From: a virus
Virus record (IMG/VR): IMGVR_UViG_3300042517_001594
Span: 1-50,998 of that record
DNA: 50,998 bases
Reading direction: 5' to 3' (one strand)
In this document: one piece after another, positions 1-50,998 of the stretch
Position numbering within the stretch: the stretch's first letter is position 1
Layout: each line of letters begins with the position of its first letter
The notes under the pieces: generated by a model
What the model saw: only the letters and a program-made list of their open reading frames with translations
Database searches by the model: none
Told to the model about the DNA's origin: nothing
Program-made: the position numbers and the translations under genes

Positions 1-127
1 CGGATGGCGGCGTGAAGAGGCCAACCCAGGTTGAGCCACAGGAACAGGATGCGCCTCATGTGATCGCCCCCGGGTCAGGCCCACCGCAGCCCTGCACCTG
101 CGCCGGACGCGGTTCCAGTTCCGCCAC
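1..127. repeat. Terminal direct repeat, left copy (assembly overlap)
   Basis: These 127 bases are identical to bases 50872-50998. The overlap length equals a common assembler k-mer (127), so it is most likely a circular-contig overlap and not a biological terminal repeat. The gene that starts at base 59 on the minus strand continues into the right end (stop at 50670), which confirms continuity. Confidence 0.95.
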
Positions 128-727
128 CCGCGCCCGCAGTCGCTCGTTGTCAAGCTCCAGGGCCTTGACGTTCTCAATCAACGTGCCGAGCCCGGCGCGC
201 GCCTCTTCGTATCCCCTGCCGGGGAACCCTGCCGCATCCAGCGCAGCGCGAAGCGGATACGCGTGCTCGCTGAAGTTGAACGCCTGCGCCCCGCAGATGC
301 TGTCCATGATGGACTCAACCTGCCGCGCGAACGCCTTCAACCGCTCCACCTCCTGCAGCGCTTCCAGGCGGAGCCGGTCCGCGGTGGCGCGTTCGCGTTC
401 CGCCTTCTCGGCGCGGTCCATGTGGCCTCTGGTGATGTCCCTCTGCATCGCCCTGATGCCGCGCTCGTTCGCAATGACGGCCCGCCACCTGCGCGCCTGC
501 TTCATCAGCGCCAGCGCACGCGCGCGGTAGCGGTCGCCGCGCTGCTTCTCCCACGCAGCGTCAATGCGGGCTTGCTTGATGGCCACCTGCGCGTTTTCGC
601 GGTCCGCCTTGGCAATGGTGTCCTGGGTCTTCATCTGTTGCCGCATGACATCCAGGCGCACGTATTCGTTGCCAGCGGCGTCCTGCCAATAGGCGCCGCT
701 GGCGGTGGGCGTGATGGTGATGCTCAT
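56..727 (-). CDS. Coiled-coil hypothetical protein
   Basis: Encodes 223 residues. The ATG at 727 overlaps the stop of the upstream gene (ATGA), which decides the start; the reading frame is open further upstream but covers other genes. The N-terminal 25 residues look like a small beta segment (SGAYWQDAAGNEYVRL). The rest is long charged helix, rich in Arg, Ala, Glu and Gln, with heptad-like spacing to about residue 210, consistent with a coiled coil. No catalytic motif is visible. Its stop overlaps the start of the next gene (ATGA across the window join). The family is not recognised. It lies in the distal part of the leftward early operon, two genes upstream of the endolysin. Confidence 0.75.
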   Translation of the reverse strand: MSITITPTASGAYWQDAAGNEYVRLDVMRQQMKTQDTIAKADRENAQVAIKQARIDAAWEKQRGDRYRARALALMKQARRWRAVIANERGIRAMQRDITRGHMDRAEKAERERATADRLRLEALQEVERLKAFARQVESIMDSICGAQAFNFSEHAYPLRAALDAAGFPGRGYEEARAGLGTLIENVKALELDNERLRARVAELEPRPAQVQGCGGPDPGAIT

Positions 728-1041
728 TGTGTCACCCACAGCAGCGCGTTCAGGATGTCGCCGGGGCGCTGCACTTGGAAGTACGCGGGCGGGGCGTTGG
801 GCCGCCGGTCGTCGTAGTGGCCAATCTCCACCACGCCATCGTTGTCGGCGGACACGTACACGCGCCGATGCGGCCCCATCATCTCCCAGAGCGCACCGCC
901 GTGGTCCGTGTGCGATTCGGCAAACACGACAGGAACGGCGTTCACGTGCGCCTCGGCCCACCTGATGAGCACGCCACTGTCGGGGTCGTATCCACCGTGG
1001 CGCATCTCCACATCAGTGACGGTGATGTCGGCGGCGCTCAC
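724..1041 (-). CDS. Hypothetical protein, early operon
   Basis: Encodes 105 residues from a GTG at 1041 that overlaps the upstream stop (GTGA); the stop overlaps the next ATG. A longer in-frame ATG at 1101 would run deep into the upstream gene, so the coupled GTG is preferred. The sequence is acidic to neutral with His and Trp scattered throughout (for example HGGYDPDSGVLIRWAE and RVYVSADNDGVVEIGH), which suggests a small beta-rich fold. No family is recognised. Confidence 0.75.
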   Translation of the reverse strand: MSAADITVTDVEMRHGGYDPDSGVLIRWAEAHVNAVPVVFAESHTDHGGALWEMMGPHRRVYVSADNDGVVEIGHYDDRRPNAPPAYFQVQRPGDILNALLWVTQ

Positions 1042-1550
1042 GGCTCCCTCAGCGGCACGTAGAGGATGCGGGCGCCGCTCACGCCGTCCTTCCATCGCCA
1101 CTGCATCCGCCAGTGCTTCCGGCCGTGGGCGTTGAGTGCATGCACGGCAATGCGGCCCATGACATCACCGATGGAGGTGATGACGCACCCGTAATCCACG
1201 ACGGTGCCGAGCGGCAGCGTGGCGGCATCTTCGTCGTGCTCCACCACCGTCCCCGCGCGCGGGTGCATCGGACCCTCCTCGCGCACCTGGGGCTCGCCCA
1301 CGTCCTCGGGCCACCAGCCGCCCACCGGCTCCGCGGGCTGGTCCAGCAGGGTGCGGGCTGGCGTTGCTTGGCGTGCGGTCTTGGCCGGCGATGCGTTGTG
1401 CTGCTTTGCCACCACATCCGCAGTGCTCTCCGATAGCCGCTCGCGGTGGAACCCACAGGGGCGCCGCACGTACCAACTTGGGTTCTGGTTCACGAGCTGC
1501 GGGACAATCTGGTGCACGGTTGCTGCGTGCGTCTTGGTGGGCGCGCTCAT
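1038..1550 (-). CDS. Hypothetical protein, early operon
   Basis: Encodes 170 residues. The ATG at 1550 overlaps the upstream stop and its own stop overlaps the next start. The first 100 residues are hydrophilic and probably flexible. The C-terminal 70 residues (PLGTVVDYGCVITSIG through HWRMQWRWKDGVSG) look like a compact beta domain that could bind nucleic acid or another protein. This is inferred from composition only. No family is recognised. Confidence 0.75.
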   Translation of the reverse strand: MSAPTKTHAATVHQIVPQLVNQNPSWYVRRPCGFHRERLSESTADVVAKQHNASPAKTARQATPARTLLDQPAEPVGGWWPEDVGEPQVREEGPMHPRAGTVVEHDEDAATLPLGTVVDYGCVITSIGDVMGRIAVHALNAHGRKHWRMQWRWKDGVSGARILYVPLREP

Positions 1551-1750
1551 GACTCACGCCCCATCCGAGACGCCACGCGCGCAGCGGTCATGAACGCGTT
1601 GTCCACGGTGACGTCAACACCGGCCACGGGCTTCTCGTCCGCGCTCTTCTGGTTGATGTCCCGCACCACCTTCACGACGGACCATTCCGCCATCCCGTCG
1701 GCTCGGACGCGCACCTTCACGTCGAACCCTTCCAGGCTCTTCACCGACAT
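1547..1750 (-). CDS. Small hypothetical protein
   Basis: Encodes 67 residues, starting at MSVKSLEGF. The start lies inside the last 10 bases of the upstream gene and the stop overlaps the next ATG. Alternating hydrophobic and charged residues (DVKVRVRADGMAEWSVVKVV) suggest a small beta sheet followed by a helix. Function is unknown. Confidence 0.7.
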   Translation of the reverse strand: MSVKSLEGFDVKVRVRADGMAEWSVVKVVRDINQKSADEKPVAGVDVTVDNAFMTAARVASRMGRES

Positions 1751-2058
1751 GCATCCTCCAAGGCGACCCAAGCCGAGCCGCCGTCAACCGGGCGGCACAC
1801 GGCCACCGGGCAATCCGATTCGTTGAAGCGCACAATGCCGTGCTGGTGGTCGCGGCATGCATTGGCCAGGTGCACGGGGGCGGTGCACGCGCCCTCGGTG
1901 AGCGCAATCAACAGCAGCGCCGTCGCCGCGTTCACCCTGCGGATGCGCTGCGCCAGCGTCGTCGGACCGGCTTGTGGCGCCAGCATGCCCGCGCGCATGA
2001 GCCCGTAGCCGAGGAAGCGCAGCGCGGTGCGCTCACGCCGGGTGAGACGTGCGGTCAT
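1741..2058 (-). CDS. Small protein with a central hydrophobic segment
   Basis: Encodes 105 residues from the ATG at 2058, 3 bases after the upstream stop. The N-terminus is strongly basic (TARLTRRERTALRFLGYGLMR). A hydrophobic stretch near residues 45-60 (VNAATALLLIALTEGAC) could be a membrane segment. The C-terminal 40 residues have several Cys (C60, C69, C84, C89 approximately), so a disulphide- or metal-bound tail is possible. A membrane-located early protein is the simplest reading, but no family is recognised. Confidence 0.7.
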   Translation of the reverse strand: MTARLTRRERTALRFLGYGLMRAGMLAPQAGPTTLAQRIRRVNAATALLLIALTEGACTAPVHLANACRDHQHGIVRFNESDCPVAVCRPVDGGSAWVALEDACR

Positions 2059-2060
2059 GG

Positions 2061-2411
2061 TCACCTCGAGAGAGCGTGGACCACGGCGCGGAAGATGAAG
2101 TCCTTGGCCTGCTGTTCCCGCGGGAGCTCCGTAAACGGCACCATGCACGGGTGCTCCCGCTTCACGGCGTCCTTCACGGGGCCATAGACCCAGCCGTCTG
2201 CAACCTTCTGCTTCATCCAGCTTTCGTGTGACGCCGAAGGCCCGTGGTCGCCGGACTGGTGAAGCTGCACGCCCTTGACCGCGCTTTCGCGCTGCCATGC
2301 GGGTGCTTCCTCCCAAGGCACCTGCGACGCATCACCGAGAGATTCACAGTACGCGCGGTTCACCTCGTGGCAGACGCGCGCAATCTCCACAGCAGACATG
2401 GCGGCCCGCAT
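2061..2411 (-). CDS. RyR-domain protein
   Basis: Encodes 116 residues. The start overlaps the preceding stop by one base (TGATG). Residues about 30-112 match the pattern of the RyR domain (Pfam RyR, named from ryanodine receptors and found in many bacterial and phage proteins): VPWEEAPAWQRESA, then a His-containing turn, SHESWMKQKVADGWVYG, and a conserved VPFTELPREQQAKD near the end. The last segment is the most diagnostic. Phage copies are common in early operons and their role is not established; binding of a nucleotide-like or protein ligand has been proposed for the family. An alternative start four codons later (MSAVEIA) is possible. Confidence 0.85.
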   Translation of the reverse strand: MRAAMSAVEIARVCHEVNRAYCESLGDASQVPWEEAPAWQRESAVKGVQLHQSGDHGPSASHESWMKQKVADGWVYGPVKDAVKREHPCMVPFTELPREQQAKDFIFRAVVHALSR

Positions 2412-2809
2412 CAGTTCGCTCCGCCGGTGCGCAGTTCCTCATCACCCAGGGGCAGCTCGCCCTGCCGCAGCGCCGCCAACTCCGCGCTGGTGAGCGGGCG
2501 GTCCGCTACGGTCTCGCCGGTGTCGTCACGCAGCAAGAACGCCTTGGCCTCACGCTCCACGTAAATCCAGTGGCAGGGCATCGGGCGGTACTCCTGGCCT
2601 TCGCTCACCACGCGCGCCAGGGCGCTCTGCTGGGACTCAATCTCCTGCGCCTTCTTCTTGAAGGACGCGGCGGCCTCCTTGGCGGATTCCTTGTTGGCGC
2701 TCAGCTGGTAGCCGAGCTGGGCCAGCTGCTTCCCGCGCTCGGCCACCTCCGTGTCGGTCAGCTTGAAGGGGCACTGGTGGATGATGGTTTCGGGACGGGC
2801 CTTGGCCAT
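2411..2809 (-). CDS. Conserved phage coiled-coil protein
   Basis: Encodes 132 residues from the ATG at 2809, with a weak AGGA site upstream. It resembles a common uncharacterised phage family: an N-terminal CPFKLTDTEVAERGKQLA motif, a central coiled coil (residues about 35-70), then a beta segment CHWIYVEREAKAFLLRDDTG with a DTGETVADRPLT turn. Such genes often sit near recombination and replication genes. The family's role is unknown. The stop overlaps the start of the RyR gene. Confidence 0.75.
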   Translation of the reverse strand: MAKARPETIIHQCPFKLTDTEVAERGKQLAQLGYQLSANKESAKEAAASFKKKAQEIESQQSALARVVSEGQEYRPMPCHWIYVEREAKAFLLRDDTGETVADRPLTSAELAALRQGELPLGDEELRTGGAN

Positions 2810-2926
2810 GGTGTGTGTTCCTGTGGTGGTGATGGGTTGGTGAGGGAAAAGGAGCCGGTCCGCAGATGCGGTTACCGCCACCGGCTTGGCGTGCTGCCCA
2901 GGGTGGTGTGGCTGGGCAATGTGAGC

Positions 2927-3226
2927 TCAGCCGACGGTGCGCGGCGGAATCAGGGAGTCCAGTGCGCCGCCCACCAGCTTGGCGGGGCCGGGACCCAGCA
3001 GGCCCGCCATGCCCTTGAGCGCGGCAATGGCCGGCTCCACGGGCGCATCCGCGGTCACCGTGGGCACCTCCAGAATCGGGATGCTGGTGGCCACCGTGGC
3101 GTCCGGGATGGTGTTGCCGTTCAGGTCGGCCACCACCACGATGCCAACGGCACTGCCGCCCAGGTGCGCCCGGATTTCGTCGGCCTTGTCGGCCAAATAC
3201 TTTTGCTTCTCGCTCAGCGTGGACAT
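2927..3226 (-). CDS. Hypothetical protein
   Basis: Encodes 99 residues from MSTLSEKQKYLAD. An N-terminal helix (residues 1-22) is followed by a hydrophobic beta segment (VGIVVVADLNG) and a Gly/Pro/Val-rich C-terminal half. The gaps on both sides (about 117 bp downstream and 85 bp upstream) are unusually large for this operon and hold nothing I recognise. No family is recognised. Confidence 0.65.
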   Translation of the reverse strand: MSTLSEKQKYLADKADEIRAHLGGSAVGIVVVADLNGNTIPDATVATSIPILEVPTVTADAPVEPAIAALKGMAGLLGPGPAKLVGGALDSLIPPRTVG

Positions 3227-3311
3227 GGTGACTCCCGAGGGCGCACTGGAGTGGCGCCGCGTGGTCACCGTGGTGCGTGTCCTGTAGCGGTGGAGCAAGA
3301 GGAATCCAGCT

Positions 3312-3644
3312 TCATTGCTTCCCCGTGAGCGCGGCGCGCACGTCAGCAAGAACCACGCGCCATGACTTCATGGCCTCCTGGTAGGTGCTGCGCCGACTGT
3401 CCAATGCCGCCTTCCACCAATCCTCACGCGCATCCGTGAGACGGTCCAGCAGCGCGTCCGTTTGGTCTTCGGGCATCGGCTTCCGCAGGGCAGCGAGGGC
3501 GCGCAGTTGATGCTCAACCACCACCGGCATCCCGCACAAATTATCCATGCCCGCCAGTTTGCAATACAGCCATCCGGGCCGGCTGGTGTTGCGGACCATT
3601 TCGCTCCCGCACAGCGGGCAGTTCGGGAGGTCAGAAGAGTGCAT
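3312..3644 (-). CDS. Zinc-ribbon protein
   Basis: Encodes 110 residues from MHSSDLPNCPLCGS. The N-terminal 40 residues hold a probable zinc ribbon: CPLC, then YCKLAGMDNLC. This arrangement resembles Lar-type restriction-alleviation proteins and other phage zinc ribbons. The remaining residues are helical (ALLDRLTDAREDWWKAALD). The start overlaps the upstream stop by 14 bp. The Lar-like idea is inference from the Cys pattern and length only. Confidence 0.7.
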   Translation of the reverse strand: MHSSDLPNCPLCGSEMVRNTSRPGWLYCKLAGMDNLCGMPVVVEHQLRALAALRKPMPEDQTDALLDRLTDAREDWWKAALDSRRSTYQEAMKSWRVVLADVRAALTGKQ

Positions 3645-3840
3645 GGTTGCCTCTGGTATTCTCTTCGCAGTCCCAACACCAACAGGAGAGAAACCCGCGG
3701 TGGCGGCGGTTGAGCGGGTCAACACGCACCACGCGCGCGTTTCGGTCGCCGGTGGAAATGTCTTTGTGGCACATCACACAGAAGCGGGACGTGCGCGGGC
3801 GGGGCCGGTTGTCGGGATCCATGTCCTTCACGCGGCGCAT
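3631..3840 (-). CDS. Small zinc-finger protein
   Basis: Encodes 69 residues. The ATG at 3840 shares its first base with the stop of the DUF551 reading frame (TGATG). Two Cys pairs, CVMC near residue 21 and CWCWDC near residue 54, suggest one zinc-binding knuckle pair. The protein is rich in Arg and probably binds nucleic acid or a partner protein. No family is recognised. Confidence 0.7.
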   Translation of the reverse strand: MRRVKDMDPDNRPRPRTSRFCVMCHKDISTGDRNARVVRVDPLNRRHRGFLSCWCWDCEENTRGNHALF

Positions 3841-4106
3841 CACGGCTTCACCTCCGCCTTGCTGGCTGCGTCCGGTGGCGGAAGGTGCGTCCAGTGTGTG
3901 GGCTTGAAGTTACTATTCCAGTCCGCCCACGCACCTCGCCTGCCTGACCCGTGCCAGTTGAATCACCCCACGGTGTAGTGCGGCGTGCCGTCGGCTTGGA
4001 CCTTCATCAGCAGCAGCCACGGTCCGTGCTGATACGGGCCTAGTGTGCCCTTGGGCGCGGTTTCGATGGGCTGCCAAACACGCTCCACTTTCACGTCACC
4101 CGGCAT
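3840..4106 (-). pseudogene. DUF551-family gene interrupted by an in-frame TGA
   Basis: The frame starts at MPGDVKVERVWQPIETAPKG (WQPIETAPK is the DUF551 signature) and reaches TGA at 3963-3965 after 47 codons. The same frame then stays open for 40 more codons. It reads FNWHGSGRRGAWADWNSN and then PTHWTHLPPPD, the typical HWxxLPxPP end of DUF551 proteins, and closes at 3840. There it overlaps the next gene by one base, as tightly coupled operon genes do here. The whole frame is 89 codons, a normal size for the family. Either a Trp codon (TGG) mutated to TGA, or the UGA is read through, or the base is a sequencing error. Function of DUF551 is unknown. Confidence 0.8.
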
Positions 4107-4935
4107 GGCGCACCTCCGGCACCTGCTGGATGCGCAGGTCTGGCGCAAACCAATCGGGGTCAGCGATGTGCCCACGCGGCGGCGGCGGCCCATCAAACCT
4201 GTGCCGCACGGTGTTGGCGCCGTATTGCTTGAAGAAGTACGGCACGCCCGCGGTCGCGCACTGGTCCCGCAGCGAACGCGCCCACGCCAAGTCAAACGGG
4301 CGTGCGTGCGGGCCGCTTTCGCCGCCCTGGATGACCCATTCCACGGCGTGGTGGCCAGATAGGCTTACGTGCTCCAGCTGCGGCTCCACGCTCAGGAACC
4401 GCACCGGCGCGGGGATATCCAGCAGCAACGGGATACGTTCGTCCGCGCGCGGCTGGTCCTCCACGGTGGTGCCCACCCAAACGTTGCGGGGCCAGTGCTC
4501 CGCGGATGGCGTCTCTCCATCCGGGGCAGTCCACCAGCGGCGCGGCACCATCCGCAGCACGTTTCCCGGCCGCTTCGTCAGCAGCAGCCACGCCACACCT
4601 GGCGTGGCGTGAATGAGCGCCCACAGCCATTGCCGCGGCTCGTCCAGTTCCCGCAGGTCCTCGAACACATCCGCGAGGCTGGAGCAAAACACGCGGTGTT
4701 CGCGCCCGGTCTTCGCCGCCTCCGCGTTCCACCGCAGCGGCTCACGCCACATGGATGCCGACGCAATGACGCGCGTGCCGCCAGATGCAGGCGGGCCCCA
4801 CTGGCCCAGCAGCGCATGGTTCCGCTTGCTCAGCGTCTCGGCGTAGCAGTGCTCACACCCAGGCGAGACGCGCTGACACCCGCGCCACGGATTGAACGTG
4901 GAGTGCGTCCACGCGATTCCGGTTTTCAGTCCCAT
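4096..4935 (-). CDS. Phage Gp37/Gp68 family protein (DUF5131)
   Basis: Encodes 279 residues from MGLKTGIAWTHSTFNPWRG; the start overlaps the upstream stop by one base. The N-terminus has the family signature IAWTHSTFNPWRGC followed by C27 and C30, giving C20-x6-C-x2-C, a likely Fe-S or metal site related to that of radical-SAM-like proteins. Further family blocks are SLADVFEDLRELDEPR, LLLTKRPGN, VWVGTTVEDQ, RFLSVEPQLE and WVIQGGESG. The length is typical. DUF5131 proteins are widespread in phages and some plasmids and their reaction is not established. The gene lies next to RusA and the replication ATPase, so a DNA-linked role is plausible but inferred. Confidence 0.88.
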   Translation of the reverse strand: MGLKTGIAWTHSTFNPWRGCQRVSPGCEHCYAETLSKRNHALLGQWGPPASGGTRVIASASMWREPLRWNAEAAKTGREHRVFCSSLADVFEDLRELDEPRQWLWALIHATPGVAWLLLTKRPGNVLRMVPRRWWTAPDGETPSAEHWPRNVWVGTTVEDQPRADERIPLLLDIPAPVRFLSVEPQLEHVSLSGHHAVEWVIQGGESGPHARPFDLAWARSLRDQCATAGVPYFFKQYGANTVRHRFDGPPPPRGHIADPDWFAPDLRIQQVPEVRHAG

Positions 4936-5189
4936 CACGCGCCTCCCTTCTTCTTTGCTGCCTTGGCTTCGCGCGCCTTCGCCGCTGCTTCCTTCACGCG
5001 CGCGTCCCACCACCACTCCGCCACCACCAGGTCTCCGCTTGCTCCGTCCGTGGCGTTGAACACCTCGCTGTCGTCGTGGATGGCGCTTTGCGGCACCCAC
5101 GCCTCGCCGACGCCCGGGATGTTCACCAGAAGCGCCTTGCCGGTGCTCCGCATTGCGTTGCATCCGCTGAACCGCATCACATCACCCAT
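4935..5189 (-). CDS. Small hypothetical protein
   Basis: Encodes 84 residues from MGDVMRFSG, starting 8 bases inside the end of rusA. The pattern KALLVNIPGVGEAWVPQSAIHDDSEV resembles small phage proteins that accompany replication genes and carry a W(I/V)PxSxIHDDSEV motif. The C-terminus is Lys/Ala-rich and helical. Function is unknown. Confidence 0.75.
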   Translation of the reverse strand: MGDVMRFSGCNAMRSTGKALLVNIPGVGEAWVPQSAIHDDSEVFNATDGASGDLVVAEWWWDARVKEAAAKAREAKAAKKKGGA

Positions 5190-5658
5190 GGTTCTCCACC
5201 CCTTCCTGCGTCCGCACCGCGGCCGCGGGTTGCTCAATGAACGTCAGCTCCACGCGGGGATTCCGCGCGTCCTTGCCCAGGCGCGAGCCGTCCCAGCTCA
5301 CGATGTGCTTGTCGTTGTCGATGATGCCGTGGTCCTGCAGCAGGTCACCGAGCCCGACAATGAAGTTGTCCAGGTCCCCGGTGGCGCGGTCACGAAAGAA
5401 CACCGCGCACACGCGCCACTTCCGGCCCGGCGGCAGCACGGCATCGGGCCGCTTCTGGCCTGCGCGCTTCGCGGCCGAGAGCTTGCGCCAGTGCTGGTGG
5501 AGGTACATCAACATGGGGTCCAGCGGCGGATGCACGCGCGCGGTCTTCACCCACGTCACCCACGCGGGGTTCGGCAGGTGATGCCCGTTGGCCAGGTGGA
5601 TGCCATGGTTCTTCTTGGTGCGTGGCGCGCCGTAGATGGTGAAGCTGTACGTGCTCAT
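5182..5658 (-). CDS. rusA: RusA-like Holliday junction resolvase
   Basis: Encodes 158 residues. The ATG at 5658 overlaps the stop of the upstream ATPase gene. The N-terminus (YSFTIYGAPRTKKNHG) is the typical RusA beta-strand and basic loop. The catalytic acidic block is GDLDNFIVGLGDLLQDHG followed by IIDNDKHI, giving the three Asp expected in the family. RusA dimers resolve branched DNA during phage replication and before packaging, in the cytoplasm. The position after the replication ATPase fits that role. Confidence 0.9.
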   Translation of the reverse strand: MSTYSFTIYGAPRTKKNHGIHLANGHHLPNPAWVTWVKTARVHPPLDPMLMYLHQHWRKLSAAKRAGQKRPDAVLPPGRKWRVCAVFFRDRATGDLDNFIVGLGDLLQDHGIIDNDKHIVSWDGSRLGKDARNPRVELTFIEQPAAAVRTQEGVENHG

Positions 5659-7007
5659 GTCGGTTCCTTTGCGGCGGCGCCCTGGATGTGCCGCGCGTAG
5701 ACGGCGCCATCCCTGATGGCCCATCCGAGGGGTCGGTTGTCGGTGGTCAGCTCAGCCACCAGGCCTTCGCGCAGCAGCTCCAGGAGCAGCGCCTTGGCGG
5801 TGGCCGGGGTGCAGCGCAGCATCCCACCCAGCGTGGTGCTGCCCATGGGGCGGTCTGCGTTGTTGAGGATGCTGAGGGCCCGGGCGCGCCGTTCGTCCCG
5901 GGTGTCCTTCTTCTTCGGGCTGGCTTCTTCCTTGGGTGGCGCATCCCGCACCTCCCAATCAAGGCGCATGGCGAATCCGTCCTCGTTGTCCACGATGACG
6001 GGGTTGATGATGATGGGCCGGTGCTTGCGCCCCGTGCGCAGGTCGAATGTGACCCGCGCCTCCATGGAGTCGTCGTCATCCGGGCGCGTCTTCTCGAAAT
6101 ACACGCCGCCCTGGACCATCTGGTGAATGACGCTGGACCCGCGCATGCGCTGCCCACCGCGCCGCTTGCCGCTGCTGGCGGACGCCTTGCCCGCGTGCTG
6201 CACCACCCACACGGTGGCCCCGGTGATGTCCCGGATGAACTTCAGCTGGCCCATGACGCGCTTCAGTTCGGTGGCGCTGTTCTCGTCCTCAATGCTGAAC
6301 ACGTCCAACAGCGGGTCAATCAGCACCGCCGCCGGCAGCTCGCCCACCTCATTGCTGTGGCGCAGCACGCGCGCGCAAAACTCCACCACGGACTCGTCAT
6401 CCAGCAGGTCCGCGGACTGGCTCGGCAGGATGCGAACGCGCTTGGCCACCAGCGCCCGCTGCTCCTGGGTGAACCGCACCGCCAGCGCCGTGGTGCGCGC
6501 CTGCAGCTCCTGTTGCGTGTCCTCCGCGCAGAAGACGTACGTGGGGCCGCTGGTCTCCACCGGGAAATCAGCGCAGCCCCAGAGGCACGCCCGGCACGCA
6601 ATGGCCATGAGCAGGTCCAGCATGGTCCAGGTCTTCCCGCACTTCGGTTCCGCGGACAGGACCATCAGGCGGCCCGGCAGCGAGAAGTGGCGCACCTGCC
6701 ACTCCATCTTGGGGAACCGCTTTTCCCAGAGCTGGCCCACCGTGAGGTCATCCTCGGTGAACCGCGTGAACCCCTTGGCGCGCGCCTTGAGCTTTCCGAG
6801 CCGTTCCCGCGCAACGCCGCGCCAGTGGTGCAGCGGGTCGTTCTCGGGCGTGCTCTTCGCCTCCTCCGGGTCGGTGTTGGCCGCGGGGAGCAGCGGCTTC
6901 CCCGCCAGCGCAGCGCCAGCCATCTGGGCCACCAGCGCCTGGAACTCCGGGTGCTGGGCCAGCGCGTGGAAGTTGATGGCGGGGGTCTCAGGCTGCGTCA
7001 CGCGCAT
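5655..7007 (-). CDS. RepA-like replication ATPase/helicase with C-terminal winged helix
   Basis: Encodes 450 residues. This is a RecA-fold ATPase of the AAA_25/RepA type: Walker A AEPKCGKTW (residues 119-127), Walker B AAVLIDPLLDVF with Asp 231, and a sensor-like WVVQHAGK near 267-274. It probably acts as the phage replicative helicase or loader. Residues about 385-450 form a separate winged-helix-like domain (RALSILNNADRPMGSTTLGG and on) that is almost the same as the C-terminus of the antirepressor at 19610-20506. The start at MRVTQPE overlaps the upstream gene by 20 bp; a GTG two codons later is an alternative. The order clamp - Toprim protein - ATPase - RusA gives a compact replication block. 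Confidence 0.85.
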   Translation of the reverse strand: MRVTQPETPAINFHALAQHPEFQALVAQMAGAALAGKPLLPAANTDPEEAKSTPENDPLHHWRGVARERLGKLKARAKGFTRFTEDDLTVGQLWEKRFPKMEWQVRHFSLPGRLMVLSAEPKCGKTWTMLDLLMAIACRACLWGCADFPVETSGPTYVFCAEDTQQELQARTTALAVRFTQEQRALVAKRVRILPSQSADLLDDESVVEFCARVLRHSNEVGELPAAVLIDPLLDVFSIEDENSATELKRVMGQLKFIRDITGATVWVVQHAGKASASSGKRRGGQRMRGSSVIHQMVQGGVYFEKTRPDDDDSMEARVTFDLRTGRKHRPIIINPVIVDNEDGFAMRLDWEVRDAPPKEEASPKKKDTRDERRARALSILNNADRPMGSTTLGGMLRCTPATAKALLLELLREGLVAELTTDNRPLGWAIRDGAVYARHIQGAAAKEPT

Positions 7008-7896
7008 CCCCACGCAGCGCGGCCGCAAGATGCAGCGCCACCACCGGCGCGCCCACCGCCGCCACCCAGTCACCCAGGCCCGTGGCGCCCGCGGGCACGG
7101 AGCCGGCGCCCATCAGGCGGCCCCATCCGGGACGCACGTAGTCAATCCCCGCCGCAGCCAGCTGGCGGCCGCACCGGTCCATGGCCTCCAGCCGCCGGTC
7201 CAGGTCCGCGGACTGCAGTGATGACAGCACCACCGCGGCGCGCAGGGACTTGGAGCGCTGGGCAAGAATGCGCCCCCATGCCCGCCAGTCCCATGGGCTC
7301 AGCACGCACAGGACGTCGGTGTCACCCCACTCACGCGCCACCACCGTGGCGGCCCACGCGTCCGGCAGCGTCTCCGTGATGAGGATGGCGGGCTCGCTGT
7401 ACGGCCACATCCGCGGCCGCCACCCGCGCGGGACGTCCTGCAGGCCTCCACGGGTGCCCGGCAGCTGCGCCACCGCGCCATCCCGCAGGTGCCACAGGCC
7501 CGCCACGTTGGGCAGCATGTGCGTGCGGCTCGCCTCATCCGCATCCTCGGACGTCCACCAGAGCGCCGGCCCGTGCTCACGGATGCGCGCGCGTGCCCAC
7601 CCGCGCACGGACTCCGGCAACAGCGCCGGGTCACACGCGTGCACGCCACCCAGCGCACCGTCGTTCAGGCATTCGCGCGCGTTGAGGCGCTCCTTCGCGT
7701 CGTCGGCCATCACGCCGCGCCCAAAGAGCGGGTGCCGCGCCTCCGCCAGCCGGCGGGACACCGCCCATGCATGCAGCGGGCGCGGGTCCACGCGGGCCAT
7801 GGCGGCCTGCATGGCATCCAGCTCCGCCACGCTGTGACGCGCGCGCGGTGACAGGTCTGCGCCTGGGAAGGCGGAGAGAAGCGTGGCGGAGTTCAC
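6988..7896 (-). CDS. Toprim/primase-like protein
   Basis: Encodes 302 residues from a GTG that overlaps the clamp stop codon (GTGA). Residues about 150-255 resemble a degenerate Toprim fold: a hydrophobic strand ending in Glu (AILITETLPDAWAATVVAREW), a second strand with acidic/Trp turn (TDVLCVLSPWDWRAWGRI) and a third (AAVVLSSLQSADLDRR). Toprim proteins of this size beside a RepA-like ATPase usually act as primases or primase-helicase partners. An N-terminal zinc finger is not evident. The classical DxD is altered to DLD/SAD, so the activity is uncertain. Confidence 0.6.
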   Translation of the reverse strand: MNSATLLSAFPGADLSPRARHSVAELDAMQAAMARVDPRPLHAWAVSRRLAEARHPLFGRGVMADDAKERLNARECLNDGALGGVHACDPALLPESVRGWARARIREHGPALWWTSEDADEASRTHMLPNVAGLWHLRDGAVAQLPGTRGGLQDVPRGWRPRMWPYSEPAILITETLPDAWAATVVAREWGDTDVLCVLSPWDWRAWGRILAQRSKSLRAAVVLSSLQSADLDRRLEAMDRCGRQLAAAGIDYVRPGWGRLMGAGSVPAGATGLGDWVAAVGAPVVALHLAAALRGDARDAA

Positions 7897-8996
7897 CCGG
7901 CCCCCATCGCCAGGAAGGCACGCGCGCCATCCGCAGCGTCGGAGTTGAGCACCAGCACGGCGTCGCCCACGGTGGCCAGGTGGATGCGCCCCACCATGCC
8001 CGCGGATGCGGAGGTCAGGTCACGCGCGCCCACCCGCACCACGCGCGGGCTTGGCGCCCCCACCGCGGGCAGCATGTCGCACACCAGGCCGCCCTGGGTC
8101 GGTCCGGTAGCGGTGGCCGCGGAGACCATCAGCCCGCGCTTCACGTGCTCCAGGCGCACCTGCAGGTCATCGTCACTCCCAAGCGCCCGCACGCGCTCCA
8201 GGACGGTGTGCATCCGGTCAGCGCTCACCTGGACCCAGCGCGCCGCTTCCTCTTCCGCCAGCGCCAGCGCGCTGTCTGGGTAGCGCTGCGCAATGAGCCG
8301 GATGCGCAGCCACAGCTGACCCGCCTGCACAAAGAGTGTCCCGCCGCACAGCCCCCACGACACGTCCGCGCAGCTCTGCAGGTGGTCGGACAGCAGCCGC
8401 ACCGCGCGGCCGGGCAAAAGCAGCGGGGGCAGCGTCACCGCGCATGGGACCGAACGCCGCAACATCACCCGGTTGTTGGATGCGACGGCGGTGAGCGCCT
8501 CACCATCCGCGCGCAGCAGCACGCCCGTCATGGCGTACGTGGTGCTGAGACCGTCCCCGGTGTGCGCGGCCATCCCCGCCAGCACCGTCTGCAGGGAACG
8601 CGCGGGAACGGTGGGCAGCGGTTCCAGCGGAGCCGCGGGATTCTCCACGCGCACCGGGGTGTATGTGTGCAGGCCCGTGCGCCACGGGCCGGAGGAAAAC
8701 TCGGCCACGTCCCCATCCGCGCGCAGACACACGTCCCCCCATTCGGGCGCATGCCGCACCACCTCCGCGGCGTGGTGCGCCAGCAGCGCCGTCTCACCCC
8801 TGGAGGACACGCGCGCAGAGACCACCGCGCGCAAGCCCAGCTCCCCGCCGTCAGCGGCGTGCAGCTCCACGTGGTGCGCGTCCAGCGTCCGCAGGGTGAC
8901 GCAGGACAGAGACGTGGGCGGGCTGCTCGGAATGGCCACCCGCTCAGCCAGGCGCATGGCGGCGAGCCAGTCTGAGCGGTCAAAGGCGACGCGCAT
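7893..8996 (-). CDS. DNA polymerase III beta-clamp-like protein
   Basis: Encodes 367 residues, the size of bacterial DnaN (about 366). Features match a three-domain sliding clamp: an N-terminal MRVAFDRSDWLAAMRLAERV helix-strand unit; a middle block ARSLQTVLAGMAAHTGDG..., then a strand GVLLRADGEALTAVASNNRVMLRRS equivalent to the clamp ATDGHRLA region; and a third domain beginning near YPDSALAL with VQVSADRMHTVLERVRAL, equivalent to DnaN's vdrxxLxxaLxRVxxL. A clamp tethers polymerase to DNA and recruits repair and ligation factors. The start is ATG 8996, 17 bases inside the previous gene. Sequence is divergent, so the call rests on pattern and length. Confidence 0.72.
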   Translation of the reverse strand: MRVAFDRSDWLAAMRLAERVAIPSSPPTSLSCVTLRTLDAHHVELHAADGGELGLRAVVSARVSSRGETALLAHHAAEVVRHAPEWGDVCLRADGDVAEFSSGPWRTGLHTYTPVRVENPAAPLEPLPTVPARSLQTVLAGMAAHTGDGLSTTYAMTGVLLRADGEALTAVASNNRVMLRRSVPCAVTLPPLLLPGRAVRLLSDHLQSCADVSWGLCGGTLFVQAGQLWLRIRLIAQRYPDSALALAEEEAARWVQVSADRMHTVLERVRALGSDDDLQVRLEHVKRGLMVSAATATGPTQGGLVCDMLPAVGAPSPRVVRVGARDLTSASAGMVGRIHLATVGDAVLVLNSDAADGARAFLAMGAG

Positions 8997-9303
8997 GTTT
9001 GCCCCCGGTCTGCTTTGTGCGGTGTTGCTGGATGGGCCCGTGCATCTCTTCGGCCACCCACTGGTAGACGCGCCGCACGCCGCCGTCGGCACCACGCACG
9101 TCCCACGTGCGCAGGTCGCCGGCATCCACCATCTGGCGCAGCGCACGCAACACGCTGTGGTTGGTCCCGTAGCGGGCCAGCCCAAGCGCCTGCAGGATGT
9201 CGCCGGTGCTCGCGGGCTTGCCGTGCTCGGCCAGCAGCGCACGCAGCATCGGGCGCCAGTCGCGCGTGGCGTTGCCTCCATCCCAACGGGATGCGCGGGT
9301 CAT
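8980..9303 (-). CDS. Winged-helix DNA-binding protein
   Basis: Encodes 107 residues; the ATG overlaps the methyltransferase stop (ATGA). Residues 20-90 read as a winged helix: WRPMLRALLAEHG, then ASTGDILQALGLARYG, TNHSVLRALRQMVDAG and a wing DLRTWDVRGADGGVRRVYQW. The C-terminus is basic (HRTKQTGGKHARRL). It probably regulates transcription or helps replication initiation. Its wHTH resembles in layout, but not closely in sequence, the modules on the ATPase and antirepressor. Confidence 0.72.
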   Translation of the reverse strand: MTRASRWDGGNATRDWRPMLRALLAEHGKPASTGDILQALGLARYGTNHSVLRALRQMVDAGDLRTWDVRGADGGVRRVYQWVAEEMHGPIQQHRTKQTGGKHARRL

Positions 9304-10217
9304 GCGTGCTCCATCACATGGCGAACCACGTGCGCTGCCATCGGTGGACACACGGCGTTGCCGAGCATGTGGATGTCCAGGCGGCGGTTACCGGTGAGGT
9401 GGTAGCCACCACCGAAGCCCATGGCGGCGCGGTATTCCTCCACGCGCAGCATCCGCATGCGGTCGCCGTCCACCACGGCCCAGCGGTCACGCGTGGTGAT
9501 GGTGCCGATGGGGCGCCGCAGGTCACGCCCCGTCAGACCGCTTCCCCCGCCGTAATAAGGCATGACAAAGCGCCGGCCGAACTGGGCGCGGCCGCGGGCC
9601 ACGCGCGCGAGTGTGTTGGGTGCGCGGCCTGGCCGGTCCACCAGCGACCACGTGCCGGCGCCCAGGTCCAGCACGTCCGCCACCGGTGCGTGGCGCGAAG
9701 TGCCTGGCGGAACAGGGAGCGGGGTGCGGCCGCGCACGCCCACCACAAAGAGGCGCGGGCGGTTCTGCGGCACGCCGGTGTCCGCGGCGTCCAGCACCTG
9801 CATGGAGAGCGCGTAGCCCAGCGCCTCCATGGCCATGCGCCACGCCGGGAACAGAACCCATTCCGCGTATGTCTCCACGTTCTCGACGACAAAGGCGTGC
9901 GGGCGGTGGCACTCGGCCGCGCTCACCACAGCCCACGCCGTGGCACGTGCCGCGTCATGGTGGGGCTTGTCTTTCCCGCGCGCGCGGCTGTGACCCTGGC
10001 AGGCTGGCGACGCCAGAAGCAGGTCGTGCCTCGGAACCTGGGTCCAGTCGGCCTGCTGCAGGTCCTGGCAGATGTGCTGCGTGTCCGGGTGGTTGTTGGC
10101 GTGCACCTGCACCGCGGTGGGCCAGTGGTTGGCAGCCCACGCCACATGCACGCCGGCCATGCGTGCGCCTTCCGTGAAGCCACCGGCGCCGGCAAAGAGG
10201 TCGATGGCGGTGGTCAT
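9300..10217 (-). CDS. C5 cytosine DNA methyltransferase
   Basis: Encodes 305 residues from ATG 10217, overlapping the upstream stop. All main motifs are visible: motif I DLFAGAGGFTEG (6-17), motif IV SPACQGHS with catalytic Cys 73, motif VI ENVE (112-115), motif VIII QNRPRLF (151-157), a target recognition region around 190-250, and motif X GNAVCPPMAAH near the C-terminus. The PACQ form replaces the usual PPCQ. No restriction endonuclease is adjacent, so it is an orphan enzyme, probably protecting phage DNA from host restriction. The target site cannot be read from sequence. Confidence 0.93.
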   Translation of the reverse strand: MTTAIDLFAGAGGFTEGARMAGVHVAWAANHWPTAVQVHANNHPDTQHICQDLQQADWTQVPRHDLLLASPACQGHSRARGKDKPHHDAARATAWAVVSAAECHRPHAFVVENVETYAEWVLFPAWRMAMEALGYALSMQVLDAADTGVPQNRPRLFVVGVRGRTPLPVPPGTSRHAPVADVLDLGAGTWSLVDRPGRAPNTLARVARGRAQFGRRFVMPYYGGGSGLTGRDLRRPIGTITTRDRWAVVDGDRMRMLRVEEYRAAMGFGGGYHLTGNRRLDIHMLGNAVCPPMAAHVVRHVMEHA

Positions 10218-10507
10218 GCTGCCACCCGCGCTTCCCCGTCCAGGTTCAGCGGCAGCGCGCCGACCACGGTGTTGGCCTTCAGCCACGCGAGGCGTTCCAG
10301 CGCACCGCACTGGCGGGCCCGCCCCATGGAGCCCAACCACAGCGCCGCAGACACACCCGCGGCATCACAGTCCTCACGCGTGACGGTGAAGGTGACCGCG
10401 GCATCGCGCGCCGCGTGCCGCATGCTGCGCGCGTGACGGAGGCACTCCGCAACGGGCCTCGACGACATCCACGCCACATCCAGCGTTTCAATGGTGTGCG
10501 TCAGCAT
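10214..10507 (-). CDS. Hypothetical protein
   Basis: Encodes 97 residues from ATG 10507, which has an AAGGAA site 3 bases upstream, formed partly by the end of the preceding small gene. The protein is mostly helical (AECLRHARSMRHAARDAAVTF). The stop overlaps the methyltransferase start (ATGA), so the two are translationally coupled. A methyltransferase partner role is possible by position only. Confidence 0.72.
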   Translation of the reverse strand: MLTHTIETLDVAWMSSRPVAECLRHARSMRHAARDAAVTFTVTREDCDAAGVSAALWLGSMGRARQCGALERLAWLKANTVVGALPLNLDGEARVAA

Positions 10508-10512
10508 TTCCT

Positions 10513-10668
10513 TCACCCCTTGAGCAGCGTTGACCCGCTGCATGCGCGGCACTGACGAAAGAACAGACGCCCGAACGCCCACACCTCAGCGCACACCACG
10601 CGCTTGCGGGCACAGACGGAGCAGTGCGCGCGGTACGTCCGCGCGGGCTGGTGGACTCCGGGACTCAC
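10513..10668 (-). CDS. Small zinc-ribbon protein (51 aa)
   Basis: A short gene of 51 residues. The GTG at 10668 overlaps the upstream stop (GTGA) and the stop lies 5 bases before the next start. The sequence carries CSVC (16-19), C26 and CRAC (40-43), a compact zinc ribbon, with strongly basic linkers. Tight coupling on both sides and the Cys pattern support it as real despite its size. It probably binds nucleic acid. Without it the operon would have an unexplained 157-bp gap. Confidence 0.7.
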   Translation of the reverse strand: MSPGVHQPARTYRAHCSVCARKRVVCAEVWAFGRLFFRQCRACSGSTLLKG

Positions 10669-11087
10669 CGCGGGCCCCGGTGGCTGGGTGCGGCGGGCAG
10701 GCGCATGTAACCGCTCTGCTCCCGCTCCATGTGCGCCATGAGCTCGTGAAACTCCTTGATGCTGTCCTCAATGGTCGCAAACGCGCGCGCCGGGTTCTTG
10801 CGTTCCTCCAGGATGCGGTCGCGCAGCTTCTCGGCCAGCAGGTGAATCTTCTTCACGGCCGCGCATCCGGCGTGCTTGGTGCAGTTGGGCCAGAAATCGC
10901 AGCGGCCCTTGCCCTCCACGTAGAAATGGCTCGGATGGATTTTCAGGATGGCGTCCAGCATCACCAGCGCCAGGTCCACCTGGACTTGCGCAAGCTCGCC
11001 GCGGTCACGGCGCAGCAGCGCGCGACGGCCACGGCCAGCAAGCGGGGACGCGGAGACAGCTTCCTTGAAGAGGACGGGGGCGCTCAT
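10665..11087 (-). CDS. Hypothetical protein with Cys cluster
   Basis: Encodes 140 residues from ATG 11087 (ATGA overlap upstream). Central residues CDFWPNCTKHAGC (about 62-74) form a possible metal knuckle inside an otherwise helical protein (AEKLRDRILEERKNP; DSIKEFHELMAHMERE). This layout, helix then a Cx5Cx5C cluster then helices, resembles uncharacterised phage proteins. Function is unknown. Confidence 0.72.
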   Translation of the reverse strand: MSAPVLFKEAVSASPLAGRGRRALLRRDRGELAQVQVDLALVMLDAILKIHPSHFYVEGKGRCDFWPNCTKHAGCAAVKKIHLLAEKLRDRILEERKNPARAFATIEDSIKEFHELMAHMEREQSGYMRLPAAPSHRGPR

Positions 11088-11383
11088 GGTTCGTTCCTGT
11101 GTCCGTTGGGTGCATGCAGGTCTGCGCAACCTGTTGCGTGCTCGCCAGCAAAAAGGCTCGGCTGTTCCGGCGTGGCTTCCGCGCTGCGTGCAGCGGCTTC
11201 CGCAGCGTCTGCGGTGGCACCGGCCATGCGTGCCAGCGTGCGCGCTGTGCTGCGCAGCCGCGCGATGGATGCGGGGTCGCTGTGCCCCTTGAGCACGCGC
11301 GCCTCACGCAGCGCATCCAGCGCCAGCGACTCCAGCCACGTCGCATTCCAATGCCGCTGCTGCTGTGCCGGTGTTCTCCGCAT
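11084..11383 (-). CDS. Hypothetical helical protein
   Basis: Encodes 99 residues. It is nearly all helix in its first 70 residues and very rich in Ala and Arg (ARLRSTARTLARMAGATADAAEAAARSAEA). The stop is coupled to the next gene by ATGA. It is the first gene after a 113-bp gap that carries a perfect palindrome, so it may begin a sub-operon. Confidence 0.65.
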   Translation of the reverse strand: MRRTPAQQQRHWNATWLESLALDALREARVLKGHSDPASIARLRSTARTLARMAGATADAAEAAARSAEATPEQPSLFAGEHATGCADLHAPNGHRNEP

Positions 11384-11400
11384 CGTTCACCCCGCTGATG

Positions 11401-11420
11401 TCAGTGTGTTGTGACACTGA
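11401..11420. promoter_or_regulatory. 20-bp palindrome, candidate operator
   Basis: TCAGTGT - 6-nt spacer - ACACTGA is a perfect inverted repeat in the 113-bp gap between the exonuclease gene (upstream) and the next gene. Its AGTGT half-site core also occurs in the candidate operator next to the repressor gene (18491-18517). A repressor or regulator site is inferred. Confidence 0.4.
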
Positions 11421-11496
11421 AAGCATGTCCCGTGTTGCAGGCACAAAACCGCGTCACACTCTGGTGTGGATGTTGTGCGTGTCGTCGGAGCTTGGC

Positions 11497-12867
11497 TTAT
11501 TCGTCGTTGGACGCTTTGAGCGCCAAGCTGGCCCGCAGCGCTTCCACGAGATCTTGCGGGGGAGGCTCGGTGGTGGCGGCCTGGCGTTCCCGCAGTGCGC
11601 GTGCCTCAGCGGGCGTCATCACCGTGGGTACCTGGCTCTCGCGCTCCAGCATCCCGCCGGCCTCGCGGATGCGCTGCATGATGCGGCGCTTCACCTCCGC
11701 GCCCTTGCCCTTCTTGACGAGCGGCGGCGTCATCCGCTGCGCCTCCTGCACCGCGGCGTCCACGCCGCCCTTGGTGATGGTCGTCTCCACCACAATGGCA
11801 CCGGCCGCCGCGGCGCCCAGCTCTTCGCGCACAATGGGTTCCGCAATGGCGCCGATGATGTGCTCCCGCTTGGACCGGCGCATCACCAGCACCTTGTCGC
11901 CCAGGTGCACATCCTCGGTGGCGCATAGCGCGTTCTGCTCGGCAATAACGTCGTTGGCCACCGAGCGCATGCGCTCCGCCAGCGCGCGCGCCCTGCCCAT
12001 CATGTCCGGCGTGATGGTCGCCGTTGCGGGGTCCTGCCCGTTCAGGAGCGCCCACATGCGCGCCACCACCAGCGCGGGAGACGTGTTGCCCTGTTCTGCC
12101 GCCACGAACGTGGCGGACAGGCCCACATGTGCGGGGCATCCCTTGCGCGCGCGGCAGTGCCTGCAGTGGTCCCCTGGACGGATGTGCTCCGGGCCCACCG
12201 TCACCACCTGGCGCGCGCGCTCCACGCGCTGCAGCCAGTCCAGCCGCCACAACTCCAGGTCGAAGCGGTCCCACACGTGCTGGATGCGCCGGTGCGGATT
12301 CTCCGCCAGCCGGATTTCCTCCGACGTCACCGTGTCGGCGCCCGGGAACAGGTCCGCCACCACGCATGCACCGGCCATCAGCTGGTGGATGTGGTTCCCC
12401 GGCAGGAACCCGCGCTTGTAGTCGGCGTGGTACGGCACCGACTCCCCGCGCACGTCCAGCGTCATCGGCACCTCGGTGGCGGTGAGGTTTGCCGCCGCGT
12501 AGCGCCCGCGCGGGTCATCGTTGTTGGGCGCGGGGATGCGGCGCGCCCGTCCGGTGCGGAGGTCCAGGGCCCACGATTCCTCCGTGACGTACCCAAGGCC
12601 CAGGGGCAGCTGGTCCAGACCCAGCGCTGCGCATGCATCCCGCCATTCCGCGGGAACCTCACGCAGCGCCAGCGAGTAGGCCATGCCCGCCTGCGGACCC
12701 TGCAGCGCGTTGCCGTACAGCTCCAGGAATCGATGCACCGCGGTGCCCAGGTCTGCCCATGGGCTGGATTCATCGGGCCACTGGGTGAGCAGCGCGGCGG
12801 CCAGGCATGCGGCGAAACGGTCCAGGCTGCTGGCGGAAGGGAGGATGGGCAGGCGGGTGGTGGACAT
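11497..12867 (-). CDS. PD-(D/E)XK exonuclease with 4Fe-4S cluster (RecB/Cas4-like)
   Basis: Encodes 456 residues. The nuclease core shows DLGTAVHRFLE with His 45, an acidic Asp near 138 and HADYKRG with D149 and K151, the PD-(D/E)XK motif. Cys 21 in SLDRFAACL plus C235, C238 and C244 (CRHCRARKGC) give the four ligands of a 4Fe-4S cluster like that of AddB and Cas4. The C-terminal 180 residues are helical and charged. It should degrade linear double-stranded DNA to provide single strands for the RecT protein encoded three genes upstream, forming a Red-like recombination pair. Confidence 0.85.
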   Translation of the reverse strand: MSTTRLPILPSASSLDRFAACLAAALLTQWPDESSPWADLGTAVHRFLELYGNALQGPQAGMAYSLALREVPAEWRDACAALGLDQLPLGLGYVTEESWALDLRTGRARRIPAPNNDDPRGRYAAANLTATEVPMTLDVRGESVPYHADYKRGFLPGNHIHQLMAGACVVADLFPGADTVTSEEIRLAENPHRRIQHVWDRFDLELWRLDWLQRVERARQVVTVGPEHIRPGDHCRHCRARKGCPAHVGLSATFVAAEQGNTSPALVVARMWALLNGQDPATATITPDMMGRARALAERMRSVANDVIAEQNALCATEDVHLGDKVLVMRRSKREHIIGAIAEPIVREELGAAAAGAIVVETTITKGGVDAAVQEAQRMTPPLVKKGKGAEVKRRIMQRIREAGGMLERESQVPTVMTPAEARALRERQAATTEPPPQDLVEALRASLALKASNDE

Positions 12868-12933
12868 GGCTTGTCTCGCACGGCGCGCTGGGCGCCGTTG
12901 TGGTGTGCTCTGCGGTGGGTGTGGGCGGTGCGG

Positions 12934-13956
12934 TTACGTGCGTTCGCGCAGGTGCGCGAGGATGTGGCCGACGGCCGTTGCTGGGGCGTGGAACTTCAAT
13001 GCAGCCTCAGCAAGCTCCAGGTGGTCCACCTTCGGGGGCCCCGCTGCCGGCCCTTCGCCACCCGCCTCGTCGCTCCCCTGCGGAGCTCGGTTGTGCCCGT
13101 AGTAGGACATCATCTTGTCCCGCAGCATCGCGTCCCACTTCGCCTCCGCCTCCTGCTTGCTCAGTGTCTTCACCTGCTGAACGGTGATGCCGGCGGGCGC
13201 TTCCACTGCATCACGCGGGTCCGGCGGCACCGGCACGCCCATCAGCATCCGCTCCACCACCGCGCGGGCCTCGTCACAGGCTTTGATGGCGGTGTTTGCG
13301 TAGGTGCCTCTTGCCAACACCGCGTCTCCTGCCGCCTTAATGAGCGCGCGCAAGGGACGGTCCGTTTCTTCCTTGGTCCACGTGCGCTGCGCCTGTTGCT
13401 GCGCCGGCACGCCCATCAGCGCGTTTACAATGGCGTCGCCTGCGACCTCGGCATCGACCATCGCCGCGGCAAGAAAGGGGTCGCCCACTTTCATTTCACC
13501 CCACTTCGCCCACGCCTCATCCAACTTGTCGCGCAGCGCCTCCGCCTCTTCGCGCGTGTACGTGCGCGCGGGCTGCACGGTGATGCCGGCGGAGTCCAGC
13601 GCGGCAAGGGCGTCAATGACGCCTCTCGTGGTGACGGCTCTGTCGTGCAGGTTCACCGCATCACGCATGGCGCGGACAGCCATCACCACGTCCGCCACCA
13701 GCTTGTGCGCGGGGACGGTGCGCGCGACGGCGAGGTCCGCCTCCAGTTCCTTGATGCGCGCCTTCAGTTTGCCAAGCACCTCCGCATCTTCGTCGCCTTC
13801 CGTGTGCATCAAGTCCACGGCCCTCTGCAGTTCCTTCACGCGGTCCTCAGCGAACCGCGCCCGGATGATGCTGTTGGCGTTCTTCGCCGCATACATGTTC
13901 GCTTCGCGGCGGTCTGCGCTGATGTCTTCTGGCTTCGGCTGAATCGCGGTGAACAT
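12934..13956 (-). CDS. Coiled-coil hypothetical protein
   Basis: Encodes 340 residues, starting at MFTAIQPKPEDISADRREAN, 3 bases after the upstream stop. Residues 30-80 are a clear coiled coil (DRVKELQRAVDLMHTEGDE and on). Two similar segments appear: PARTYTREEAEALRDKLDEAWAKWG and QQVKTLSKQEAEAKWDAMLRDKM, suggesting an internal repeat with a VQ(P/Q)xxT(Y/L)(T/S)xxEAEA core. It lies between the annealing protein and exonuclease genes, so a role with recombination is possible by position. No family is recognised. Confidence 0.72.
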   Translation of the reverse strand: MFTAIQPKPEDISADRREANMYAAKNANSIIRARFAEDRVKELQRAVDLMHTEGDEDAEVLGKLKARIKELEADLAVARTVPAHKLVADVVMAVRAMRDAVNLHDRAVTTRGVIDALAALDSAGITVQPARTYTREEAEALRDKLDEAWAKWGEMKVGDPFLAAAMVDAEVAGDAIVNALMGVPAQQQAQRTWTKEETDRPLRALIKAAGDAVLARGTYANTAIKACDEARAVVERMLMGVPVPPDPRDAVEAPAGITVQQVKTLSKQEAEAKWDAMLRDKMMSYYGHNRAPQGSDEAGGEGPAAGPPKVDHLELAEAALKFHAPATAVGHILAHLRERT

Positions 13957-13959
13957 GGC

Positions 13960-14439
13960 TCACTCCCCTTCCGCCAGCGTCAACGTGCGGTTGGTGGTCT
14001 TTCCATCGGCCACCACGCGGCCCTCTGCCATCAGCCGCTGCAGCTCGGTGCGGTGCTGCGGGCCCGGTCCGGACTTGAGGCCACACGCGGCCCACAGTTT
14101 CTTTGGGCTGCACGGCGCATGCGCCCTCAGCGCGGTGATGATGCGGTCAGCGATGCCGCCGTTGGCCACGCGCCCACCGCGCGCCGGCGCCTCAGGCTCG
14201 CGCGCCTTGGGCTTCGCGCGCTTGCGTGCGGGCCCGGCATCCTCCTGGTCGGCGTCCCCATCCACGGTGCCCGGAGCGACGAACGGCGCAGGGTCAACAG
14301 CCGAGTGCGCCTGTGTCTGTGCCTGGTCCAACACAAACAGCAGGAGCTTCTCCCGCGTGGCAGCCAGCTCCACCCCGCCGGACACCGTCACCGTCAGGGC
14401 GCCGTCCGTGTCCACACTGTGCATGATGTGCGTGCTCAT
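13960..14439 (-). CDS. Hypothetical protein with C-terminal winged-helix-like region
   Basis: Encodes 159 residues from MSTHIMHSV (ATG 14439 overlaps the upstream stop). The N-terminal 45 residues look like beta strand plus helix (GALTVTVSGGVELAATREKLLLFVLDQA). A basic linker (ARKRAKPKAREPEAPARGGR) follows. The last 60 residues resemble a winged helix: IADRIITALRAHAPCSPKKLWAACGL, then HRTELQRLMAEGRVVADGKTTNRTLTL. It probably contacts DNA. No named family. Confidence 0.7.
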   Translation of the reverse strand: MSTHIMHSVDTDGALTVTVSGGVELAATREKLLLFVLDQAQTQAHSAVDPAPFVAPGTVDGDADQEDAGPARKRAKPKAREPEAPARGGRVANGGIADRIITALRAHAPCSPKKLWAACGLKSGPGPQHRTELQRLMAEGRVVADGKTTNRTLTLAEGE

Positions 14440-14621
14440 TCCGTCCACCTGCCTCCCGCGGCGTTGTCCGCGTTCTCTTTGAGGGTTGAGTCATCCAGGG
14501 CATCCCGCACCGCGTCGTGCGCCGCCTGGTACCTGTCCGGGTCCAGCCGCACCGCGCGCACCAGCTGGTCCAGCGCGGCCTGCGCATGCTGCCGGGCCTT
14601 GAGTTCGTGCTCCACGCTCAC
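14436..14621 (-). CDS. Small hypothetical protein
   Basis: Encodes 61 residues from a GTG that overlaps the recT stop (GTGA); its stop overlaps the next ATG. All-helical and charged (ELKARQHAQAALDQLVRAV). Function is unknown. Confidence 0.65.
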   Translation of the reverse strand: MSVEHELKARQHAQAALDQLVRAVRLDPDRYQAAHDAVRDALDDSTLKENADNAAGGRWTE

Positions 14622-15571
14622 GGTGCACCGCCGGTCTGCTGCTCCCTGGCAAAGCGCTCCAGGTCCGCGAGCTCCGCGCGGCGGCGCTTGCCCGCCGCCA
14701 CCAGCGCGTTGCGCGCGTCACCCGCAGGCCAGCCCGCCACCTCACGCAGCAGCGCGGAACCACCGTTGGCGGTGGCGTCCATGTCCTCCGCAGTGGCGGT
14801 GCGGATGCGCTCTAGAAGCGCCGCCACGCGCGACTGCTCGTCGTCGGACGGCGGCGCGGGCGCAGCGGTTGCGGCGGGCGGCGCCGGCGTTGGGGCCGGG
14901 GGTGCGGTGGGTGGAAGCACCTCGGCCTGTGTATCCACCGTGGCGGGCTCGTCGTTGGCGGGCGCGCCACCACCACCGGCCATCACTGGCGCCGCGTCCA
15001 CGGTGGTGGCGCTCCGGTCCAGTTCGTCCGGGTCGTACACGCCGCCCACCACATCGGGGTACACCGCACGGGCAAGCGCTGCGGAACAACGCGCGCGCAG
15101 CATGGCGGCGGGATACGCCTTCCAAGGTCCACGCCCAGTGAGGCCCGCGGCCTGGGCTTCCTTGAACGTGAAAGTCATCCGCGTGGGCGCAGGCTCGCCG
15201 TCACGCAGGGTCTCATAGGCGGCCTGGGTGGCGCTGGACTCCACCAGTCGGAAGTAGCGGCAGGCCTTGGAGCGCTTCACCAGGCCCACCATCATGTCCG
15301 CGGAGAGCGTGGGCTTGCCGTCGATGATGTGGATGCCGCCAATGGATTGCATCGGGGAGAGGCCCAGCTCGCGGCCCTTCATCATCACCAGGATGAGGTC
15401 CGCGGGCTTCTGGCGGAGCGCCTGGGGCAGCAGCTGGGCGCTGGCCATCTGCTCCGCCATCACCATGAGCTGAGTGAAGTTCTCCGCCTCAAACGGGATG
15501 ATGGACGCGGAAAGCGCCATGCTGGTGCTCGGGTTGCTCGGGCTCGTGCGGGTCAGTGCGGTGGTGGTCAT
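14618..15571 (-). CDS. recT: RecT-family single-strand annealing protein
   Basis: Encodes 317 residues. The region 60-105 has the RecT-family signature KGRELGLSPMQSIGGIHIID followed by GKPTLSADMMVGLVKRS, then RMTFTFKEAQAAGL and a PAAMLRARCSAALARAVYPDVVGGVYDPDEL block. The C-terminal 110 residues are Pro/Ala-rich then helical, a likely flexible tail for partner binding. It anneals complementary single strands in phage recombination. It is preceded by a 159-bp gap and has a GGAG site about 8 bases before the ATG. It pairs functionally with the exonuclease at 11497-12867. Confidence 0.88.
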   Translation of the reverse strand: MTTTALTRTSPSNPSTSMALSASIIPFEAENFTQLMVMAEQMASAQLLPQALRQKPADLILVMMKGRELGLSPMQSIGGIHIIDGKPTLSADMMVGLVKRSKACRYFRLVESSATQAAYETLRDGEPAPTRMTFTFKEAQAAGLTGRGPWKAYPAAMLRARCSAALARAVYPDVVGGVYDPDELDRSATTVDAAPVMAGGGGAPANDEPATVDTQAEVLPPTAPPAPTPAPPAATAAPAPPSDDEQSRVAALLERIRTATAEDMDATANGGSALLREVAGWPAGDARNALVAAGKRRRAELADLERFAREQQTGGAP

Positions 15572-15607
15572 CGTCTCGTCTCCATCGCGCGCCGCGCGCG
15601 CTGTGTG

Positions 15608-15620
15608 CCCTGCTGCAGGG
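15608..15620. repeat. 13-bp perfect palindrome upstream of recT
   Basis: CCCTGC-T-GCAGGG lies in the 159-bp gap between ssb and recT (15572-15730). It could be a protein site or a small RNA hairpin in the recT leader. Nothing else is recognised in that gap. Confidence 0.3.
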
Positions 15621-15730
15621 CTGAGAGGTGGTGCGGTGCGGGGTTTGTTGTGGTCCAGGTTCCACGCCGGCCACAGTGCACGGTCACCACCGCCCAGCCC
15701 GGGGACCTCACGGTCCGCGGGTGGTGCTGC

Positions 15731-16171
15731 TCAGAACGGGATGTCGTCGTCACTCAGCGGCGGCCAGTCATCCAGCGAGGACCCGCCAGCAGCGGGTGCG
15801 GCCGCTGCGGGGCGCGCACCGCCACCCGACTTGCCCGCGCCATCGCCGCCACCCAGGAACAGCACCTGGTTGCAGATGACCTCGGTGGAGTAACGCTTGT
15901 TGCCGTCCTTGTCGTTCCACTCGCGCGTCTGCAGGCGGCCCTCGGCGTACACCTGCCGGCCCTTCTGCAGGTACTGGCCGGCGTTCTCCGCGGTCTTGCC
16001 GAAGCACACCAAGGAAACCCATTCAGTGGTGTCCTTCCATTCGTCCTTCACCTTCACGCGCTCGGTGCACGCCACGCGCAGATTGGCCACGGCCGTGCCG
16101 CCTGCCGTGAAGCGCACTTCCGGGTCCTTGCCGAGATTCCCCACCAGACTCACCTTCGCAAAACCAGCCAT
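15731..16171 (-). CDS. ssb: Single-stranded DNA-binding protein
   Basis: Encodes 146 residues from MAGFAKVSLVGNLGKDPEV, sharing one base with the upstream stop (TGATG). The OB fold covers residues 1-112 with the usual landmarks: GNLGKDPEVRFTAGG, TEWVSLVCFGKTAENA, YLQKGRQVYAEGRLQTREW. A Gly/Ala/Pro linker leads to the acidic tip PPLSDDDIPF, which in SSB recruits replication and repair partners. It coats single strands made by replication and the exonuclease. Confidence 0.96.
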   Translation of the reverse strand: MAGFAKVSLVGNLGKDPEVRFTAGGTAVANLRVACTERVKVKDEWKDTTEWVSLVCFGKTAENAGQYLQKGRQVYAEGRLQTREWNDKDGNKRYSTEVICNQVLFLGGGDGAGKSGGGARPAAAAPAAGGSSLDDWPPLSDDDIPF

Positions 16172-16446
16172 CACACGCCTCCGTTCCGTTGTTGGTTTCC
16201 ACCCACCATCAGGCGCACCACGCTGGCGGCGCTCAGCCGTCCGCCGTGGACCACGCCGCACACCACGCACCACGCCACGCGCACCGGGAGCGGCCCGCCG
16301 CCCACCTGCTGCCCGCGGCAGGTCAGAATCGCGCGGTGCGCGTCCAGCACCACCATGGCGCCGCCGCATGACGTGCAGGCCTCCGGCGGCGGCGCGGCCA
16401 CCAGCACCGGGGGCAGGCGGCCACCGCCCTGCGGGTCACGCTGCAT
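16171..16446 (-). CDS. Zinc-ribbon protein
   Basis: Encodes 91 residues. The start at MQRDPQGGG (16446) has an ideal GGAGG 6 bases upstream; an upstream ATG at 16461 is less likely. Cys pairs CTSC (about 24-27), C45 and CVVC (about 61-64) suggest a zinc ribbon. Directly precedes and overlaps ssb by one base, so the two are co-translated. A role with SSB or in DNA binding is inferred from position. Confidence 0.72.
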   Translation of the reverse strand: MQRDPQGGGRLPPVLVAAPPPEACTSCGGAMVVLDAHRAILTCRGQQVGGGPLPVRVAWCVVCGVVHGGRLSAASVVRLMVGGNQQRNGGV

Positions 16447-16642
16447 GGTGTGCCTCCGCATCCAGGCGGGCGACGCACGCGCGTACGGCTTCCCACGCTG
16501 CTTCCTGCGTGAGCGCGCGGCTGTTCACCGTGCGGAAATCCACGGACACGGTCCAGCGCCAAACGCGGTCCGTCTCGTCGAACACCACCCGCAGCGTCGC
16601 CAGCCTGGCGTGGCGCGGGGCCGTGATGGTGACGCGGCTCAT
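16436..16642 (-). CDS. Small hypothetical protein
   Basis: Encodes 68 residues; the ATG overlaps the upstream stop. Three beta-like strands (RLATLRVVFDETDRVWRWTVSVDFRTV has the pattern) are followed by a helix (TQEAAWEAVRACVARLDAEA). Function is unknown. Confidence 0.7.
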   Translation of the reverse strand: MSRVTITAPRHARLATLRVVFDETDRVWRWTVSVDFRTVNSRALTQEAAWEAVRACVARLDAEAHHAA

Positions 16643-17391
16643 GCGGCGCTCCGCACATGGATGAGCTTGGTGCGGCGTTCGTCGTCCCCAACTCGCTTCA
16701 TGTAGTGCTTGCGGCGCATGGTCGGCGTAATGGCCTCGCCGCAGTGCCCGAACTGGTCCTCGGTGCCGGCCTTGCAGGCCACGTCGCCGTAGACGCCCAT
16801 GTGTGACGCGGGTCCCTCAATGCCAAGGGGGTGTATCCACGCCTCGGCACTGCAGTTCCCGCAACGGTAGAGGGTAGCAAGGCCCCAGCGCTGGTCGTCG
16901 GCGTGGCGCAGTGAGCCCGGGCACTCGCACGGGACGCCGCGCATCAGGTCACGCGCAGCGGCATCCACCTGCGTCATGCACTCCGTACACGCGCCGCAGT
17001 CGCCACCCGTGGGGCCACCAAACGCCCCCATCAGATTGTCAAAGCGCATGACAAAGAAGTGGTCCGGCTCATACTCGTAGCCACCGAGCACGCCCGGCTT
17101 TGGCTGCGCCCGGCCACTGCGACCGCGGTAGGTCTCTGGCTTGCGTCCGCAGCACCCGCAGCTTCCGAGGCGCAGGCTGCGGTGGCGCACCACCTGGTTG
17201 ACGCGGCACAACTCGGTGACGTTCCACGCGCGCTCCGCAATGCCGCGTGGGAGGTCCGGGCGGGACAACACAAACGCCTCGCGCTCCACCATGCGCTCAA
17301 GTGAGCGGCGGCCAGCGGGGTCCATCGGCACGCCAGCGGACAACAGCGCGGCGGCATCCGTGGGTGAAAGCTGAAGAGTCACGGCGCTCAT
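16639..17391 (-). CDS. Cysteine-rich metal-binding hypothetical protein
   Basis: Encodes 250 residues from MSAVTLQLSPTD (ATG 17391 overlaps the upstream stop). About 15 Cys occur in clusters: CGCCG near 79, CGACTEC near 133-139, CEC near 157, CGNC near 181, then C209 and C219. Two or more zinc sites are likely. The N-terminus is helical. The Cys spacing is not of a family I recognise. It belongs to the run of zinc proteins at the head of the leftward operon. Confidence 0.72.
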   Translation of the reverse strand: MSAVTLQLSPTDAAALLSAGVPMDPAGRRSLERMVEREAFVLSRPDLPRGIAERAWNVTELCRVNQVVRHRSLRLGSCGCCGRKPETYRGRSGRAQPKPGVLGGYEYEPDHFFVMRFDNLMGAFGGPTGGDCGACTECMTQVDAAARDLMRGVPCECPGSLRHADDQRWGLATLYRCGNCSAEAWIHPLGIEGPASHMGVYGDVACKAGTEDQFGHCGEAITPTMRRKHYMKRVGDDERRTKLIHVRSAA

Positions 17392-17879
17392 GCAGCCTCC
17401 CGGCGCCCAGCGAGACGGCGCGGCTTCGCAGCCACCCACGCAGCCACAATGGCCTCCAGGGCGCGCAGGTCCAGCACGCCTTCGTCCTCCTGCGAGAATC
17501 GGTGCGCCTCCCAGGAGGCGTCACCGAACGCCTGCTCCAGCTCCGGGACGCCGCCGGTGCACCATGCGGACGGGACGCGCGGCTTCGCAGGGGCCAAGCC
17601 CGCGGCTGCCGCCTCACGCCACGCGCGTGACCGGGCGCCGCGCGGGAGCGGCTGCACGCTGGCCATGGTCCTGTGCAGCACGTCCACCAAGCGCGCGCGC
17701 ATTTCGGAGGCCTCGGCCCGGGCGGCGGACAGGCGTGCCTCCGCCGTCTGCAGCTCGGCCACCGTGCACCCGCGGGCCAGCACGCGGCTCACGTCCTCTG
17801 CGGCCCAGGACAGGCGGCGCTCGGCCCAATGCAGCGTGCTGCGGGCGCGGTCGGTGTCGGTGAGGGATGTGCTGCGCAT
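17388..17879 (-). CDS. Helical hypothetical protein
   Basis: Encodes 163 residues. Residues 8-75 are a long helix with coiled-coil character (RARSTLHWAERRLSWAAEDV; LQTAEARLSAARAEASEMRARLVDV). The second half is Pro/Ala-rich then helical. Second gene of the leftward operon. No family is recognised. Confidence 0.7.
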   Translation of the reverse strand: MRSTSLTDTDRARSTLHWAERRLSWAAEDVSRVLARGCTVAELQTAEARLSAARAEASEMRARLVDVLHRTMASVQPLPRGARSRAWREAAAAGLAPAKPRVPSAWCTGGVPELEQAFGDASWEAHRFSQEDEGVLDLRALEAIVAAWVAAKPRRLAGRREAA

Positions 17880-17973
17880 GGCGTCTCCTGGATAGGCAAC
17901 GGGTCTGCGTGACCCGCGGAGTGGAAGGAAGGGGGCAGCGCGCGTGCACCGCCCCGCAATCTGGTGCGGATGC

Positions 17974-18309
17974 TCAGAACGGCAGTTCGTCGTCGCCCAG
18001 TGGCGGGGCGTAGTCGCCAGACTCCAGCGGCGTGGGCACCGGCAGCGGCGCGCAGTCCGTGCAGGGGCGCGTCACCCAGCCACCTTCCGCGGGAATCAGG
18101 TCGTCCAGCACGCCCGCGTCACCGCAGGTCCCGCACGTAGGCGCGTAGGACAGCGGGGCCAGGTCGGCGGGCTCCGGGTCCGCCACACCCGTGCACGCGC
18201 AGTCGTGGCAGCCCACGCGGCGGCCGGAGACAACGAGGGTGCCGGCGCCGTCGCAGGCGGTGCAGTGGCGGGCGAGGCTCGGGGCGGTGCGGGTGGCGTA
18301 GGTGGTCAT
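17974..18309 (-). CDS. DnaJ-type zinc-finger protein with SSB-like acidic C-terminal tip
   Basis: Encodes 111 residues; first gene of the leftward operon. ATG 18309 has a good AGGAG site upstream. Four CxxC pairs are visible (CTACDGAG, CHDCACTG, CGTCGDAG, CTDC), the spacing and Gly pattern of a DnaJ-type cysteine-rich domain. The last residues are APPLGDDELPF, matching the acidic tip of the phage's own SSB (PPLSDDDIPF). That tip binds many DNA-repair partners in SSB, so this protein may recruit or titrate the same partners. It has no OB fold. Confidence 0.75.
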   Translation of the reverse strand: MTTYATRTAPSLARHCTACDGAGTLVVSGRRVGCHDCACTGVADPEPADLAPLSYAPTCGTCGDAGVLDDLIPAEGGWVTRPCTDCAPLPVPTPLESGDYAPPLGDDELPF

Positions 18310-18429
18310 GGTGCGCTGCTCCTGTGCGTCCTGCTGGTGGTGGGCGCCGCGTCCGCGCCTGGCCCGGCTTCCCGCGCTGCTCTGCGGGCTGGGACCGGTG
18401 AACGGGGCGTCACACGCGGTCCCTGTCAG

Positions 18430-18446
18430 CCCCGGCGTTTCCGGGG
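18430..18446 (-). promoter_or_regulatory. Leader hairpin in the leftward operon 5' region
   Basis: On the minus strand CCCCGG-AAACG-CCGGGG forms a perfect 6-bp stem in the roughly 170-nt untranslated leader between the leftward promoter and the first gene. It has no T tract, so it is not a simple terminator. Its stem and loop resemble the terminator at 48689-48713. An attenuator or antiterminator-binding element is possible. Confidence 0.35.
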
Positions 18447-18477
18447 GGCCCACCGCGTTCATCTGCGGTGTGAGGAC

Positions 18478-18506
18478 AACTTAAGGGTAGACACCTAACA
18501 TGTCAA
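18478..18506 (-). promoter_or_regulatory. Leftward sigma70-type promoter (early operon)
   Basis: On the minus strand a perfect -35 TTGACA (18501-18506) is followed after 16-17 bases by TTAAGT or TAAGTT (18478-18484), a weak -10. It faces the long leftward operon. The -35 box sits inside the candidate operator, so repressor binding would block it. Confidence 0.6.
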
Positions 18507-18517
18507 GCGTTAAGTGT
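18491..18517. promoter_or_regulatory. Candidate repressor operator
   Basis: ACACCTAA - 11 nt - TTAAGTGT is an inverted repeat with one mismatch between arms. It spans the leftward -35 box and lies about 60 bp upstream of the repressor gene. Such a place fits autoregulated phage repressors of the XRE family. A further TTAAG(G/T)GT-like half-site lies at 18481-18488. Confidence 0.45.
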
Positions 18518-18544
18518 GACGTAGCGAACGGCAGAAGTTATGCG
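18516..18544 (+). promoter_or_regulatory. Possible rightward promoter for the repressor gene
   Basis: GTGACG (18516-18521) and TATGCG (18539-18544) are separated by 17 bases. Both boxes are weak matches to sigma70 consensus, as expected for a repressor maintenance promoter overlapping the operator. Confidence 0.3.
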
Positions 18545-18578
18545 TAAGGTTCACGGTGCGACATGAAGGAGGTGGATT

Positions 18579-18911
18579 GTGCAGACGGCTCTTGCGGTGA
18601 GCGGGCCCCCAGCGGCATTCCTCGCGGGGATGAACCAGGGCGAACGGCAGAAGGCGAAGGAAGCGGCGGCCAAGGAGGCTGCGGCCTACCGGCGGGCGCT
18701 GGCGAAGCGCCTTGTGGATGCGCGCCACGCGGCGAAGAAGACGCAGATGGAGCTGGCGCACGACGCAGGCATCAGCCTGGCGTCACTGCAGGGCTACGAG
18801 AGCGGGAAGCGGGAGCCGCAGTTTGTGACGGCGTTCCTGCTGGCGGCGGCTTTGGGGCTCAGCACCCAGGAGCTGCTGTTTGGCGCCAAGGGCAAGGCCA
18901 GCGCGCCCTAA
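18579..18911 (+). CDS. XRE-family helix-turn-helix repressor
   Basis: Encodes 110 residues from a GTG preceded by an excellent AAGGAGG site. Residues about 42-100 form the XRE/Cro-C1 domain: ALAKRLVDARHAAKKTQMEL, AHDAGISLASLQGYESGKREPQ, then TAFLLAAALGLSTQELL. The N-terminal 40 residues are Ala/Lys-rich. There is no C-terminal peptidase (LexA-like) domain, so induction must use another route, most simply the antirepressor encoded next door. Divergent from the leftward early operon, it is the best candidate for the lysogeny repressor. Confidence 0.85.
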   Translation: MQTALAVSGPPAAFLAGMNQGERQKAKEAAAKEAAAYRRALAKRLVDARHAAKKTQMELAHDAGISLASLQGYESGKREPQFVTAFLLAAALGLSTQELLFGAKGKASAP

Positions 18912-18916
18912 GCGGG

Positions 18917-19537
18917 TCACTCACCGCGGCGTCCTGCGCGGTGCATGGCCATGCCGCGGTTCACCAGCAACACGCCGGTCACCAGCACGGCCACGTAGAT
19001 ACCCAGGAACACTCCGACCCCTGCGATGCTGCCGGCGCCCGCGGCAATGGGGGCCAGCGCGTACACGCCCAGGGACCAGAACAGCAGCACCCCAGCCGCG
19101 ACCGCCAAGAGCCCACCCACCACGCTGAGGGCCAGCCATGCGGCGCCAAACGCGGTGCCCAGGCCACCGGCGACCGCGAGTGTGGTGCCCGCGGACATGA
19201 GCAGGATGCCGCGCTGCTCCAGGTCCAGGGCGTCATCGGTGCTGAGCCCGCCACCCGAGTAACCGCGCGTTGCCCCGAACTCCTCCGGGGGTGCCCTGCG
19301 CGCCGGCGGCGGGGCATCTTCCGCGCGCTCCCTCCGCAGCCGCTCCGGTCGGCCCTGCACCTCACGCACGCGGGCCGCGCGATGCTCCAGCTCCTCCGCT
19401 TCACGCACGGTGACGCACTGCTGCTCCCACCACACGCAGCCCGCCTGGGCCACGCACGCGTCCTCCGCGCGCGCCTGGCACTGCCGCTCCACCGTCTGCC
19501 CCGCGCCCAGCAGCGCCACCAGCACCACTACCAGCAT
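18917..19537 (-). CDS. Signal-peptide membrane protein (possible moron)
   Basis: Encodes 206 residues from ATG 19537 with GGAGG 5 bases upstream (a GTG at 19549 is possible). A short N-terminal hydrophobic segment (MLVVVLVALLGAG) looks like a signal peptide. Then comes a Cys-rich region (C20, C28, C34, C41 approximately), a charged Arg/Glu linker, and three hydrophobic stretches (about 115-140, 141-165, 170-195) ending in an Arg-rich tail. It is transcribed against its neighbours, between repressor and antirepressor, as a separate unit. A lysogenic-conversion or superinfection-exclusion protein is a reasonable inference; no family is recognised. Confidence 0.7.
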   Translation of the reverse strand: MLVVVLVALLGAGQTVERQCQARAEDACVAQAGCVWWEQQCVTVREAEELEHRAARVREVQGRPERLRRERAEDAPPPARRAPPEEFGATRGYSGGGLSTDDALDLEQRGILLMSAGTTLAVAGGLGTAFGAAWLALSVVGGLLAVAAGVLLFWSLGVYALAPIAAGAGSIAGVGVFLGIYVAVLVTGVLLVNRGMAMHRAGRRGE

Positions 19538-19609
19538 CCCCGCCTCCACTGGCCACCGCGGCCGCTGGTGGAGGTTTCACCCACAGCCGCACCAGGAGCA
19601 AGACCGAAC

Positions 19610-20506
19610 ATGACCACCAACCTGATTCCCGTCCCATTCCATCAGGAACACCTGCCCGCTACCCAGGGCCCAGACGGCACCGTCTGGACCCCGGTGCGCC
19701 ACTACTGCGATGTGCTTGGCCTCCATGTGCAGGGGCAGCAGCAGCGTTTGCAGCGTCAACCATGGGCAGGCACATGCGTTATGCATGTCCCTTCCGCTGG
19801 TGGACCCCAGACCACTGTGATGATGGACACCCGCACCCTGCCCATGTGGCTGGCCACGGTTCAGGTGTCCCGGGTCAAGCCTGAGGCCCGCGAAGCCCTG
19901 GCCCGGTATCAGAAGGAGGCCGCGGAGGTGCTGGCCAAGCACTTCCTGGACCGCCAACCGGCGCGTCCTGCCGCGGCGGAATACGTCCCGCTGCCCGGCA
20001 GCATGCCTCCGGGGCACACCGAAGCCACCCTGGCCGACCGTGTCATGGAGCTGCTCCAGCGCTGGGATTCGGCCCACGGCGTGGACACTCCCCTGTCCGC
20101 GTGGCGGCTCGGGCCCATGCTGGGCGTGCACGCGGCCGTCGTGGACCTGTGCATGCTGGAGCCCGTGGCGCGCGGGCTGGCCTGGCGCCGGCCCACCAAG
20201 GGCGGCAACGGGTTTGAGTACCAGATGGCGCCCTTCACCACGCCCGCGGAAAAGGCCGACAAGGCGCGCCGGGACGCACGCAGGGAGGCGGCTCTCGGCA
20301 TCCTGGAGACCGCGGACCGTCCTGTGGGGTCCAGCACCCTCGGGGGCATGCTCCGCTGCACTCCTTCAACCGCCAAGGCGCTTCTGCTAGAGTTGCTGCG
20401 TGAGGGACTGGTCGCCGAGCTCTGCACCGACAACCGCCCCATTGGGTGGGCGCTGAAGAGCGGCAAGGTTTATGTCGCCCACTACAAAAAGGTCAACGGC
20501 GAGTGA
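19610..20506 (+). CDS. ant: P22-type antirepressor with winged-helix C-terminus
   Basis: Encodes 298 residues from MTTNLIPVPFHQEHL, with an AGGAG site upstream. Residues 1-115 match the P22_AR N-terminal domain: LIPVPFH, a TPVRHYCDVLGL segment, PSAGGPQTTVMMDTRTLPMWLA and KPEAREALARYQKEAAEVL. The family binds phage repressors and inactivates them. Residues 220-298 form a different module (RREAALGILETADRPVGSST and on) nearly the same as the C-terminus of the replication ATPase at 5655-7007. A middle region (about 125-205) resembles a winged helix with a PVARGLAWRRP stretch. Next to the XRE repressor, it is the likely induction switch. Confidence 0.88.
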   Translation: MTTNLIPVPFHQEHLPATQGPDGTVWTPVRHYCDVLGLHVQGQQQRLQRQPWAGTCVMHVPSAGGPQTTVMMDTRTLPMWLATVQVSRVKPEAREALARYQKEAAEVLAKHFLDRQPARPAAAEYVPLPGSMPPGHTEATLADRVMELLQRWDSAHGVDTPLSAWRLGPMLGVHAAVVDLCMLEPVARGLAWRRPTKGGNGFEYQMAPFTTPAEKADKARRDARREAALGILETADRPVGSSTLGGMLRCTPSTAKALLLELLREGLVAELCTDNRPIGWALKSGKVYVAHYKKVNGE

Positions 20507-20566
20507 TGCGCGTCACGACTTAGCCTCCCCGCTCCGCCCTACCCCCCCCTTTCTTTTCCCCCCAGA

Positions 20567-20589
20567 CCCCCCAGAGAAGAGAGGGGGGG
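20567..20589 (+). other. G/C-run hairpin after the antirepressor gene
   Basis: CCCCCC (20567-20572), a 10-nt purine loop and GGGGGGG (20583-20589) form a strong stem. An alternative longer stem pairs the upstream run CCCCCCCC (20542-20549) and following pyrimidines with the same G run. No T tract follows, so it may be a structured RNA end or transcription block and not a standard terminator. Confidence 0.4.
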
Positions 20590-20625
20590 AGCCAGCATGA
20601 CCCACGGAGCCAGCACGACCCACGG
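20590..20625. repeat. Tandem 18-bp direct repeat
   Basis: Two adjacent copies of AGCCAGCAYGACCCACGG (20590-20607 and 20608-20625) differ at one base. Only two clear copies are present. They could be iteron-like protein sites. Confidence 0.6.
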
Positions 20626-20663
20626 CACGGACCCTCAGCGCGCTGGGAAGCGCGCTGGCCCAG

Positions 20664-20677
20664 GTGACCCGGGTCAC
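20664..20677. repeat. 14-bp perfect palindrome
   Basis: GTGACCCGGGTCAC is self-complementary over its full length. It lies in the gene-free hub and is a candidate dimeric-protein site. Confidence 0.4.
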
Positions 20678-20937
20678 ATCGGCGCCTGTGCCACGTCCAA
20701 GGACAGGCACAAGCCAGCGCCGGGTTGTAGGTGCTGCCTTCTATGTGCGGGACAAAGCGAAGCCACGCGCACACCAAAGGCCCCCAGCAGAAGAACTGAG
20801 CCAGGTGCCACCACGGGGTGAGGGGAGCGCCAAAAGCGCAGCAGCGGGCACCAGGCTGCGCGTGGCGGCACCCCAGGATGCGGGGACGCGAGACAGCAGG
20901 GAGCACCAAGGTTTGCGGCGCAAGGACATGTAGGGTG

Positions 20938-20947
20938 CCTGATCAGG
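20938..20947. repeat. 10-bp perfect palindrome near the late promoter
   Basis: CCTGATCAGG lies about 55 bp upstream of the rightward -35 box, a position where an activator could bind. Confidence 0.3.
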
Positions 20948-21002
20948 TTGGCGCCTAAGCTGGCGTGGTGATTGGGGAAATCAGGCTGCGCCGATTATCG
21001 TG

Positions 21003-21030
21003 TTGACAAAAACATTGGGGACGGTAGATT
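21003..21030 (+). promoter_or_regulatory. Rightward sigma70-type promoter (virion operon)
   Basis: Perfect -35 TTGACA (21003-21008), 16-base spacer, -10 TAGATT (21025-21030; 4 of 6). It faces the first gene of the rightward operon at 21082. No other strong promoter is seen before the terminase genes, so it probably drives the whole structural module, perhaps with an activator or antiterminator. Confidence 0.65.
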
Positions 21031-21081
21031 CACATCACACCGCGGCGCCGACCACGCCGCCCGAACAAACAGGACGACAAC

Positions 21082-21660
21082 ATGACCACCATCCACCAGA
21101 CCGAATCCACCGCCGCCGCCACGCAGACCCCCGCCGGCTTCCCCTGCTTCGCCATCATCGCTGACGACATGGCCGCCATCTACGCCGTGGGTCGCACCGA
21201 AGCCGAGGCCATTGCAGACTACGAGGCGCAGACCAAGAGCAGCTTCGGCGAGGGCAGCGAGCGTGTGGTGTTCTGCTCGCAGGCGCTCTTTGACGCGGTG
21301 ACGGCGGACGGCGGCGCACCCCGCTCCCACCGCTGGAGCATGGAGCGCGGCTGCGTCCAGCTGCGCAGCGAATCCGACAGGGCGGAATGCATCCGCGAGT
21401 GCGAGGAGATTGGCCGCGCCAGCGCGCAGGCCCGCGTCTCCGGCCAGTCCGATGGTGTTGCGCTCACCAGCGCGGAAAGCATCCGCACGCTGGCCAAGGC
21501 GCTGCGCGACAACCCGGAGACCTGGGGCGCCATGCCCAAGGGCCTGCCGTACGGCGAATGCGTCGAGCACGCGCGGCACTTCGAGCAGGACGAACTGCGG
21601 TTGCTGGCGGATGGCGCGGAGCAGGACGAAACGCAGATGGCTGACGCCCAGCGCGAGTGA
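21082..21660 (+). CDS. Hypothetical protein, first gene of the rightward operon
   Basis: Encodes 192 residues. A short beta-rich N-terminal part (FPCFAIIADDMAAIYAVGRT) is followed by mixed alpha-beta sequence with two Cys (RAECIRECEE) and an acidic C-terminus. It lies about 50 bp downstream of the strong promoter. No family is recognised. Its first place ahead of the terminase suggests a regulatory or packaging-linked role, by position only. Confidence 0.72.
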   Translation: MTTIHQTESTAAATQTPAGFPCFAIIADDMAAIYAVGRTEAEAIADYEAQTKSSFGEGSERVVFCSQALFDAVTADGGAPRSHRWSMERGCVQLRSESDRAECIRECEEIGRASAQARVSGQSDGVALTSAESIRTLAKALRDNPETWGAMPKGLPYGECVEHARHFEQDELRLLADGAEQDETQMADAQRE

Positions 21661-21761
21661 CCCCACCCCCACAACGCGCACCCCGGCGCCGGACGTGACC
21701 GCGGAGACCAATCCGCGGAAGCGCCGGGGCGCGCGCCACCCCGTACCACAGGAGCCACGCC

Positions 21762-22262
21762 ATGACCGACCAGACACCGCCGCGCCCCCGCGGACGGCCC
21801 CGCCGCGACTACGAGCCCGCAGACGCCCACGTGCGCCTGGACGCCACGCTGGCAGCGTGGCTGTGCGAGCCCTACCTCCACGCCGGGGAAGCGCCGGACC
21901 TGCCCAACGCCCTGCGAGAGACCGCCCAGGTGTGGCGCGCGCTGTGCCTCGCCGCCTACCCGCGCATCCGCGCCGCGCTTTCCGAGGCGGACCTGCGCGC
22001 GTGCCTGGATGTTGCCAACGGGCTCATCCTCACCGCGGGATTCATCGGGCAGCACCTCGCCGTTGACCTGCATGACCACGGAGACCCCGCGTACGCGGCG
22101 ACGTCAGAGCGCGTGGCGGCGCTGCACCCGGCCGACCGTGCCGCCCTGGAGCTCTGGTGCCGCGCATGGTGGGGCGCACCGGACGATGACGTGCAGGACC
22201 GCGTGTGGAAGCGCGTAGCTGGCGCCGGCCCGCCCGGTCTCGCCCACGGCACACCGGGCTGA
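21762..22262 (+). CDS. Hypothetical protein upstream of terminase
   Basis: Encodes 166 residues. The N-terminus is basic with an AT-hook-like PRGRPRRD motif. The rest is helical with several Trp (AAWLCEPYLHAG; LELWCRAWWGAPDDDVQD). A ribosome site AGGAG precedes the ATG by 6 bases. It could be a DNA-binding packaging factor or the true small terminase, but no family is recognised. Confidence 0.7.
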   Translation: MTDQTPPRPRGRPRRDYEPADAHVRLDATLAAWLCEPYLHAGEAPDLPNALRETAQVWRALCLAAYPRIRAALSEADLRACLDVANGLILTAGFIGQHLAVDLHDHGDPAYAATSERVAALHPADRAALELWCRAWWGAPDDDVQDRVWKRVAGAGPPGLAHGTPG

Positions 22263-22428
22263 ATCCCCCTTGACCCGCTGACCCGGGACAGCGAAGACCT
22301 TGGTGCGACGCCGGGCGCGCGCGGTTGCTCTCCCCCCCCCTGGAGTGGCTTCGCCCGCCCGGCGCGCCTTACCCCGCCGCCGCACTTTCGGTGTTGCTCC
22401 GCCGTCCCGGGTCACGCACGCCCGTGCC

Positions 22429-22932
22429 ATGGCAGAGCGTGTCAGCGGAGGCAGGTTCGCAAAGGGCCAGTCCGGCAACCCCGGCGGGCGCCCGCGTTCC
22501 GGCAAAAGCCTGGCCTCCCTCCTGCGCGAGGCTGGCACCCCTGAGAAGCGCGCCGAGCTGGTCGCCAGAATCTGGGATGATGCGCTGGGTGTCCGGAAGG
22601 TGCACCCCACCGTCAAGACGCACGCGCGGGATGTCATCCTGGACGCCTGCAACGCGGTGCTGGACATGCCGCCGCCGGCACCGGGCGCCACCCAGGAGGA
22701 ACGCCTGGCCAACGCGGTGGACGCGGTGAGGCGGATGGCCGCGGATGGCAGCGACACCACCGGGGCGCTGGCGGTGCTGCGCGCGGAGCAGCTGGCCGCC
22801 CAGACGCTGGAGCACGGCCAGGACAAGTCCGCAGGGGGGGACACCTACATCATTCAGATTGGCGGGAAGCCGCCGCCTGACCAGCCGGGCCCCGATGCGC
22901 CGCCCAAGCCGCCGGCACCAGACCATGGGTGA
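22429..22932 (+). CDS. Probable terminase small subunit (DUF5681-like)
   Basis: Encodes 167 residues from MAERVSGGRFAKGQSGNPGG. The FxKGQSGNPGGRPRSGKS motif is the hallmark of DUF5681 proteins, which lie directly before large terminase genes and are often annotated as small subunits. Helices follow (TLKTHARDVILDACNAVLD type) and a Pro-rich tail. The stop overlaps the terL start by 8 bp. A 166-bp gap upstream contains a run of nine C bases and nothing else recognised; a GTG at 22300 would extend the frame but lacks support. Confidence 0.75.
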   Translation: MAERVSGGRFAKGQSGNPGGRPRSGKSLASLLREAGTPEKRAELVARIWDDALGVRKVHPTVKTHARDVILDACNAVLDMPPPAPGATQEERLANAVDAVRRMAADGSDTTGALAVLRAEQLAAQTLEHGQDKSAGGDTYIIQIGGKPPPDQPGPDAPPKPPAPDHG

Positions 22933-24247
22933 GGTCCGCATCCATGTGCGCGGAGAGCCGCACCAGGAGGCCATCTGGTGCAACACCACAGACCGCGAGC
23001 TGTACCTGTTTGGCGGCGTGGGTGCGGGCAAGAGCTACTGCCTCTTCCGCAAAATCATCGCGCTGGCGCTGCTGAATCCCGCGTCCGTCGCGGGCCTCGC
23101 CATGGAGCCCACGTACGACCTGCTGTGGGACGTCCTGGTGCCCGGCGTGGAGGAAGCCGGCGAGCAGATGGGCATCCCGTGCCACCATGAGAAGCAGGCT
23201 AAGCGCCTGTGGGTGGCGGACCGCCTCATCCACCTGCGTTCCGCGGAGCACCCCGAGCGCATCCGCGCGCTGACCGTGGGGTACGTCGCCCAGGACGAGG
23301 CGGCCATCTACGCGCGTGAGGCGTACGAGAACGCCAGCGCCCGCATGCGCGACCCGCGTGCGCGCGTGAGCCAGCTGGTGGTCACCACCACGCATGAGGG
23401 CACCACCACGTGGTGCGCGGAGCGTGAGCGGGCCGGCGCATTCTCCGTGCGCGCGCCCACCTCCGCCAACCCGCACCTGCCACCGGGCTACCTGGACCAC
23501 CTGCGGAACGTTGTGTACGCGAACGACCCCGCGGGCCTGCACCAGTACCTGGAGGGCTACGCCACCGACGCCACCGGGAACATCTACACCGCGCTCACCA
23601 CCGCCAACGAGGTGGAGTGCGTGGACCCGCGCCCGCGTGGTGAGGGCCGCGTGTACGTGGGATGGGATTTCAACGTGGGCTGCATGGTCACCACGCTGGG
23701 CACGTACGACGGCACCACGCTCCACATCTGGGGTGAGGTGGTCACGCAGAAGAGCACCGCGGCGTACACCGACGAGCACGCCGTGGAGGTGGTGGAGGTG
23801 CTGAAGCGCCGCGTGGGCGCCCGCCACATCCAGGGCGGCCGCCTCTACACACCGAACGGGGAGCCGGTCATTGCCGTGCCGGATGCGTCGGGAAGCTCCG
23901 AGCGCACCAGCAGCCCGAACACCGACCACATGCATGTGCACAACGCCGGGTTCACCATCCGCTGCGGCAACAGCAATCCGCCCGTGCGTGAGCGCATTGC
24001 CGCATGCCAGGCGGCGTTCCGCACCAAGCGCTTTCTCATCTGCCCCAAGGGCGCGCCCAAGACGCTGCGCGCCTTCCGTGAGCACGCGCGCGACAAACAC
24101 GGCGACCCGCAGAAGGCGACGCGCACCCCGCGGGCCGGCGAGTTCCAGCCCGACCACTTCACCGATGCCGGCGGCTACCCGGTTGTCCAGTTGATGCCTG
24201 TTCTATCCACGCGAGGTCGCCATGTTCGAGAATACACCGACGCTTGA
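22925..24247 (+). CDS. terL: Terminase large subunit
   Basis: Encodes 440 residues from MGEVRIHVRGEPHQEA. The ATPase has Walker A GGVGAGKS (about 31-38) and Walker B-like LTVGYVAQDEAA. The nuclease has VYVGWDFNVG (first acidic residue) and a later VIAVPDASGSS block. The length is typical. It pumps DNA into the prohead and cuts it. It follows the small subunit and precedes the portal, overlapping it by 26 bp. Confidence 0.92.
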   Translation: MGEVRIHVRGEPHQEAIWCNTTDRELYLFGGVGAGKSYCLFRKIIALALLNPASVAGLAMEPTYDLLWDVLVPGVEEAGEQMGIPCHHEKQAKRLWVADRLIHLRSAEHPERIRALTVGYVAQDEAAIYAREAYENASARMRDPRARVSQLVVTTTHEGTTTWCAERERAGAFSVRAPTSANPHLPPGYLDHLRNVVYANDPAGLHQYLEGYATDATGNIYTALTTANEVECVDPRPRGEGRVYVGWDFNVGCMVTTLGTYDGTTLHIWGEVVTQKSTAAYTDEHAVEVVEVLKRRVGARHIQGGRLYTPNGEPVIAVPDASGSSERTSSPNTDHMHVHNAGFTIRCGNSNPPVRERIAACQAAFRTKRFLICPKGAPKTLRAFREHARDKHGDPQKATRTPRAGEFQPDHFTDAGGYPVVQLMPVLSTRGRHVREYTDA

Positions 24248-25955
24248 GGCCAACGCCGCCATTGCGGAGGGCTACCAGAAAGCCCGCGCCATGGACCTGA
24301 AGGCCCGCATGCGCGCCATGGAGGAGGCGTTTGCCGTCCGTGCTCCGCTGGCCAAGAACATCAACAGCGTGCTGAACGGCCAGGTGCGCGCGCTGGTGAC
24401 CGAGAAGCTGGCGCGGCAGTACCACACGGACACGTTCAGCGAGATGCAGCTCCAGACAGGCATTGCCACCTACCAGAACGTGCTGATGGACGTGCTCAAC
24501 AAGGCGGACACCACGTGGGAGAAGAACGCCACGTGGACGCTGGTGCAGGCGGGCAAGCCCATCACCGAGCAACCCGCGTTCGCCGCGCTGTGCAAGCACA
24601 TGCGTTTCGACGACCTGGGGCGCGCGCTGAGCAGGAACGATTGGGTGCATGAGGGCCAGTACGTTCTGCCCGAGGTGGTGCGCTCCCCGCGCCTGGGTCG
24701 CCGCGTCCTGGTGAACCGCGTGCTCACCCCGGAGCAGTTCGACCTGTTGCCGGCGGAGGACAACGACGCGGATTACGAGGCGCTGTTCGTCTACCTGGGC
24801 ACGCCCGCAGGAGAGCCGCGCCAGCGCGTGAAGTGGACGTCGGAGGCGTGGTGCCTGGAGAAGGAGAAGAACACGCGGCTGAGCGCGCCGGGCGTGACAC
24901 AGGACGGGTGGGAGGAAATCAAGAGCGGCCCCAATCCGCACGGCCGCATCCCGGGCGTGTTCGTCAACGGCGGCGCGTTCGGGCGCCTGTGGGGCAGCGC
25001 GTACGCCGGTGCGATGCTGGTGGACATCACGGTCAACGCGTGCGCCAACGAAACGCTGCTGATGAGCCAGGCACCAGGACAGGTGAAGGTCCCCATCGGG
25101 CCGTTTGACGACATGCCTCCGGGGCAGGTGATTGCGCACGCGCGGCCCATGTCGCTGGGCACCGGCGCGGCCCAGCTCATGGACTTCCAGTTGGAGGTGG
25201 ACCGCTTCCGCGCCACGTTCGTGACCGCGCTGCGCACGCAGGCGCTTCTGAACATGAACCTGCAGGGCAACGAACTCGACAACAGCACGGCGCCGGAGAG
25301 CGGCTACGCGTGGCGGATGAAGATGTTCCAGCGGGACCGCCTCGCCCTTGCGCGGCGCGCGTGGCTCATGGATGCGCTGACGGCCATCTACTGGAACGAC
25401 CTGCAGGTGGCTTTTGTGCACCTCACGCAGGACCTGGACCAGGAGGAAGGCGGCACGTGGCCCATCCTCGGCATGGAGGGCGCATGGAAGCCCGGCACGC
25501 CCTACGTCGGCGTCAACCCGCGGGACGTGCTGCCCCCGTTTGAGGAAGGCACCGAGTGGCCCGCGCAGCCCACGCAGCTGCGCATTGACCCGCCGCCGCC
25601 GGAGTACCCGGAGACCCAGGACGAAACGGAGAAGCGCGAGACGTACGAGCTCCGCATGGGCCTGACCAACCGCGTGGAGCTGATGATGCGGCGCAATCCG
25701 GAACTCACCAAGGAAGCCGCCACCGCGCTGGTGCGCACCAACCTGCAGGTGGAGCAGAGCTTCCAGCGCGCCACCCAGGCGGCCCGCCCGTTCGGCGTAC
25801 CCGGCATGCCTCCGCCCGCGCAGCCCCCTGCCCCGCCGCCTCCGCCTGCCGGCAAGGAAGAGGAAGACGACGACGAGGAAGAGGATGCCGCGGAGGATGC
25901 CGCCAAGGAAACCGCCGCCAAGGGGACTGCAGCGGACAAGAAGGAAGGGGCGTGA
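24222..25955 (+). CDS. Portal protein
   Basis: Encodes 577 residues, directly after terL. A helical N-terminus, beta-rich middle and a long helix (TGAAQLMDFQLEVDRFRATF and on) fit a portal of the DUF4055/SPP1-like size range. The last 50 residues are Pro-rich then extremely acidic and Lys/Ala-rich (EEEDDDEEEDAAED), an unusual disordered tail. Position and length give the call; motifs are weak. The portal is the ring through which DNA enters and leaves the capsid. Confidence 0.82.
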   Translation: MFENTPTLEANAAIAEGYQKARAMDLKARMRAMEEAFAVRAPLAKNINSVLNGQVRALVTEKLARQYHTDTFSEMQLQTGIATYQNVLMDVLNKADTTWEKNATWTLVQAGKPITEQPAFAALCKHMRFDDLGRALSRNDWVHEGQYVLPEVVRSPRLGRRVLVNRVLTPEQFDLLPAEDNDADYEALFVYLGTPAGEPRQRVKWTSEAWCLEKEKNTRLSAPGVTQDGWEEIKSGPNPHGRIPGVFVNGGAFGRLWGSAYAGAMLVDITVNACANETLLMSQAPGQVKVPIGPFDDMPPGQVIAHARPMSLGTGAAQLMDFQLEVDRFRATFVTALRTQALLNMNLQGNELDNSTAPESGYAWRMKMFQRDRLALARRAWLMDALTAIYWNDLQVAFVHLTQDLDQEEGGTWPILGMEGAWKPGTPYVGVNPRDVLPPFEEGTEWPAQPTQLRIDPPPPEYPETQDETEKRETYELRMGLTNRVELMMRRNPELTKEAATALVRTNLQVEQSFQRATQAARPFGVPGMPPPAQPPAPPPPPAGKEEEDDDEEEDAAEDAAKETAAKGTAADKKEGA

Positions 25956-25958
25956 CCG

Positions 25959-26381
25959 ATGCAAGAGCTCATCATGGCCCTCAAGCCCCACCAAGTGGAC
26001 CTGCGCGTGGGATGGCGTCGGGACTTCGTCCTGCGCAAGCGCGTGCGCAAACTGCTGGCGGACCTGCGGTGTTTCGGCAACGCGTACGAGGTAGCGGTGC
26101 ACTGTTGCCTGGAGGTGGTGCACAACTACCACCCGGCCACGCGCGAGCTGGCGGAGCGCATTGCCGTGGCCTACGTGGAGCACTGGAAGAAATCCCCGGA
26201 GTACCGGCTGATGTTCGAGCGTGACCCGCAGAGCCATGAGGTGGGGGAGGGCCGCATCCTCACCGCGCCGGCGACGCGCAAGACCGGCTGGGTGTCCGAA
26301 GGCTTGCTGCATGGGTTGATGGAGAGCAAGGGCAAGGCGGTCGAGGTGGACAGCATCAAGCCAAGGAGGCGCCGTGGGTGA
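25959..26381 (+). CDS. Hypothetical protein, head region
   Basis: Encodes 140 residues, 3 bases after the portal gene. Helical N-terminal two thirds (RKRVRKLLADLRCFGNAYEV; RELAERIAVAYVEHWKKSP) and a basic tail (KPRRRRG). Probably a small head-assembly protein by position. No family is recognised. Confidence 0.72.
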   Translation: MQELIMALKPHQVDLRVGWRRDFVLRKRVRKLLADLRCFGNAYEVAVHCCLEVVHNYHPATRELAERIAVAYVEHWKKSPEYRLMFERDPQSHEVGEGRILTAPATRKTGWVSEGLLHGLMESKGKAVEVDSIKPRRRRG

Positions 26382-26721
26382 CGTGGTGGATGGGCGGGAC
26401 TCGCAGGCGGTGCTGGTGGCCCAGGCCGCGGACAATGCCGAAGAGATGGACGCGGTGACCGCGGTGGCGGACCGCGCGGTGGCGCGCTTGGACATCCGCG
26501 CCCTCATTCGGGACGGGGTCACCAGCGACCAGCTGGTGCGCGCGGTGCTGATGGCCGGCGTTGCCAGCAGCGCCAGCCGCATTGAGCAGCAGGCGGAGCT
26601 GGCAGGCACCCAGGTGCGGCAGTCCGCGGCCGCGCTCCGGCGTGCCGACCCGAAGACCCTCAAGGCCGTGAAGGACGTGGACATTGCGGAGGAACGCAGC
26701 CGCAGAAAGGCGCCCAAGTGA
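26374..26721 (+). CDS. Hypothetical helical protein, head region
   Basis: Encodes 115 residues from a GTG with an AAGGAGG site 5 bases upstream, which supports this start. Nearly all helix, Ala/Val-rich, with a basic C-terminus (ERSRRKAPK). Overlaps both neighbours. Function is unknown. Confidence 0.72.
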   Translation: MGDVVDGRDSQAVLVAQAADNAEEMDAVTAVADRAVARLDIRALIRDGVTSDQLVRAVLMAGVASSASRIEQQAELAGTQVRQSAAALRRADPKTLKAVKDVDIAEERSRRKAPK

Positions 26722-27284
26722 CCCTGACCGCACAGGAGCGCACGGACATTGCCCAGGCCGCGCTGGCCGTTGCGCAGGATTGGGAGGAGCTGCGTGCCCT
26801 CCCGCTGGATGACCTGATGGCCCTGAGCCCGGAGGACGCGGAGGCCTACCTGCGCACCACCGGTGTGTCCTTGGATTGGGAGCGCCTGGAGCTGGAGGTG
26901 CGCAACGCCCTGGGCACGGACCTGCTGCTGTTGGACCGCGGCCGCGAGCTCTCCCCCGCCCAGCTGGATGCGCTGGAGCAGCGCGTCCGCCGCGTGGTGC
27001 TGTCCACCGCGCGCACCACCGTCAACCAGACGTTGGGAGACCTGCGCCAGGAGGCGTTCGTTGCCGCGGATGACCGTGGCCCGGATGAGCAGTGGTACGT
27101 GCGCGTGGCCGTGGGCGCCGGCTCCTGCAATGACTGCCTGAGCCTGCATGGCATCGTCGGGCGCCTGGATTTCTGGCAGGGCAACATGCCGCGTGACGGC
27201 AACACCGTGTGCAAGGGTGCGTGCCGCTGCATGGTGATGCCGTGTGGTGCGCCCGCCAGCGGAGAGGACGGCGTGCGCGCATGA
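26718..27284 (+). CDS. MuF-like minor head protein
   Basis: Encodes 188 residues from a GTG overlapping the upstream stop. The C-terminal half carries the head-morphogenesis (SPP1 gp7/MuF) pattern: TARTTVNQTLGDLRQEAF, then CNDCLSLHGIVG and a final CKGACRCMVMPC, where Cys pairs replace the usual C..C and PxHxxCRC. It follows portal, as such proteins do. It probably sits at the portal vertex and may be ejected with DNA. Confidence 0.78.
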   Translation: MTLTAQERTDIAQAALAVAQDWEELRALPLDDLMALSPEDAEAYLRTTGVSLDWERLELEVRNALGTDLLLLDRGRELSPAQLDALEQRVRRVVLSTARTTVNQTLGDLRQEAFVAADDRGPDEQWYVRVAVGAGSCNDCLSLHGIVGRLDFWQGNMPRDGNTVCKGACRCMVMPCGAPASGEDGVRA

Positions 27285-27775
27285 TTCGAGTGAAGCTGCA
27301 GGTCGGCCAGGAGACCAAGCGCCTGATGGAACGCCTGAAGCCCCAGGCCCTGCGGGACTTCATGGCGAAGCAGGCCGTGCACATGGTGGCGCAGGCGCGG
27401 AAGAACATCCTGCAGGCAGGCACACAGGCCTCCACCGCGTGGCCTCCGCTGTCCAAGCCGTACGCCCGGAGGAAGCGCATGGGGAAGACGCCGGGCGCGG
27501 GGAAGAACCGGTACGCCATGCTGCGGGACACCGGGTCCATGTACGCGGGGCTTGCCGCGGACGTGACGGTCACCGGCAGCCGCGTGCGCGCGGAGCTCAC
27601 GTCCGAAGGGCGCTTGAACGGGCGTCCCAGCAACGCGGAGCTGCTGCGCATCCACACGCTCGGCCTGGGCCGGGTGCCGGCGCGCTCACCGGTGCTGAAC
27701 ATGACCCTGCTGGAGAAGCGCGTCGGTGAGGCGCTGGCGCGTCACCTCAGCGCGCAGACCGCGGCCACCGGCTGA
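27281..27775 (+). CDS. Virion morphogenesis/tail completion protein
   Basis: Encodes 164 residues from ATG 27281 (ATGA overlap). The stretch STAWPPLSKPYARRKRMG followed by YAMLRDTGSMYAGLAADVT matches the Phage_tail_S/virion morphogenesis family, where a Trp-Pro-Leu turn leads to an (I/M)LRDTGxLxxS strand. Such proteins complete head-tail joining. It is the last gene before the leftward XRE cassette. Confidence 0.75.
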   Translation: MIRVKLQVGQETKRLMERLKPQALRDFMAKQAVHMVAQARKNILQAGTQASTAWPPLSKPYARRKRMGKTPGAGKNRYAMLRDTGSMYAGLAADVTVTGSRVRAELTSEGRLNGRPSNAELLRIHTLGLGRVPARSPVLNMTLLEKRVGEALARHLSAQTAATG

Positions 27776-27778
27776 GGG

Positions 27779-28033
27779 TCACTGCACGTCGTCCCGCAGC
27801 GGCACGTCCGGCAGTGCATCCTGCGGCACGCCATTCCACCGCGGCGTCATGGACTCACCCAGCAGCAGCACCCGCTCCAACACTCCGCGCGCGTGCATGA
27901 GGTTGGCGTACTCCAGCGCGTTGAGTGGTGTGGCGGTACCGGCGTGCAGCATCTGTTCAATGCGCGCGGTGGGCAGGTCCAAGAGGGCCAGGGCCCGCTT
28001 CATGGCGCCGGAGGTCTTCGGGTTGATGGTCAT
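27779..28033 (-). CDS. Small hypothetical protein of the XRE cassette
   Basis: Encodes 84 residues; ATG 28033 overlaps the XRE stop (ATGA), so it is translated with it. Helical N-terminal half (GAMKRALALLDLPTARIEQML; LEYANLMHARGVLERVLLL) and an acidic C-terminus (LPDVPLRDDVQ). Opposite orientation to all surrounding head genes. It could be the effector or partner of the regulator (toxin, inhibitor or moron product). No family is recognised. Confidence 0.68.
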   Translation of the reverse strand: MTINPKTSGAMKRALALLDLPTARIEQMLHAGTATPLNALEYANLMHARGVLERVLLLGESMTPRWNGVPQDALPDVPLRDDVQ

Positions 28034-28335
28034 CGCACGGACTCCTTGAACCAGGCCGCGGCAAACGCCGCCGCCGCATCCGCGCGGCCCGCGGGCACAT
28101 CCAGGATGAGCTGCCCCTGTCGGCGGATGGCCGCCTCCAGCATTGGCTGAGCATCCACCCCCAGCACGCGCGCGCACGCCACCACCGCATCCAGCCGCAG
28201 GTTGGCAACATCACGCTCCACGGCGCTGAGGTGCTGCGCGGTGACGGACAACGGGGCAAGCCTCCGGGCCAGCTGCTCCTGGCTGAGGCGCTTGGCTTCG
28301 CGCGCGTGGCGCAGATGAAGAGACAGTCGGTCCAT
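28030..28335 (-). CDS. XRE-family regulator, inserted leftward
   Basis: Encodes 101 residues from MDRLSLHLRHAREAKRLSQE. The helix-turn-helix is clear: RLSQEQLARRLAPLSVTAQHLSAVERDVANLRLDAVVACARVLGV. A longer frame upstream only mirrors the scaffold gene on the other strand. With the 84-residue gene it forms a two-gene unit inside the head module between 27775 and 28460, the only leftward genes between 19.6 and 48.5 kb. It may be expressed from the prophage while virion genes are silent. The 124 bp between it and the scaffold start should carry its promoter; no clear consensus boxes were found. Confidence 0.8.
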   Translation of the reverse strand: MDRLSLHLRHAREAKRLSQEQLARRLAPLSVTAQHLSAVERDVANLRLDAVVACARVLGVDAQPMLEAAIRRQGQLILDVPAGRADAAAAFAAAWFKESVR

Positions 28336-28459
28336 CACCCACGTGTGCAGGACCTGCGGTGGTGAGTCCAACGGAAACCGACACGCGGAACATGGAGCCA
28401 AAGAAAATCGCACAACGCCCGCGTGGCCATCCTTGCGCGGACCGCGCACGGTCCACGGC

Positions 28460-29275
28460 ATGCGCATCGGACCGCGGCCCCACCTGATTGACCTTGCCAC
28501 CACCATCTGCAGCACCACCGACGGGGGTGGCGCGGCCGGTGGTGGTGGCGCGGCTGCTGGTGGGTCCGCGGCACCGGCTGCCCCCGCGGCGAACGCCAAC
28601 GCGACCCCGCCCCCGCCCGCCCCTGCCGGCCCCGACCTGGCTGCGGTGCTGTCCGAGAACCAGAAGCTCCAGAAGGCCCTGGACAAGGCGTCCAAGGACC
28701 ATGCGGCTTTCAAGGCGCAGGTGGAGAGCCCCGACTACCTCAAGGGCGCCCTGGGCAAGCTGCTGGGCCTGGAGAAGAACGCGGACCCCGCTGAGGCCAT
28801 GAAGGCCGCGGTGGCCGAGCGTGACTCTCTGAAGGCCGCGCAGGAGGCGCAGGCCGCGGCGTTTGCGCGCGCGGCACGCACGCACTCCGTGAAGCTCTTG
28901 GCCACGCGCCTGGGTGCCGAGGATGCCGACGACGTGGCGGCACTGTTTGACGCCAGCCCGTTTGAGGTGGACCCCGCCACGTGGTCACCCAAGGACGCCG
29001 CCGCGCTGGAGAAGGCGCTCACCGAGTTCAAGGCGAAGAAGCCGCGTCTGTTCAAGGTGGAAGCGGCTCCCGCCGCCGCCGCACCGCAGGCCCAGGCGGG
29101 CGCGGGTGGCTCCGGCCGTCCGCCGTTGCCGCCGGTGACCACGCCGGCCGCGCAGGGCGGAGGCCAGCCGCAGACCCTCACGGTTGCGGACCTGCACTCC
29201 ATGCCGACCTCACAGCTTCGCACCACTTCCCTGGGCAGCCGTCCCAACGGCCACCCGCTGCCGCAGCAGCGCTGA
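28460..29275 (+). CDS. Scaffolding-like protein
   Basis: Encodes 271 residues from MRIGPRPHLIDL. A Gly/Ala/Pro-rich stretch (20-58) precedes a long helical, coiled-coil-like centre (DLAAVLSENQKLQKALDKAS; AVAERDSLKAAQEAQAAAFA), then a Gly/Pro-rich tail. This composition and the place directly before the major capsid gene are typical of scaffolds, which guide shell assembly and are then removed. No protease motif is seen. Confidence 0.72.
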   Translation: MRIGPRPHLIDLATTICSTTDGGGAAGGGGAAAGGSAAPAAPAANANATPPPPAPAGPDLAAVLSENQKLQKALDKASKDHAAFKAQVESPDYLKGALGKLLGLEKNADPAEAMKAAVAERDSLKAAQEAQAAAFARAARTHSVKLLATRLGAEDADDVAALFDASPFEVDPATWSPKDAAALEKALTEFKAKKPRLFKVEAAPAAAAPQAQAGAGGSGRPPLPPVTTPAAQGGGQPQTLTVADLHSMPTSQLRTTSLGSRPNGHPLPQQR

Positions 29276-29295
29276 CGCGCTGAGGAGAGAACACC

Positions 29296-30198
29296 ATGGG
29301 CGCCACCACCACCAACTCCGTTGCCTCCTCCATTGCCACCGAATGGGACAAGGAGATGGTCATCGAGAACCGCGAAAGCCAGGTCCTCCTGCCCTCCGTG
29401 GACATGCAGCCGCTGGTGGCGTCCGGCACCAGGGACATCACCCGGCTGGCCACCACGGCAAGCCTGGCGTCCATCAGCAACGGCGTGAACGAAGCGGATG
29501 CCGGCGTGGCGGACACCCTGTCCACCACCAACGCGCAGATTCGCCCCAACGCGCGCGCGCTGTTCGTGCTGTCCAGCTGGGTCATGCAGGCCCAGAGCGC
29601 GGTGAACTGGGCGCAGGCCATCCCTGGCATCCTGGGGCGCGCGGCCGCGGAAGACATGGAGTCCGCGGCGTTCGCGCTGCTGGGCGGCTTCTCCCGCGTG
29701 GCGGACCGCTCCGGCCTGCCCAACACGCTGCAGAACATGCTGCGCGCGCCCACGCAGCTGCGCATTGGTTCGCTGTCCAACGCCGCGCTGGGCCCCATCT
29801 GCTTTGTCCATGACAACCAGATGGCCGACCTGGATGCGGAGAACACGTCCGGCGTGGGCGTGGGGCTCTCTCCCATGCTGACCCGCCAGGACGTGATGAA
29901 CGTCTACGGCGCGTCCCCCGGCTCCGGCCTGGTGCAGAACTTCCGCGGCTCGGTGGGCAGCAACATCCCCATCTTTGTGTCCACGTTGGTGACCAACGAC
30001 GGCACCAACTACGACGGCGCCATCATCCTGCCGAAGCAGGCGCTGGCCGGCGCCTACAACTGGCTGGCCACCATGGGCTCTGCCAGCCGCGCCGTGGTGA
30101 TGGAGCTGGCCGACGTGGAGTTCGTCTCCCAGTGCTACGCGATGGGCGAAAAGAACGACTCCAAGGGCGTGACCATTCGCAGCCGCGTGACCGCCTGA
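29296..30198 (+). CDS. Major capsid protein (HK97-like)
   Basis: Encodes 300 residues with a GAGGAG ribosome site. Features of an HK97-type shell protein: an N-terminal arm, a spine-helix region (ALFVLSSWVMQAQSAVNWAQ), a central GSNIPIFVSTLV strand and an alternating A-domain-like end (GAIILPKQALAGAYNWLATM). No N-terminal delta domain, consistent with the separate scaffold gene upstream. It should be the most abundant virion protein. Confidence 0.8.
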   Translation: MGATTTNSVASSIATEWDKEMVIENRESQVLLPSVDMQPLVASGTRDITRLATTASLASISNGVNEADAGVADTLSTTNAQIRPNARALFVLSSWVMQAQSAVNWAQAIPGILGRAAAEDMESAAFALLGGFSRVADRSGLPNTLQNMLRAPTQLRIGSLSNAALGPICFVHDNQMADLDAENTSGVGVGLSPMLTRQDVMNVYGASPGSGLVQNFRGSVGSNIPIFVSTLVTNDGTNYDGAIILPKQALAGAYNWLATMGSASRAVVMELADVEFVSQCYAMGEKNDSKGVTIRSRVTA

Positions 30199-30261
30199 GC
30201 TTGATGGCGGTTCGCAGTTCACCCCGTCCACACCCCACACCCAGCAGCAGGACACGCACCC

Positions 30262-30915
30262 ATGGCCGACCCCAAGCGCAGCATCCACAACCCCCTCCGC
30301 GCTGCGACGGAGCCGGTCACGGTCACCATCATGTCCGTCCAGCAGGTGCTCACGCCGCTGCTGGAGGAAATCACGCTGGACGACGGGGAGAAGGTCATCA
30401 CCCCCGCGGTGTCCTCGCAGGACGGCGTGCTCACCCACCAGGCGTTCTCCTACCGGCGCAAGCGGCCGGGTGGAGAGGTGGAATCCTTTGACCGCGTGGT
30501 GGTGAAGCACATGGTGGTGCTGTCCGAGGACGCCGCTGGCTACGGCGCCGCACGCAGCACCGCGCCCAAGGCCGAACGCACCAGCGACGAGCACGTGCGT
30601 GCGCGCGTTGTGTACTGCGACGTGTACCGCCGCAAGAACGGGTCCCACTTCCTCTTCCGCCTGGAAGCCAACGAGAAGAACCAGGTGCTCAGCCGCAGCG
30701 CCATGATGGGCGAGGAAGTGGTGGACATCTACGTGCAGAAGGGCATGAAGCTCTGCACGCCCGCCCAGTACCTGGAGCAGCGGCGCAAAGAGCGGACCCT
30801 GTTCGCACAGCACAGCGTGGACGTCCTCAAGCGTGACCCCATCGCACGCATTGGCGCCGCGGTTGTGGAGTCCATTGGCCGTCAGCAGCAGCAGGCCACC
30901 ACCAGCAAGTCCTGA
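30262..30915 (+). CDS. Hypothetical head protein
   Basis: Encodes 217 residues. Beta-rich middle (VSSQDGVLTHQAFSYRRKRPG; ESFDRVVVKHMVVLSEDAAG) and a Gln-rich C-terminus (GRQQQQATTSKS). A single Cys pair is not evident. Position after the capsid gene suggests a structural or head-tail joining role. No family is recognised. Confidence 0.72.
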   Translation: MADPKRSIHNPLRAATEPVTVTIMSVQQVLTPLLEEITLDDGEKVITPAVSSQDGVLTHQAFSYRRKRPGGEVESFDRVVVKHMVVLSEDAAGYGAARSTAPKAERTSDEHVRARVVYCDVYRRKNGSHFLFRLEANEKNQVLSRSAMMGEEVVDIYVQKGMKLCTPAQYLEQRRKERTLFAQHSVDVLKRDPIARIGAAVVESIGRQQQQATTSKS

Positions 30916-30930
30916 GCAACGGAGCGTTCC

Positions 30931-31338
30931 ATGACCACCAACTACCAGTTCCTCAGGCGGGTGAAGTTCTCCGACCTCAACGACACGGCGGGCCTCACCA
31001 AGACCCTCACGTGTCCCGCGTTTTTCGTGGGCAGCGGCAACGGCAAGTTTGAGCATGAGGATGTGCTCTTGGACGTGCGGACCGCGTTCGCCGGCACCGC
31101 CACGCTTCAGCTGGATGTGGGCCGCGCCAGCCTCACCGAGCGTCACGCCAAGGACGTGGACATGAAGACGGCGGGCGAGACCTTCGGGTCCGCCACCACC
31201 AACGTGAAGCCGCGTCTCACGGAGGACCAGGGCCTTCAGTACCTGCTCACGTTCACCGCCACCGTGAACAACCTGACGCTCCTCACCGCGGGTGAGGTGG
31301 ACATCCACGTGAAGGTGGGCGCGCTCCCGCCGCTCTGA
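30931..31338 (+). CDS. Possible capsid decoration protein, paralogue 1
   Basis: Encodes 135 residues. Begins MTTNYQFLRRVKFSDLND, has AFAGTATLQLDVG in the middle and ends LTFTATVNNLTLLTAGEVDI. The same order of elements appears in the next gene, so the two are probably paralogues. Small beta-rich proteins beside the capsid gene often decorate the shell. That role is inferred. Confidence 0.72.
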   Translation: MTTNYQFLRRVKFSDLNDTAGLTKTLTCPAFFVGSGNGKFEHEDVLLDVRTAFAGTATLQLDVGRASLTERHAKDVDMKTAGETFGSATTNVKPRLTEDQGLQYLLTFTATVNNLTLLTAGEVDIHVKVGALPPL

Positions 31339-31393
31339 TTCTTCGCCGTTGGCCGCACACCGCCAGCACCAACACACCCACCAGGAGAAGGCC

Positions 31394-31789
31394 ATGGCCC
31401 TCAAGCTCATCCGAACCATCAACTTCAATGACGCCGACGTGGCGGTGGGTGCCACCAGCGCCACCATCACGGTGACCCGCCAGTCCCTGGGCTTCCGCGC
31501 CGATGACGAGCTCCTCATCAAGGGCGGCGTGGTGGAGACGGTGACCCCGTTCGCGGGTGGCTCGCTGGCCACGTACACCGCGGCGCTGGGCATTGCCGGC
31601 GCCACCACGCGCTACCTGGCGGCGCAGAGCGTCTTTGCGGCCGCGCGCCTGGGTGCCGCCGCGTGCGCCCTGGACCGCGCCGGGAACTTCGTCATCACCC
31701 TGACGGGCTCCCACAACCTGAGCACCGCCACGGCTGGCAAGGCCCACATTTGGGCCGACATTGAAGAAGCCAAGCCCCTTCCCGCCTGA
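31394..31789 (+). CDS. Possible capsid decoration protein, paralogue 2
   Basis: Encodes 131 residues from MALKLIRTINFNDADVA, with AGGAGAAGG upstream of the ATG. Elements PFAGGSLATYTAALGIAG and FVITLTGSHNLSTATAGKAHI line up with those of the upstream gene (AFAGTATLQLDVG, LLTFTATVNNLTLLTAGEVDI). Probably a second decoration or head protein of the same fold. Confidence 0.72.
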   Translation: MALKLIRTINFNDADVAVGATSATITVTRQSLGFRADDELLIKGGVVETVTPFAGGSLATYTAALGIAGATTRYLAAQSVFAAARLGAAACALDRAGNFVITLTGSHNLSTATAGKAHIWADIEEAKPLPA

Positions 31790-31797
31790 GGTGACCC

Positions 31798-32223
31798 ATG
31801 CGAACCAGGACCGCCCGCGTTCTTGGTGTGGCGGCTTTGGCCGCATGCACCACCATCGCCATCGCAGCCGTCAACCACATGTACACCGTGCCGGGGGGGA
31901 TTGTGCTCCCCCCGCGCACGCTGCCGGGGAAGGCCATTGCCCACCCGGGCCGCGACTACTCCACGTTCATCCTGGAGCACGACAACCCGGACGCGGGCTC
32001 CCAGCCCATGTGGGTGTGCGGGCGGAACGCGGGCTGGCCCGACGGCGGCTTCACCTCCGCGGTGATTTCCCAGAGCTGCCACAAGAGGTGCCTGGACCTC
32101 ACCGTGTGCCCGTTCGGTCCGGGGTTCTCCGGTGACGTGAAGCAGGAGGGCGGCCCCGTGGCGTTCTGCGACGGGCCGGGCACCGACGCCGGCTGCCGCG
32201 TCAAGCTCTCGTTCGGGAGGTAA
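31798..32223 (+). CDS. Exported protein, possible lipoprotein
   Basis: Encodes 141 residues. The N-terminus has basic residues (MRTRTAR), a hydrophobic core (VLGVAALAA) and LAAC, a lipobox-like match with Cys 17; the following residues stay hydrophobic. Mature part has five Cys (CGRNAGW, SCHKRCLDLTVC, FCDGPG, GCRVK), suggesting disulphides formed outside the cytoplasm. It begins a run of three genes with export signals inside the virion module. It could be a periplasmic or outer-membrane-attached phage protein. No family is recognised. Confidence 0.7.
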   Translation: MRTRTARVLGVAALAACTTIAIAAVNHMYTVPGGIVLPPRTLPGKAIAHPGRDYSTFILEHDNPDAGSQPMWVCGRNAGWPDGGFTSAVISQSCHKRCLDLTVCPFGPGFSGDVKQEGGPVAFCDGPGTDAGCRVKLSFGR

Positions 32224-32225
32224 CC

Positions 32226-33092
32226 ATGCAGCGGGTCCTCTTCGCTTTGGCGCTGATGCTGGCGCTGGCATTCGCGCACGCACAGGCCGTTCCTGGGCAG
32301 ACGTTCGGCACCACGTTCCCGGGCGGAATCTCCCTCACCTACCTGGCCACGCAGTTCTGTGCGCGGACCGGGTGCACGCTGACTGGCCAGCAGGTCTTTG
32401 ACGGTGTCTCCGTGGATATCTCCACGGGCACCAACCAAACCCTGACGGTCCAGCCAAACGGCTCCGGGGCGGTTGTGCTGAACGCAACCGGCGGCACCGA
32501 GGTCACGACCCCCAGCACCGGTGCAGTGCCGGCGCTGCTCAACCGAATGCAGGACAACAGCGCTGCGCTGGAGTTCGGATTTGTGCAGCGGCTGGCGTCG
32601 CTCAACGGATTCATCGCCATCGGCAATGCATCCATCACGAACTCCATCTACTCGCCCGGCATTCAGCGCATGTCGTCGGGGTCCACCAACGCATTGGTCT
32701 TTGACATCGCGTATGTGGATGCAACCCAAGACTCCGGCACCCAGCCTGTCTACCTCCTGGACGTGCGGCGAGGGACAGCGACGGGCGACCCGTTCAACGT
32801 GGCAGGCGGTGCCGCCGTCACCACGCGCCCGCTGCTGCGGTTCGCCAACTTTGGCACGTCGTTCCTGGAGTTCTCCGCGGCCAGCAACCTGACGCTGGGC
32901 GGCTCCATGTTTGAGCTTGATGGCGCTGCAACCGTGCTGCCGGCATGCGCCGCTGACGGAGATGTTGGCCGCTTCGTCAACTACTCCAAAAGCAGCGGCA
33001 ACATCCGCGTGACGTGCGGCTGCAAGAAGACGGGCGCCGGCACCTATGCGCGCTACGACCTCTCCACGGGGACCGTGGGGGAGTGCACGTGA
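32226..33092 (+). CDS. Secreted beta-rich protein
   Basis: Encodes 288 residues. MQRVLFALALMLALAFAHAQ is a clear signal peptide with a likely AHA/QA cleavage. The mature part is Thr/Ser/Gly/Val-rich and beta-like (SVDISTGTNQTLTVQPNGSG), resembling fibre or spike shafts, and ends with a Cys-pair segment (CGCKKTGAGTYARYDLSTG). It starts 2 bases after the previous gene and overlaps the esterase gene by 4 bp. A surface-attached adhesin-like role is possible; no family is recognised. Confidence 0.72.
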   Translation: MQRVLFALALMLALAFAHAQAVPGQTFGTTFPGGISLTYLATQFCARTGCTLTGQQVFDGVSVDISTGTNQTLTVQPNGSGAVVLNATGGTEVTTPSTGAVPALLNRMQDNSAALEFGFVQRLASLNGFIAIGNASITNSIYSPGIQRMSSGSTNALVFDIAYVDATQDSGTQPVYLLDVRRGTATGDPFNVAGGAAVTTRPLLRFANFGTSFLEFSAASNLTLGGSMFELDGAATVLPACAADGDVGRFVNYSKSSGNIRVTCGCKKTGAGTYARYDLSTGTVGECT

Positions 33093-34264
33093 GCACGGTG
33101 CTCCTTGCACTGCTGCTGGCGTCACAGGGCGTCGGCATCATCAACGTGGGGCAATCCACGTGCATTGGCACGACCGCAACGCCGGCGCGTACCACCGTTG
33201 ACGACGGGAACTTCCGCTTCACCACCAACGCATTCCTCGCCGGTCTGGATGGTCAGGGCGGCTTCAACAGCACGGGCGTGGACTGGCCGCTCAGCGCGCT
33301 GACGGAAGCCACGTTTGAGTCTCCGTGGTCCCAATCCGCACGGCAGTTCCGCGCTGTGACGGGGTCGCCGGTTACGGTGTTCGGAAACTGCGTCGGCGGC
33401 ATCCAGTACAGCGCAATGAAAAAGGGAACGGTTTCGTTTGACCGTCTCGAGAAGCTGATTGAGGGCTTCGGAGCACGTGTCCCGAATGCGCGTGTCGCGG
33501 CGGTGCTGGCGTACAACGGCGAGGCCAACACGCAGGCGGCCACGCCCCGCGCCACGTTCGCGGCCAACCTTCTGGAGTGGCAAACGGACATCCAGGCCAA
33601 GGTGCGCCTCTCCACGCGCACGGGCGCAAGCACCACGGTGCCGCTTGTTGTGCGGCAGCTGGCGTCGTGGACGCACTACAACACCACGGGGTTCATCGCG
33701 CTTGGGCAGTATGACGCCATGAAGGCCAACCCCGGCAGGATTGTTGTGGCCGGCGGAGGCTATCCGTTCGTCTACTCCGGCGACGGCGTGCACCCCACAG
33801 CAGACGGCAGCTGCCACATGGGCGCAATGATGGGCCGCGTTGCTGGCTTTGTCAGCATGGACCCGTGGTGGCGCCCGCTGATGCCCATCAGCGTCACGCG
33901 CGTGGCCAATGTCATCACGGTGGCATTCAACGTCCCGAGCCCGCCGCTGGTGGTGGATACGACCCTGGTGACGGCTCAAACGAACAGGGGGTTTGAGTAC
34001 ACGGACGCCACCACGTCCGCGTCCATCTCCAGCGTTTCGTGCGGCGCCACCACGTGCACCATCACGCTGAACACGACGCCGACGGGCGGCACGCGGCTGC
34101 TCCGCTACGCGTACACGGGAACCAACGGCGACAACGCGGGTCCCACCGCAGGCCCGCGCGGCAACATCCGCGACAGCGGCGGCAATGCGGCGTCTGTGAC
34201 GTGCAACGGCACGCCCATCCCGCTCCACAACTGGTTGGTGACCTTCGAGGAGGATGTGCCATGA
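33089..34264 (+). CDS. Exported SGNH-type esterase
   Basis: Encodes 391 residues from a GTG overlapping the upstream stop. A hydrophobic start (VLLALLLAS) serves as signal peptide or anchor. SGNH blocks are visible: GQST with nucleophile Ser 23, AVLAYNGEAN around 138-147 (the GxE/N block) and DGVHPTADG with Asp 232 and His 235 (the DxxH block). This is the pattern of the sialate-O-acetylesterase-like carbohydrate esterases. Residues 270-391 form a separate beta-rich domain with a Cys pair (VSCGATTCTITL). It may strip acetyl groups from host polysaccharide, but the signal peptide suggests action outside the cell and not only on the tail. Confidence 0.75.
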   Translation: MSTVLLALLLASQGVGIINVGQSTCIGTTATPARTTVDDGNFRFTTNAFLAGLDGQGGFNSTGVDWPLSALTEATFESPWSQSARQFRAVTGSPVTVFGNCVGGIQYSAMKKGTVSFDRLEKLIEGFGARVPNARVAAVLAYNGEANTQAATPRATFAANLLEWQTDIQAKVRLSTRTGASTTVPLVVRQLASWTHYNTTGFIALGQYDAMKANPGRIVVAGGGYPFVYSGDGVHPTADGSCHMGAMMGRVAGFVSMDPWWRPLMPISVTRVANVITVAFNVPSPPLVVDTTLVTAQTNRGFEYTDATTSASISSVSCGATTCTITLNTTPTGGTRLLRYAYTGTNGDNAGPTAGPRGNIRDSGGNAASVTCNGTPIPLHNWLVTFEEDVP

Positions 34265-34782
34265 CCGACATCCTCCTCTGGGCCAAGGACAACAGCGCAG
34301 ATATTCTGGCCACCCTGGGTGGCGCGGGCACAGCCGGTGCTCTGCTGCGCTGGGTGTTCCCCCGCGCGGTGGAGGCGGGCATCGCCTGGCGCAAGGCCAA
34401 GCGTGAAGCCGCGGACGCCGCGAAGAAGGCCGCGGAAGCCAAGGCCGCAGAGGAAGCGAAGAAGGCCGCGGACGCCAAGGCGGCCGACGAGATGTGGCGC
34501 GCCCAGATGATTAACGGGCTGCAGGCCAACAGCGCGGCGGTGGACGCGCTGAAGCGCCAGATGGAGGTCTTCACCAGCACGCTGAAGGAACACGACGAGC
34601 GCACCCGCGAGACCTCCAAGGTGGTGGCGCGCGTGGACGGATTCCTGGACCGCCTTGAGCGCGCGGAAAGCCACGCCTTCGAGGCCAAGGTTGCCGCGGC
34701 ATCCGCGGAGCGCGCGGTGGCTCGGCTGCAGGGCACGGACGCGTTCGGCAACCCCACCACCAACCCAGGGCGGGGTGGCTGA
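34261..34782 (+). CDS. Membrane-anchored coiled-coil protein (possible holin or spanin-like)
   Basis: Encodes 173 residues. A hydrophobic segment (residues 11-30, ADILATLGGAGTAGALLRWVF) is followed by a basic amphipathic stretch and a very long Ala/Lys/Glu coiled coil (about 40-170). One N-terminal membrane segment plus a coiled coil is the layout of some phage holins and inner-membrane spanins. It follows the exported proteins, which supports an envelope role. It overlaps both neighbours. Assignment is inference. Confidence 0.62.
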   Translation: MTDILLWAKDNSADILATLGGAGTAGALLRWVFPRAVEAGIAWRKAKREAADAAKKAAEAKAAEEAKKAADAKAADEMWRAQMINGLQANSAAVDALKRQMEVFTSTLKEHDERTRETSKVVARVDGFLDRLERAESHAFEAKVAAASAERAVARLQGTDAFGNPTTNPGRGG

Positions 34783-35588
34783 TGGCCTACAACCCGACCG
34801 GTTACCGCGGCATTCAGGAGGCCTGCTACGGGCAGGCTGGCCAGGTCATTGGCGCGTGGGCCGAGAAGAACGGGGTGCTCACCGACCCCAGCACCAGCCC
34901 CGCCATCACCGCCAACGTCTACCGCCCGGGCAACGGCGGTCCGGACAGCACGCCCATTGCGCCCAGCGTGTCCGTCTCCAAGGACGCCACCACCAAGCGC
35001 CTCACGCTCACCCTGGACTGCTCCAACCGCGCCACCTTCCCGCTGGACGAGGGGTACCGCGCGGAGCTCGTGGTCAGCACGCTCACCCACCCGCTGGTCA
35101 TTGTTTTTGACGTGGTTCGGCAGCCGCTGGTGGACCAGGTCCCCGTGCGCGTGGATGACCTGTACCCGCTGCACGTCCAGCTGAAGCAGATGCTGGCCAA
35201 AGCCGCGGTGGAGACGGGCACGTCCGTGGAGTCCGTGGCGGACCGGCTCTACATCATGCCGGCGTGGACGCGCGTGCTGGATTACGTGCGCTCCCGCGGG
35301 CGCCGGCCCAGCCTCATCAGCCCGGCGGGCACGCTTCACCTGATGGCGCTGCACGCCGCCGCGGTGAACGTGTTCAGCGCGTTCAAGCGCGCGGAGGGAG
35401 ACGTCTACGACGGCCTGCGCGCCACGCATGAAGGCCTGTACCAGGAGGCCCTGCGGAACACCGCGCTGCACTACGACGACGCCGACGGGTTCAGCCACAG
35501 CAAGGAGCGCGCGTGGACCCAGCCGCGGTGGTTTGTGGGCAATGACCTCCGCGCCGGGAAGATGCCCCGCCCGCCCAGGGGGTACTGA
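34782..35588 (+). CDS. Hypothetical head-tail connector region protein
   Basis: Encodes 268 residues; both ends overlap neighbours (TGATG). Beta-rich N-terminal half (TANVYRPGNGGPDSTPIAPS; KRLTLTLDCSNRATFPLDEG) and helical C-terminal half (SAFKRAEGDVYDGLRATHEG). By position it may be a connector or tail-attachment protein. No family is recognised. Confidence 0.7.
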   Translation: MAYNPTGYRGIQEACYGQAGQVIGAWAEKNGVLTDPSTSPAITANVYRPGNGGPDSTPIAPSVSVSKDATTKRLTLTLDCSNRATFPLDEGYRAELVVSTLTHPLVIVFDVVRQPLVDQVPVRVDDLYPLHVQLKQMLAKAAVETGTSVESVADRLYIMPAWTRVLDYVRSRGRRPSLISPAGTLHLMALHAAAVNVFSAFKRAEGDVYDGLRATHEGLYQEALRNTALHYDDADGFSHSKERAWTQPRWFVGNDLRAGKMPRPPRGY

Positions 35589-36055
35589 TGGCCACGGTGG
35601 AGGTGTCGGACATCCTGGCGACGGTGGCCACCACGGTCCTTGCCACCACGCCGGCCGCGGATGGCTCCCTTGCGCCGACCTTCACGGAGAATGAGCACGT
35701 GTCCGTGGAGGGCGCCCCCAACGACCGCGGCTTTGACATCTACCTGCGCTCCGGCGGTGAAGAGCAGACCACCGGCCATGAGGGGGACACCGAGGAAGCC
35801 TGCCGGCGGTTCACGTTCATCCTGGTTATTGCCTACGTGCACACCACGGGCAGCGCGCGCTCCATCAGCAGCGTCATCGGACGGGACGCCGTTGCTCTGA
35901 TGGACCGCATTCCGCGCGCCCTGCACCCGGACGGCCATGTGTGCGTCCCCGGTGACTACGACGTGGACGTGCGCACGGACAAAGACGTGGGCGGAAACAT
36001 CTGGACCCTTTCATTGCCGTTCCAGGTGGAGCACCTGGAGACGGTCGAGCCCTGA
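35588..36055 (+). CDS. Tail terminator-like protein
   Basis: Encodes 155 residues. The sequence fits the terminator/minor tail U pattern: an N-terminal helix, a RGFDIYLRSGGEE strand, then RFTFILVIAYVHTTG, a helix (GRDAVALMDRIPRAL) and a final WTLSLPFQVEHLE strand. It lies directly before the tail tube gene, the normal place for a protein that caps the finished tail and joins it to the head. Confidence 0.72.
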   Translation: MATVEVSDILATVATTVLATTPAADGSLAPTFTENEHVSVEGAPNDRGFDIYLRSGGEEQTTGHEGDTEEACRRFTFILVIAYVHTTGSARSISSVIGRDAVALMDRIPRALHPDGHVCVPGDYDVDVRTDKDVGGNIWTLSLPFQVEHLETVEP

Positions 36056-36070
36056 CGAAGGAGAGAGCCC

Positions 36071-37276
36071 ATGCCCGGAAGCGCGCTGGTCAACCGTGTG
36101 GATTACGTGATTGCCGCCAACAAGGACGCCGCAGCGCCGCTGGCCGGAGCGTCGTGGATTCGGCTTCCCACCATTGGCCGCCAGCTGCTCAACAAGGAGC
36201 AACTGGACGACGGGGTGGAGGAGGACAACGAAATCGGCGCCTCCACGCCTCCGCAGCCCACGGTGAAGAAGGCCAGCTACTCCACGGCGGTGCGCCTCTG
36301 GGGCGGGGACAAGAAGTTCGGGGCCACCACGGACCCCACCTCCTGCTTCGCCCAGGGGTTGCTGGAAAACTACTTCGGCATGAGTGCTGACCTGGGGTTC
36401 GGCGGCACCACGGTGTCAGGCTCCAACACCGGCCAGGGGACCGTTGCCGCGCCGCTGGCGGTCACCCTGGCCAGCACCATCACGCCCGGCATGGGCATCC
36501 GGTACGGCCAGAAGGTCCGGTTTGTCCTGTCGAAAGCCACGAACAATCTGGTGCTGAACGCGGCGCTGGGCCTGCCCGTGGCGCCCACCAGCGGTGACGT
36601 GCTGGGCGCGTTCTACTTCCGCCCGACGCTGGGTGAGCGTGCCCAGGTCGTTGGGCTGCAGGTGAAGCGGGACACGCACAAGGACATGGCGTTCTACGGC
36701 GGTGTGTTCGGCCTGAAGCTGCAGAACATGGCGGCGGAGGGCGGCGCGCAGCTGGCCATGGACATGGAGTTCGACAAGTGGCTGGCACCGGTGGACATTG
36801 CGTCCCCGCAGGAAAACCAGTTCACGCACCACGCGCTGATGGTGAAGGGCGGAGACCTCATCATTGGGCAGGATGCGGCAGCCGCCAACCTCTGCTTCAG
36901 TGAAGCGTCCATTGATTTCGGCGTGTCGCGCGAGTGGATTGAGTGCAACGAGGGCGCCGGGGACAACGGACGCGACGGCATCCACATCACCGGTCAGCGG
37001 CCCACCGCCACGGCCAAGGTCTACTACCTGGCCGACCTGTGGACGAAGTACGAGGCCAAGACCGCCGTGCCCGTGATGTTCTCCATGGTACAGCCTGGTG
37101 GCGGCGCCGGATGGGTCGGCGTGTTCTTCCCGAACGCCACCATTGGCGTGAAGGAAGGAACCATCGGCAACAAGGAAAGCCTGGACCTCACGTTCACGGC
37201 GCACGAACCCACCGCCGCGCAGAAGGCCAACGGCATCACCGCCAGCGTCTACTTCTCCGTGGGCAGCGGCATCTGA
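36071..37276 (+). CDS. Major tail tube protein
   Basis: Encodes 401 residues with an AAGGAGAG ribosome site. It is beta-rich and followed by the chaperone pair and tape measure, as tail tube genes are. Typical blocks: a flexible N-terminal loop (residues 40-60), DIASPQENQFTHHALMVKGG, and a Gly/Ser-rich extra region (residues 108-190) that is probably an inserted Ig-like domain. It polymerises around the tape measure to form the tail. Confidence 0.8.
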   Translation: MPGSALVNRVDYVIAANKDAAAPLAGASWIRLPTIGRQLLNKEQLDDGVEEDNEIGASTPPQPTVKKASYSTAVRLWGGDKKFGATTDPTSCFAQGLLENYFGMSADLGFGGTTVSGSNTGQGTVAAPLAVTLASTITPGMGIRYGQKVRFVLSKATNNLVLNAALGLPVAPTSGDVLGAFYFRPTLGERAQVVGLQVKRDTHKDMAFYGGVFGLKLQNMAAEGGAQLAMDMEFDKWLAPVDIASPQENQFTHHALMVKGGDLIIGQDAAAANLCFSEASIDFGVSREWIECNEGAGDNGRDGIHITGQRPTATAKVYYLADLWTKYEAKTAVPVMFSMVQPGGGAGWVGVFFPNATIGVKEGTIGNKESLDLTFTAHEPTAAQKANGITASVYFSVGSGI

Positions 37277-37288
37277 GCGGGGGCGGCC

Positions 37289-37861
37289 ATGGGCGCATTG
37301 TGGAACGAGACCCGCAAGACATCCATCACCAGCACGCTGCGGGGCAAGATTGCGGCGTATGAGCGCCGTCTCTCCAGTGAATCCGAGAAGGCGCTGGAGG
37401 AGGCGGAGCGCGTGGTGCTGGAGAAGGAAATCGAGCGACTCAAGAAGCGCGTGGCCAAGCGTGAGGGAGACCCGCAGTACACCGTCACCATGAAGCACGT
37501 GGGCTCGCTGGAGGACCCGCTGCTGTGGGACTCGCTGCTGTCCCGCCATGAATCCGCCGTGCACCTGTTGGTCTCCAAGGCGCGCCGGGAGCTGGTGGAG
37601 GAACACGGCTCCGCGGATGCCGCGGTGGCGGCGCTGGGTGGCCAGGACTTTGAGCGCGTGGCGGTGGTGCGCGCGACCCGCAGCCCGGAGCACCACCAGG
37701 TCTACGGCCAGCACGTGCGGGAGCTGGTGACCCACGGCCTGGTGGATGGGGAGAAGGAATACGAGCGGCTGTTCCAGCTCGGCGGGCCCAAGCTGTTGCT
37801 GCATGCCGCGGATGAGGTGCGGGCGTTCCAGGAGGTGGACTCGGAAATGGGGGAAGGCTGA
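37289..37861 (+). CDS. Tail assembly chaperone, short form (gpG-like)
   Basis: Encodes 190 residues. Helical N-terminus with coiled coil (RLSSESEKALEEAERVVLEK). The place between tail tube and tape measure is that of lambda gpG. The last codons (ATG GGG GAA GGC TGA) hold a possible slippery run, and the -1 frame continues into an otherwise start-less downstream frame. Chaperones of this kind hold the tape measure during tail assembly and are not in the virion. Confidence 0.82.
   Translation: MGALWNETRKTSITSTLRGKIAAYERRLSSESEKALEEAERVVLEKEIERLKKRVAKREGDPQYTVTMKHVGSLEDPLLWDSLLSRHESAVHLLVSKARRELVEEHGSADAAVAALGGQDFERVAVVRATRSPEHHQVYGQHVRELVTHGLVDGEKEYERLFQLGGPKLLLHAADEVRAFQEVDSEMGEG
37849..37855 (+). 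promoter_or_regulatory. Candidate -1 slippery site (GGGGGAA)
   Basis: The heptamer is phased G GGG GAA in the upstream frame. A slip of one base backwards lets the P-site tRNA re-pair perfectly on GGG. It lies two codons before the upstream stop. Lambda uses GGGAAAG at the same place in its tail genes; this heptamer is less studied. Confidence 0.5.
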
Positions 37862-38208
37862 GGGCCTGGCTGTGGAAGAAGCCAGGCCTCTACTCCTGCA
37901 AGGACTGCATGCAGAACCCACGGCTCTTGGAACTCAACGGCATGTGCGGCGGCGTGGCGCCCGGGCGGCTGCCCATCCTGGTGGGTGACGCGGTGGACCG
38001 GTGCCCCACGGCCATGGGGATGCAGGACCCGGAGGTGCTGCGCGCGGCCAATGCCCTGGCGCGCGCGGGCATTGACCCCAAGGGCAACCCGGGCGTGGTG
38101 GAAGGGCTGCTGGGGGATGACGTTGGTTTGACGCTGCCGCCGCGCTGGCGGGCCATGTGGAAGCTGTCCCGCGTCTGGCGCGCGGCATTCCTCGCGGGGG
38201 CCGAATGA
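37856..38208 (+). CDS. Chaperone extension reached by -1 frameshift (gpT-like)
   Basis: About 117 residues read in the -1 frame relative to the upstream gene. After the shift it reads LRAWLWKKPGLYSCKDCMQN and on, coding-like from the first residue, with Cys pairs CKDC and C. The first ATG in this frame is at 37909, after the conserved-looking start, so independent initiation would lose it. A fused product of about 306 residues fits lambda gpGT. The stop overlaps the tape measure start (ATGA). Confidence 0.72.
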
Positions 38209-40259
38209 GCACCATCCCGACGGTGTATGCCATTGAGGTGGACGGGGCCGACGACGCCCTGCGCGCTTTCCAGTCCGTGGATGGCGCGCTGAAGAACAAC
38301 GCCACCACCGCAAGCGGCGCTGCTGACGCATTCAAGAAGACCTCCGATGAAATCTCGGACGGCTTTAAGAAGGCCAAGAATGACGCGGGCGTCCTGGGCA
38401 GCACGGTCGCATCTGTCCTGGGCGGCGCCGTGGATGACCTTGCAGGGATGGCGGCTGCCATTGCGGGCGGCGGCGTGGGCGCAGCGGCGGGCAGCATTGT
38501 CGGCGCCCTCGCCCTCGCCACAAGGGCCTGGGAGGTCTACCGCACCGAGCAGGGGCGCGCGCGCAAACAGGCTGAGGAAGTGGCGGCCGCGGTGGATGCG
38601 GTGCTGGCGGGGCTTCAGGGAATGGCGCAGGGGTCGGCCGACCCGTTCAGCGACAAGAGCGCGCAGCAGCTCCGGGACATGGCCACCGCGCAGGGCAAGG
38701 TTGTCCAGGCCATCGAGATTGAAATCGAGAAGCAGCGCGAACTGAAGCGCATTGCTGAAGAGCGCCTGAACTCGGTGTCGTTCCGCTTGATGGCAATGCC
38801 TGATGACGTGGCCAAGGTCATCATGGAGATTGAGCGCGCGGAGCGTGCGGCCAGCGAAACCATGGGCCGGCTGTACAACCAGCGCTCCATCCTGCGGGCC
38901 ACCCAGGAAGCAGAGCTTCAGAAATCCTTTGTTGAGCAGGTGGACCTGGACGACAAGGCCGCGAAGGACAAGGAGGCCAAGGACAAGGCCGCAGCAGAAG
39001 AGGCCAAGCGCAAGGCTGCTGAGCGGAAGCGCCTGGCCGACGACGAGTTCAAGCACACCGCGCAGCTGGAGCTGACGCGCGTCCAGATTGCGAACGCCAC
39101 CGCGGAGGCGCGCGCCAAGAAGGCGCGGGAACTGAGCGCGGTGCTGGCCAGCCTTGAGATGGCCGACTTCAACCGGATTGTGGCGCGCAATGAACAGATA
39201 GAGCGCGACGTCCTGGCTGTGGAGGCCCGGGCGTCGGGTGACCGCCGCACCGCCCTGCGGGAAGACCTGGACTTTGAGCAGGCCGTGCAGCGCCAGAAGC
39301 TGGACTCGGAGCAGAACGTCAGCGTGGAACGCACGGCCATCCTCCGGCGTTCCCAGGATGCGAACTGGGCGGCGCTGGAGCGGCGCCTTGCAGCCGAGGA
39401 GCGCGCCGAGCGGGCGTCCGCCATGCGCAGGGCGGGCACCGCGGACAACGTGATTGCCGAGACCCTGAAGCTGGATGAGGAGGCCACCGAGCGCCGCATC
39501 CAGAACCGTCAGCGGGAGACGGAAGCTGCGGTGGACGCCCTGCATCGCCAGGAGGCGGCGGCGCGGCGCACGGCGGTCACCAACACCATCCTGGAAGCAT
39601 CCCTGTACGCGTACGGCGCGGCGGTGGATGCGGTCATGCCCATTGTGGATGACTTTGCGTCCAGCGTCCGCACGCTGGGTGAGCTGAACCGCGAGAACTG
39701 GCAGCAGTACCTCATTGAAACGGACCAGCTGCCGGCGCTGGTGGCGGCTCGCATCCAGGCGTTTGCCGCGGCCTTGGCAGCGGAGGCCTTCAAGAAGAGC
39801 GCCATGGAAGCAGCCAACGCGGGTGCAGACGTGGCCGCCGCTGCCACGTCCTACGCGCGCTACGACACTGTGGCGGGCTCCATGTATTTGATTTCCGCAG
39901 GCAAGCACGCGGCGGCGGCGGCGGGCTACGCGGCGCTCGGCGGTGGCGCAGCTGCGGGCGCGGTGGGCCTTGGTCTGGCGCGTCCGCTCACGCGTGACGA
40001 GCAGGACCGTGCGCGCGCCGATGACGACCGGGGCGACCGCGGGTCGGAGGGTTCCCGCGGCGGAGGCGGCGGCCGCACCGGCCGGAACAGCATGGGTGGC
40101 GGCGGCGGTGGTGACGGGACGTTCAGCGTCCAGGTCATCACCAACAACAGCGGCGTGAACATCCAGCCACGCAACGCGCGTGAAGCCGCGCGGCCGGTGG
40201 CGGCCGCCATGCGTGCGGCCCGCCAGAGCACGTATCTGCAGCGGCAGATGGGAGGCTGA
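38205..40259 (+). CDS. Tape measure protein
   Basis: Encodes 684 residues from MSTIPTVYAIEVDGADDALR. Mostly long helix with coiled coil (residues 180-470, many Ala/Glu/Lys/Arg) and a hydrophobic Gly/Ala segment (about 75-110, VLGGAVDDLAGMAAAIAGGG). A further hydrophobic stretch lies near 570-590. It sets tail length; at about 1.5 A per residue it predicts a tail near 100 nm. It is followed by tail tip genes, as expected. Confidence 0.88.
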   Translation: MSTIPTVYAIEVDGADDALRAFQSVDGALKNNATTASGAADAFKKTSDEISDGFKKAKNDAGVLGSTVASVLGGAVDDLAGMAAAIAGGGVGAAAGSIVGALALATRAWEVYRTEQGRARKQAEEVAAAVDAVLAGLQGMAQGSADPFSDKSAQQLRDMATAQGKVVQAIEIEIEKQRELKRIAEERLNSVSFRLMAMPDDVAKVIMEIERAERAASETMGRLYNQRSILRATQEAELQKSFVEQVDLDDKAAKDKEAKDKAAAEEAKRKAAERKRLADDEFKHTAQLELTRVQIANATAEARAKKARELSAVLASLEMADFNRIVARNEQIERDVLAVEARASGDRRTALREDLDFEQAVQRQKLDSEQNVSVERTAILRRSQDANWAALERRLAAEERAERASAMRRAGTADNVIAETLKLDEEATERRIQNRQRETEAAVDALHRQEAAARRTAVTNTILEASLYAYGAAVDAVMPIVDDFASSVRTLGELNRENWQQYLIETDQLPALVAARIQAFAAALAAEAFKKSAMEAANAGADVAAAATSYARYDTVAGSMYLISAGKHAAAAAGYAALGGGAAAGAVGLGLARPLTRDEQDRARADDDRGDRGSEGSRGGGGGRTGRNSMGGGGGGDGTFSVQVITNNSGVNIQPRNAREAARPVAAAMRAARQSTYLQRQMGG

Positions 40260-40261
40260 CC

Positions 40262-41290
40262 ATGGGATACCCCGTCTTCTGCGCCAGCCACACGGTGCGC
40301 GGCACATGCAACGTGGGGATGGTGGATGGCAGTGGCGTCAACATCCAGGTGAACATTCCGGAAGGCATCTACTGGACGGATTCCAGGGTCGGCGCCATCA
40401 AGGCCGCGGACTCCACGGACCTGCTCGGGCGGTTCGCCTACCTCTTTGAGCTTGCGGACACGCTGTACACGTACACCGCCACCTACAACAGCTTTGTGGC
40501 GGGCATTGCCGCTGCGCTGTGGGATTGCGGTGTAGCCGGCGCAGCGAAGTTCCGTCCCTCAGGTGCGAACGCGGAGGGCTCGCGCGCCTACAAGCGCCTG
40601 GGCGCGCCACCGCTGCGCACGTCTTCGGCCATGGCTCCATCCCTGGATGGCGGGGTTATCCACGGGGTGTGGTCACCGGGTGACCGCAAAGAACGCACAG
40701 CGTCACGGCCACCGAAGCGTCCCAACGTCGGCGCGGTGATGAATGGTTTCAACGGGCAGGCATGGCCATGGTCCCTCGGTGAAGAGCCGGGCAACCGCCT
40801 CATGGAAATGCGCCACGTGGACCGCATCTACGCGCGCAACGAGACCGGGCTCATCAACAACGGCACCGACTCCGACACGGACTTCACGTTCGAGTCGGTG
40901 ATGTGGCCGTTCCTGCGCCGCGGGGAAATGGTCCGCGTCTACGACTCGGAAGCCACGGTGCGGTACCTGACCGCGGCCCTCACGGACGTTGCAGTGGTCG
41001 CGTCGGTCAACAGCGGCACCGGCATCACCAACGGCGCCGCCATCTGGATTGATGGCGAGGCGGTGCAGGTGGTGAGCGGCGGCGGCAGCACCACGCTACA
41101 GATTGAGCGCCCCAACCCGCTGCCGCACAACAAATACAGCCCGGTCAGCACCAAACACATGGCCACCTACGTGCTGGCCCCGGACGGCGGCAACATCAAC
41201 CTGATGGAGTTTGACCCACCGCGGATGGCGTACAACCAACCCACGTACAACATGATGCTTTCGCTGCGCCGCACCGAGTGGGAGGCGTGA
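40262..41290 (+). CDS. Tail tip (distal tail-like) protein
   Basis: Encodes 342 residues, 2 bases after the tape measure. Mixed beta-rich sequence with Trp and Tyr; a DRIYARNETGLINNGTDSDT stretch and a FTFESVMWPFLRRGEMV block. First gene after the tape measure usually makes the distal tail ring. No named family is certain. Confidence 0.68.
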   Translation: MGYPVFCASHTVRGTCNVGMVDGSGVNIQVNIPEGIYWTDSRVGAIKAADSTDLLGRFAYLFELADTLYTYTATYNSFVAGIAAALWDCGVAGAAKFRPSGANAEGSRAYKRLGAPPLRTSSAMAPSLDGGVIHGVWSPGDRKERTASRPPKRPNVGAVMNGFNGQAWPWSLGEEPGNRLMEMRHVDRIYARNETGLINNGTDSDTDFTFESVMWPFLRRGEMVRVYDSEATVRYLTAALTDVAVVASVNSGTGITNGAAIWIDGEAVQVVSGGGSTTLQIERPNPLPHNKYSPVSTKHMATYVLAPDGGNINLMEFDPPRMAYNQPTYNMMLSLRRTEWEA

Positions 41291-41294
41291 GCCC

Positions 41295-43646
41295 ATGACG
41301 TACCAGACCGCCATTGACGCTGGGCTCAGCATGGCCGACCTGGAAGCCACGCTGTTGATTGACGGCATCCCGCTCCTGTTCGGCACCAACAGCAAGCAAG
41401 TGCTGGACACCAGCACCACGTTTCTGAACGGCCCCGCCAGCCTGACCAGCATCAACGCCCTGGTGAAAGACAGCATCAAGCCGGAGGGCTCGGAGCTCGA
41501 CTACGACCAGATGATTGTGGGGCCCTCTGGGTTGTCGCTGTCCATCCGGTCCACGCCCACCATTGACCGCTACTTTGAGCGCCGCCGCACGCCACGCACG
41601 CGGCTGACCGCCGCCATCACCAACGCGGACACCACGCTGAACGTGCAGAACACGTCGGGCTTCAGCGCGGGTCGGGTGGTCTACGTGGACCGCGAATGCA
41701 TCCTGGTGGGCGGACTCGGCACCAACACGCTGACCACCGTGACGCGCCGTTACGCCGCGCTCGCCGTGAGCCAGGCGCCGCAGGCGCATCAGGATGGCGC
41801 GTTTGTGCAGGGCTCACCCACGCATTTGCGCGGCCGGGTGGCGGAGCTGCGCTTCCACGTGAGCGACCAGAGCCGCCTGGTGGGCCGGTACGTCCTGGAC
41901 AGCTACTCCTTCAATGGCGTGAACGGAACGTGGGACCTGCAGTTTGCCGACGCCATGCACATGGTCCTGGAGCGTCCGCTGGCCACCGGGATGGACGGCA
42001 TCCGCGTCCAGGCCATTGGCGTCACGGCCAGCAGCGACACACCGTCGCAACCGCTCCTGAAGCTCACGTTGGCGGGGGACTGGCAGTGGCTGCCCACCAC
42101 GCTCACCGGTGGGCTGCGTGTTGTCATTACGCTGGGGGAAGACGTCAACGACGGCAAGCCCATCATCACGCCGGTGGTGAGCATCAACGGCACGGGAGAC
42201 CTGTTCATCAAGCACGATGCCATCACCGCGTGGCTCGGGGATGCGGTGAGCGGTGGTGCAACCGGCACCACCGACCCAACCGGCCCCCTTGGACGAGACT
42301 TCTCCGTGGACGGCATCTCATGCCGCCTCTGCTACGTGCTCAACGGCCCACCGATGCGGGACCTGCTGCGGGTGCTGCTGTCCGACCGCGGCAACGGTGA
42401 CAACAACGCCACGTATGACGTCCTCTTCGGCACATCCACCAGTGGCGCCACGGTCACCACGGTTTCTGATGGCGCGCTGGACCGCCGCTTTGGTGCGGGC
42501 ATCCGCGCCGCCATGGTGGACCTGACGACGCTGGCCAACGACGACCTGCTGGCAGAGCAAGGCCTCGGCTGGTCCTACCTGCTGGATTCCACAAGGCAGG
42601 CCAAGGTGATTGACCTGCTGACGGAGGTGGGCATCCAGCTGGGCGGGTTCTTCTTCCTGAATGCGGATGGAAAGCTCAGCTTCAAGCGGCTGTCCGGCCT
42701 GTACGCGAGCCCGTCCGTGGTTGCGCGAATCCCGCAGGAACACGTGGACCTCAACGAGTCCCACGTGTCGGTGGATGATGAGTCTCTGGCGGTGCATTCC
42801 ATCATCATCGAGTGCAACAGCGACCCATTGACGGACAAGCTGATGGGCAAGGTCGTCATCCGGGACATGCGGATGTACGAGACCTTCCGTGATTCCGCGT
42901 CGGCAGTGACATGGAAGCTCAAGGGCCTGGTGGTGGATGTGCCGCAGCAGAATGGCGGCCAGTCCGCGGTGACCACGGGCAGCATGCCGGCCATCTACGA
43001 AGAGCTGGTGGCGCGGTTCGACAAGATTGTGCACCGGCGCATGGTGGGCGTGCCGGCCTACACGCTCACACTCCCCTTCCGGTACCACACGCTGATTCCC
43101 GGGGACGTCATTGCGGTGACCTGCGAGGCGCTGCGTACGTTCGCTGGCGGCACGCTGAACAACACCCCGTTGGAGGTGGTGAGCGTTTCCGGCATTGACC
43201 TGGAGTCCGGCACCGTCACCATCACCGCGCACGGCACGTGGGCGGCGAAGCCGGTGAGCCCATCCAGCGTGGTGCAGTCCTGGGCAGGTGGCCCACCGCA
43301 GGTCATCACGCTGGCGACCAACCACCGGTACGGCGGCGGCGCTTCACCGGGCGACTACTGGCCCGCGGGCTGGAAGGTGCGCCTCCTGGACAAGTCCGCG
43401 GACCCGCCGTTCTCCGTGGCGTCCGGTGTCCTCACGGTCACCGCAAAGACGGCCACCACGGTCACCGTGACGGGCACGGTCGGATTCACGCCCGTCAGCG
43501 GGGACATCCTGGTGCAGGCCCAATACGACAACGCAGACAGCACCGTGCAGAACACCGCGGGGCTTGCGCAGCGAGACTACGCTTTCCAGGCGGACACAGG
43601 TGGGCGACTGGGAACCGTCAACAACGACGCAGACACCTGGGGTTGA
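41295..43646 (+). CDS. Large tail tip/baseplate hub protein
   Basis: Encodes 783 residues, the largest of the tail tip set. It is beta-rich throughout, with an RGRVAELRFHVSDQSRLVGR block and a VDLTTLANDDLLAEQGLGWS region. Size and place fit a hub or tail-associated protein that closes the tube and contacts the fibres. No lysozyme-like catalytic motif was found. Confidence 0.72.
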   Translation: MTYQTAIDAGLSMADLEATLLIDGIPLLFGTNSKQVLDTSTTFLNGPASLTSINALVKDSIKPEGSELDYDQMIVGPSGLSLSIRSTPTIDRYFERRRTPRTRLTAAITNADTTLNVQNTSGFSAGRVVYVDRECILVGGLGTNTLTTVTRRYAALAVSQAPQAHQDGAFVQGSPTHLRGRVAELRFHVSDQSRLVGRYVLDSYSFNGVNGTWDLQFADAMHMVLERPLATGMDGIRVQAIGVTASSDTPSQPLLKLTLAGDWQWLPTTLTGGLRVVITLGEDVNDGKPIITPVVSINGTGDLFIKHDAITAWLGDAVSGGATGTTDPTGPLGRDFSVDGISCRLCYVLNGPPMRDLLRVLLSDRGNGDNNATYDVLFGTSTSGATVTTVSDGALDRRFGAGIRAAMVDLTTLANDDLLAEQGLGWSYLLDSTRQAKVIDLLTEVGIQLGGFFFLNADGKLSFKRLSGLYASPSVVARIPQEHVDLNESHVSVDDESLAVHSIIIECNSDPLTDKLMGKVVIRDMRMYETFRDSASAVTWKLKGLVVDVPQQNGGQSAVTTGSMPAIYEELVARFDKIVHRRMVGVPAYTLTLPFRYHTLIPGDVIAVTCEALRTFAGGTLNNTPLEVVSVSGIDLESGTVTITAHGTWAAKPVSPSSVVQSWAGGPPQVITLATNHRYGGGASPGDYWPAGWKVRLLDKSADPPFSVASGVLTVTAKTATTVTVTGTVGFTPVSGDILVQAQYDNADSTVQNTAGLAQRDYAFQADTGGRLGTVNNDADTWG

Positions 43647-43649
43647 ACC

Positions 43650-45059
43650 ATGACGGTGCAGGTTGGGCTGGACTTCCGCGGTGTGCTCGCCTCGCTCTTG
43701 CGCATCGGAGAGAACGTTGAGGCATCCGTGCTGCGCGGCATCCTCGCAGACATGGGGTACATCCAGGAGCGCCTGTCTGGCCTCAGCGCGGCACGCGTGG
43801 GGGACGTCCCCGCCAACGCGCAGCATGAGCACATTGAAGCGGGCAACCGCATGGTGCGCCAGATTGCGTCCTGGATGTACGGGACGCGCGGCCCCAATTC
43901 ATCCCTGGATGCGCTGAACGGAGCGAGCCTCGCGTACGCTGCGCCCTTCTCCATCCAGGAGACAGACTCGACGACGGCCACCGACGGCATCCCGTGCATG
44001 GCCCCGCTTTTCTTCTTGGCTCCGGCCACCGTTGGTTACGACACGCTGTTCCTGTTGGACTGCAACGGTGACCCAGGAATGACGGTCACGCTGCGCACCG
44101 AGGCCGGCGCGGCGGTGGCGGGCTACGTGAACGTCCCGTTGGTGGCTCCGCTGAACCTGGGCAACCAGACCGCGGACATCTTCATGCTGGAGAGCGGCAT
44201 CCAGAATCCGTGGGGCATGTTGTTCCGCGTGGCCACCGCGGGGCTCTACTGGCTGGACGTCAAGACCACCCTGCGCCCCGGCAACAGCCTGCGTGAGGTG
44301 TACGCCGGCCTCATCGTCCAGGTGGTGGACCGCAACCGCGGCGGCGCTGACGAGCTGCAGTGGGTGGCGCCGCCGGCAGCGTCCAACCTCGCCACGGTGG
44401 GCGACCCGGGCGCATCCAACGCCTACCAGATTGTGGATGACATCCTGGCGCCCTCGGGTGGTGACGCGGCCCTGCACGCGGCGCTGCTGTCCATGCTGGC
44501 GGAGAACGTCAACCGGATGATTGAGCAGGCCACCGGCAGGCCATGTCCGGGCAACGTCACGCTCACCGTGCCTGGGCACGCGCACACCGGTGCGGCCGGG
44601 AGCGGCCCGGAGATTGAGTGGCCGCACGTGGTGCTTGTCACCAGCGGCTTCTATGACCGCACGCCCACGGAGGCTTACGGGCAGCACGTGCTGGCGCCCA
44701 ACAGCAGCAACAACACCACGCTGCGAACCATCGCGGTGGGGCGCACGTTCATGCCCAACTCGGTCAACAGCGCGCTGGCCAACAGCAAGCTCAAAGTGGC
44801 GCTGCTGGTCTTCTGCGAGACCGGCAAAGGCAACCGCGCGGAGGCCAACGCAGAGTTCGGCGCCACGGTGCTGACGTTCCGGGGCACCGCGGGCGGGGCT
44901 GCGTTGCCGGAGGTGCTGAAGGTCCCAACCGCTGGGGCCAATGCGTTTGAATACACACCGAACGCGGCCAACGGGTGGTCGGTGTCGCAGAAGAGTGCCA
45001 CCGCTGGCAGCGCGGGCCGCACTTCGGTGCTGTCTGCCTGCTTCTACCTGGACAGGTGA
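43650..45059 (+). CDS. Tail fibre/tip-associated protein
   Basis: Encodes 469 residues. A helical N-terminal part (residues 1-80), a beta-rich middle (VTLRTEAGAAVAGYVNVPLV) and a NVTLTVPGHAHTGAAGSG stretch with HxH, a motif seen in fibre proteins. The C-terminal part is again beta-rich. Probably a receptor-binding complex component. No named family. Confidence 0.68.
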   Translation: MTVQVGLDFRGVLASLLRIGENVEASVLRGILADMGYIQERLSGLSAARVGDVPANAQHEHIEAGNRMVRQIASWMYGTRGPNSSLDALNGASLAYAAPFSIQETDSTTATDGIPCMAPLFFLAPATVGYDTLFLLDCNGDPGMTVTLRTEAGAAVAGYVNVPLVAPLNLGNQTADIFMLESGIQNPWGMLFRVATAGLYWLDVKTTLRPGNSLREVYAGLIVQVVDRNRGGADELQWVAPPAASNLATVGDPGASNAYQIVDDILAPSGGDAALHAALLSMLAENVNRMIEQATGRPCPGNVTLTVPGHAHTGAAGSGPEIEWPHVVLVTSGFYDRTPTEAYGQHVLAPNSSNNTTLRTIAVGRTFMPNSVNSALANSKLKVALLVFCETGKGNRAEANAEFGATVLTFRGTAGGAALPEVLKVPTAGANAFEYTPNAANGWSVSQKSATAGSAGRTSVLSACFYLDR

Positions 45060-45065
45060 ACAACG

Positions 45066-45755
45066 ATGGCCGGCGAAATCATCAGCGGTTCGAGAACCCT
45101 GCGCACGCTTCTGCCCCAGAACGTGCGGAGCAATGCGGCTGCCGAGGGCTACACGCTGGACAAGATTGCGGGGAACCTCCGCTGGCTGCGTGAGTACATT
45201 GATGGGGACAACGAATCCTCGGACTGGGGCATCATCAACCCGTGCGCTCCGCCCACGCCGCTCAACGGCAACATGCTGCCGGGCCACGACCACAGCGGCG
45301 GCATCATGGGCGTGCCCCAGAAGCACACCGTGTGGCAGCACGCGTGGGGTGACCAGGTCAACACGGCCATTGTGAACCACGAAGCGCCGCGCGCCACCGA
45401 GCCCATTGGGAGCAACCCATGGTGGGTGGTGAAAAGCCCCATGGGTCCCGCCTGGGTCCCGCCCGGCGCCATCTACCGGGCGCTGCAGCCCACCGTGACC
45501 ATCCGCGTCGTCACCGCCTCATGCACCGTGGAGGTCACGGCGGAGCGCAACGGCGCCAGCGTTCTGACGTCCGGGACGTACGCCGTCGGCCAACATACGA
45601 TTTCGCTGGGCATGCTCCCGTTCACCCCGGGCGCCTTCAACCAGTGGAACCTTGAAGTGCTGGTGGCGACCTGGGGCACCGGGGCGTTCGTCTACCTGCT
45701 GCACCACGGCATCCACCAGATTCACGACAACCCCGCGCCCACCATCACCATCTGA
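45066..45755 (+). CDS. Tail fibre/tip-associated protein
   Basis: Encodes 229 residues. It has a GHDHSGGIMGVPQKHTVWQ segment (HxHxGG, common in fibre shafts that bind metal) and a beta-rich C-terminus (RVVTASCTVEVTAERNGASV). Likely forms part of the tail tip or fibre base. The HxH motif also occurs in the upstream protein. Confidence 0.68.
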   Translation: MAGEIISGSRTLRTLLPQNVRSNAAAEGYTLDKIAGNLRWLREYIDGDNESSDWGIINPCAPPTPLNGNMLPGHDHSGGIMGVPQKHTVWQHAWGDQVNTAIVNHEAPRATEPIGSNPWWVVKSPMGPAWVPPGAIYRALQPTVTIRVVTASCTVEVTAERNGASVLTSGTYAVGQHTISLGMLPFTPGAFNQWNLEVLVATWGTGAFVYLLHHGIHQIHDNPAPTITI

Positions 45756-45762
45756 GGACACC

Positions 45763-46164
45763 ATGCCCGGACTCAGCAGCACCGTTCGCAACGCACGCAT
45801 GACAGCCCTCAGAGACGCCATTGATGGTGGCGCGGGCCCCGGCGTGTTCCGGTTCTACACAGGCTCACGGCCTGCCACCGGCGGGACGGCAACCACACTG
45901 CTGGCGGAGGTCACGTGTTCGGACCCGTGCGGGGCCGTGGCCAGCGGGGTGCTCACGTTCTCCGCGTTCACGCAGGACGCATCCGCCAACGCAACGGGTA
46001 CCGCTGTGTGGTGCCGCGTCACGGATTCCGCCGGGACGTTCGTGGGCGACTTCTCCGTGACCGCCACGGGTGGCGGCGGGGAAATCACGCTGAGCACCAC
46101 CAGCATCGTCACCGGCCAACCCGTGCAAATCACGTCCCTCACCATCACGGAAGGAAACCCATGA
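45763..46164 (+). CDS. Small beta-rich tail protein
   Basis: Encodes 133 residues from MPGLSSTVRNARMTALRDAI. The pattern, an N-terminal helix then FRFYTGSRPATGGTATTLLA, TFSAFTQDASANATGTAVWC and a final VTATGGGGEITLSTTSI, is typical of small phage proteins found among fibre genes. Two Cys (CSDPC) are close together. Role is inferred from position. Confidence 0.72.
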   Translation: MPGLSSTVRNARMTALRDAIDGGAGPGVFRFYTGSRPATGGTATTLLAEVTCSDPCGAVASGVLTFSAFTQDASANATGTAVWCRVTDSAGTFVGDFSVTATGGGGEITLSTTSIVTGQPVQITSLTITEGNP

Positions 46165-47045
46165 CCCCACGCACCCGCATCACCCTCGCGCTGTTCGCAC
46201 TCCTCGCCCCGCTCACCGCGCTGGCCGCCATCACATCGCTGGATGGCGTTGTGGCTGGCATGCGTCCGCCGCTGGAGGTGCTGAAGGTGGGCGCCATCAT
46301 GGAGGCGGTGGGCGTGCGGCATTCGTTCTTCTACACCACCGGCGCACCGGGCGCGGCTGCGGCCCCTAGCCCCGGAATCAACGGCGCGGCGTTGACAACA
46401 TATGCAGGGCAGGTGCCCTTCACCAACCCGGTGAGCGGCAACACGTACTTGGCGCGCTTCTCCGCTGCAGCGTCGGTGGCGGGCCGCGTGTTCCTCTACG
46501 ACCGCCTGTGGCACAACAGCGGCATTGCCGTCGCAACGACGACGCTGCAGGCCATCACCACGCCCACGTGGCCGGCGCGTGATGTGGACGGCAGCACCAA
46601 CGGCGTGGGCGTCATGTGCGCCATTGAGGTGAGCACGGCCACCACCAACGCGGGTGCCATCGCAAACACCACGCTCAACTACACGGACCAATCCGGGAAC
46701 ACCGGCAACGTCGCCACCATCACGTCATTCCCCGCGACCGCAGTGGCGGGCACGTTCGTCCCGTTCCAGCTTGCCTCGGGCGACACCGGCATCCGCGCCA
46801 TCACCGCAGCCAGCGGTGGCGGCATCACGCTGGGTACGTCCTACGGCGGCGGCGCCATCCACCTGGTTTGCTACCGCTTCATCGCTGAGCTGGAGCTGCC
46901 CATCGCCAACACCGGCAACGCGGTGGATGCCATCACCAGCGGCTTCCCGCGCCTGTACGACAACACCGTCCCGTTCCTGGTGTGGCTGCCCACTGCCACC
47001 ACCGCCGTCACGGTTTCCGGCGCCATCGTCTTCACCCAGGGGTGA
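46161..47045 (+). CDS. Exported protein in the tail module
   Basis: Encodes 294 residues; ATG overlaps the upstream stop. MTPRTRITLALFALLAPLTALA is a clear signal peptide (likely cleavage after ALA). The mature part is Thr/Ala/Gly-rich, beta-like and almost free of charge, like fibre or autotransporter-type shafts. It is the fourth export-signal protein in the rightward operon. No family is recognised. Confidence 0.7.
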   Translation: MTPRTRITLALFALLAPLTALAAITSLDGVVAGMRPPLEVLKVGAIMEAVGVRHSFFYTTGAPGAAAAPSPGINGAALTTYAGQVPFTNPVSGNTYLARFSAAASVAGRVFLYDRLWHNSGIAVATTTLQAITTPTWPARDVDGSTNGVGVMCAIEVSTATTNAGAIANTTLNYTDQSGNTGNVATITSFPATAVAGTFVPFQLASGDTGIRAITAASGGGITLGTSYGGGAIHLVCYRFIAELELPIANTGNAVDAITSGFPRLYDNTVPFLVWLPTATTAVTVSGAIVFTQG

Positions 47046-47048
47046 CCC

Positions 47049-47219
47049 GTGCTGATGCCCACGCGCTGCGAGGAGTGCCCGTGCTTCCAGGCCGCCACCG
47101 GGGAGTGCGCTGCGGCGCGCCTGCTGGGCGCTGAGGACACGACCCCGGACCAGACCGACCCTCCGCCCGACTCCTGCCCAGCCCGCACCAGCGGCGGTCT
47201 GGTGGTGCTGGTGACGTGA
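47049..47219 (+). CDS. Small cysteine-rich protein (56 aa)
   Basis: A short gene from GTG 47049 (ATG 47055 is an alternative) to TGA 47219. MPTRCEECPCFQAATGECAA carries a CxxCxC cluster plus one more Cys, and a fifth Cys follows near residue 43. It lies 3 bases after the upstream stop and 1 base before the next start, which supports it. A metal or disulphide site is likely; function is unknown. Confidence 0.62.
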   Translation: MLMPTRCEECPCFQAATGECAAARLLGAEDTTPDQTDPPPDSCPARTSGGLVVLVT

Positions 47220-47220
47220 C

Positions 47221-47577
47221 ATGTCGAGCGGCGGCAAGGGGCGTGGGATTGGCTCGCGCTGGCCGCGGCCTGGGAATGTCCGCCCATCCCCTGCACCGGG
47301 TGACGCGGACAACGCCAACGCGGATGCGCTGCGGGACTTCTTCTTCGGCACTGCGGCGCCACCCACCATCAACGGAACGGGCGCCATCACGCTGGCGTCG
47401 GACACCGTGGCGGGTGTCGGCAACACAACGGTTGTGGCTGCGGGCGCCATCACGCTTACCGGGGACACGGTGGCAGGGACAGGCACGTCGGGCACCGTGA
47501 GCACCGTGCGGGTGGGGCGCAGCATGGGACGCGCACGCCGCGGGTACGGCCGGCCGGGCCCGAAGATGGGCCGGTAG
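47221..47577 (+). CDS. Short repeat-bearing structural protein
   Basis: Encodes 118 residues. Two imperfect repeats, GAITLASDTVAGVGN and GAITLTGDTVAGTGT, fill the C-terminal half, of the kind seen in fibre and spike proteins. Both ends are Gly/Arg-rich. Probably a minor structural protein. Confidence 0.65.
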   Translation: MSSGGKGRGIGSRWPRPGNVRPSPAPGDADNANADALRDFFFGTAAPPTINGTGAITLASDTVAGVGNTTVVAAGAITLTGDTVAGTGTSGTVSTVRVGRSMGRARRGYGRPGPKMGR

Positions 47578-47622
47578 CAGTACGCTCTGGATTCGCCGCA
47601 CCGGGTGAAGCGTCATCCGCCC

Positions 47623-47871
47623 ATGAGAGCGAAACCCAAGGCCAAGCCGGGTCACCGTGAAGGACGCATCCGGGTGGGACGCGGGAGCCGGAGCGTCACG
47701 CCAGCAAGCACAGCAGACAGTTCCTTGAGAGGGAGCGGGACGAGCTCACGGGCACCCTGGAGCGGCACCTGTCCGGAGAGGCGCGCCTTGAGCCCGCACA
47801 AGCGGGACGCCACGGCGTGGCTGCTTCGCTTCACGCTGCAGAAGCTGGAGACCCTGGGGGCGGGCCAATGA
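47623..47871 (+). CDS. Small basic protein with possible frame disruption
   Basis: Encodes 82 residues from MRAKPKAKPGHREG. The C-terminus (HKRDATAWLLRFTLQKLE) looks real and the stop overlaps the next ATG. However, a different frame over about 47715-47800 reads RQFLERERDELTGTLERHLS, more coding-like than the annotated frame there. Two small compensating indels, from error or mutation, would explain this. Confidence 0.45.
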   Translation: MRAKPKAKPGHREGRIRVGRGSRSVTPASTADSSLRGSGTSSRAPWSGTCPERRALSPHKRDATAWLLRFTLQKLETLGAGQ

Positions 47872-48005
47872 AGCGCCGCATCTACATGGCCGGCTGCTAC
47901 GTGCTGGCCTTCTTCTTCTGGCTGGCGCTGTGCGTGCTCGGCGTCTGGGACTGGCTGCACCCGGAAGTGGATGAAGGCCGCAGCCCGGGCGACAGCAAGC
48001 CATGA
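47868..48005 (+). CDS. Small single-span membrane protein (holin candidate)
   Basis: Encodes 45 residues; ATG overlaps the upstream stop and its own stop overlaps the next start. A basic N-terminus (MKRR) precedes one membrane span (residues 6-27, YMAGCYVLAFFFWLALCVLG) and a charged tail. The size and single span fit small phage membrane proteins such as holin-like or Rz-like partners. Assignment is inference. Confidence 0.6.
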   Translation: MKRRIYMAGCYVLAFFFWLALCVLGVWDWLHPEVDEGRSPGDSKP

Positions 48006-48322
48006 GCACCGGCATGCACCGCAAGGCTCCCGGGGAGCCGCTCCGCACGTCCTCCCGCACGCGCTGGCGCGAGTGGCTCCGCGTGGTGCGCATGGTGGTC
48101 CTGGCACCCAAGGCGTTCCCAGAGCCCACGCCGGCCGACATGCTGCCCGCCACCCAGGTGCGCTGGTCCCGCTACCAGGTGGTGCGCCACGGCCAGAAGG
48201 CGTGGCTCTGGGAGGTTCGGACGCAGAGCCTGTGCCGGACCGGGCTGTGCTGGAGTGAGGTTGCCGCGGACCTGGACATCCAGGAGTCCATGGAGTTCAT
48301 GCGCAGCTGGGCCGTGCAGTGA
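48002..48322 (+). CDS. Hypothetical protein
   Basis: Encodes 106 residues; coupled to both neighbours by ATGA/GTGA overlaps. Basic N-terminal half (RTSSRTRWREWLRVVRMVVL), mixed C-terminal half with a Cys pair (SLCRTGLCWSE). Function is unknown. Confidence 0.68.
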   Translation: MSTGMHRKAPGEPLRTSSRTRWREWLRVVRMVVLAPKAFPEPTPADMLPATQVRWSRYQVVRHGQKAWLWEVRTQSLCRTGLCWSEVAADLDIQESMEFMRSWAVQ

Positions 48323-48531
48323 CCAGCGCCCCCACCGACTACCGCGCCAGCGTCCTCTCCCTGCTCGCCACCGGGCCCATGAGCCGGAAGCAGCTGGCCA
48401 CCGCCATGGGAATCCGCTCCACCAACGCCGACCTGGACCGCACGCTGCAAGCCTTGGTGCGTGACCGGAAGGCGCTCCGCCTGCCGCATGAGCCGGGGAG
48501 CGTGGCCCTGTTCCAGCTGGCCGGAGCGTGA
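48319..48531 (+). CDS. Small winged-helix protein
   Basis: Encodes 70 residues from GTG 48319. The sequence reads as a winged helix: YRASVLSLLATGPMSRKQLA, TAMGIRSTNADLDRTLQALV and a short wing with RKALRLPHEPGSVALFQL. Last gene of the rightward operon. A late regulator is possible. Confidence 0.65.
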   Translation: MTSAPTDYRASVLSLLATGPMSRKQLATAMGIRSTNADLDRTLQALVRDRKALRLPHEPGSVALFQLAGA

Positions 48532-48536
48532 CGCGC

Positions 48537-49805
48537 TCACCCTGCGTCGCGGCACACCGGCGTCACAATGCACAGCATCAGGTGCGTCTTCTCCGCGTCT
48601 GCACGCGGTGAAACGCCTTCCATTCTGAGGATTGTGATTCCTCGGGTCGCGGGTTCGAACCCCGTCATTCGCCCCAACAGAACACCCGAAACCCCCGGAA
48701 ACACCGGGGGTTTTTCATTTGCCCCGCCGGCCGCGCTGTCCATCCTGTCCACCGTGTCCAACCTCTCCGGCACACCGGCGTCACACTCTGTGGCCAAGAC
48801 TGCGAGGTGATCCGCAGTCAGGCGCCCGTACACGCGCTGCAGCATGGTGGTCGTGGCGTGGCCCATCATCGGCGCCAGGTACTCCAGCGGCTGGCCGGAC
48901 AGGCGCCCCCACATTCCGAACGTGCGCCGCAGGTCGTTGGTGCTCACCGGTGCCACGGGGTGCCCGGTTGCCTCGGTGGCGCGCGCGCAGGCGGCCCGCA
49001 GGTCCCGGTTCACGTTCTGCCAGGGCAGGAACAGCGCGCCCTCCACGCCGGCCGCGTGCTTGGCGGTGAACGCCAACAGGTCCCGTTGCCATGGCATCAC
49101 CACCGGCACCTGCCGCATGCGGGTGACGCGCTTGTGCCCGCGGACCTGGACCAGCGTGGCGCCCACGTCCCCGCGCTGCGCCGCATCCGTCTCGCTCCAG
49201 TTGGCGGAGGTGGCCACGGCAAACGCCACCCGCGCGGCCCGGTCCGGGGTCAGCTGTTCCAGCAGGGCGCGCAGCTCCCATGGGCGCAGCCATCGGTCCC
49301 GGGGCTGGTAGTCGCCCGCCAGGGACGGCGGCATCACCGCGGCCAGGTCGCCCACCCACAGGCCCCGGCGCTTGGCCAGTTGCAGCGCCTGGGAGAGCAC
49401 CACCAGCTCCTTTTGGATGGTGGTGTCCCGCGCATCCTCGCTGCGACGCTGGGACACGTAGGCGTCCACCGCGGCGGGGGTGAGCGCGCGCATGGGCACG
49501 TCCAACAGACGTACCAGGTGGCCCGCCTTGGAGCGGTAGAAGGTGAGGGTGGCGGGCCGGCGCTTACTCGCGCCCACCTCCTCTTCCTTCAGCGCAATGA
49601 CGGCATCCAGCGCATCGGTCAGGCGGGCTTGCGCCTGGGCTGCGTGATGCGGATTCGCGGCTTCCCGTTCGAGCCGCCGGGCAACAATCGCAGCTGCGGC
49701 CTTGTCCGTGCAGTGCGTGGAGACGCGCTGCGCCTGCCCGTGGGCGTCGTAGACACGCGTCCACCAGATGCGCCCTCGGAGATACAGCCGGTCTCGCCCT
49801 GGCAT
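48537..49805 (-). CDS. int: Tyrosine integrase whose 3' end contains attP
   Basis: Encodes 422 residues from MPGRDRLYLRGRIWW. N-terminal DNA-binding and core-binding regions precede the catalytic domain. Visible catalytic elements are Arg 293 in TNDLRRTF (its first residue Asn replaces the usual His), His 316 in MMGHATTT and Tyr 326 in MLQRVYGRL. The first catalytic Arg, expected in TG(A)RWSE, is Asn 202 here (TSANWSE; codon AAC). Residues about 365-372 are encoded by the terminator and about 377-393 by the tRNA-His fragment, so integration would exchange the last 30 residues. It is convergent with the late operon. Confidence 0.9.
   Translation of the reverse strand: MPGRDRLYLRGRIWWTRVYDAHGQAQRVSTHCTDKAAAAIVARRLEREAANPHHAAQAQARLTDALDAVIALKEEEVGASKRRPATLTFYRSKAGHLVRLLDVPMRALTPAAVDAYVSQRRSEDARDTTIQKELVVLSQALQLAKRRGLWVGDLAAVMPPSLAGDYQPRDRWLRPWELRALLEQLTPDRAARVAFAVATSANWSETDAAQRGDVGATLVQVRGHKRVTRMRQVPVVMPWQRDLLAFTAKHAAGVEGALFLPWQNVNRDLRAACARATEATGHPVAPVSTNDLRRTFGMWGRLSGQPLEYLAPMMGHATTTMLQRVYGRLTADHLAVLATECDAGVPERLDTVDRMDSAAGGANEKPPVFPGVSGVLLGRMTGFEPATRGITILRMEGVSPRADAEKTHLMLCIVTPVCRDAG
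48627..48676 (+). other. attP core: 3' half of a tRNA-His(GTG) gene
   Basis: The sequence folds as anticodon stem GAGGA/TCCTC with loop TTGTGAT (anticodon GTG), variable loop, T-arm with TTCGAAC loop, then 3' acceptor strand CATTCGC, discriminator C73 and encoded CCA. C73 is specific to tRNA-His. The 5' half (acceptor start and D-arm) is absent. This is the expected form of attP for a phage that integrates in the 3' end of a tRNA gene and restores it. It overlaps the int reading frame. Confidence 0.88.
48689..48715 (+). terminator. Strong intrinsic terminator downstream of attP
   Basis: AAACCCCCGG - AAACA - CCGGGGGTTT forms a 10-bp perfect stem followed by TTTTT on the plus strand. It ends the rightward transcript, and after integration would end the restored tRNA-His transcript. 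The A tract before the stem lets it work on the minus strand as well. It lies inside the int reading frame. Confidence 0.88.
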
Positions 49806-49978
49806 TGGTACGCCTCCCAGGCCGCTTCCCAGACGTCCAGCGGCAGGCGCAGGGCAGCACGGCAACCGGGCGCCCGTCCACGTGCGCGCGCCACCTCCAG
49901 CATCAGGCGGTAGGCCAGTGCTCGGCTGATGCTGTGGCGGGCCGCCACGTCGGAAGCGGTGAGGTCTGGGGTGTTCAT
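49619..49978 (-). CDS. Excisionase-like helix-turn-helix protein
   Basis: Encodes 119 residues from MNTPDLTASDVAARHSISRA. The first 55 residues look like an excisionase/MerR-type winged helix (LTASDVAARHSISRALAYRL; a basic wing with LPLDVWEAAWEAY). The C-terminal 62 codons overlap the start of int in another frame (49619-49805), which is long for such overlaps. It may direct excision together with Int. The overlapping tail is basic and may be non-essential. Confidence 0.6.
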   Translation of the reverse strand: MNTPDLTASDVAARHSISRALAYRLMLEVARARGRAPGCRAALRLPLDVWEAAWEAYQCQGETGCISEGASGGRVSTTPTGRRSASPRTARTRPQLRLLPGGSNGKPRIRITQPRRKPA

Positions 49979-50065
49979 GCGGGGTGCCCTCCGCGGATGG
50001 AGTGCGTGTCCCGGGGCGGCGCTGGAAGCGGAAAACCGCGCCACCGCGTCACGTGCCGGGGTGGT

Positions 50066-50629
50066 TCACGGGTGGGAGAAGAACTGCACCGGGCGCTGGC
50101 CGAAGCCCTCAGCCATGGACATGTCCCGCGCGCACCGGGCGCCAGCCTGGGCAATGCGCAGCTGGTCCGCGGTGTTCCCCGGGAGCACCACGCCCACGTG
50201 GCCGGGGCCAAGCTCATTCACCCAGCCGGCAACCACCGGGCGGCCTGCCGATGCATGCGCGGCGGCGGTGGCGCGGTCCACCCGCGTGTACCCCCAGGCA
50301 CCCTCAGGCCTTCGCATGGCGCGCACCAGCTCGTTGGCGCGGGTTTCGCGGGCGAGCCGGCCAGGCTGCGCGGGGGCATCCGCGGCATCCACCCAGTGCG
50401 GCACCTCCGCACCCATGGCGCACGTGAAGTCCCACAGGAAGATGTTGCAGTAGGTCAGCGTCCCGAGCGGCGCGTACCGTGGGGATGCTTCCGGCTGCAG
50501 CGCTGCCACCACCTCCAGGATGTGGGCGGGGTCGCGCGCGGTGGGCAGGCTATGCGGAAGGAGCCACAGCGGCAGCGGCCGCCAGCGTTCGTTCCGGTTG
50601 TTCAGCGCTTTAGCGAGCTGTGGGTGCAT
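50066..50629 (-). CDS. Cysteine-peptidase-like endolysin
   Basis: Encodes 187 residues. The fold pattern resembles CHAP/NlpC-P60 enzymes: catalytic Cys 61 in LTYCNIFLWDFTCAMG, then a strand-turn AGRPVVAGWVNELGPGHVGVV with His 144. It has no cell-wall-binding domain and no signal peptide, as is usual for phages of Gram-negative hosts. It would cleave peptidoglycan peptides or amide bonds at lysis. It is unusual that it sits in the leftward operon near int and not with the late genes. The start ATG has GAGG immediately upstream. Confidence 0.72.
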   Translation of the reverse strand: MHPQLAKALNNRNERWRPLPLWLLPHSLPTARDPAHILEVVAALQPEASPRYAPLGTLTYCNIFLWDFTCAMGAEVPHWVDAADAPAQPGRLARETRANELVRAMRRPEGAWGYTRVDRATAAAHASAGRPVVAGWVNELGPGHVGVVLPGNTADQLRIAQAGARCARDMSMAEGFGQRPVQFFSHP

Positions 50630-50669
50630 CCTCAGGGTGTGCTGGTCCCGGGGCGGCGTTGCCAGCGTG

Positions 50670-50930
50670 TCAGCGGATTTCCCGCGCGGTCATCTTCCAG
50701 CAGCGACCGCACTGCCACGCGGTGCGCACCACTGCCGGCTCCACGCGCTCAATGTTCTGGCACTCATCACCGCAGTGGGTGCAGCGCGTGCGGAAGATGC
50801 GCCACCCAGGCGCGGGGCCAATGGGCTCCGGCTCTGGTGTGCGGCGGCGCCATGCGCTGACCAGCACGTAGCGGATGGCGGCGTGAAGAGGCCAACCCAG
50901 GTTGAGCCACAGGAACAGGATGCGCCTCAT
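50670..50930 (-). CDS. Membrane-anchored zinc-ribbon protein across the window join
   Basis: Encodes 86 residues. The start (50930, equal to base 59) overlaps the stop of the gene at 56-727 by ATGA. Residues 4-26 are hydrophobic (ILFLWLNLGWPLHAAIRYVL), a possible membrane segment. The C-terminal half has CTHC (50-53), C57 and CGRC (74-77), a zinc ribbon. Upstream neighbour of the endolysin, so a link to lysis is possible but unproven. Confidence 0.72.
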   Translation of the reverse strand: MRRILFLWLNLGWPLHAAIRYVLVSAWRRRTPEPEPIGPAPGWRIFRTRCTHCGDECQNIERVEPAVVRTAWQCGRCWKMTAREIR

Positions 50931-50998
50931 GTGATCGCCCCCGGGTCAGGCCCACCGCAGCCCTGCACCTGCGCCGGACGCGGTTCCAGTTCCGCCAC
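50872..50998. repeat. Terminal direct repeat, right copy (assembly overlap)
   Basis: Exact second copy of bases 1-127. Removing one copy leaves a 50,871-bp circle. Features touching bases 1-127 exist once in the real molecule. Confidence 0.95.

What the first reader, a model, noticed from the sequence alone, without database searches (positions are those of the whole stretch)
31798..34264. Run of exported proteins, including an SGNH esterase, inside the virion operon
Three adjacent genes between head and tail genes begin with export signals (one with an LAAC lipobox-like site), and a fourth (46161-47045) sits among the fibre genes. Virion proteins assemble in the cytoplasm and do not normally have signal peptides. 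These products may act outside the cell: the esterase could deacetylate surface polysaccharide to block superinfection, free progeny after lysis, or change the lysogen surface. The following gene encodes a membrane-anchored coiled coil, so the block may be one envelope system.
Basis: partly seen in the sequence, partly recalled or inferred. Interest (0 to 1): 0.72.

Follow-up and report, generated by a model that had tools for sequence, protein, structure and literature searches.

The report
Export signals on phage fibre-type proteins
This complete bacterial-virus genome puts secretion signals on four late proteins, including a sugar-esterase and a particle-type protein that in about 130 relatives has no such signal, which suggests that the virus sends pieces of its own attachment machinery out through the host envelope, as a few unrelated viruses also seem to do.

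Summary
In a complete 50.9-kb temperate tailed-phage genome (127-bp terminal repeat), three adjacent late genes (31798, 32226, 33089) and one fibre-region gene (46161) begin with Sec-type signal peptides; the one on the esterase (33089) is the weakest. The rate exceeds chance (3 of 28 strict, P about 3e-6). The 391-aa product is an SGNH/SASA esterase whose catalytic residues are conserved. Its relatives are C-terminal domains of tail fibres (phrog_4201, 5e-59). The 46161 protein is the clearest case: about 130 relatives start M-AITTLDG with no signal peptide, and this phage carries an in-frame ~60-nt signal-peptide graft at exactly that point, in a genome with no second copy. The block adjoins holin-like membrane genes.

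Following this up, signal peptides also sit in front of fibre-type genes in unrelated phages (Rctr197k, L086/L169, L167, L013, L080), though rarely: 2 of 34 and 0 of 119 fibre N-termini in two motif surveys. Best reading: fibre-derived proteins re-targeted by Sec to act on the envelope late in infection (receptor deacetylation or masking). A more novel reading, loading onto virions during exit, is not excluded. No export or virion data exist.

The parts
31798..32223 (+). Cys-rich 141-aa protein of unknown family with signal peptide (about residues 1-23); 7 Cys
   Evidence: ORF and SD; SP rule strict; no family or phage homolog
32226..33092 (+). 288-aa protein with canonical signal peptide (cut after AHA or AQA); fibre-like low-complexity beta repeats (inference)
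   Evidence: no family or phage homolog
33089..34264 (+). 391-aa SGNH/SASA esterase, GTG start, short uncharged leader then beta-1 and nucleophile
   Evidence: phrog_4201 tail fiber protein 4.9e-59; SASA 1.2e-4, below Pfam cut-off; 28 phages by tblastn; triad alignment
33155..33157 (+). codon of nucleophile Ser23 (GQS)
   Evidence: invariant in alignment A1
33782..33793 (+). codons of DGVH (Asp232, His235)
   Evidence: D and H invariant in A1
34261..34782 (+). 173-aa N-terminal hydrophobic segment plus coiled coil, possibly a lysis-type membrane protein
   Evidence: phrog_1009 weak 0.0064; Rctr197k 9517-9840 hits the same family 0.011 beside holin/spanin-like genes; L146 has TM genes in this place, one with phrog_689 holin 0.0029
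46161..46226 (+). signal-peptide graft, 22 codons, absent from the relatives
   Evidence: DNA alignment with L010; N-termini of relatives
46227..47045 (+). mature part of a beta-rich phage protein family located in the fibre region; Cys153 and Cys237
   Evidence: loci; model pLDDT 67; BFVD matches mainly uncultured Caudovirales proteins
1..127 (+). direct terminal repeat (with 50872-50998): genome is complete

Best explanation
These are late proteins of fibre or virion type that have been re-targeted through the host Sec pathway. The SGNH enzyme, whose relatives are the tips of tail fibres, is made as a free exported esterase that removes acyl (probably O-acetyl) groups from envelope or surface glycans of the infected cell. 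The grafted 46161 protein and the 32226 protein are exported with it and bind or mask the same surface. Acting just before and during lysis, they would destroy or occupy receptors, so that progeny are not lost on debris and related phages are kept out. Shown: signal sequences, catalytic residues, fibre ancestry of the esterase, the precise graft on 46161, co-directional tightly packed late genes, complete genome without a second copy of 46161. Inferred: actual export, substrate, timing and benefit.
For: Signal sequences far above chance. Esterase equals a tail-fibre catalytic domain but lacks the fibre and carries a leader. An exported-type chromosomal SASA esterase, L149, has the same architecture with the signal peptide ending a few residues before beta-1. 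About 130 relatives of 46161 start without a signal peptide, those of the window type exactly where this one ends, and no second copy exists in this complete genome. The two Cys of 46161 occur together in no relative, site 237 being Cys in 0 of 104, which fits disulfide formation after export. Rctr197k independently has a signal-peptide SGNH of the same family after another signal-peptide gene, next to holin- and spanin-like genes. L146 has holin-like genes in the place of 34261.
Against: No experiment; the export call rests on a simple rule. The esterase leader lacks a positive charge. Late-operon expression fits lysis better than protection of a lysogen. 46161 is a single-copy relative of proteins that sit among virion genes, so losing it from the particle would have to be tolerated. 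Lysis-family hits are weak (E 0.002-0.01). Relative L078 is truncated where the three-gene block would lie, so the block's age is unknown.
Confidence: 0.45

Rival explanations
1. Exported fibre proteins are virion parts that mature outside the cytoplasm: Sec exports them, they fold (with disulfides) in the periplasm, and particles pick them up as they pass through the envelope during lysis.
For: 46161 keeps the whole conserved sequence and its conserved neighbours and is the only copy in a complete genome. In L167 and L169 the signal peptide replaces the start Met in front of an intact canonical fibre N-terminus, TTNLNLYKPxxGE, in L167 inside a baseplate operon. Established knowledge: T4 long tail fibres attach last and can be added in vitro.
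Against: No tailed phage is known to me to do this; no virion data. Most phages with the same fibre N-termini have no signal peptide.
Confidence: 0.2
2. The SGNH protein is a lysis helper: a peptidoglycan O-acetylesterase that makes O-acetylated murein cleavable by the endolysin, within a lysis cassette that includes 34261.
For: Position next to holin/spanin-like genes here, in Rctr197k and in L146; SGNH folds include peptidoglycan O-acetylesterases such as Ape1/PatB (general knowledge).
Against: Sequence relatives are tail-fibre tips and surface-polysaccharide-type SASA, not Ape1; no endolysin identified in the block.
Confidence: 0.13
3. The N-terminal hydrophobic stretches are not used for export; they are uncleaved membrane-binding or membrane-penetrating tips of ordinary virion proteins.
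For: Genes lie among virion genes; export has not been measured.
Against: Basic n-regions and A-x-A cleavage sites; clean graft at the mature N-terminus of 46161; Cys content.
Confidence: 0.12
4. Lysogenic-conversion genes of the lambda lom kind, riding in the tail operon and changing the lysogen surface.
For: lom, with a signal peptide, lies between lambda's tail-spike and tail-fibre genes and is expressed in lysogeny (PMC12309495); the phage has an integrase.
Against: Genes are spaced by -4 to +8 nt within the late operon and no + strand promoter-like site precedes them; lom is not a virion-protein homolog with an added signal.
Confidence: 0.1

Closest known systems
phrog_4201 tail fiber protein, C-terminal SGNH domain (fibres of Acinetobacter, Klebsiella, Vibrio and Ruegeria phages)
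   Same: Homologous over 374 residues, same catalytic residues and same C-terminal region
   Different: There it is the tip of a long fibre without signal peptide; here a free protein with a leader
Virus Rctr197k SGNH protein APU88877 (KX853510)
   Same: Signal peptide plus SGNH of the same family, preceded by another signal-peptide gene, next to membrane/lysis-like genes
   Different: 27% identity; extra C-terminal ~250 residues; larger unrelated phage
Lambda Lom and other exported morons (Cor, Llp, SieA type)
   Same: Signal-peptide protein encoded among tail genes, acting at the envelope (PMC12309495; the rest general knowledge)
   Different: Lom is an outer-membrane beta-barrel expressed in lysogeny, not a fibre or virion homolog with a grafted signal
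Signal-peptide endolysins (fOg44 Lys44, Wbeta-clade J5a)
   Same: Phage late proteins exported by Sec; related phages have versions without signal peptide (PMC8878798)
   Different: Peptidoglycan hydrolases of the lysis module, not fibre or adhesin proteins

Membership tests
SGNH/GDSL hydrolase, SASA branch (33089) | Block I nucleophile motif with Ser (GQS) | tested here: met
   G21-Q22-S23 invariant in six homologs
SGNH/GDSL hydrolase, SASA branch (33089) | Block V DxxH | tested here: met
   D232, H235 invariant
SGNH/GDSL hydrolase, SASA branch (33089) | Blocks II (Gly) and III (Gly-Glu-x-Asn/Asp) | tested here: met
   G113 and G144 invariant; window reads NGEAN
SGNH/GDSL hydrolase, SASA branch (33089) | Curated profile score | tested here: inconclusive
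   Pfam SASA E 1.2e-4 but 22.2 bits, below cut-off 24.8
SGNH/GDSL hydrolase, SASA branch (33089) | Esterase activity | not testable with these tools
   needs assay; single-sequence AF2 model failed, pLDDT 33
Tail-fibre SGNH (phrog_4201) | Sequence homology to the C-terminal region | tested here: met
   4.9e-59, residues 17-390 to profile 278-673 of 676
Tail-fibre SGNH (phrog_4201) | Fibre N-terminal domain present in the same protein | tested here: not met
   the profile's first 277 positions are missing; leader instead
Sec signal peptide (31798, 32226, 46161) | Basic n-region, hydrophobic core, A-x-A-type cleavage site at the true start | tested here: met
   SD sites
Sec signal peptide (33089) | Basic n-region | tested here: not met
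   MST with no K or R
Lipoprotein (31798) | Lipobox at the end of the hydrophobic core | tested here: inconclusive
   LAAC present, but the core continues TTIAIAAV
Lom-like lysogenic-conversion protein | Expression in the lysogen | not testable with these tools
   only the absence of a promoter-like + strand site could be noted

The most novel reading that the evidence does not exclude
A scattered class of tailed phages has acquired Sec signal peptides on its fibre-module proteins, exports them, and mounts them on the particle in the periplasm or during lysis, so that part of virion assembly is extracytoplasmic.
Probability: 0.2. Interest if true: 0.9.

Novelty: new variant of a known kind. 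Interest (0 to 1): 0.62.

Why it matters
Tailed-phage fibre proteins are assumed to be cytoplasmic until lysis. Clean, repeated grafts of export signals onto fibre-type proteins, with signal-less relatives as natural controls, mean either that phages turn their own receptor-acting proteins into secreted weapons against re-adsorption and rivals, or that some phages finish assembly outside the cytoplasm. Both are testable by simple fusion and proteomic experiments. The observation also warns annotators that signal peptides on fibre genes need not be calling errors.

Tried and rejected
No relative of the SGNH, 32226, capsid or terminase proteins in IMG/VR at the reach of single-protein patterns, none of SGNH in genomes by the same method, and no DNA match in phages. 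Alignment A1 had no stretch conserved enough to scan with. Profile search of 369 + 289 whole genomes with A1 gave 5 genomes with a match, one a standalone prophage-type SGNH without signal peptide, L147. AF2 of the SGNH alone failed. Foldseek in PDB for 46161 gave only weak jelly-roll capsid matches, E about 1e-3 and TM about 0.17, not used. Idea that high Cys marks the exported SGNH: rejected, the fibre versions also have several Cys. Idea that Rctr197k and this phage share the neighbouring connector gene (34782): not supported. Simple greedy ORF calling missed 32226 because longer antisense ORFs win at 69% GC, so the 1.6% rate is only a rough background. Literature searches found no report of signal peptides on tail-fibre proteins; the library lacks most subscription journals.

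Full report
OBSERVATION. The four genes exist as described. Genes 31798-32223, 32226-33092 and 33089-34264 follow one another with spacings of +2 and -4 nt, and the next gene (34261-34782) overlaps by 4 nt, so they form one translational run in the late operon. No + strand promoter-like site and no + strand terminator-like site falls inside the three genes. A rule requiring a net positive n-region, a 9-residue core of mean hydropathy 2.2 or more and a small-x-small cleavage site is met by 3 of 28 late-gene starts (31798, 32226, 46161), against 10 of 9,864 internal pseudo-starts. Dropping the charge requirement adds 33089. A sibling version of the rule found core and cleavage site in all six E. 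coli test signal peptides, though MalE falls just under the core threshold. It is not SignalP. The window has a 127-bp direct repeat at its ends (1-127 = 50872-50998), so it is a complete phage genome of about 50.87 kb. It has an integrase gene (48537-49865, phrog_1 5e-27).

THE ESTERASE. The 33089 product matches phrog_4201 'tail fiber protein' over 374 residues (4.9e-59) and Pfam SASA below its cut-off. tblastn finds 28 phage records. In the records opened, the domain is the C-terminal part of long fibre-type proteins (Ruegeria 45A6, Klebsiella VIK251, Vibrio VvAW1, Acinetobacter HD01). Among the homologs read, only the window protein and Virus Rctr197k APU88877 replace the fibre by a leader. 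Rctr197k's is MRNLVLTLGCILTAVCLVGTVTC, and the gene before it begins MLRVLVVLACLLTASVASA. The window leader is short and uncharged, but its geometry (signal ending a few residues before beta-1) resembles that of a chromosomal exported-type SASA esterase, L149 (SHA|EDRVYLLAGQSN). A standalone prophage-type SGNH without signal peptide also exists (L147).

THE GRAFT ON 46161. A family search returned 62, 80 and 7 loci in three scans, with overlap. In the comparison of N-termini, relatives of the window type begin M-AITTLDG or close variants, often with a stop codon only a few codons upstream, exactly at the residue that follows the window's A-L-A cleavage site. Only L009 (a contig identical over this gene) has the signal peptide. 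L062 was flagged by the crude rule at an upstream alternative start of a long-N-terminus homolog; I discount it. The DNA alignment with L010 (71% identical protein) shows a single in-frame gap of about 60 nt that corresponds to the signal-peptide coding stretch, with conserved DNA on both sides, including the end of the preceding conserved gene 45768-46164. L078 (68% identical) is collinear with the window from 34782 to 46164 and also lacks the signal peptide. The complete genome has no second copy. Cys153 and Cys237 are the only cysteines of the window protein. Site 237 is Cys in 0 of 104 relatives and site 153 in 4 of 107. A new pair fits disulfide formation outside the cytoplasm but is not proof. 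The family is beta-rich (pLDDT 67) and its good matches in BFVD are all uncultured Caudovirales proteins. That it is a virion protein is inferred from its neighbours, not shown.

NEIGHBOURHOOD. Gene 34261 (hydrophobic N-terminus, coiled coil) hits phrog_1009 weakly (0.0064). In Rctr197k a gene hitting the same family (0.011) lies in a cluster with a holin-like (phrog_1299, 0.0016) and an Rz-like spanin (phrog_2466, 0.0076) gene just after the signal-peptide SGNH. In L146, the left end of L078's contig, the place of 34261 is taken by two small membrane proteins, one with a holin hit (phrog_689, 0.0029). These are weak hits, but three contexts agree that this is a membrane or lysis-type position. 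L146 begins there, so whether that lineage has the three-gene block cannot be told.

HOW GENERAL. Reading the N-termini of other genes in the fetched loci showed signal peptides on fibre-type genes in unrelated phages, often in runs of two or three. L013 (4754 and 5830) and L080 (4495, 5510, 6201) have homologous SP + [AG]KI[ST]EY... fibre-type proteins (42% identity over 59 residues); in L013 they lie a few hundred bases downstream of the baseplate genes phrog_6 and phrog_203. L086/L169 (1225, 3672, 4238) begins its fibre ...SVLA|GSYTTNLNLYKPSVGEVGYG. A scan of IMG/VR for the fibre N-terminal motif TTNxNLxKPxxGE found 34 contigs. In 32 no signal peptide is seen and the start codon, where it is covered, lies a few residues before the motif. 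In two, L169 and L167 (MKKILTIVLSVFVAALIAYA|GTYTTNLNLYKPSSGESGWA), a signal peptide takes its place. L167's fibre gene lies between baseplate genes (phrog_6 8e-62 on one side, phrog_587 1.5e-44 on the other). A second motif gave none among 119 examined. So the graft is rare but seems to have arisen several times. This survey is small, uses a hand-made rule, and L013, L080 and L086 were found through relatives of 46161. That these proteins are fibres rests on their N-terminal motifs and positions; most hit no annotated family.

MECHANISM. Best reading (0.45): fibre-derived proteins re-targeted to the envelope, the esterase stripping acyl groups from glycans so that receptors on the producing cell and its debris no longer hold progeny or rivals, the others binding or masking. 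Main rival (0.2): exported fibre proteins return to the virion during exit; the intact fibre N-termini in L167 and L169 and the single copy of 46161 argue for it, and the absence of any precedent known to me argues against. Lysis help by murein de-O-acetylation (0.13), uncleaved virion tips (0.12) and lom-like lysogenic conversion (0.10) remain open.

KNOWN OR NEW. Exported phage proteins among tail genes are known (lambda lom, PMC12309495), as are signal-peptide endolysins (PMC8878798). I found no report of signal peptides grafted onto tail-fibre-type proteins in the open-access library searched; subscription journals are mostly absent. I therefore call it a new variant of a known kind.

Noticed in passing
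1-127 and 50872-50998: 127-bp exact direct terminal repeat: the window is a complete genome of about 50.87 kb, assembled with an overlap.
   Followed up: yes
L167:1722-2309 (-), L169:1135, L086:1225-5551, L013:4754-6540, L080:4495-8015, L144:3199-3840, L021:9009-10349: Signal peptides in front of fibre-type genes of unrelated phages, often two or three in a row; in L167 inside a baseplate operon.
   Followed up: partly
L013:4012-4737: A conventional fibre-like gene (MHKIDSPNATGANEFTDGDPALG...) without signal peptide precedes the signal-peptide genes, so those may be auxiliary fibre parts.
   Followed up: no
18917-19549 (-): Another signal-like N-terminus (MLVVVLVALLGAG) with Cys-rich stretch and a C-terminal hydrophobic region, between early and late genes.
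   Followed up: no
5655-7073 (-) and 20294-20488: The C-terminal part of the AAA-domain protein (residues 400-464) recurs at 75% identity at 20294-20488: a partial duplication.
   Followed up: no
9300-10340 (-): C-5 cytosine DNA methylase (Pfam 2.6e-39).
   Followed up: no
L086:6498-8825: Three tandem genes of the 46161 family in one phage, none with a signal peptide.
   Followed up: no

What the first reader, a model, noticed from the sequence alone, without database searches (positions are those of the whole stretch)
48600..48720. attP (tRNA-His 3' half) and a terminator lie inside the integrase gene
The sequence shows the anticodon arm, T-arm, C73 and CCA of tRNA-His(GTG) without its 5' half, within the int frame, followed by a strong terminator also inside int. 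Integration into a host tRNA-His gene would restore the tRNA, give it a phage terminator, and replace the last 30 or so Int residues with host-derived ones. Myxococcus phage Mx8 is known to carry attP inside its int gene so that the prophage makes a different Int; this phage appears to use the same plan with a different tRNA. Prophage Int could therefore differ in stability or activity.
Basis: partly seen in the sequence, partly recalled or inferred. Interest (0 to 1): 0.78.

Follow-up and report, generated by a model that had tools for sequence, protein, structure and literature searches.

The report
Phage attachment site inside integrase gene
This phage keeps its chromosome-insertion site (the last two-thirds of a histidine tRNA gene plus a transcription stop signal) inside the end of its own integrase gene, so inserting into a host should change the end of the integrase; the same layout is known from Myxococcus phage Mx8, so this looks like a new example of a rare but known design.

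Summary
Confirmed on sequence. A tRNA-His(GTG) 3' part (48627-48676, +) and, 11 nt on, an intrinsic terminator (48688-48715, +) lie antisense inside the int frame (- strand, ATG 49805, stop 48537-48539). The whole attP-like region sits in the int tail: a perfect 18-bp direct repeat (48550-48567, 48768-48785), probably Int arm-type sites, brackets it. Myxococcus phage Mx8 has the same order (Tyr, repeat, terminator, tRNA 3' end, then stop) and a similar repeat (TGTGACNNCGG occurs only at these sites in both genomes), yet the two integrases are barely alike. A Burkholderia phage with a tRNA-His attP-like site ends int before the terminator, the ordinary layout. No host, prophage or relative was found, so integration is inferred. 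The open frame alone is weak evidence: a third of all frames here stay open that long. New observation: Int lacks catalytic Arg I (Asn202) and His II (Asn290), so it may be inactive or atypical. New member of a known kind.

The parts
48537..49805 (-). int, tyrosine-recombinase-family integrase, 422 aa from ATG 49805 (GGGAGG upstream); the open frame extends to TTG 49865
   Evidence: ORF; phrog_1 integrase E 5e-27; weak PF00589 and PF02899 matches; RBS
48627..48676 (+). tRNA-His(GTG) 3' part, presumed attP core: anticodon stem-loop, variable loop, T-arm, acceptor 3' strand, C73, CCA
   Evidence: sequence; blastn to annotated tRNA-His genes
48688..48715 (+). intrinsic terminator 11 nt after CCA, directed so as to stop transcription leaving the restored tRNA gene; antisense inside int
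   Evidence: fold, z -3.8
48768..48785 (-). direct repeat copy 1 (TGTGACGCCGGTGTGCCG in int orientation), candidate arm-type Int site, about 43 nt after the Tyr codon
   Evidence: perfect 18-bp repeat; motif shared with Mx8 attP
48550..48567 (-). direct repeat copy 2, candidate arm-type Int site on the other side of the core; read by the int frame in a different phase from copy 1, so a DNA element and not a protein repeat
48537..48539 (-). TGA stop of int in the phage (attP) form
48828..48830 (-). codon of the catalytic Tyr326
   Evidence: alignment with six integrases
49200..49202 (-). Asn202 at the place of catalytic Arg I (SANWSE against HP1 GARWSE)
48936..48938 (-). Asn290 at the place of His II (TNDLRR against THDARR in Mx8)
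49619..49978 (-). ORF with a possible HTH overlapping the start of int, in the place held by uoi (excisionase-like) in Mx8; no Pfam match, role inferred from position only

Best explanation
The region 48550-48785 is the attP of a temperate phage, and all of it lies in the 3' part of the integrase gene. Int would bind the two 18-bp repeats as arm sites and recombine the tRNA-His part with a host tRNA-His(GTG) gene near the anticodon. The host 5' part joined to the phage 3' part restores a working tRNA, which then ends at the phage-borne terminator; the terminator also keeps tRNA transcription from running antisense into int. The same crossover swaps the end of int: the phage form (422 aa) becomes a prophage form that runs antisense into the host tRNA and, with the usual D-arm, stops at a TGA after about 5 new residues (about 397 aa). 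Shown: the elements, their order, the open int frame, the likeness to Mx8. Inferred: integration, host, arm binding, prophage Int. Any change in Int activity is carried over from what is reported for Mx8.
For: tRNA-His 3' part with C73 and CCA inside the int frame. Terminator right after CCA. Perfect 18-bp repeat bracketing the core over 236 bp, with no other copy in the genome, read in different phases by int. Mx8 has the same order inside its int, with repeat, hairpin and core annotated by its depositors, its hairpin is a terminator in the tRNA direction, and TGTGACNNCGG occurs only twice in each genome, all at attP (0.05% of window 18-mers match the Mx8 repeat as well). A review states that Mx8 attP lies in int and that integration gives int a new 3' end with altered specificity (PMC6070905). 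Chimeras with five real tRNA-His genes all give a 397-aa Int. The phage genome is a closed circle with intact attP.
Against: No host tRNA, prophage or related integrase found. The open frame through attP is not unusual at this GC content, and third-position GC falls from 0.89 in the Int body to about 0.7 in the tail, so the tail may be read-through of little use. Int lacks Arg I and His II, so it may not be able to recombine. Simulating Mx8 with unrelated tRNA-Asp genes gave host-dependent tails of 35-107 aa, so tail predictions need the true host.
Confidence: 0.72

Rival explanations
1. Ordinary attP downstream of int: the functional Int ends soon after Tyr326, and the frame runs on through attP only because stops are rare at 69% GC. 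The swap of the tail on integration has no functional meaning.
For: About a third of frames stay open this long; codon-position GC weakens in the tail; the five integrases aligned here other than Mx8 end within about 30 residues of the Tyr; Burkholderia phage Magia has tRNA-His part, terminator, int with the stop before the terminator.
Against: There is no stop, so the tail is made whatever its use; Mx8 has the same layout and there the altered Int is reported to differ in specificity (PMC6070905).
Confidence: 0.4
2. Degenerate or non-catalytic integrase: with Arg I and His II replaced by Asn, Int no longer recombines, and the attP is a relic or is used by another recombinase in trans.
For: Asn202 and Asn290 against Arg and His in six other phage integrases and HP1; no other integrase match in the genome with the phrog_1 profile.
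Against: Arg II, His III and Tyr are kept, the frame is intact over 422 codons, the attP elements are all intact; the alignment is remote (about 20% identity) and the AlphaFold model is too poor to place the residues (mean pLDDT 41).
Confidence: 0.25
3. The tRNA part is a chance capture or a decayed phage tRNA gene and not an attachment site.
For: Some phages carry tRNA-His genes.
Against: The 3' part is intact, ends exactly at CCA, is followed by a terminator, sits beside int and is bracketed by a repeat of the Mx8 attP type.
Confidence: 0.05

Closest known systems
Myxococcus phage Mx8 int/attP (Tojo 1996, Magrini 1999; records D86464, NC_003085; review PMC6070905)
   Same: attP inside int after the catalytic Tyr; order Tyr, TGTGACNNCGG repeat, terminator directed away from the tRNA, tRNA 3' end, int stop; long int tail; HTH gene overlapping int start
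   Different: 29-bp core limited to a tRNA T-arm and acceptor end (tRNA-Asp, from memory), not a tRNA-His part reaching the anticodon; 112 residues after the core, not 29; integrases barely alike (best BLASTP piece E 0.014 and only in the tail encoded by terminator and tRNA); Mx8 Int has Arg I and His II
SSV-type 'suicidal' archaeal integrases (PMC8371274)
   Same: attP inside the integrase gene and overlapping a tRNA gene
   Different: there integration splits the gene and removes the catalytic part from the N-terminal part; here only the extreme C-terminus changes
Integration-dependent immunity of mycobacteriophages (PMC8092301)
   Same: attP inside a phage gene, so integration changes a C-terminus
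   Different: there the gene is the repressor, often with an ssrA-like tag; here it is int, ending ...CRDAG with no such tag
Burkholderia phage Magia tRNA-His attP-like site (L010)
   Same: tRNA-His 3' part, then terminator, then int on the opposite strand
   Different: int stops before the terminator

Membership tests
Mx8-type attP-within-int module | tRNA 3' end in the int frame downstream of the catalytic Tyr | tested here: met
   Mx8 compared
Mx8-type attP-within-int module | repeat, hairpin and core in that order inside int | tested here: met
Mx8-type attP-within-int module | integration at a host tRNA gene gives int a new 3' end | not testable with these tools
   no host or prophage found; modelled only
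Mx8-type attP-within-int module | integrase homologous to Mx8 Int | tested here: inconclusive
   BLASTP not significant outside the tRNA-encoded tail; the module is alike, common descent of the protein is not shown
Tyrosine recombinases | catalytic R-K-H-R-H/W-Y set | tested here: not met
   Arg I is Asn202 and His II is Asn290; R293, H316, Y326 kept. Family placed by profile (phrog_1); activity doubtful
SSV-type suicidal integrase | integration separates catalytic and N-terminal parts | tested here: not met
   the core lies 52-67 residues after the Tyr
Integration-dependent immunity | attP inside the repressor gene | tested here: not met
   the gene is int

The most novel reading that the evidence does not exclude
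An attP module (arm repeats, terminator, tRNA 3' end) that travels as a unit embedded in the tail of quite different integrases, with the host tRNA D-arm supplying the stop codon that converts phage Int to a shorter prophage Int; here paired with an active integrase that works without the canonical Arg I.
Probability: 0.1. Interest if true: 0.75.

Novelty: new member of a known kind. Interest (0 to 1): 0.42.

Why it matters
Mx8 is a classic bacterial case of attP inside int. A second phage with a very different integrase and another tRNA but the same order of repeat, terminator and tRNA end suggests that the layout is a selected design, in which integration itself edits the integrase. It gives a concrete, testable prediction (422 against about 397 residues) and a reason to look for the layout in tRNA-targeting phages whose int lacks a stop before the terminator.

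Tried and rejected
Host search: exact 44-nt tRNA-His 3' part in genome contigs, none; degenerate and shorter forms in viral contigs, only a contig of the same phage. Int relatives: none in phages, genome contigs or viral contigs beyond the same phage. Two structural proteins and the terminase gave no close relatives; the terminase matches phages of many hosts at about 30%, so no host is assigned. The genome search could not be centred on a virus record or an E. coli locus, and control genomes carry no handles. Rfam and ARAGORN do not call the tRNA part. The terminator scan missed the site on the + strand, probably because its stem pairs with part of the T-run; folding was used instead. Mx8 proteins show no significant match in the window. 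AlphaFold gave a poor model; no fold search was run on it. Simulating Mx8 lysogens with unrelated tRNA-Asp genes is not informative about tail length.

Full report
What is there. On the + strand, 48627-48676 is the 3' part of a tRNA-His(GTG) gene: a perfect anticodon stem-loop, variable loop, T-arm, acceptor 3' strand, C73 and encoded CCA. It matches annotated tRNA-His genes at 88% over 49 nt, and ARAGORN finds no complete tRNA. Eleven nt after CCA lies a strong intrinsic terminator (48688-48715; -19.7 kcal/mol, z -3.8) whose T-run is on the + strand only, so it ends transcription leaving the tRNA and not that of int. Both lie antisense inside the int ORF, which begins at ATG 49805 behind GGGAGG and has its first stop at 48537-48539.

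Is the frame meaningful? The open frame itself is weak evidence. In this 69% GC window 33-39% of all frames stay open for 80-96 codons, and third-position GC drops from 0.89 in the Int body to about 0.7 in the tail. Still, no stop precedes 48539 in the int frame, while the other two - strand frames are closed, so the phage form of Int must carry the translated attP.

The whole attP. An 18-bp perfect direct repeat brackets the tRNA part: 48550-48567 and 48768-48785, with no further copy at up to 3 mismatches in the genome. The int frame reads the two copies in different phases (IVTPVCR against ECDAGVP), so selection is on the DNA. The span of 236 bp, the distance from the core on both sides, and the predicted N-terminal strand-strand-strand-helix fold (low to moderate confidence) fit arm-type Int sites. 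This is inference.

Comparison with Mx8. In Mx8 int, after Tyr354, come TGTGACAGCGG twice (6369-6390), a hairpin (6408-6435), the 29-bp core (6441-6469) carrying the 3' end of a tRNA, and 112 further codons. The D86464 record annotates repeats and the recombination core inside intP. I find that the Mx8 hairpin is a terminator in the tRNA direction (-24.4 kcal/mol with TTTTTCTTTT), as in the window. The window repeat in int orientation is TGTGACGCCGGTGTGCCG. TGTGACNNCGG occurs exactly twice in each phage genome, always at attP, and only 0.05% of window 18-mers match the Mx8 repeat region as well as this one. The motif was chosen after seeing both, so this is suggestive and not proof. The integrases themselves are hardly alike: the best BLASTP piece (E 0.014) covers only the tail, where it reflects the terminator and tRNA DNA. 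No Mx8 protein tested matches the window significantly.

Contrast with the ordinary layout. Burkholderia phage Magia has a tRNA-His 3' part, a terminator, then int on the opposite strand, but int stops before the terminator. So the order of parts is not special in itself; what is special in Mx8 and in this phage is that int reads through all of it. The Islander paper names the viruses Mx8 and SSV as known cases of integrases that extend across attP, and counts more than 2000 islands with anticodon-centred sites in tRNA genes (PMC4383910).

What integration would do. A crossover anywhere in the shared tRNA part joins host 5' tRNA to phage 3' tRNA and terminator, and joins int to host DNA. I joined the phage to five real tRNA-His genes (E. 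coli, Aeromonas, Acinetobacter, Neisseria, Tsukamurella). In all five the int frame runs five codons into the host tRNA and meets TGA, the complement of positions 12-14 (TCA) of the D-arm, giving 397 aa instead of 422. A control with Mx8 and unrelated tRNA-Asp genes gave tails of very different length, so the true host is needed. For Mx8 a review reports that the altered Int stays active with changed specificity (PMC6070905); an effect of that kind is possible here but untested.

A new doubt. In an alignment with six phage integrases and in the HP1 alignment, Asn202 stands in place of catalytic Arg I and Asn290 in place of His II, while R293, H316 and Y326 are kept. Arg I is close to invariant in active tyrosine recombinases (general knowledge). 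Either this Int is inactive, or it is an atypical active enzyme. The alignment is remote and the AlphaFold model is too poor to settle it. An earlier count gave the residue as 203; 202 is correct.

Genome form and host. A second contig (L003) overlaps the window's two ends with 100% identity and shows a 127-bp end repeat, so the genome is a closed circle of about 50.87 kb with intact attP. No host could be named: the exact 44-nt tRNA part is in none of the genome contigs, and no relatives of Int were found. Integration is therefore inferred, not shown.

Verdict. Observation confirmed; interpretation partly supported; a new member of the Mx8 kind, with a sharper and slightly different prediction, and a caveat about catalysis.

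Noticed in passing
49200-49202 and 48936-48938 (-): Int has Asn in place of catalytic Arg I and His II of tyrosine recombinases, while six other phage integrases keep both.
   Followed up: partly
1-127 and 50872-50998: Identical 127-bp ends; contig IMGVR_UViG_3300034066_002662 (L003) bridges them, so the genome is circular, about 50.87 kb.
   Followed up: yes
48319-48531 (+): Small ORF with a weak HTH_20 match ends 5 nt from the end of int, convergent; after integration it would lie at the opposite prophage end.
   Followed up: no
9300-10340 (-), 14618-15571 (-), 11497-12867 (-): C5 cytosine methyltransferase, RecT-like annealing protein and exonuclease in a phage most of whose large late-region proteins have no PHROG match.
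   Followed up: no
L006 (Mx8) 6408-6435: The hairpin annotated as a repeat in Mx8 intP folds as an intrinsic terminator for the adjoining tRNA.
   Followed up: yes
L011 2501-2549 (Burkholderia phage BgManors32): A tRNA-His 3' part lies in an intergenic stretch with no integrase annotated nearby.
   Followed up: no
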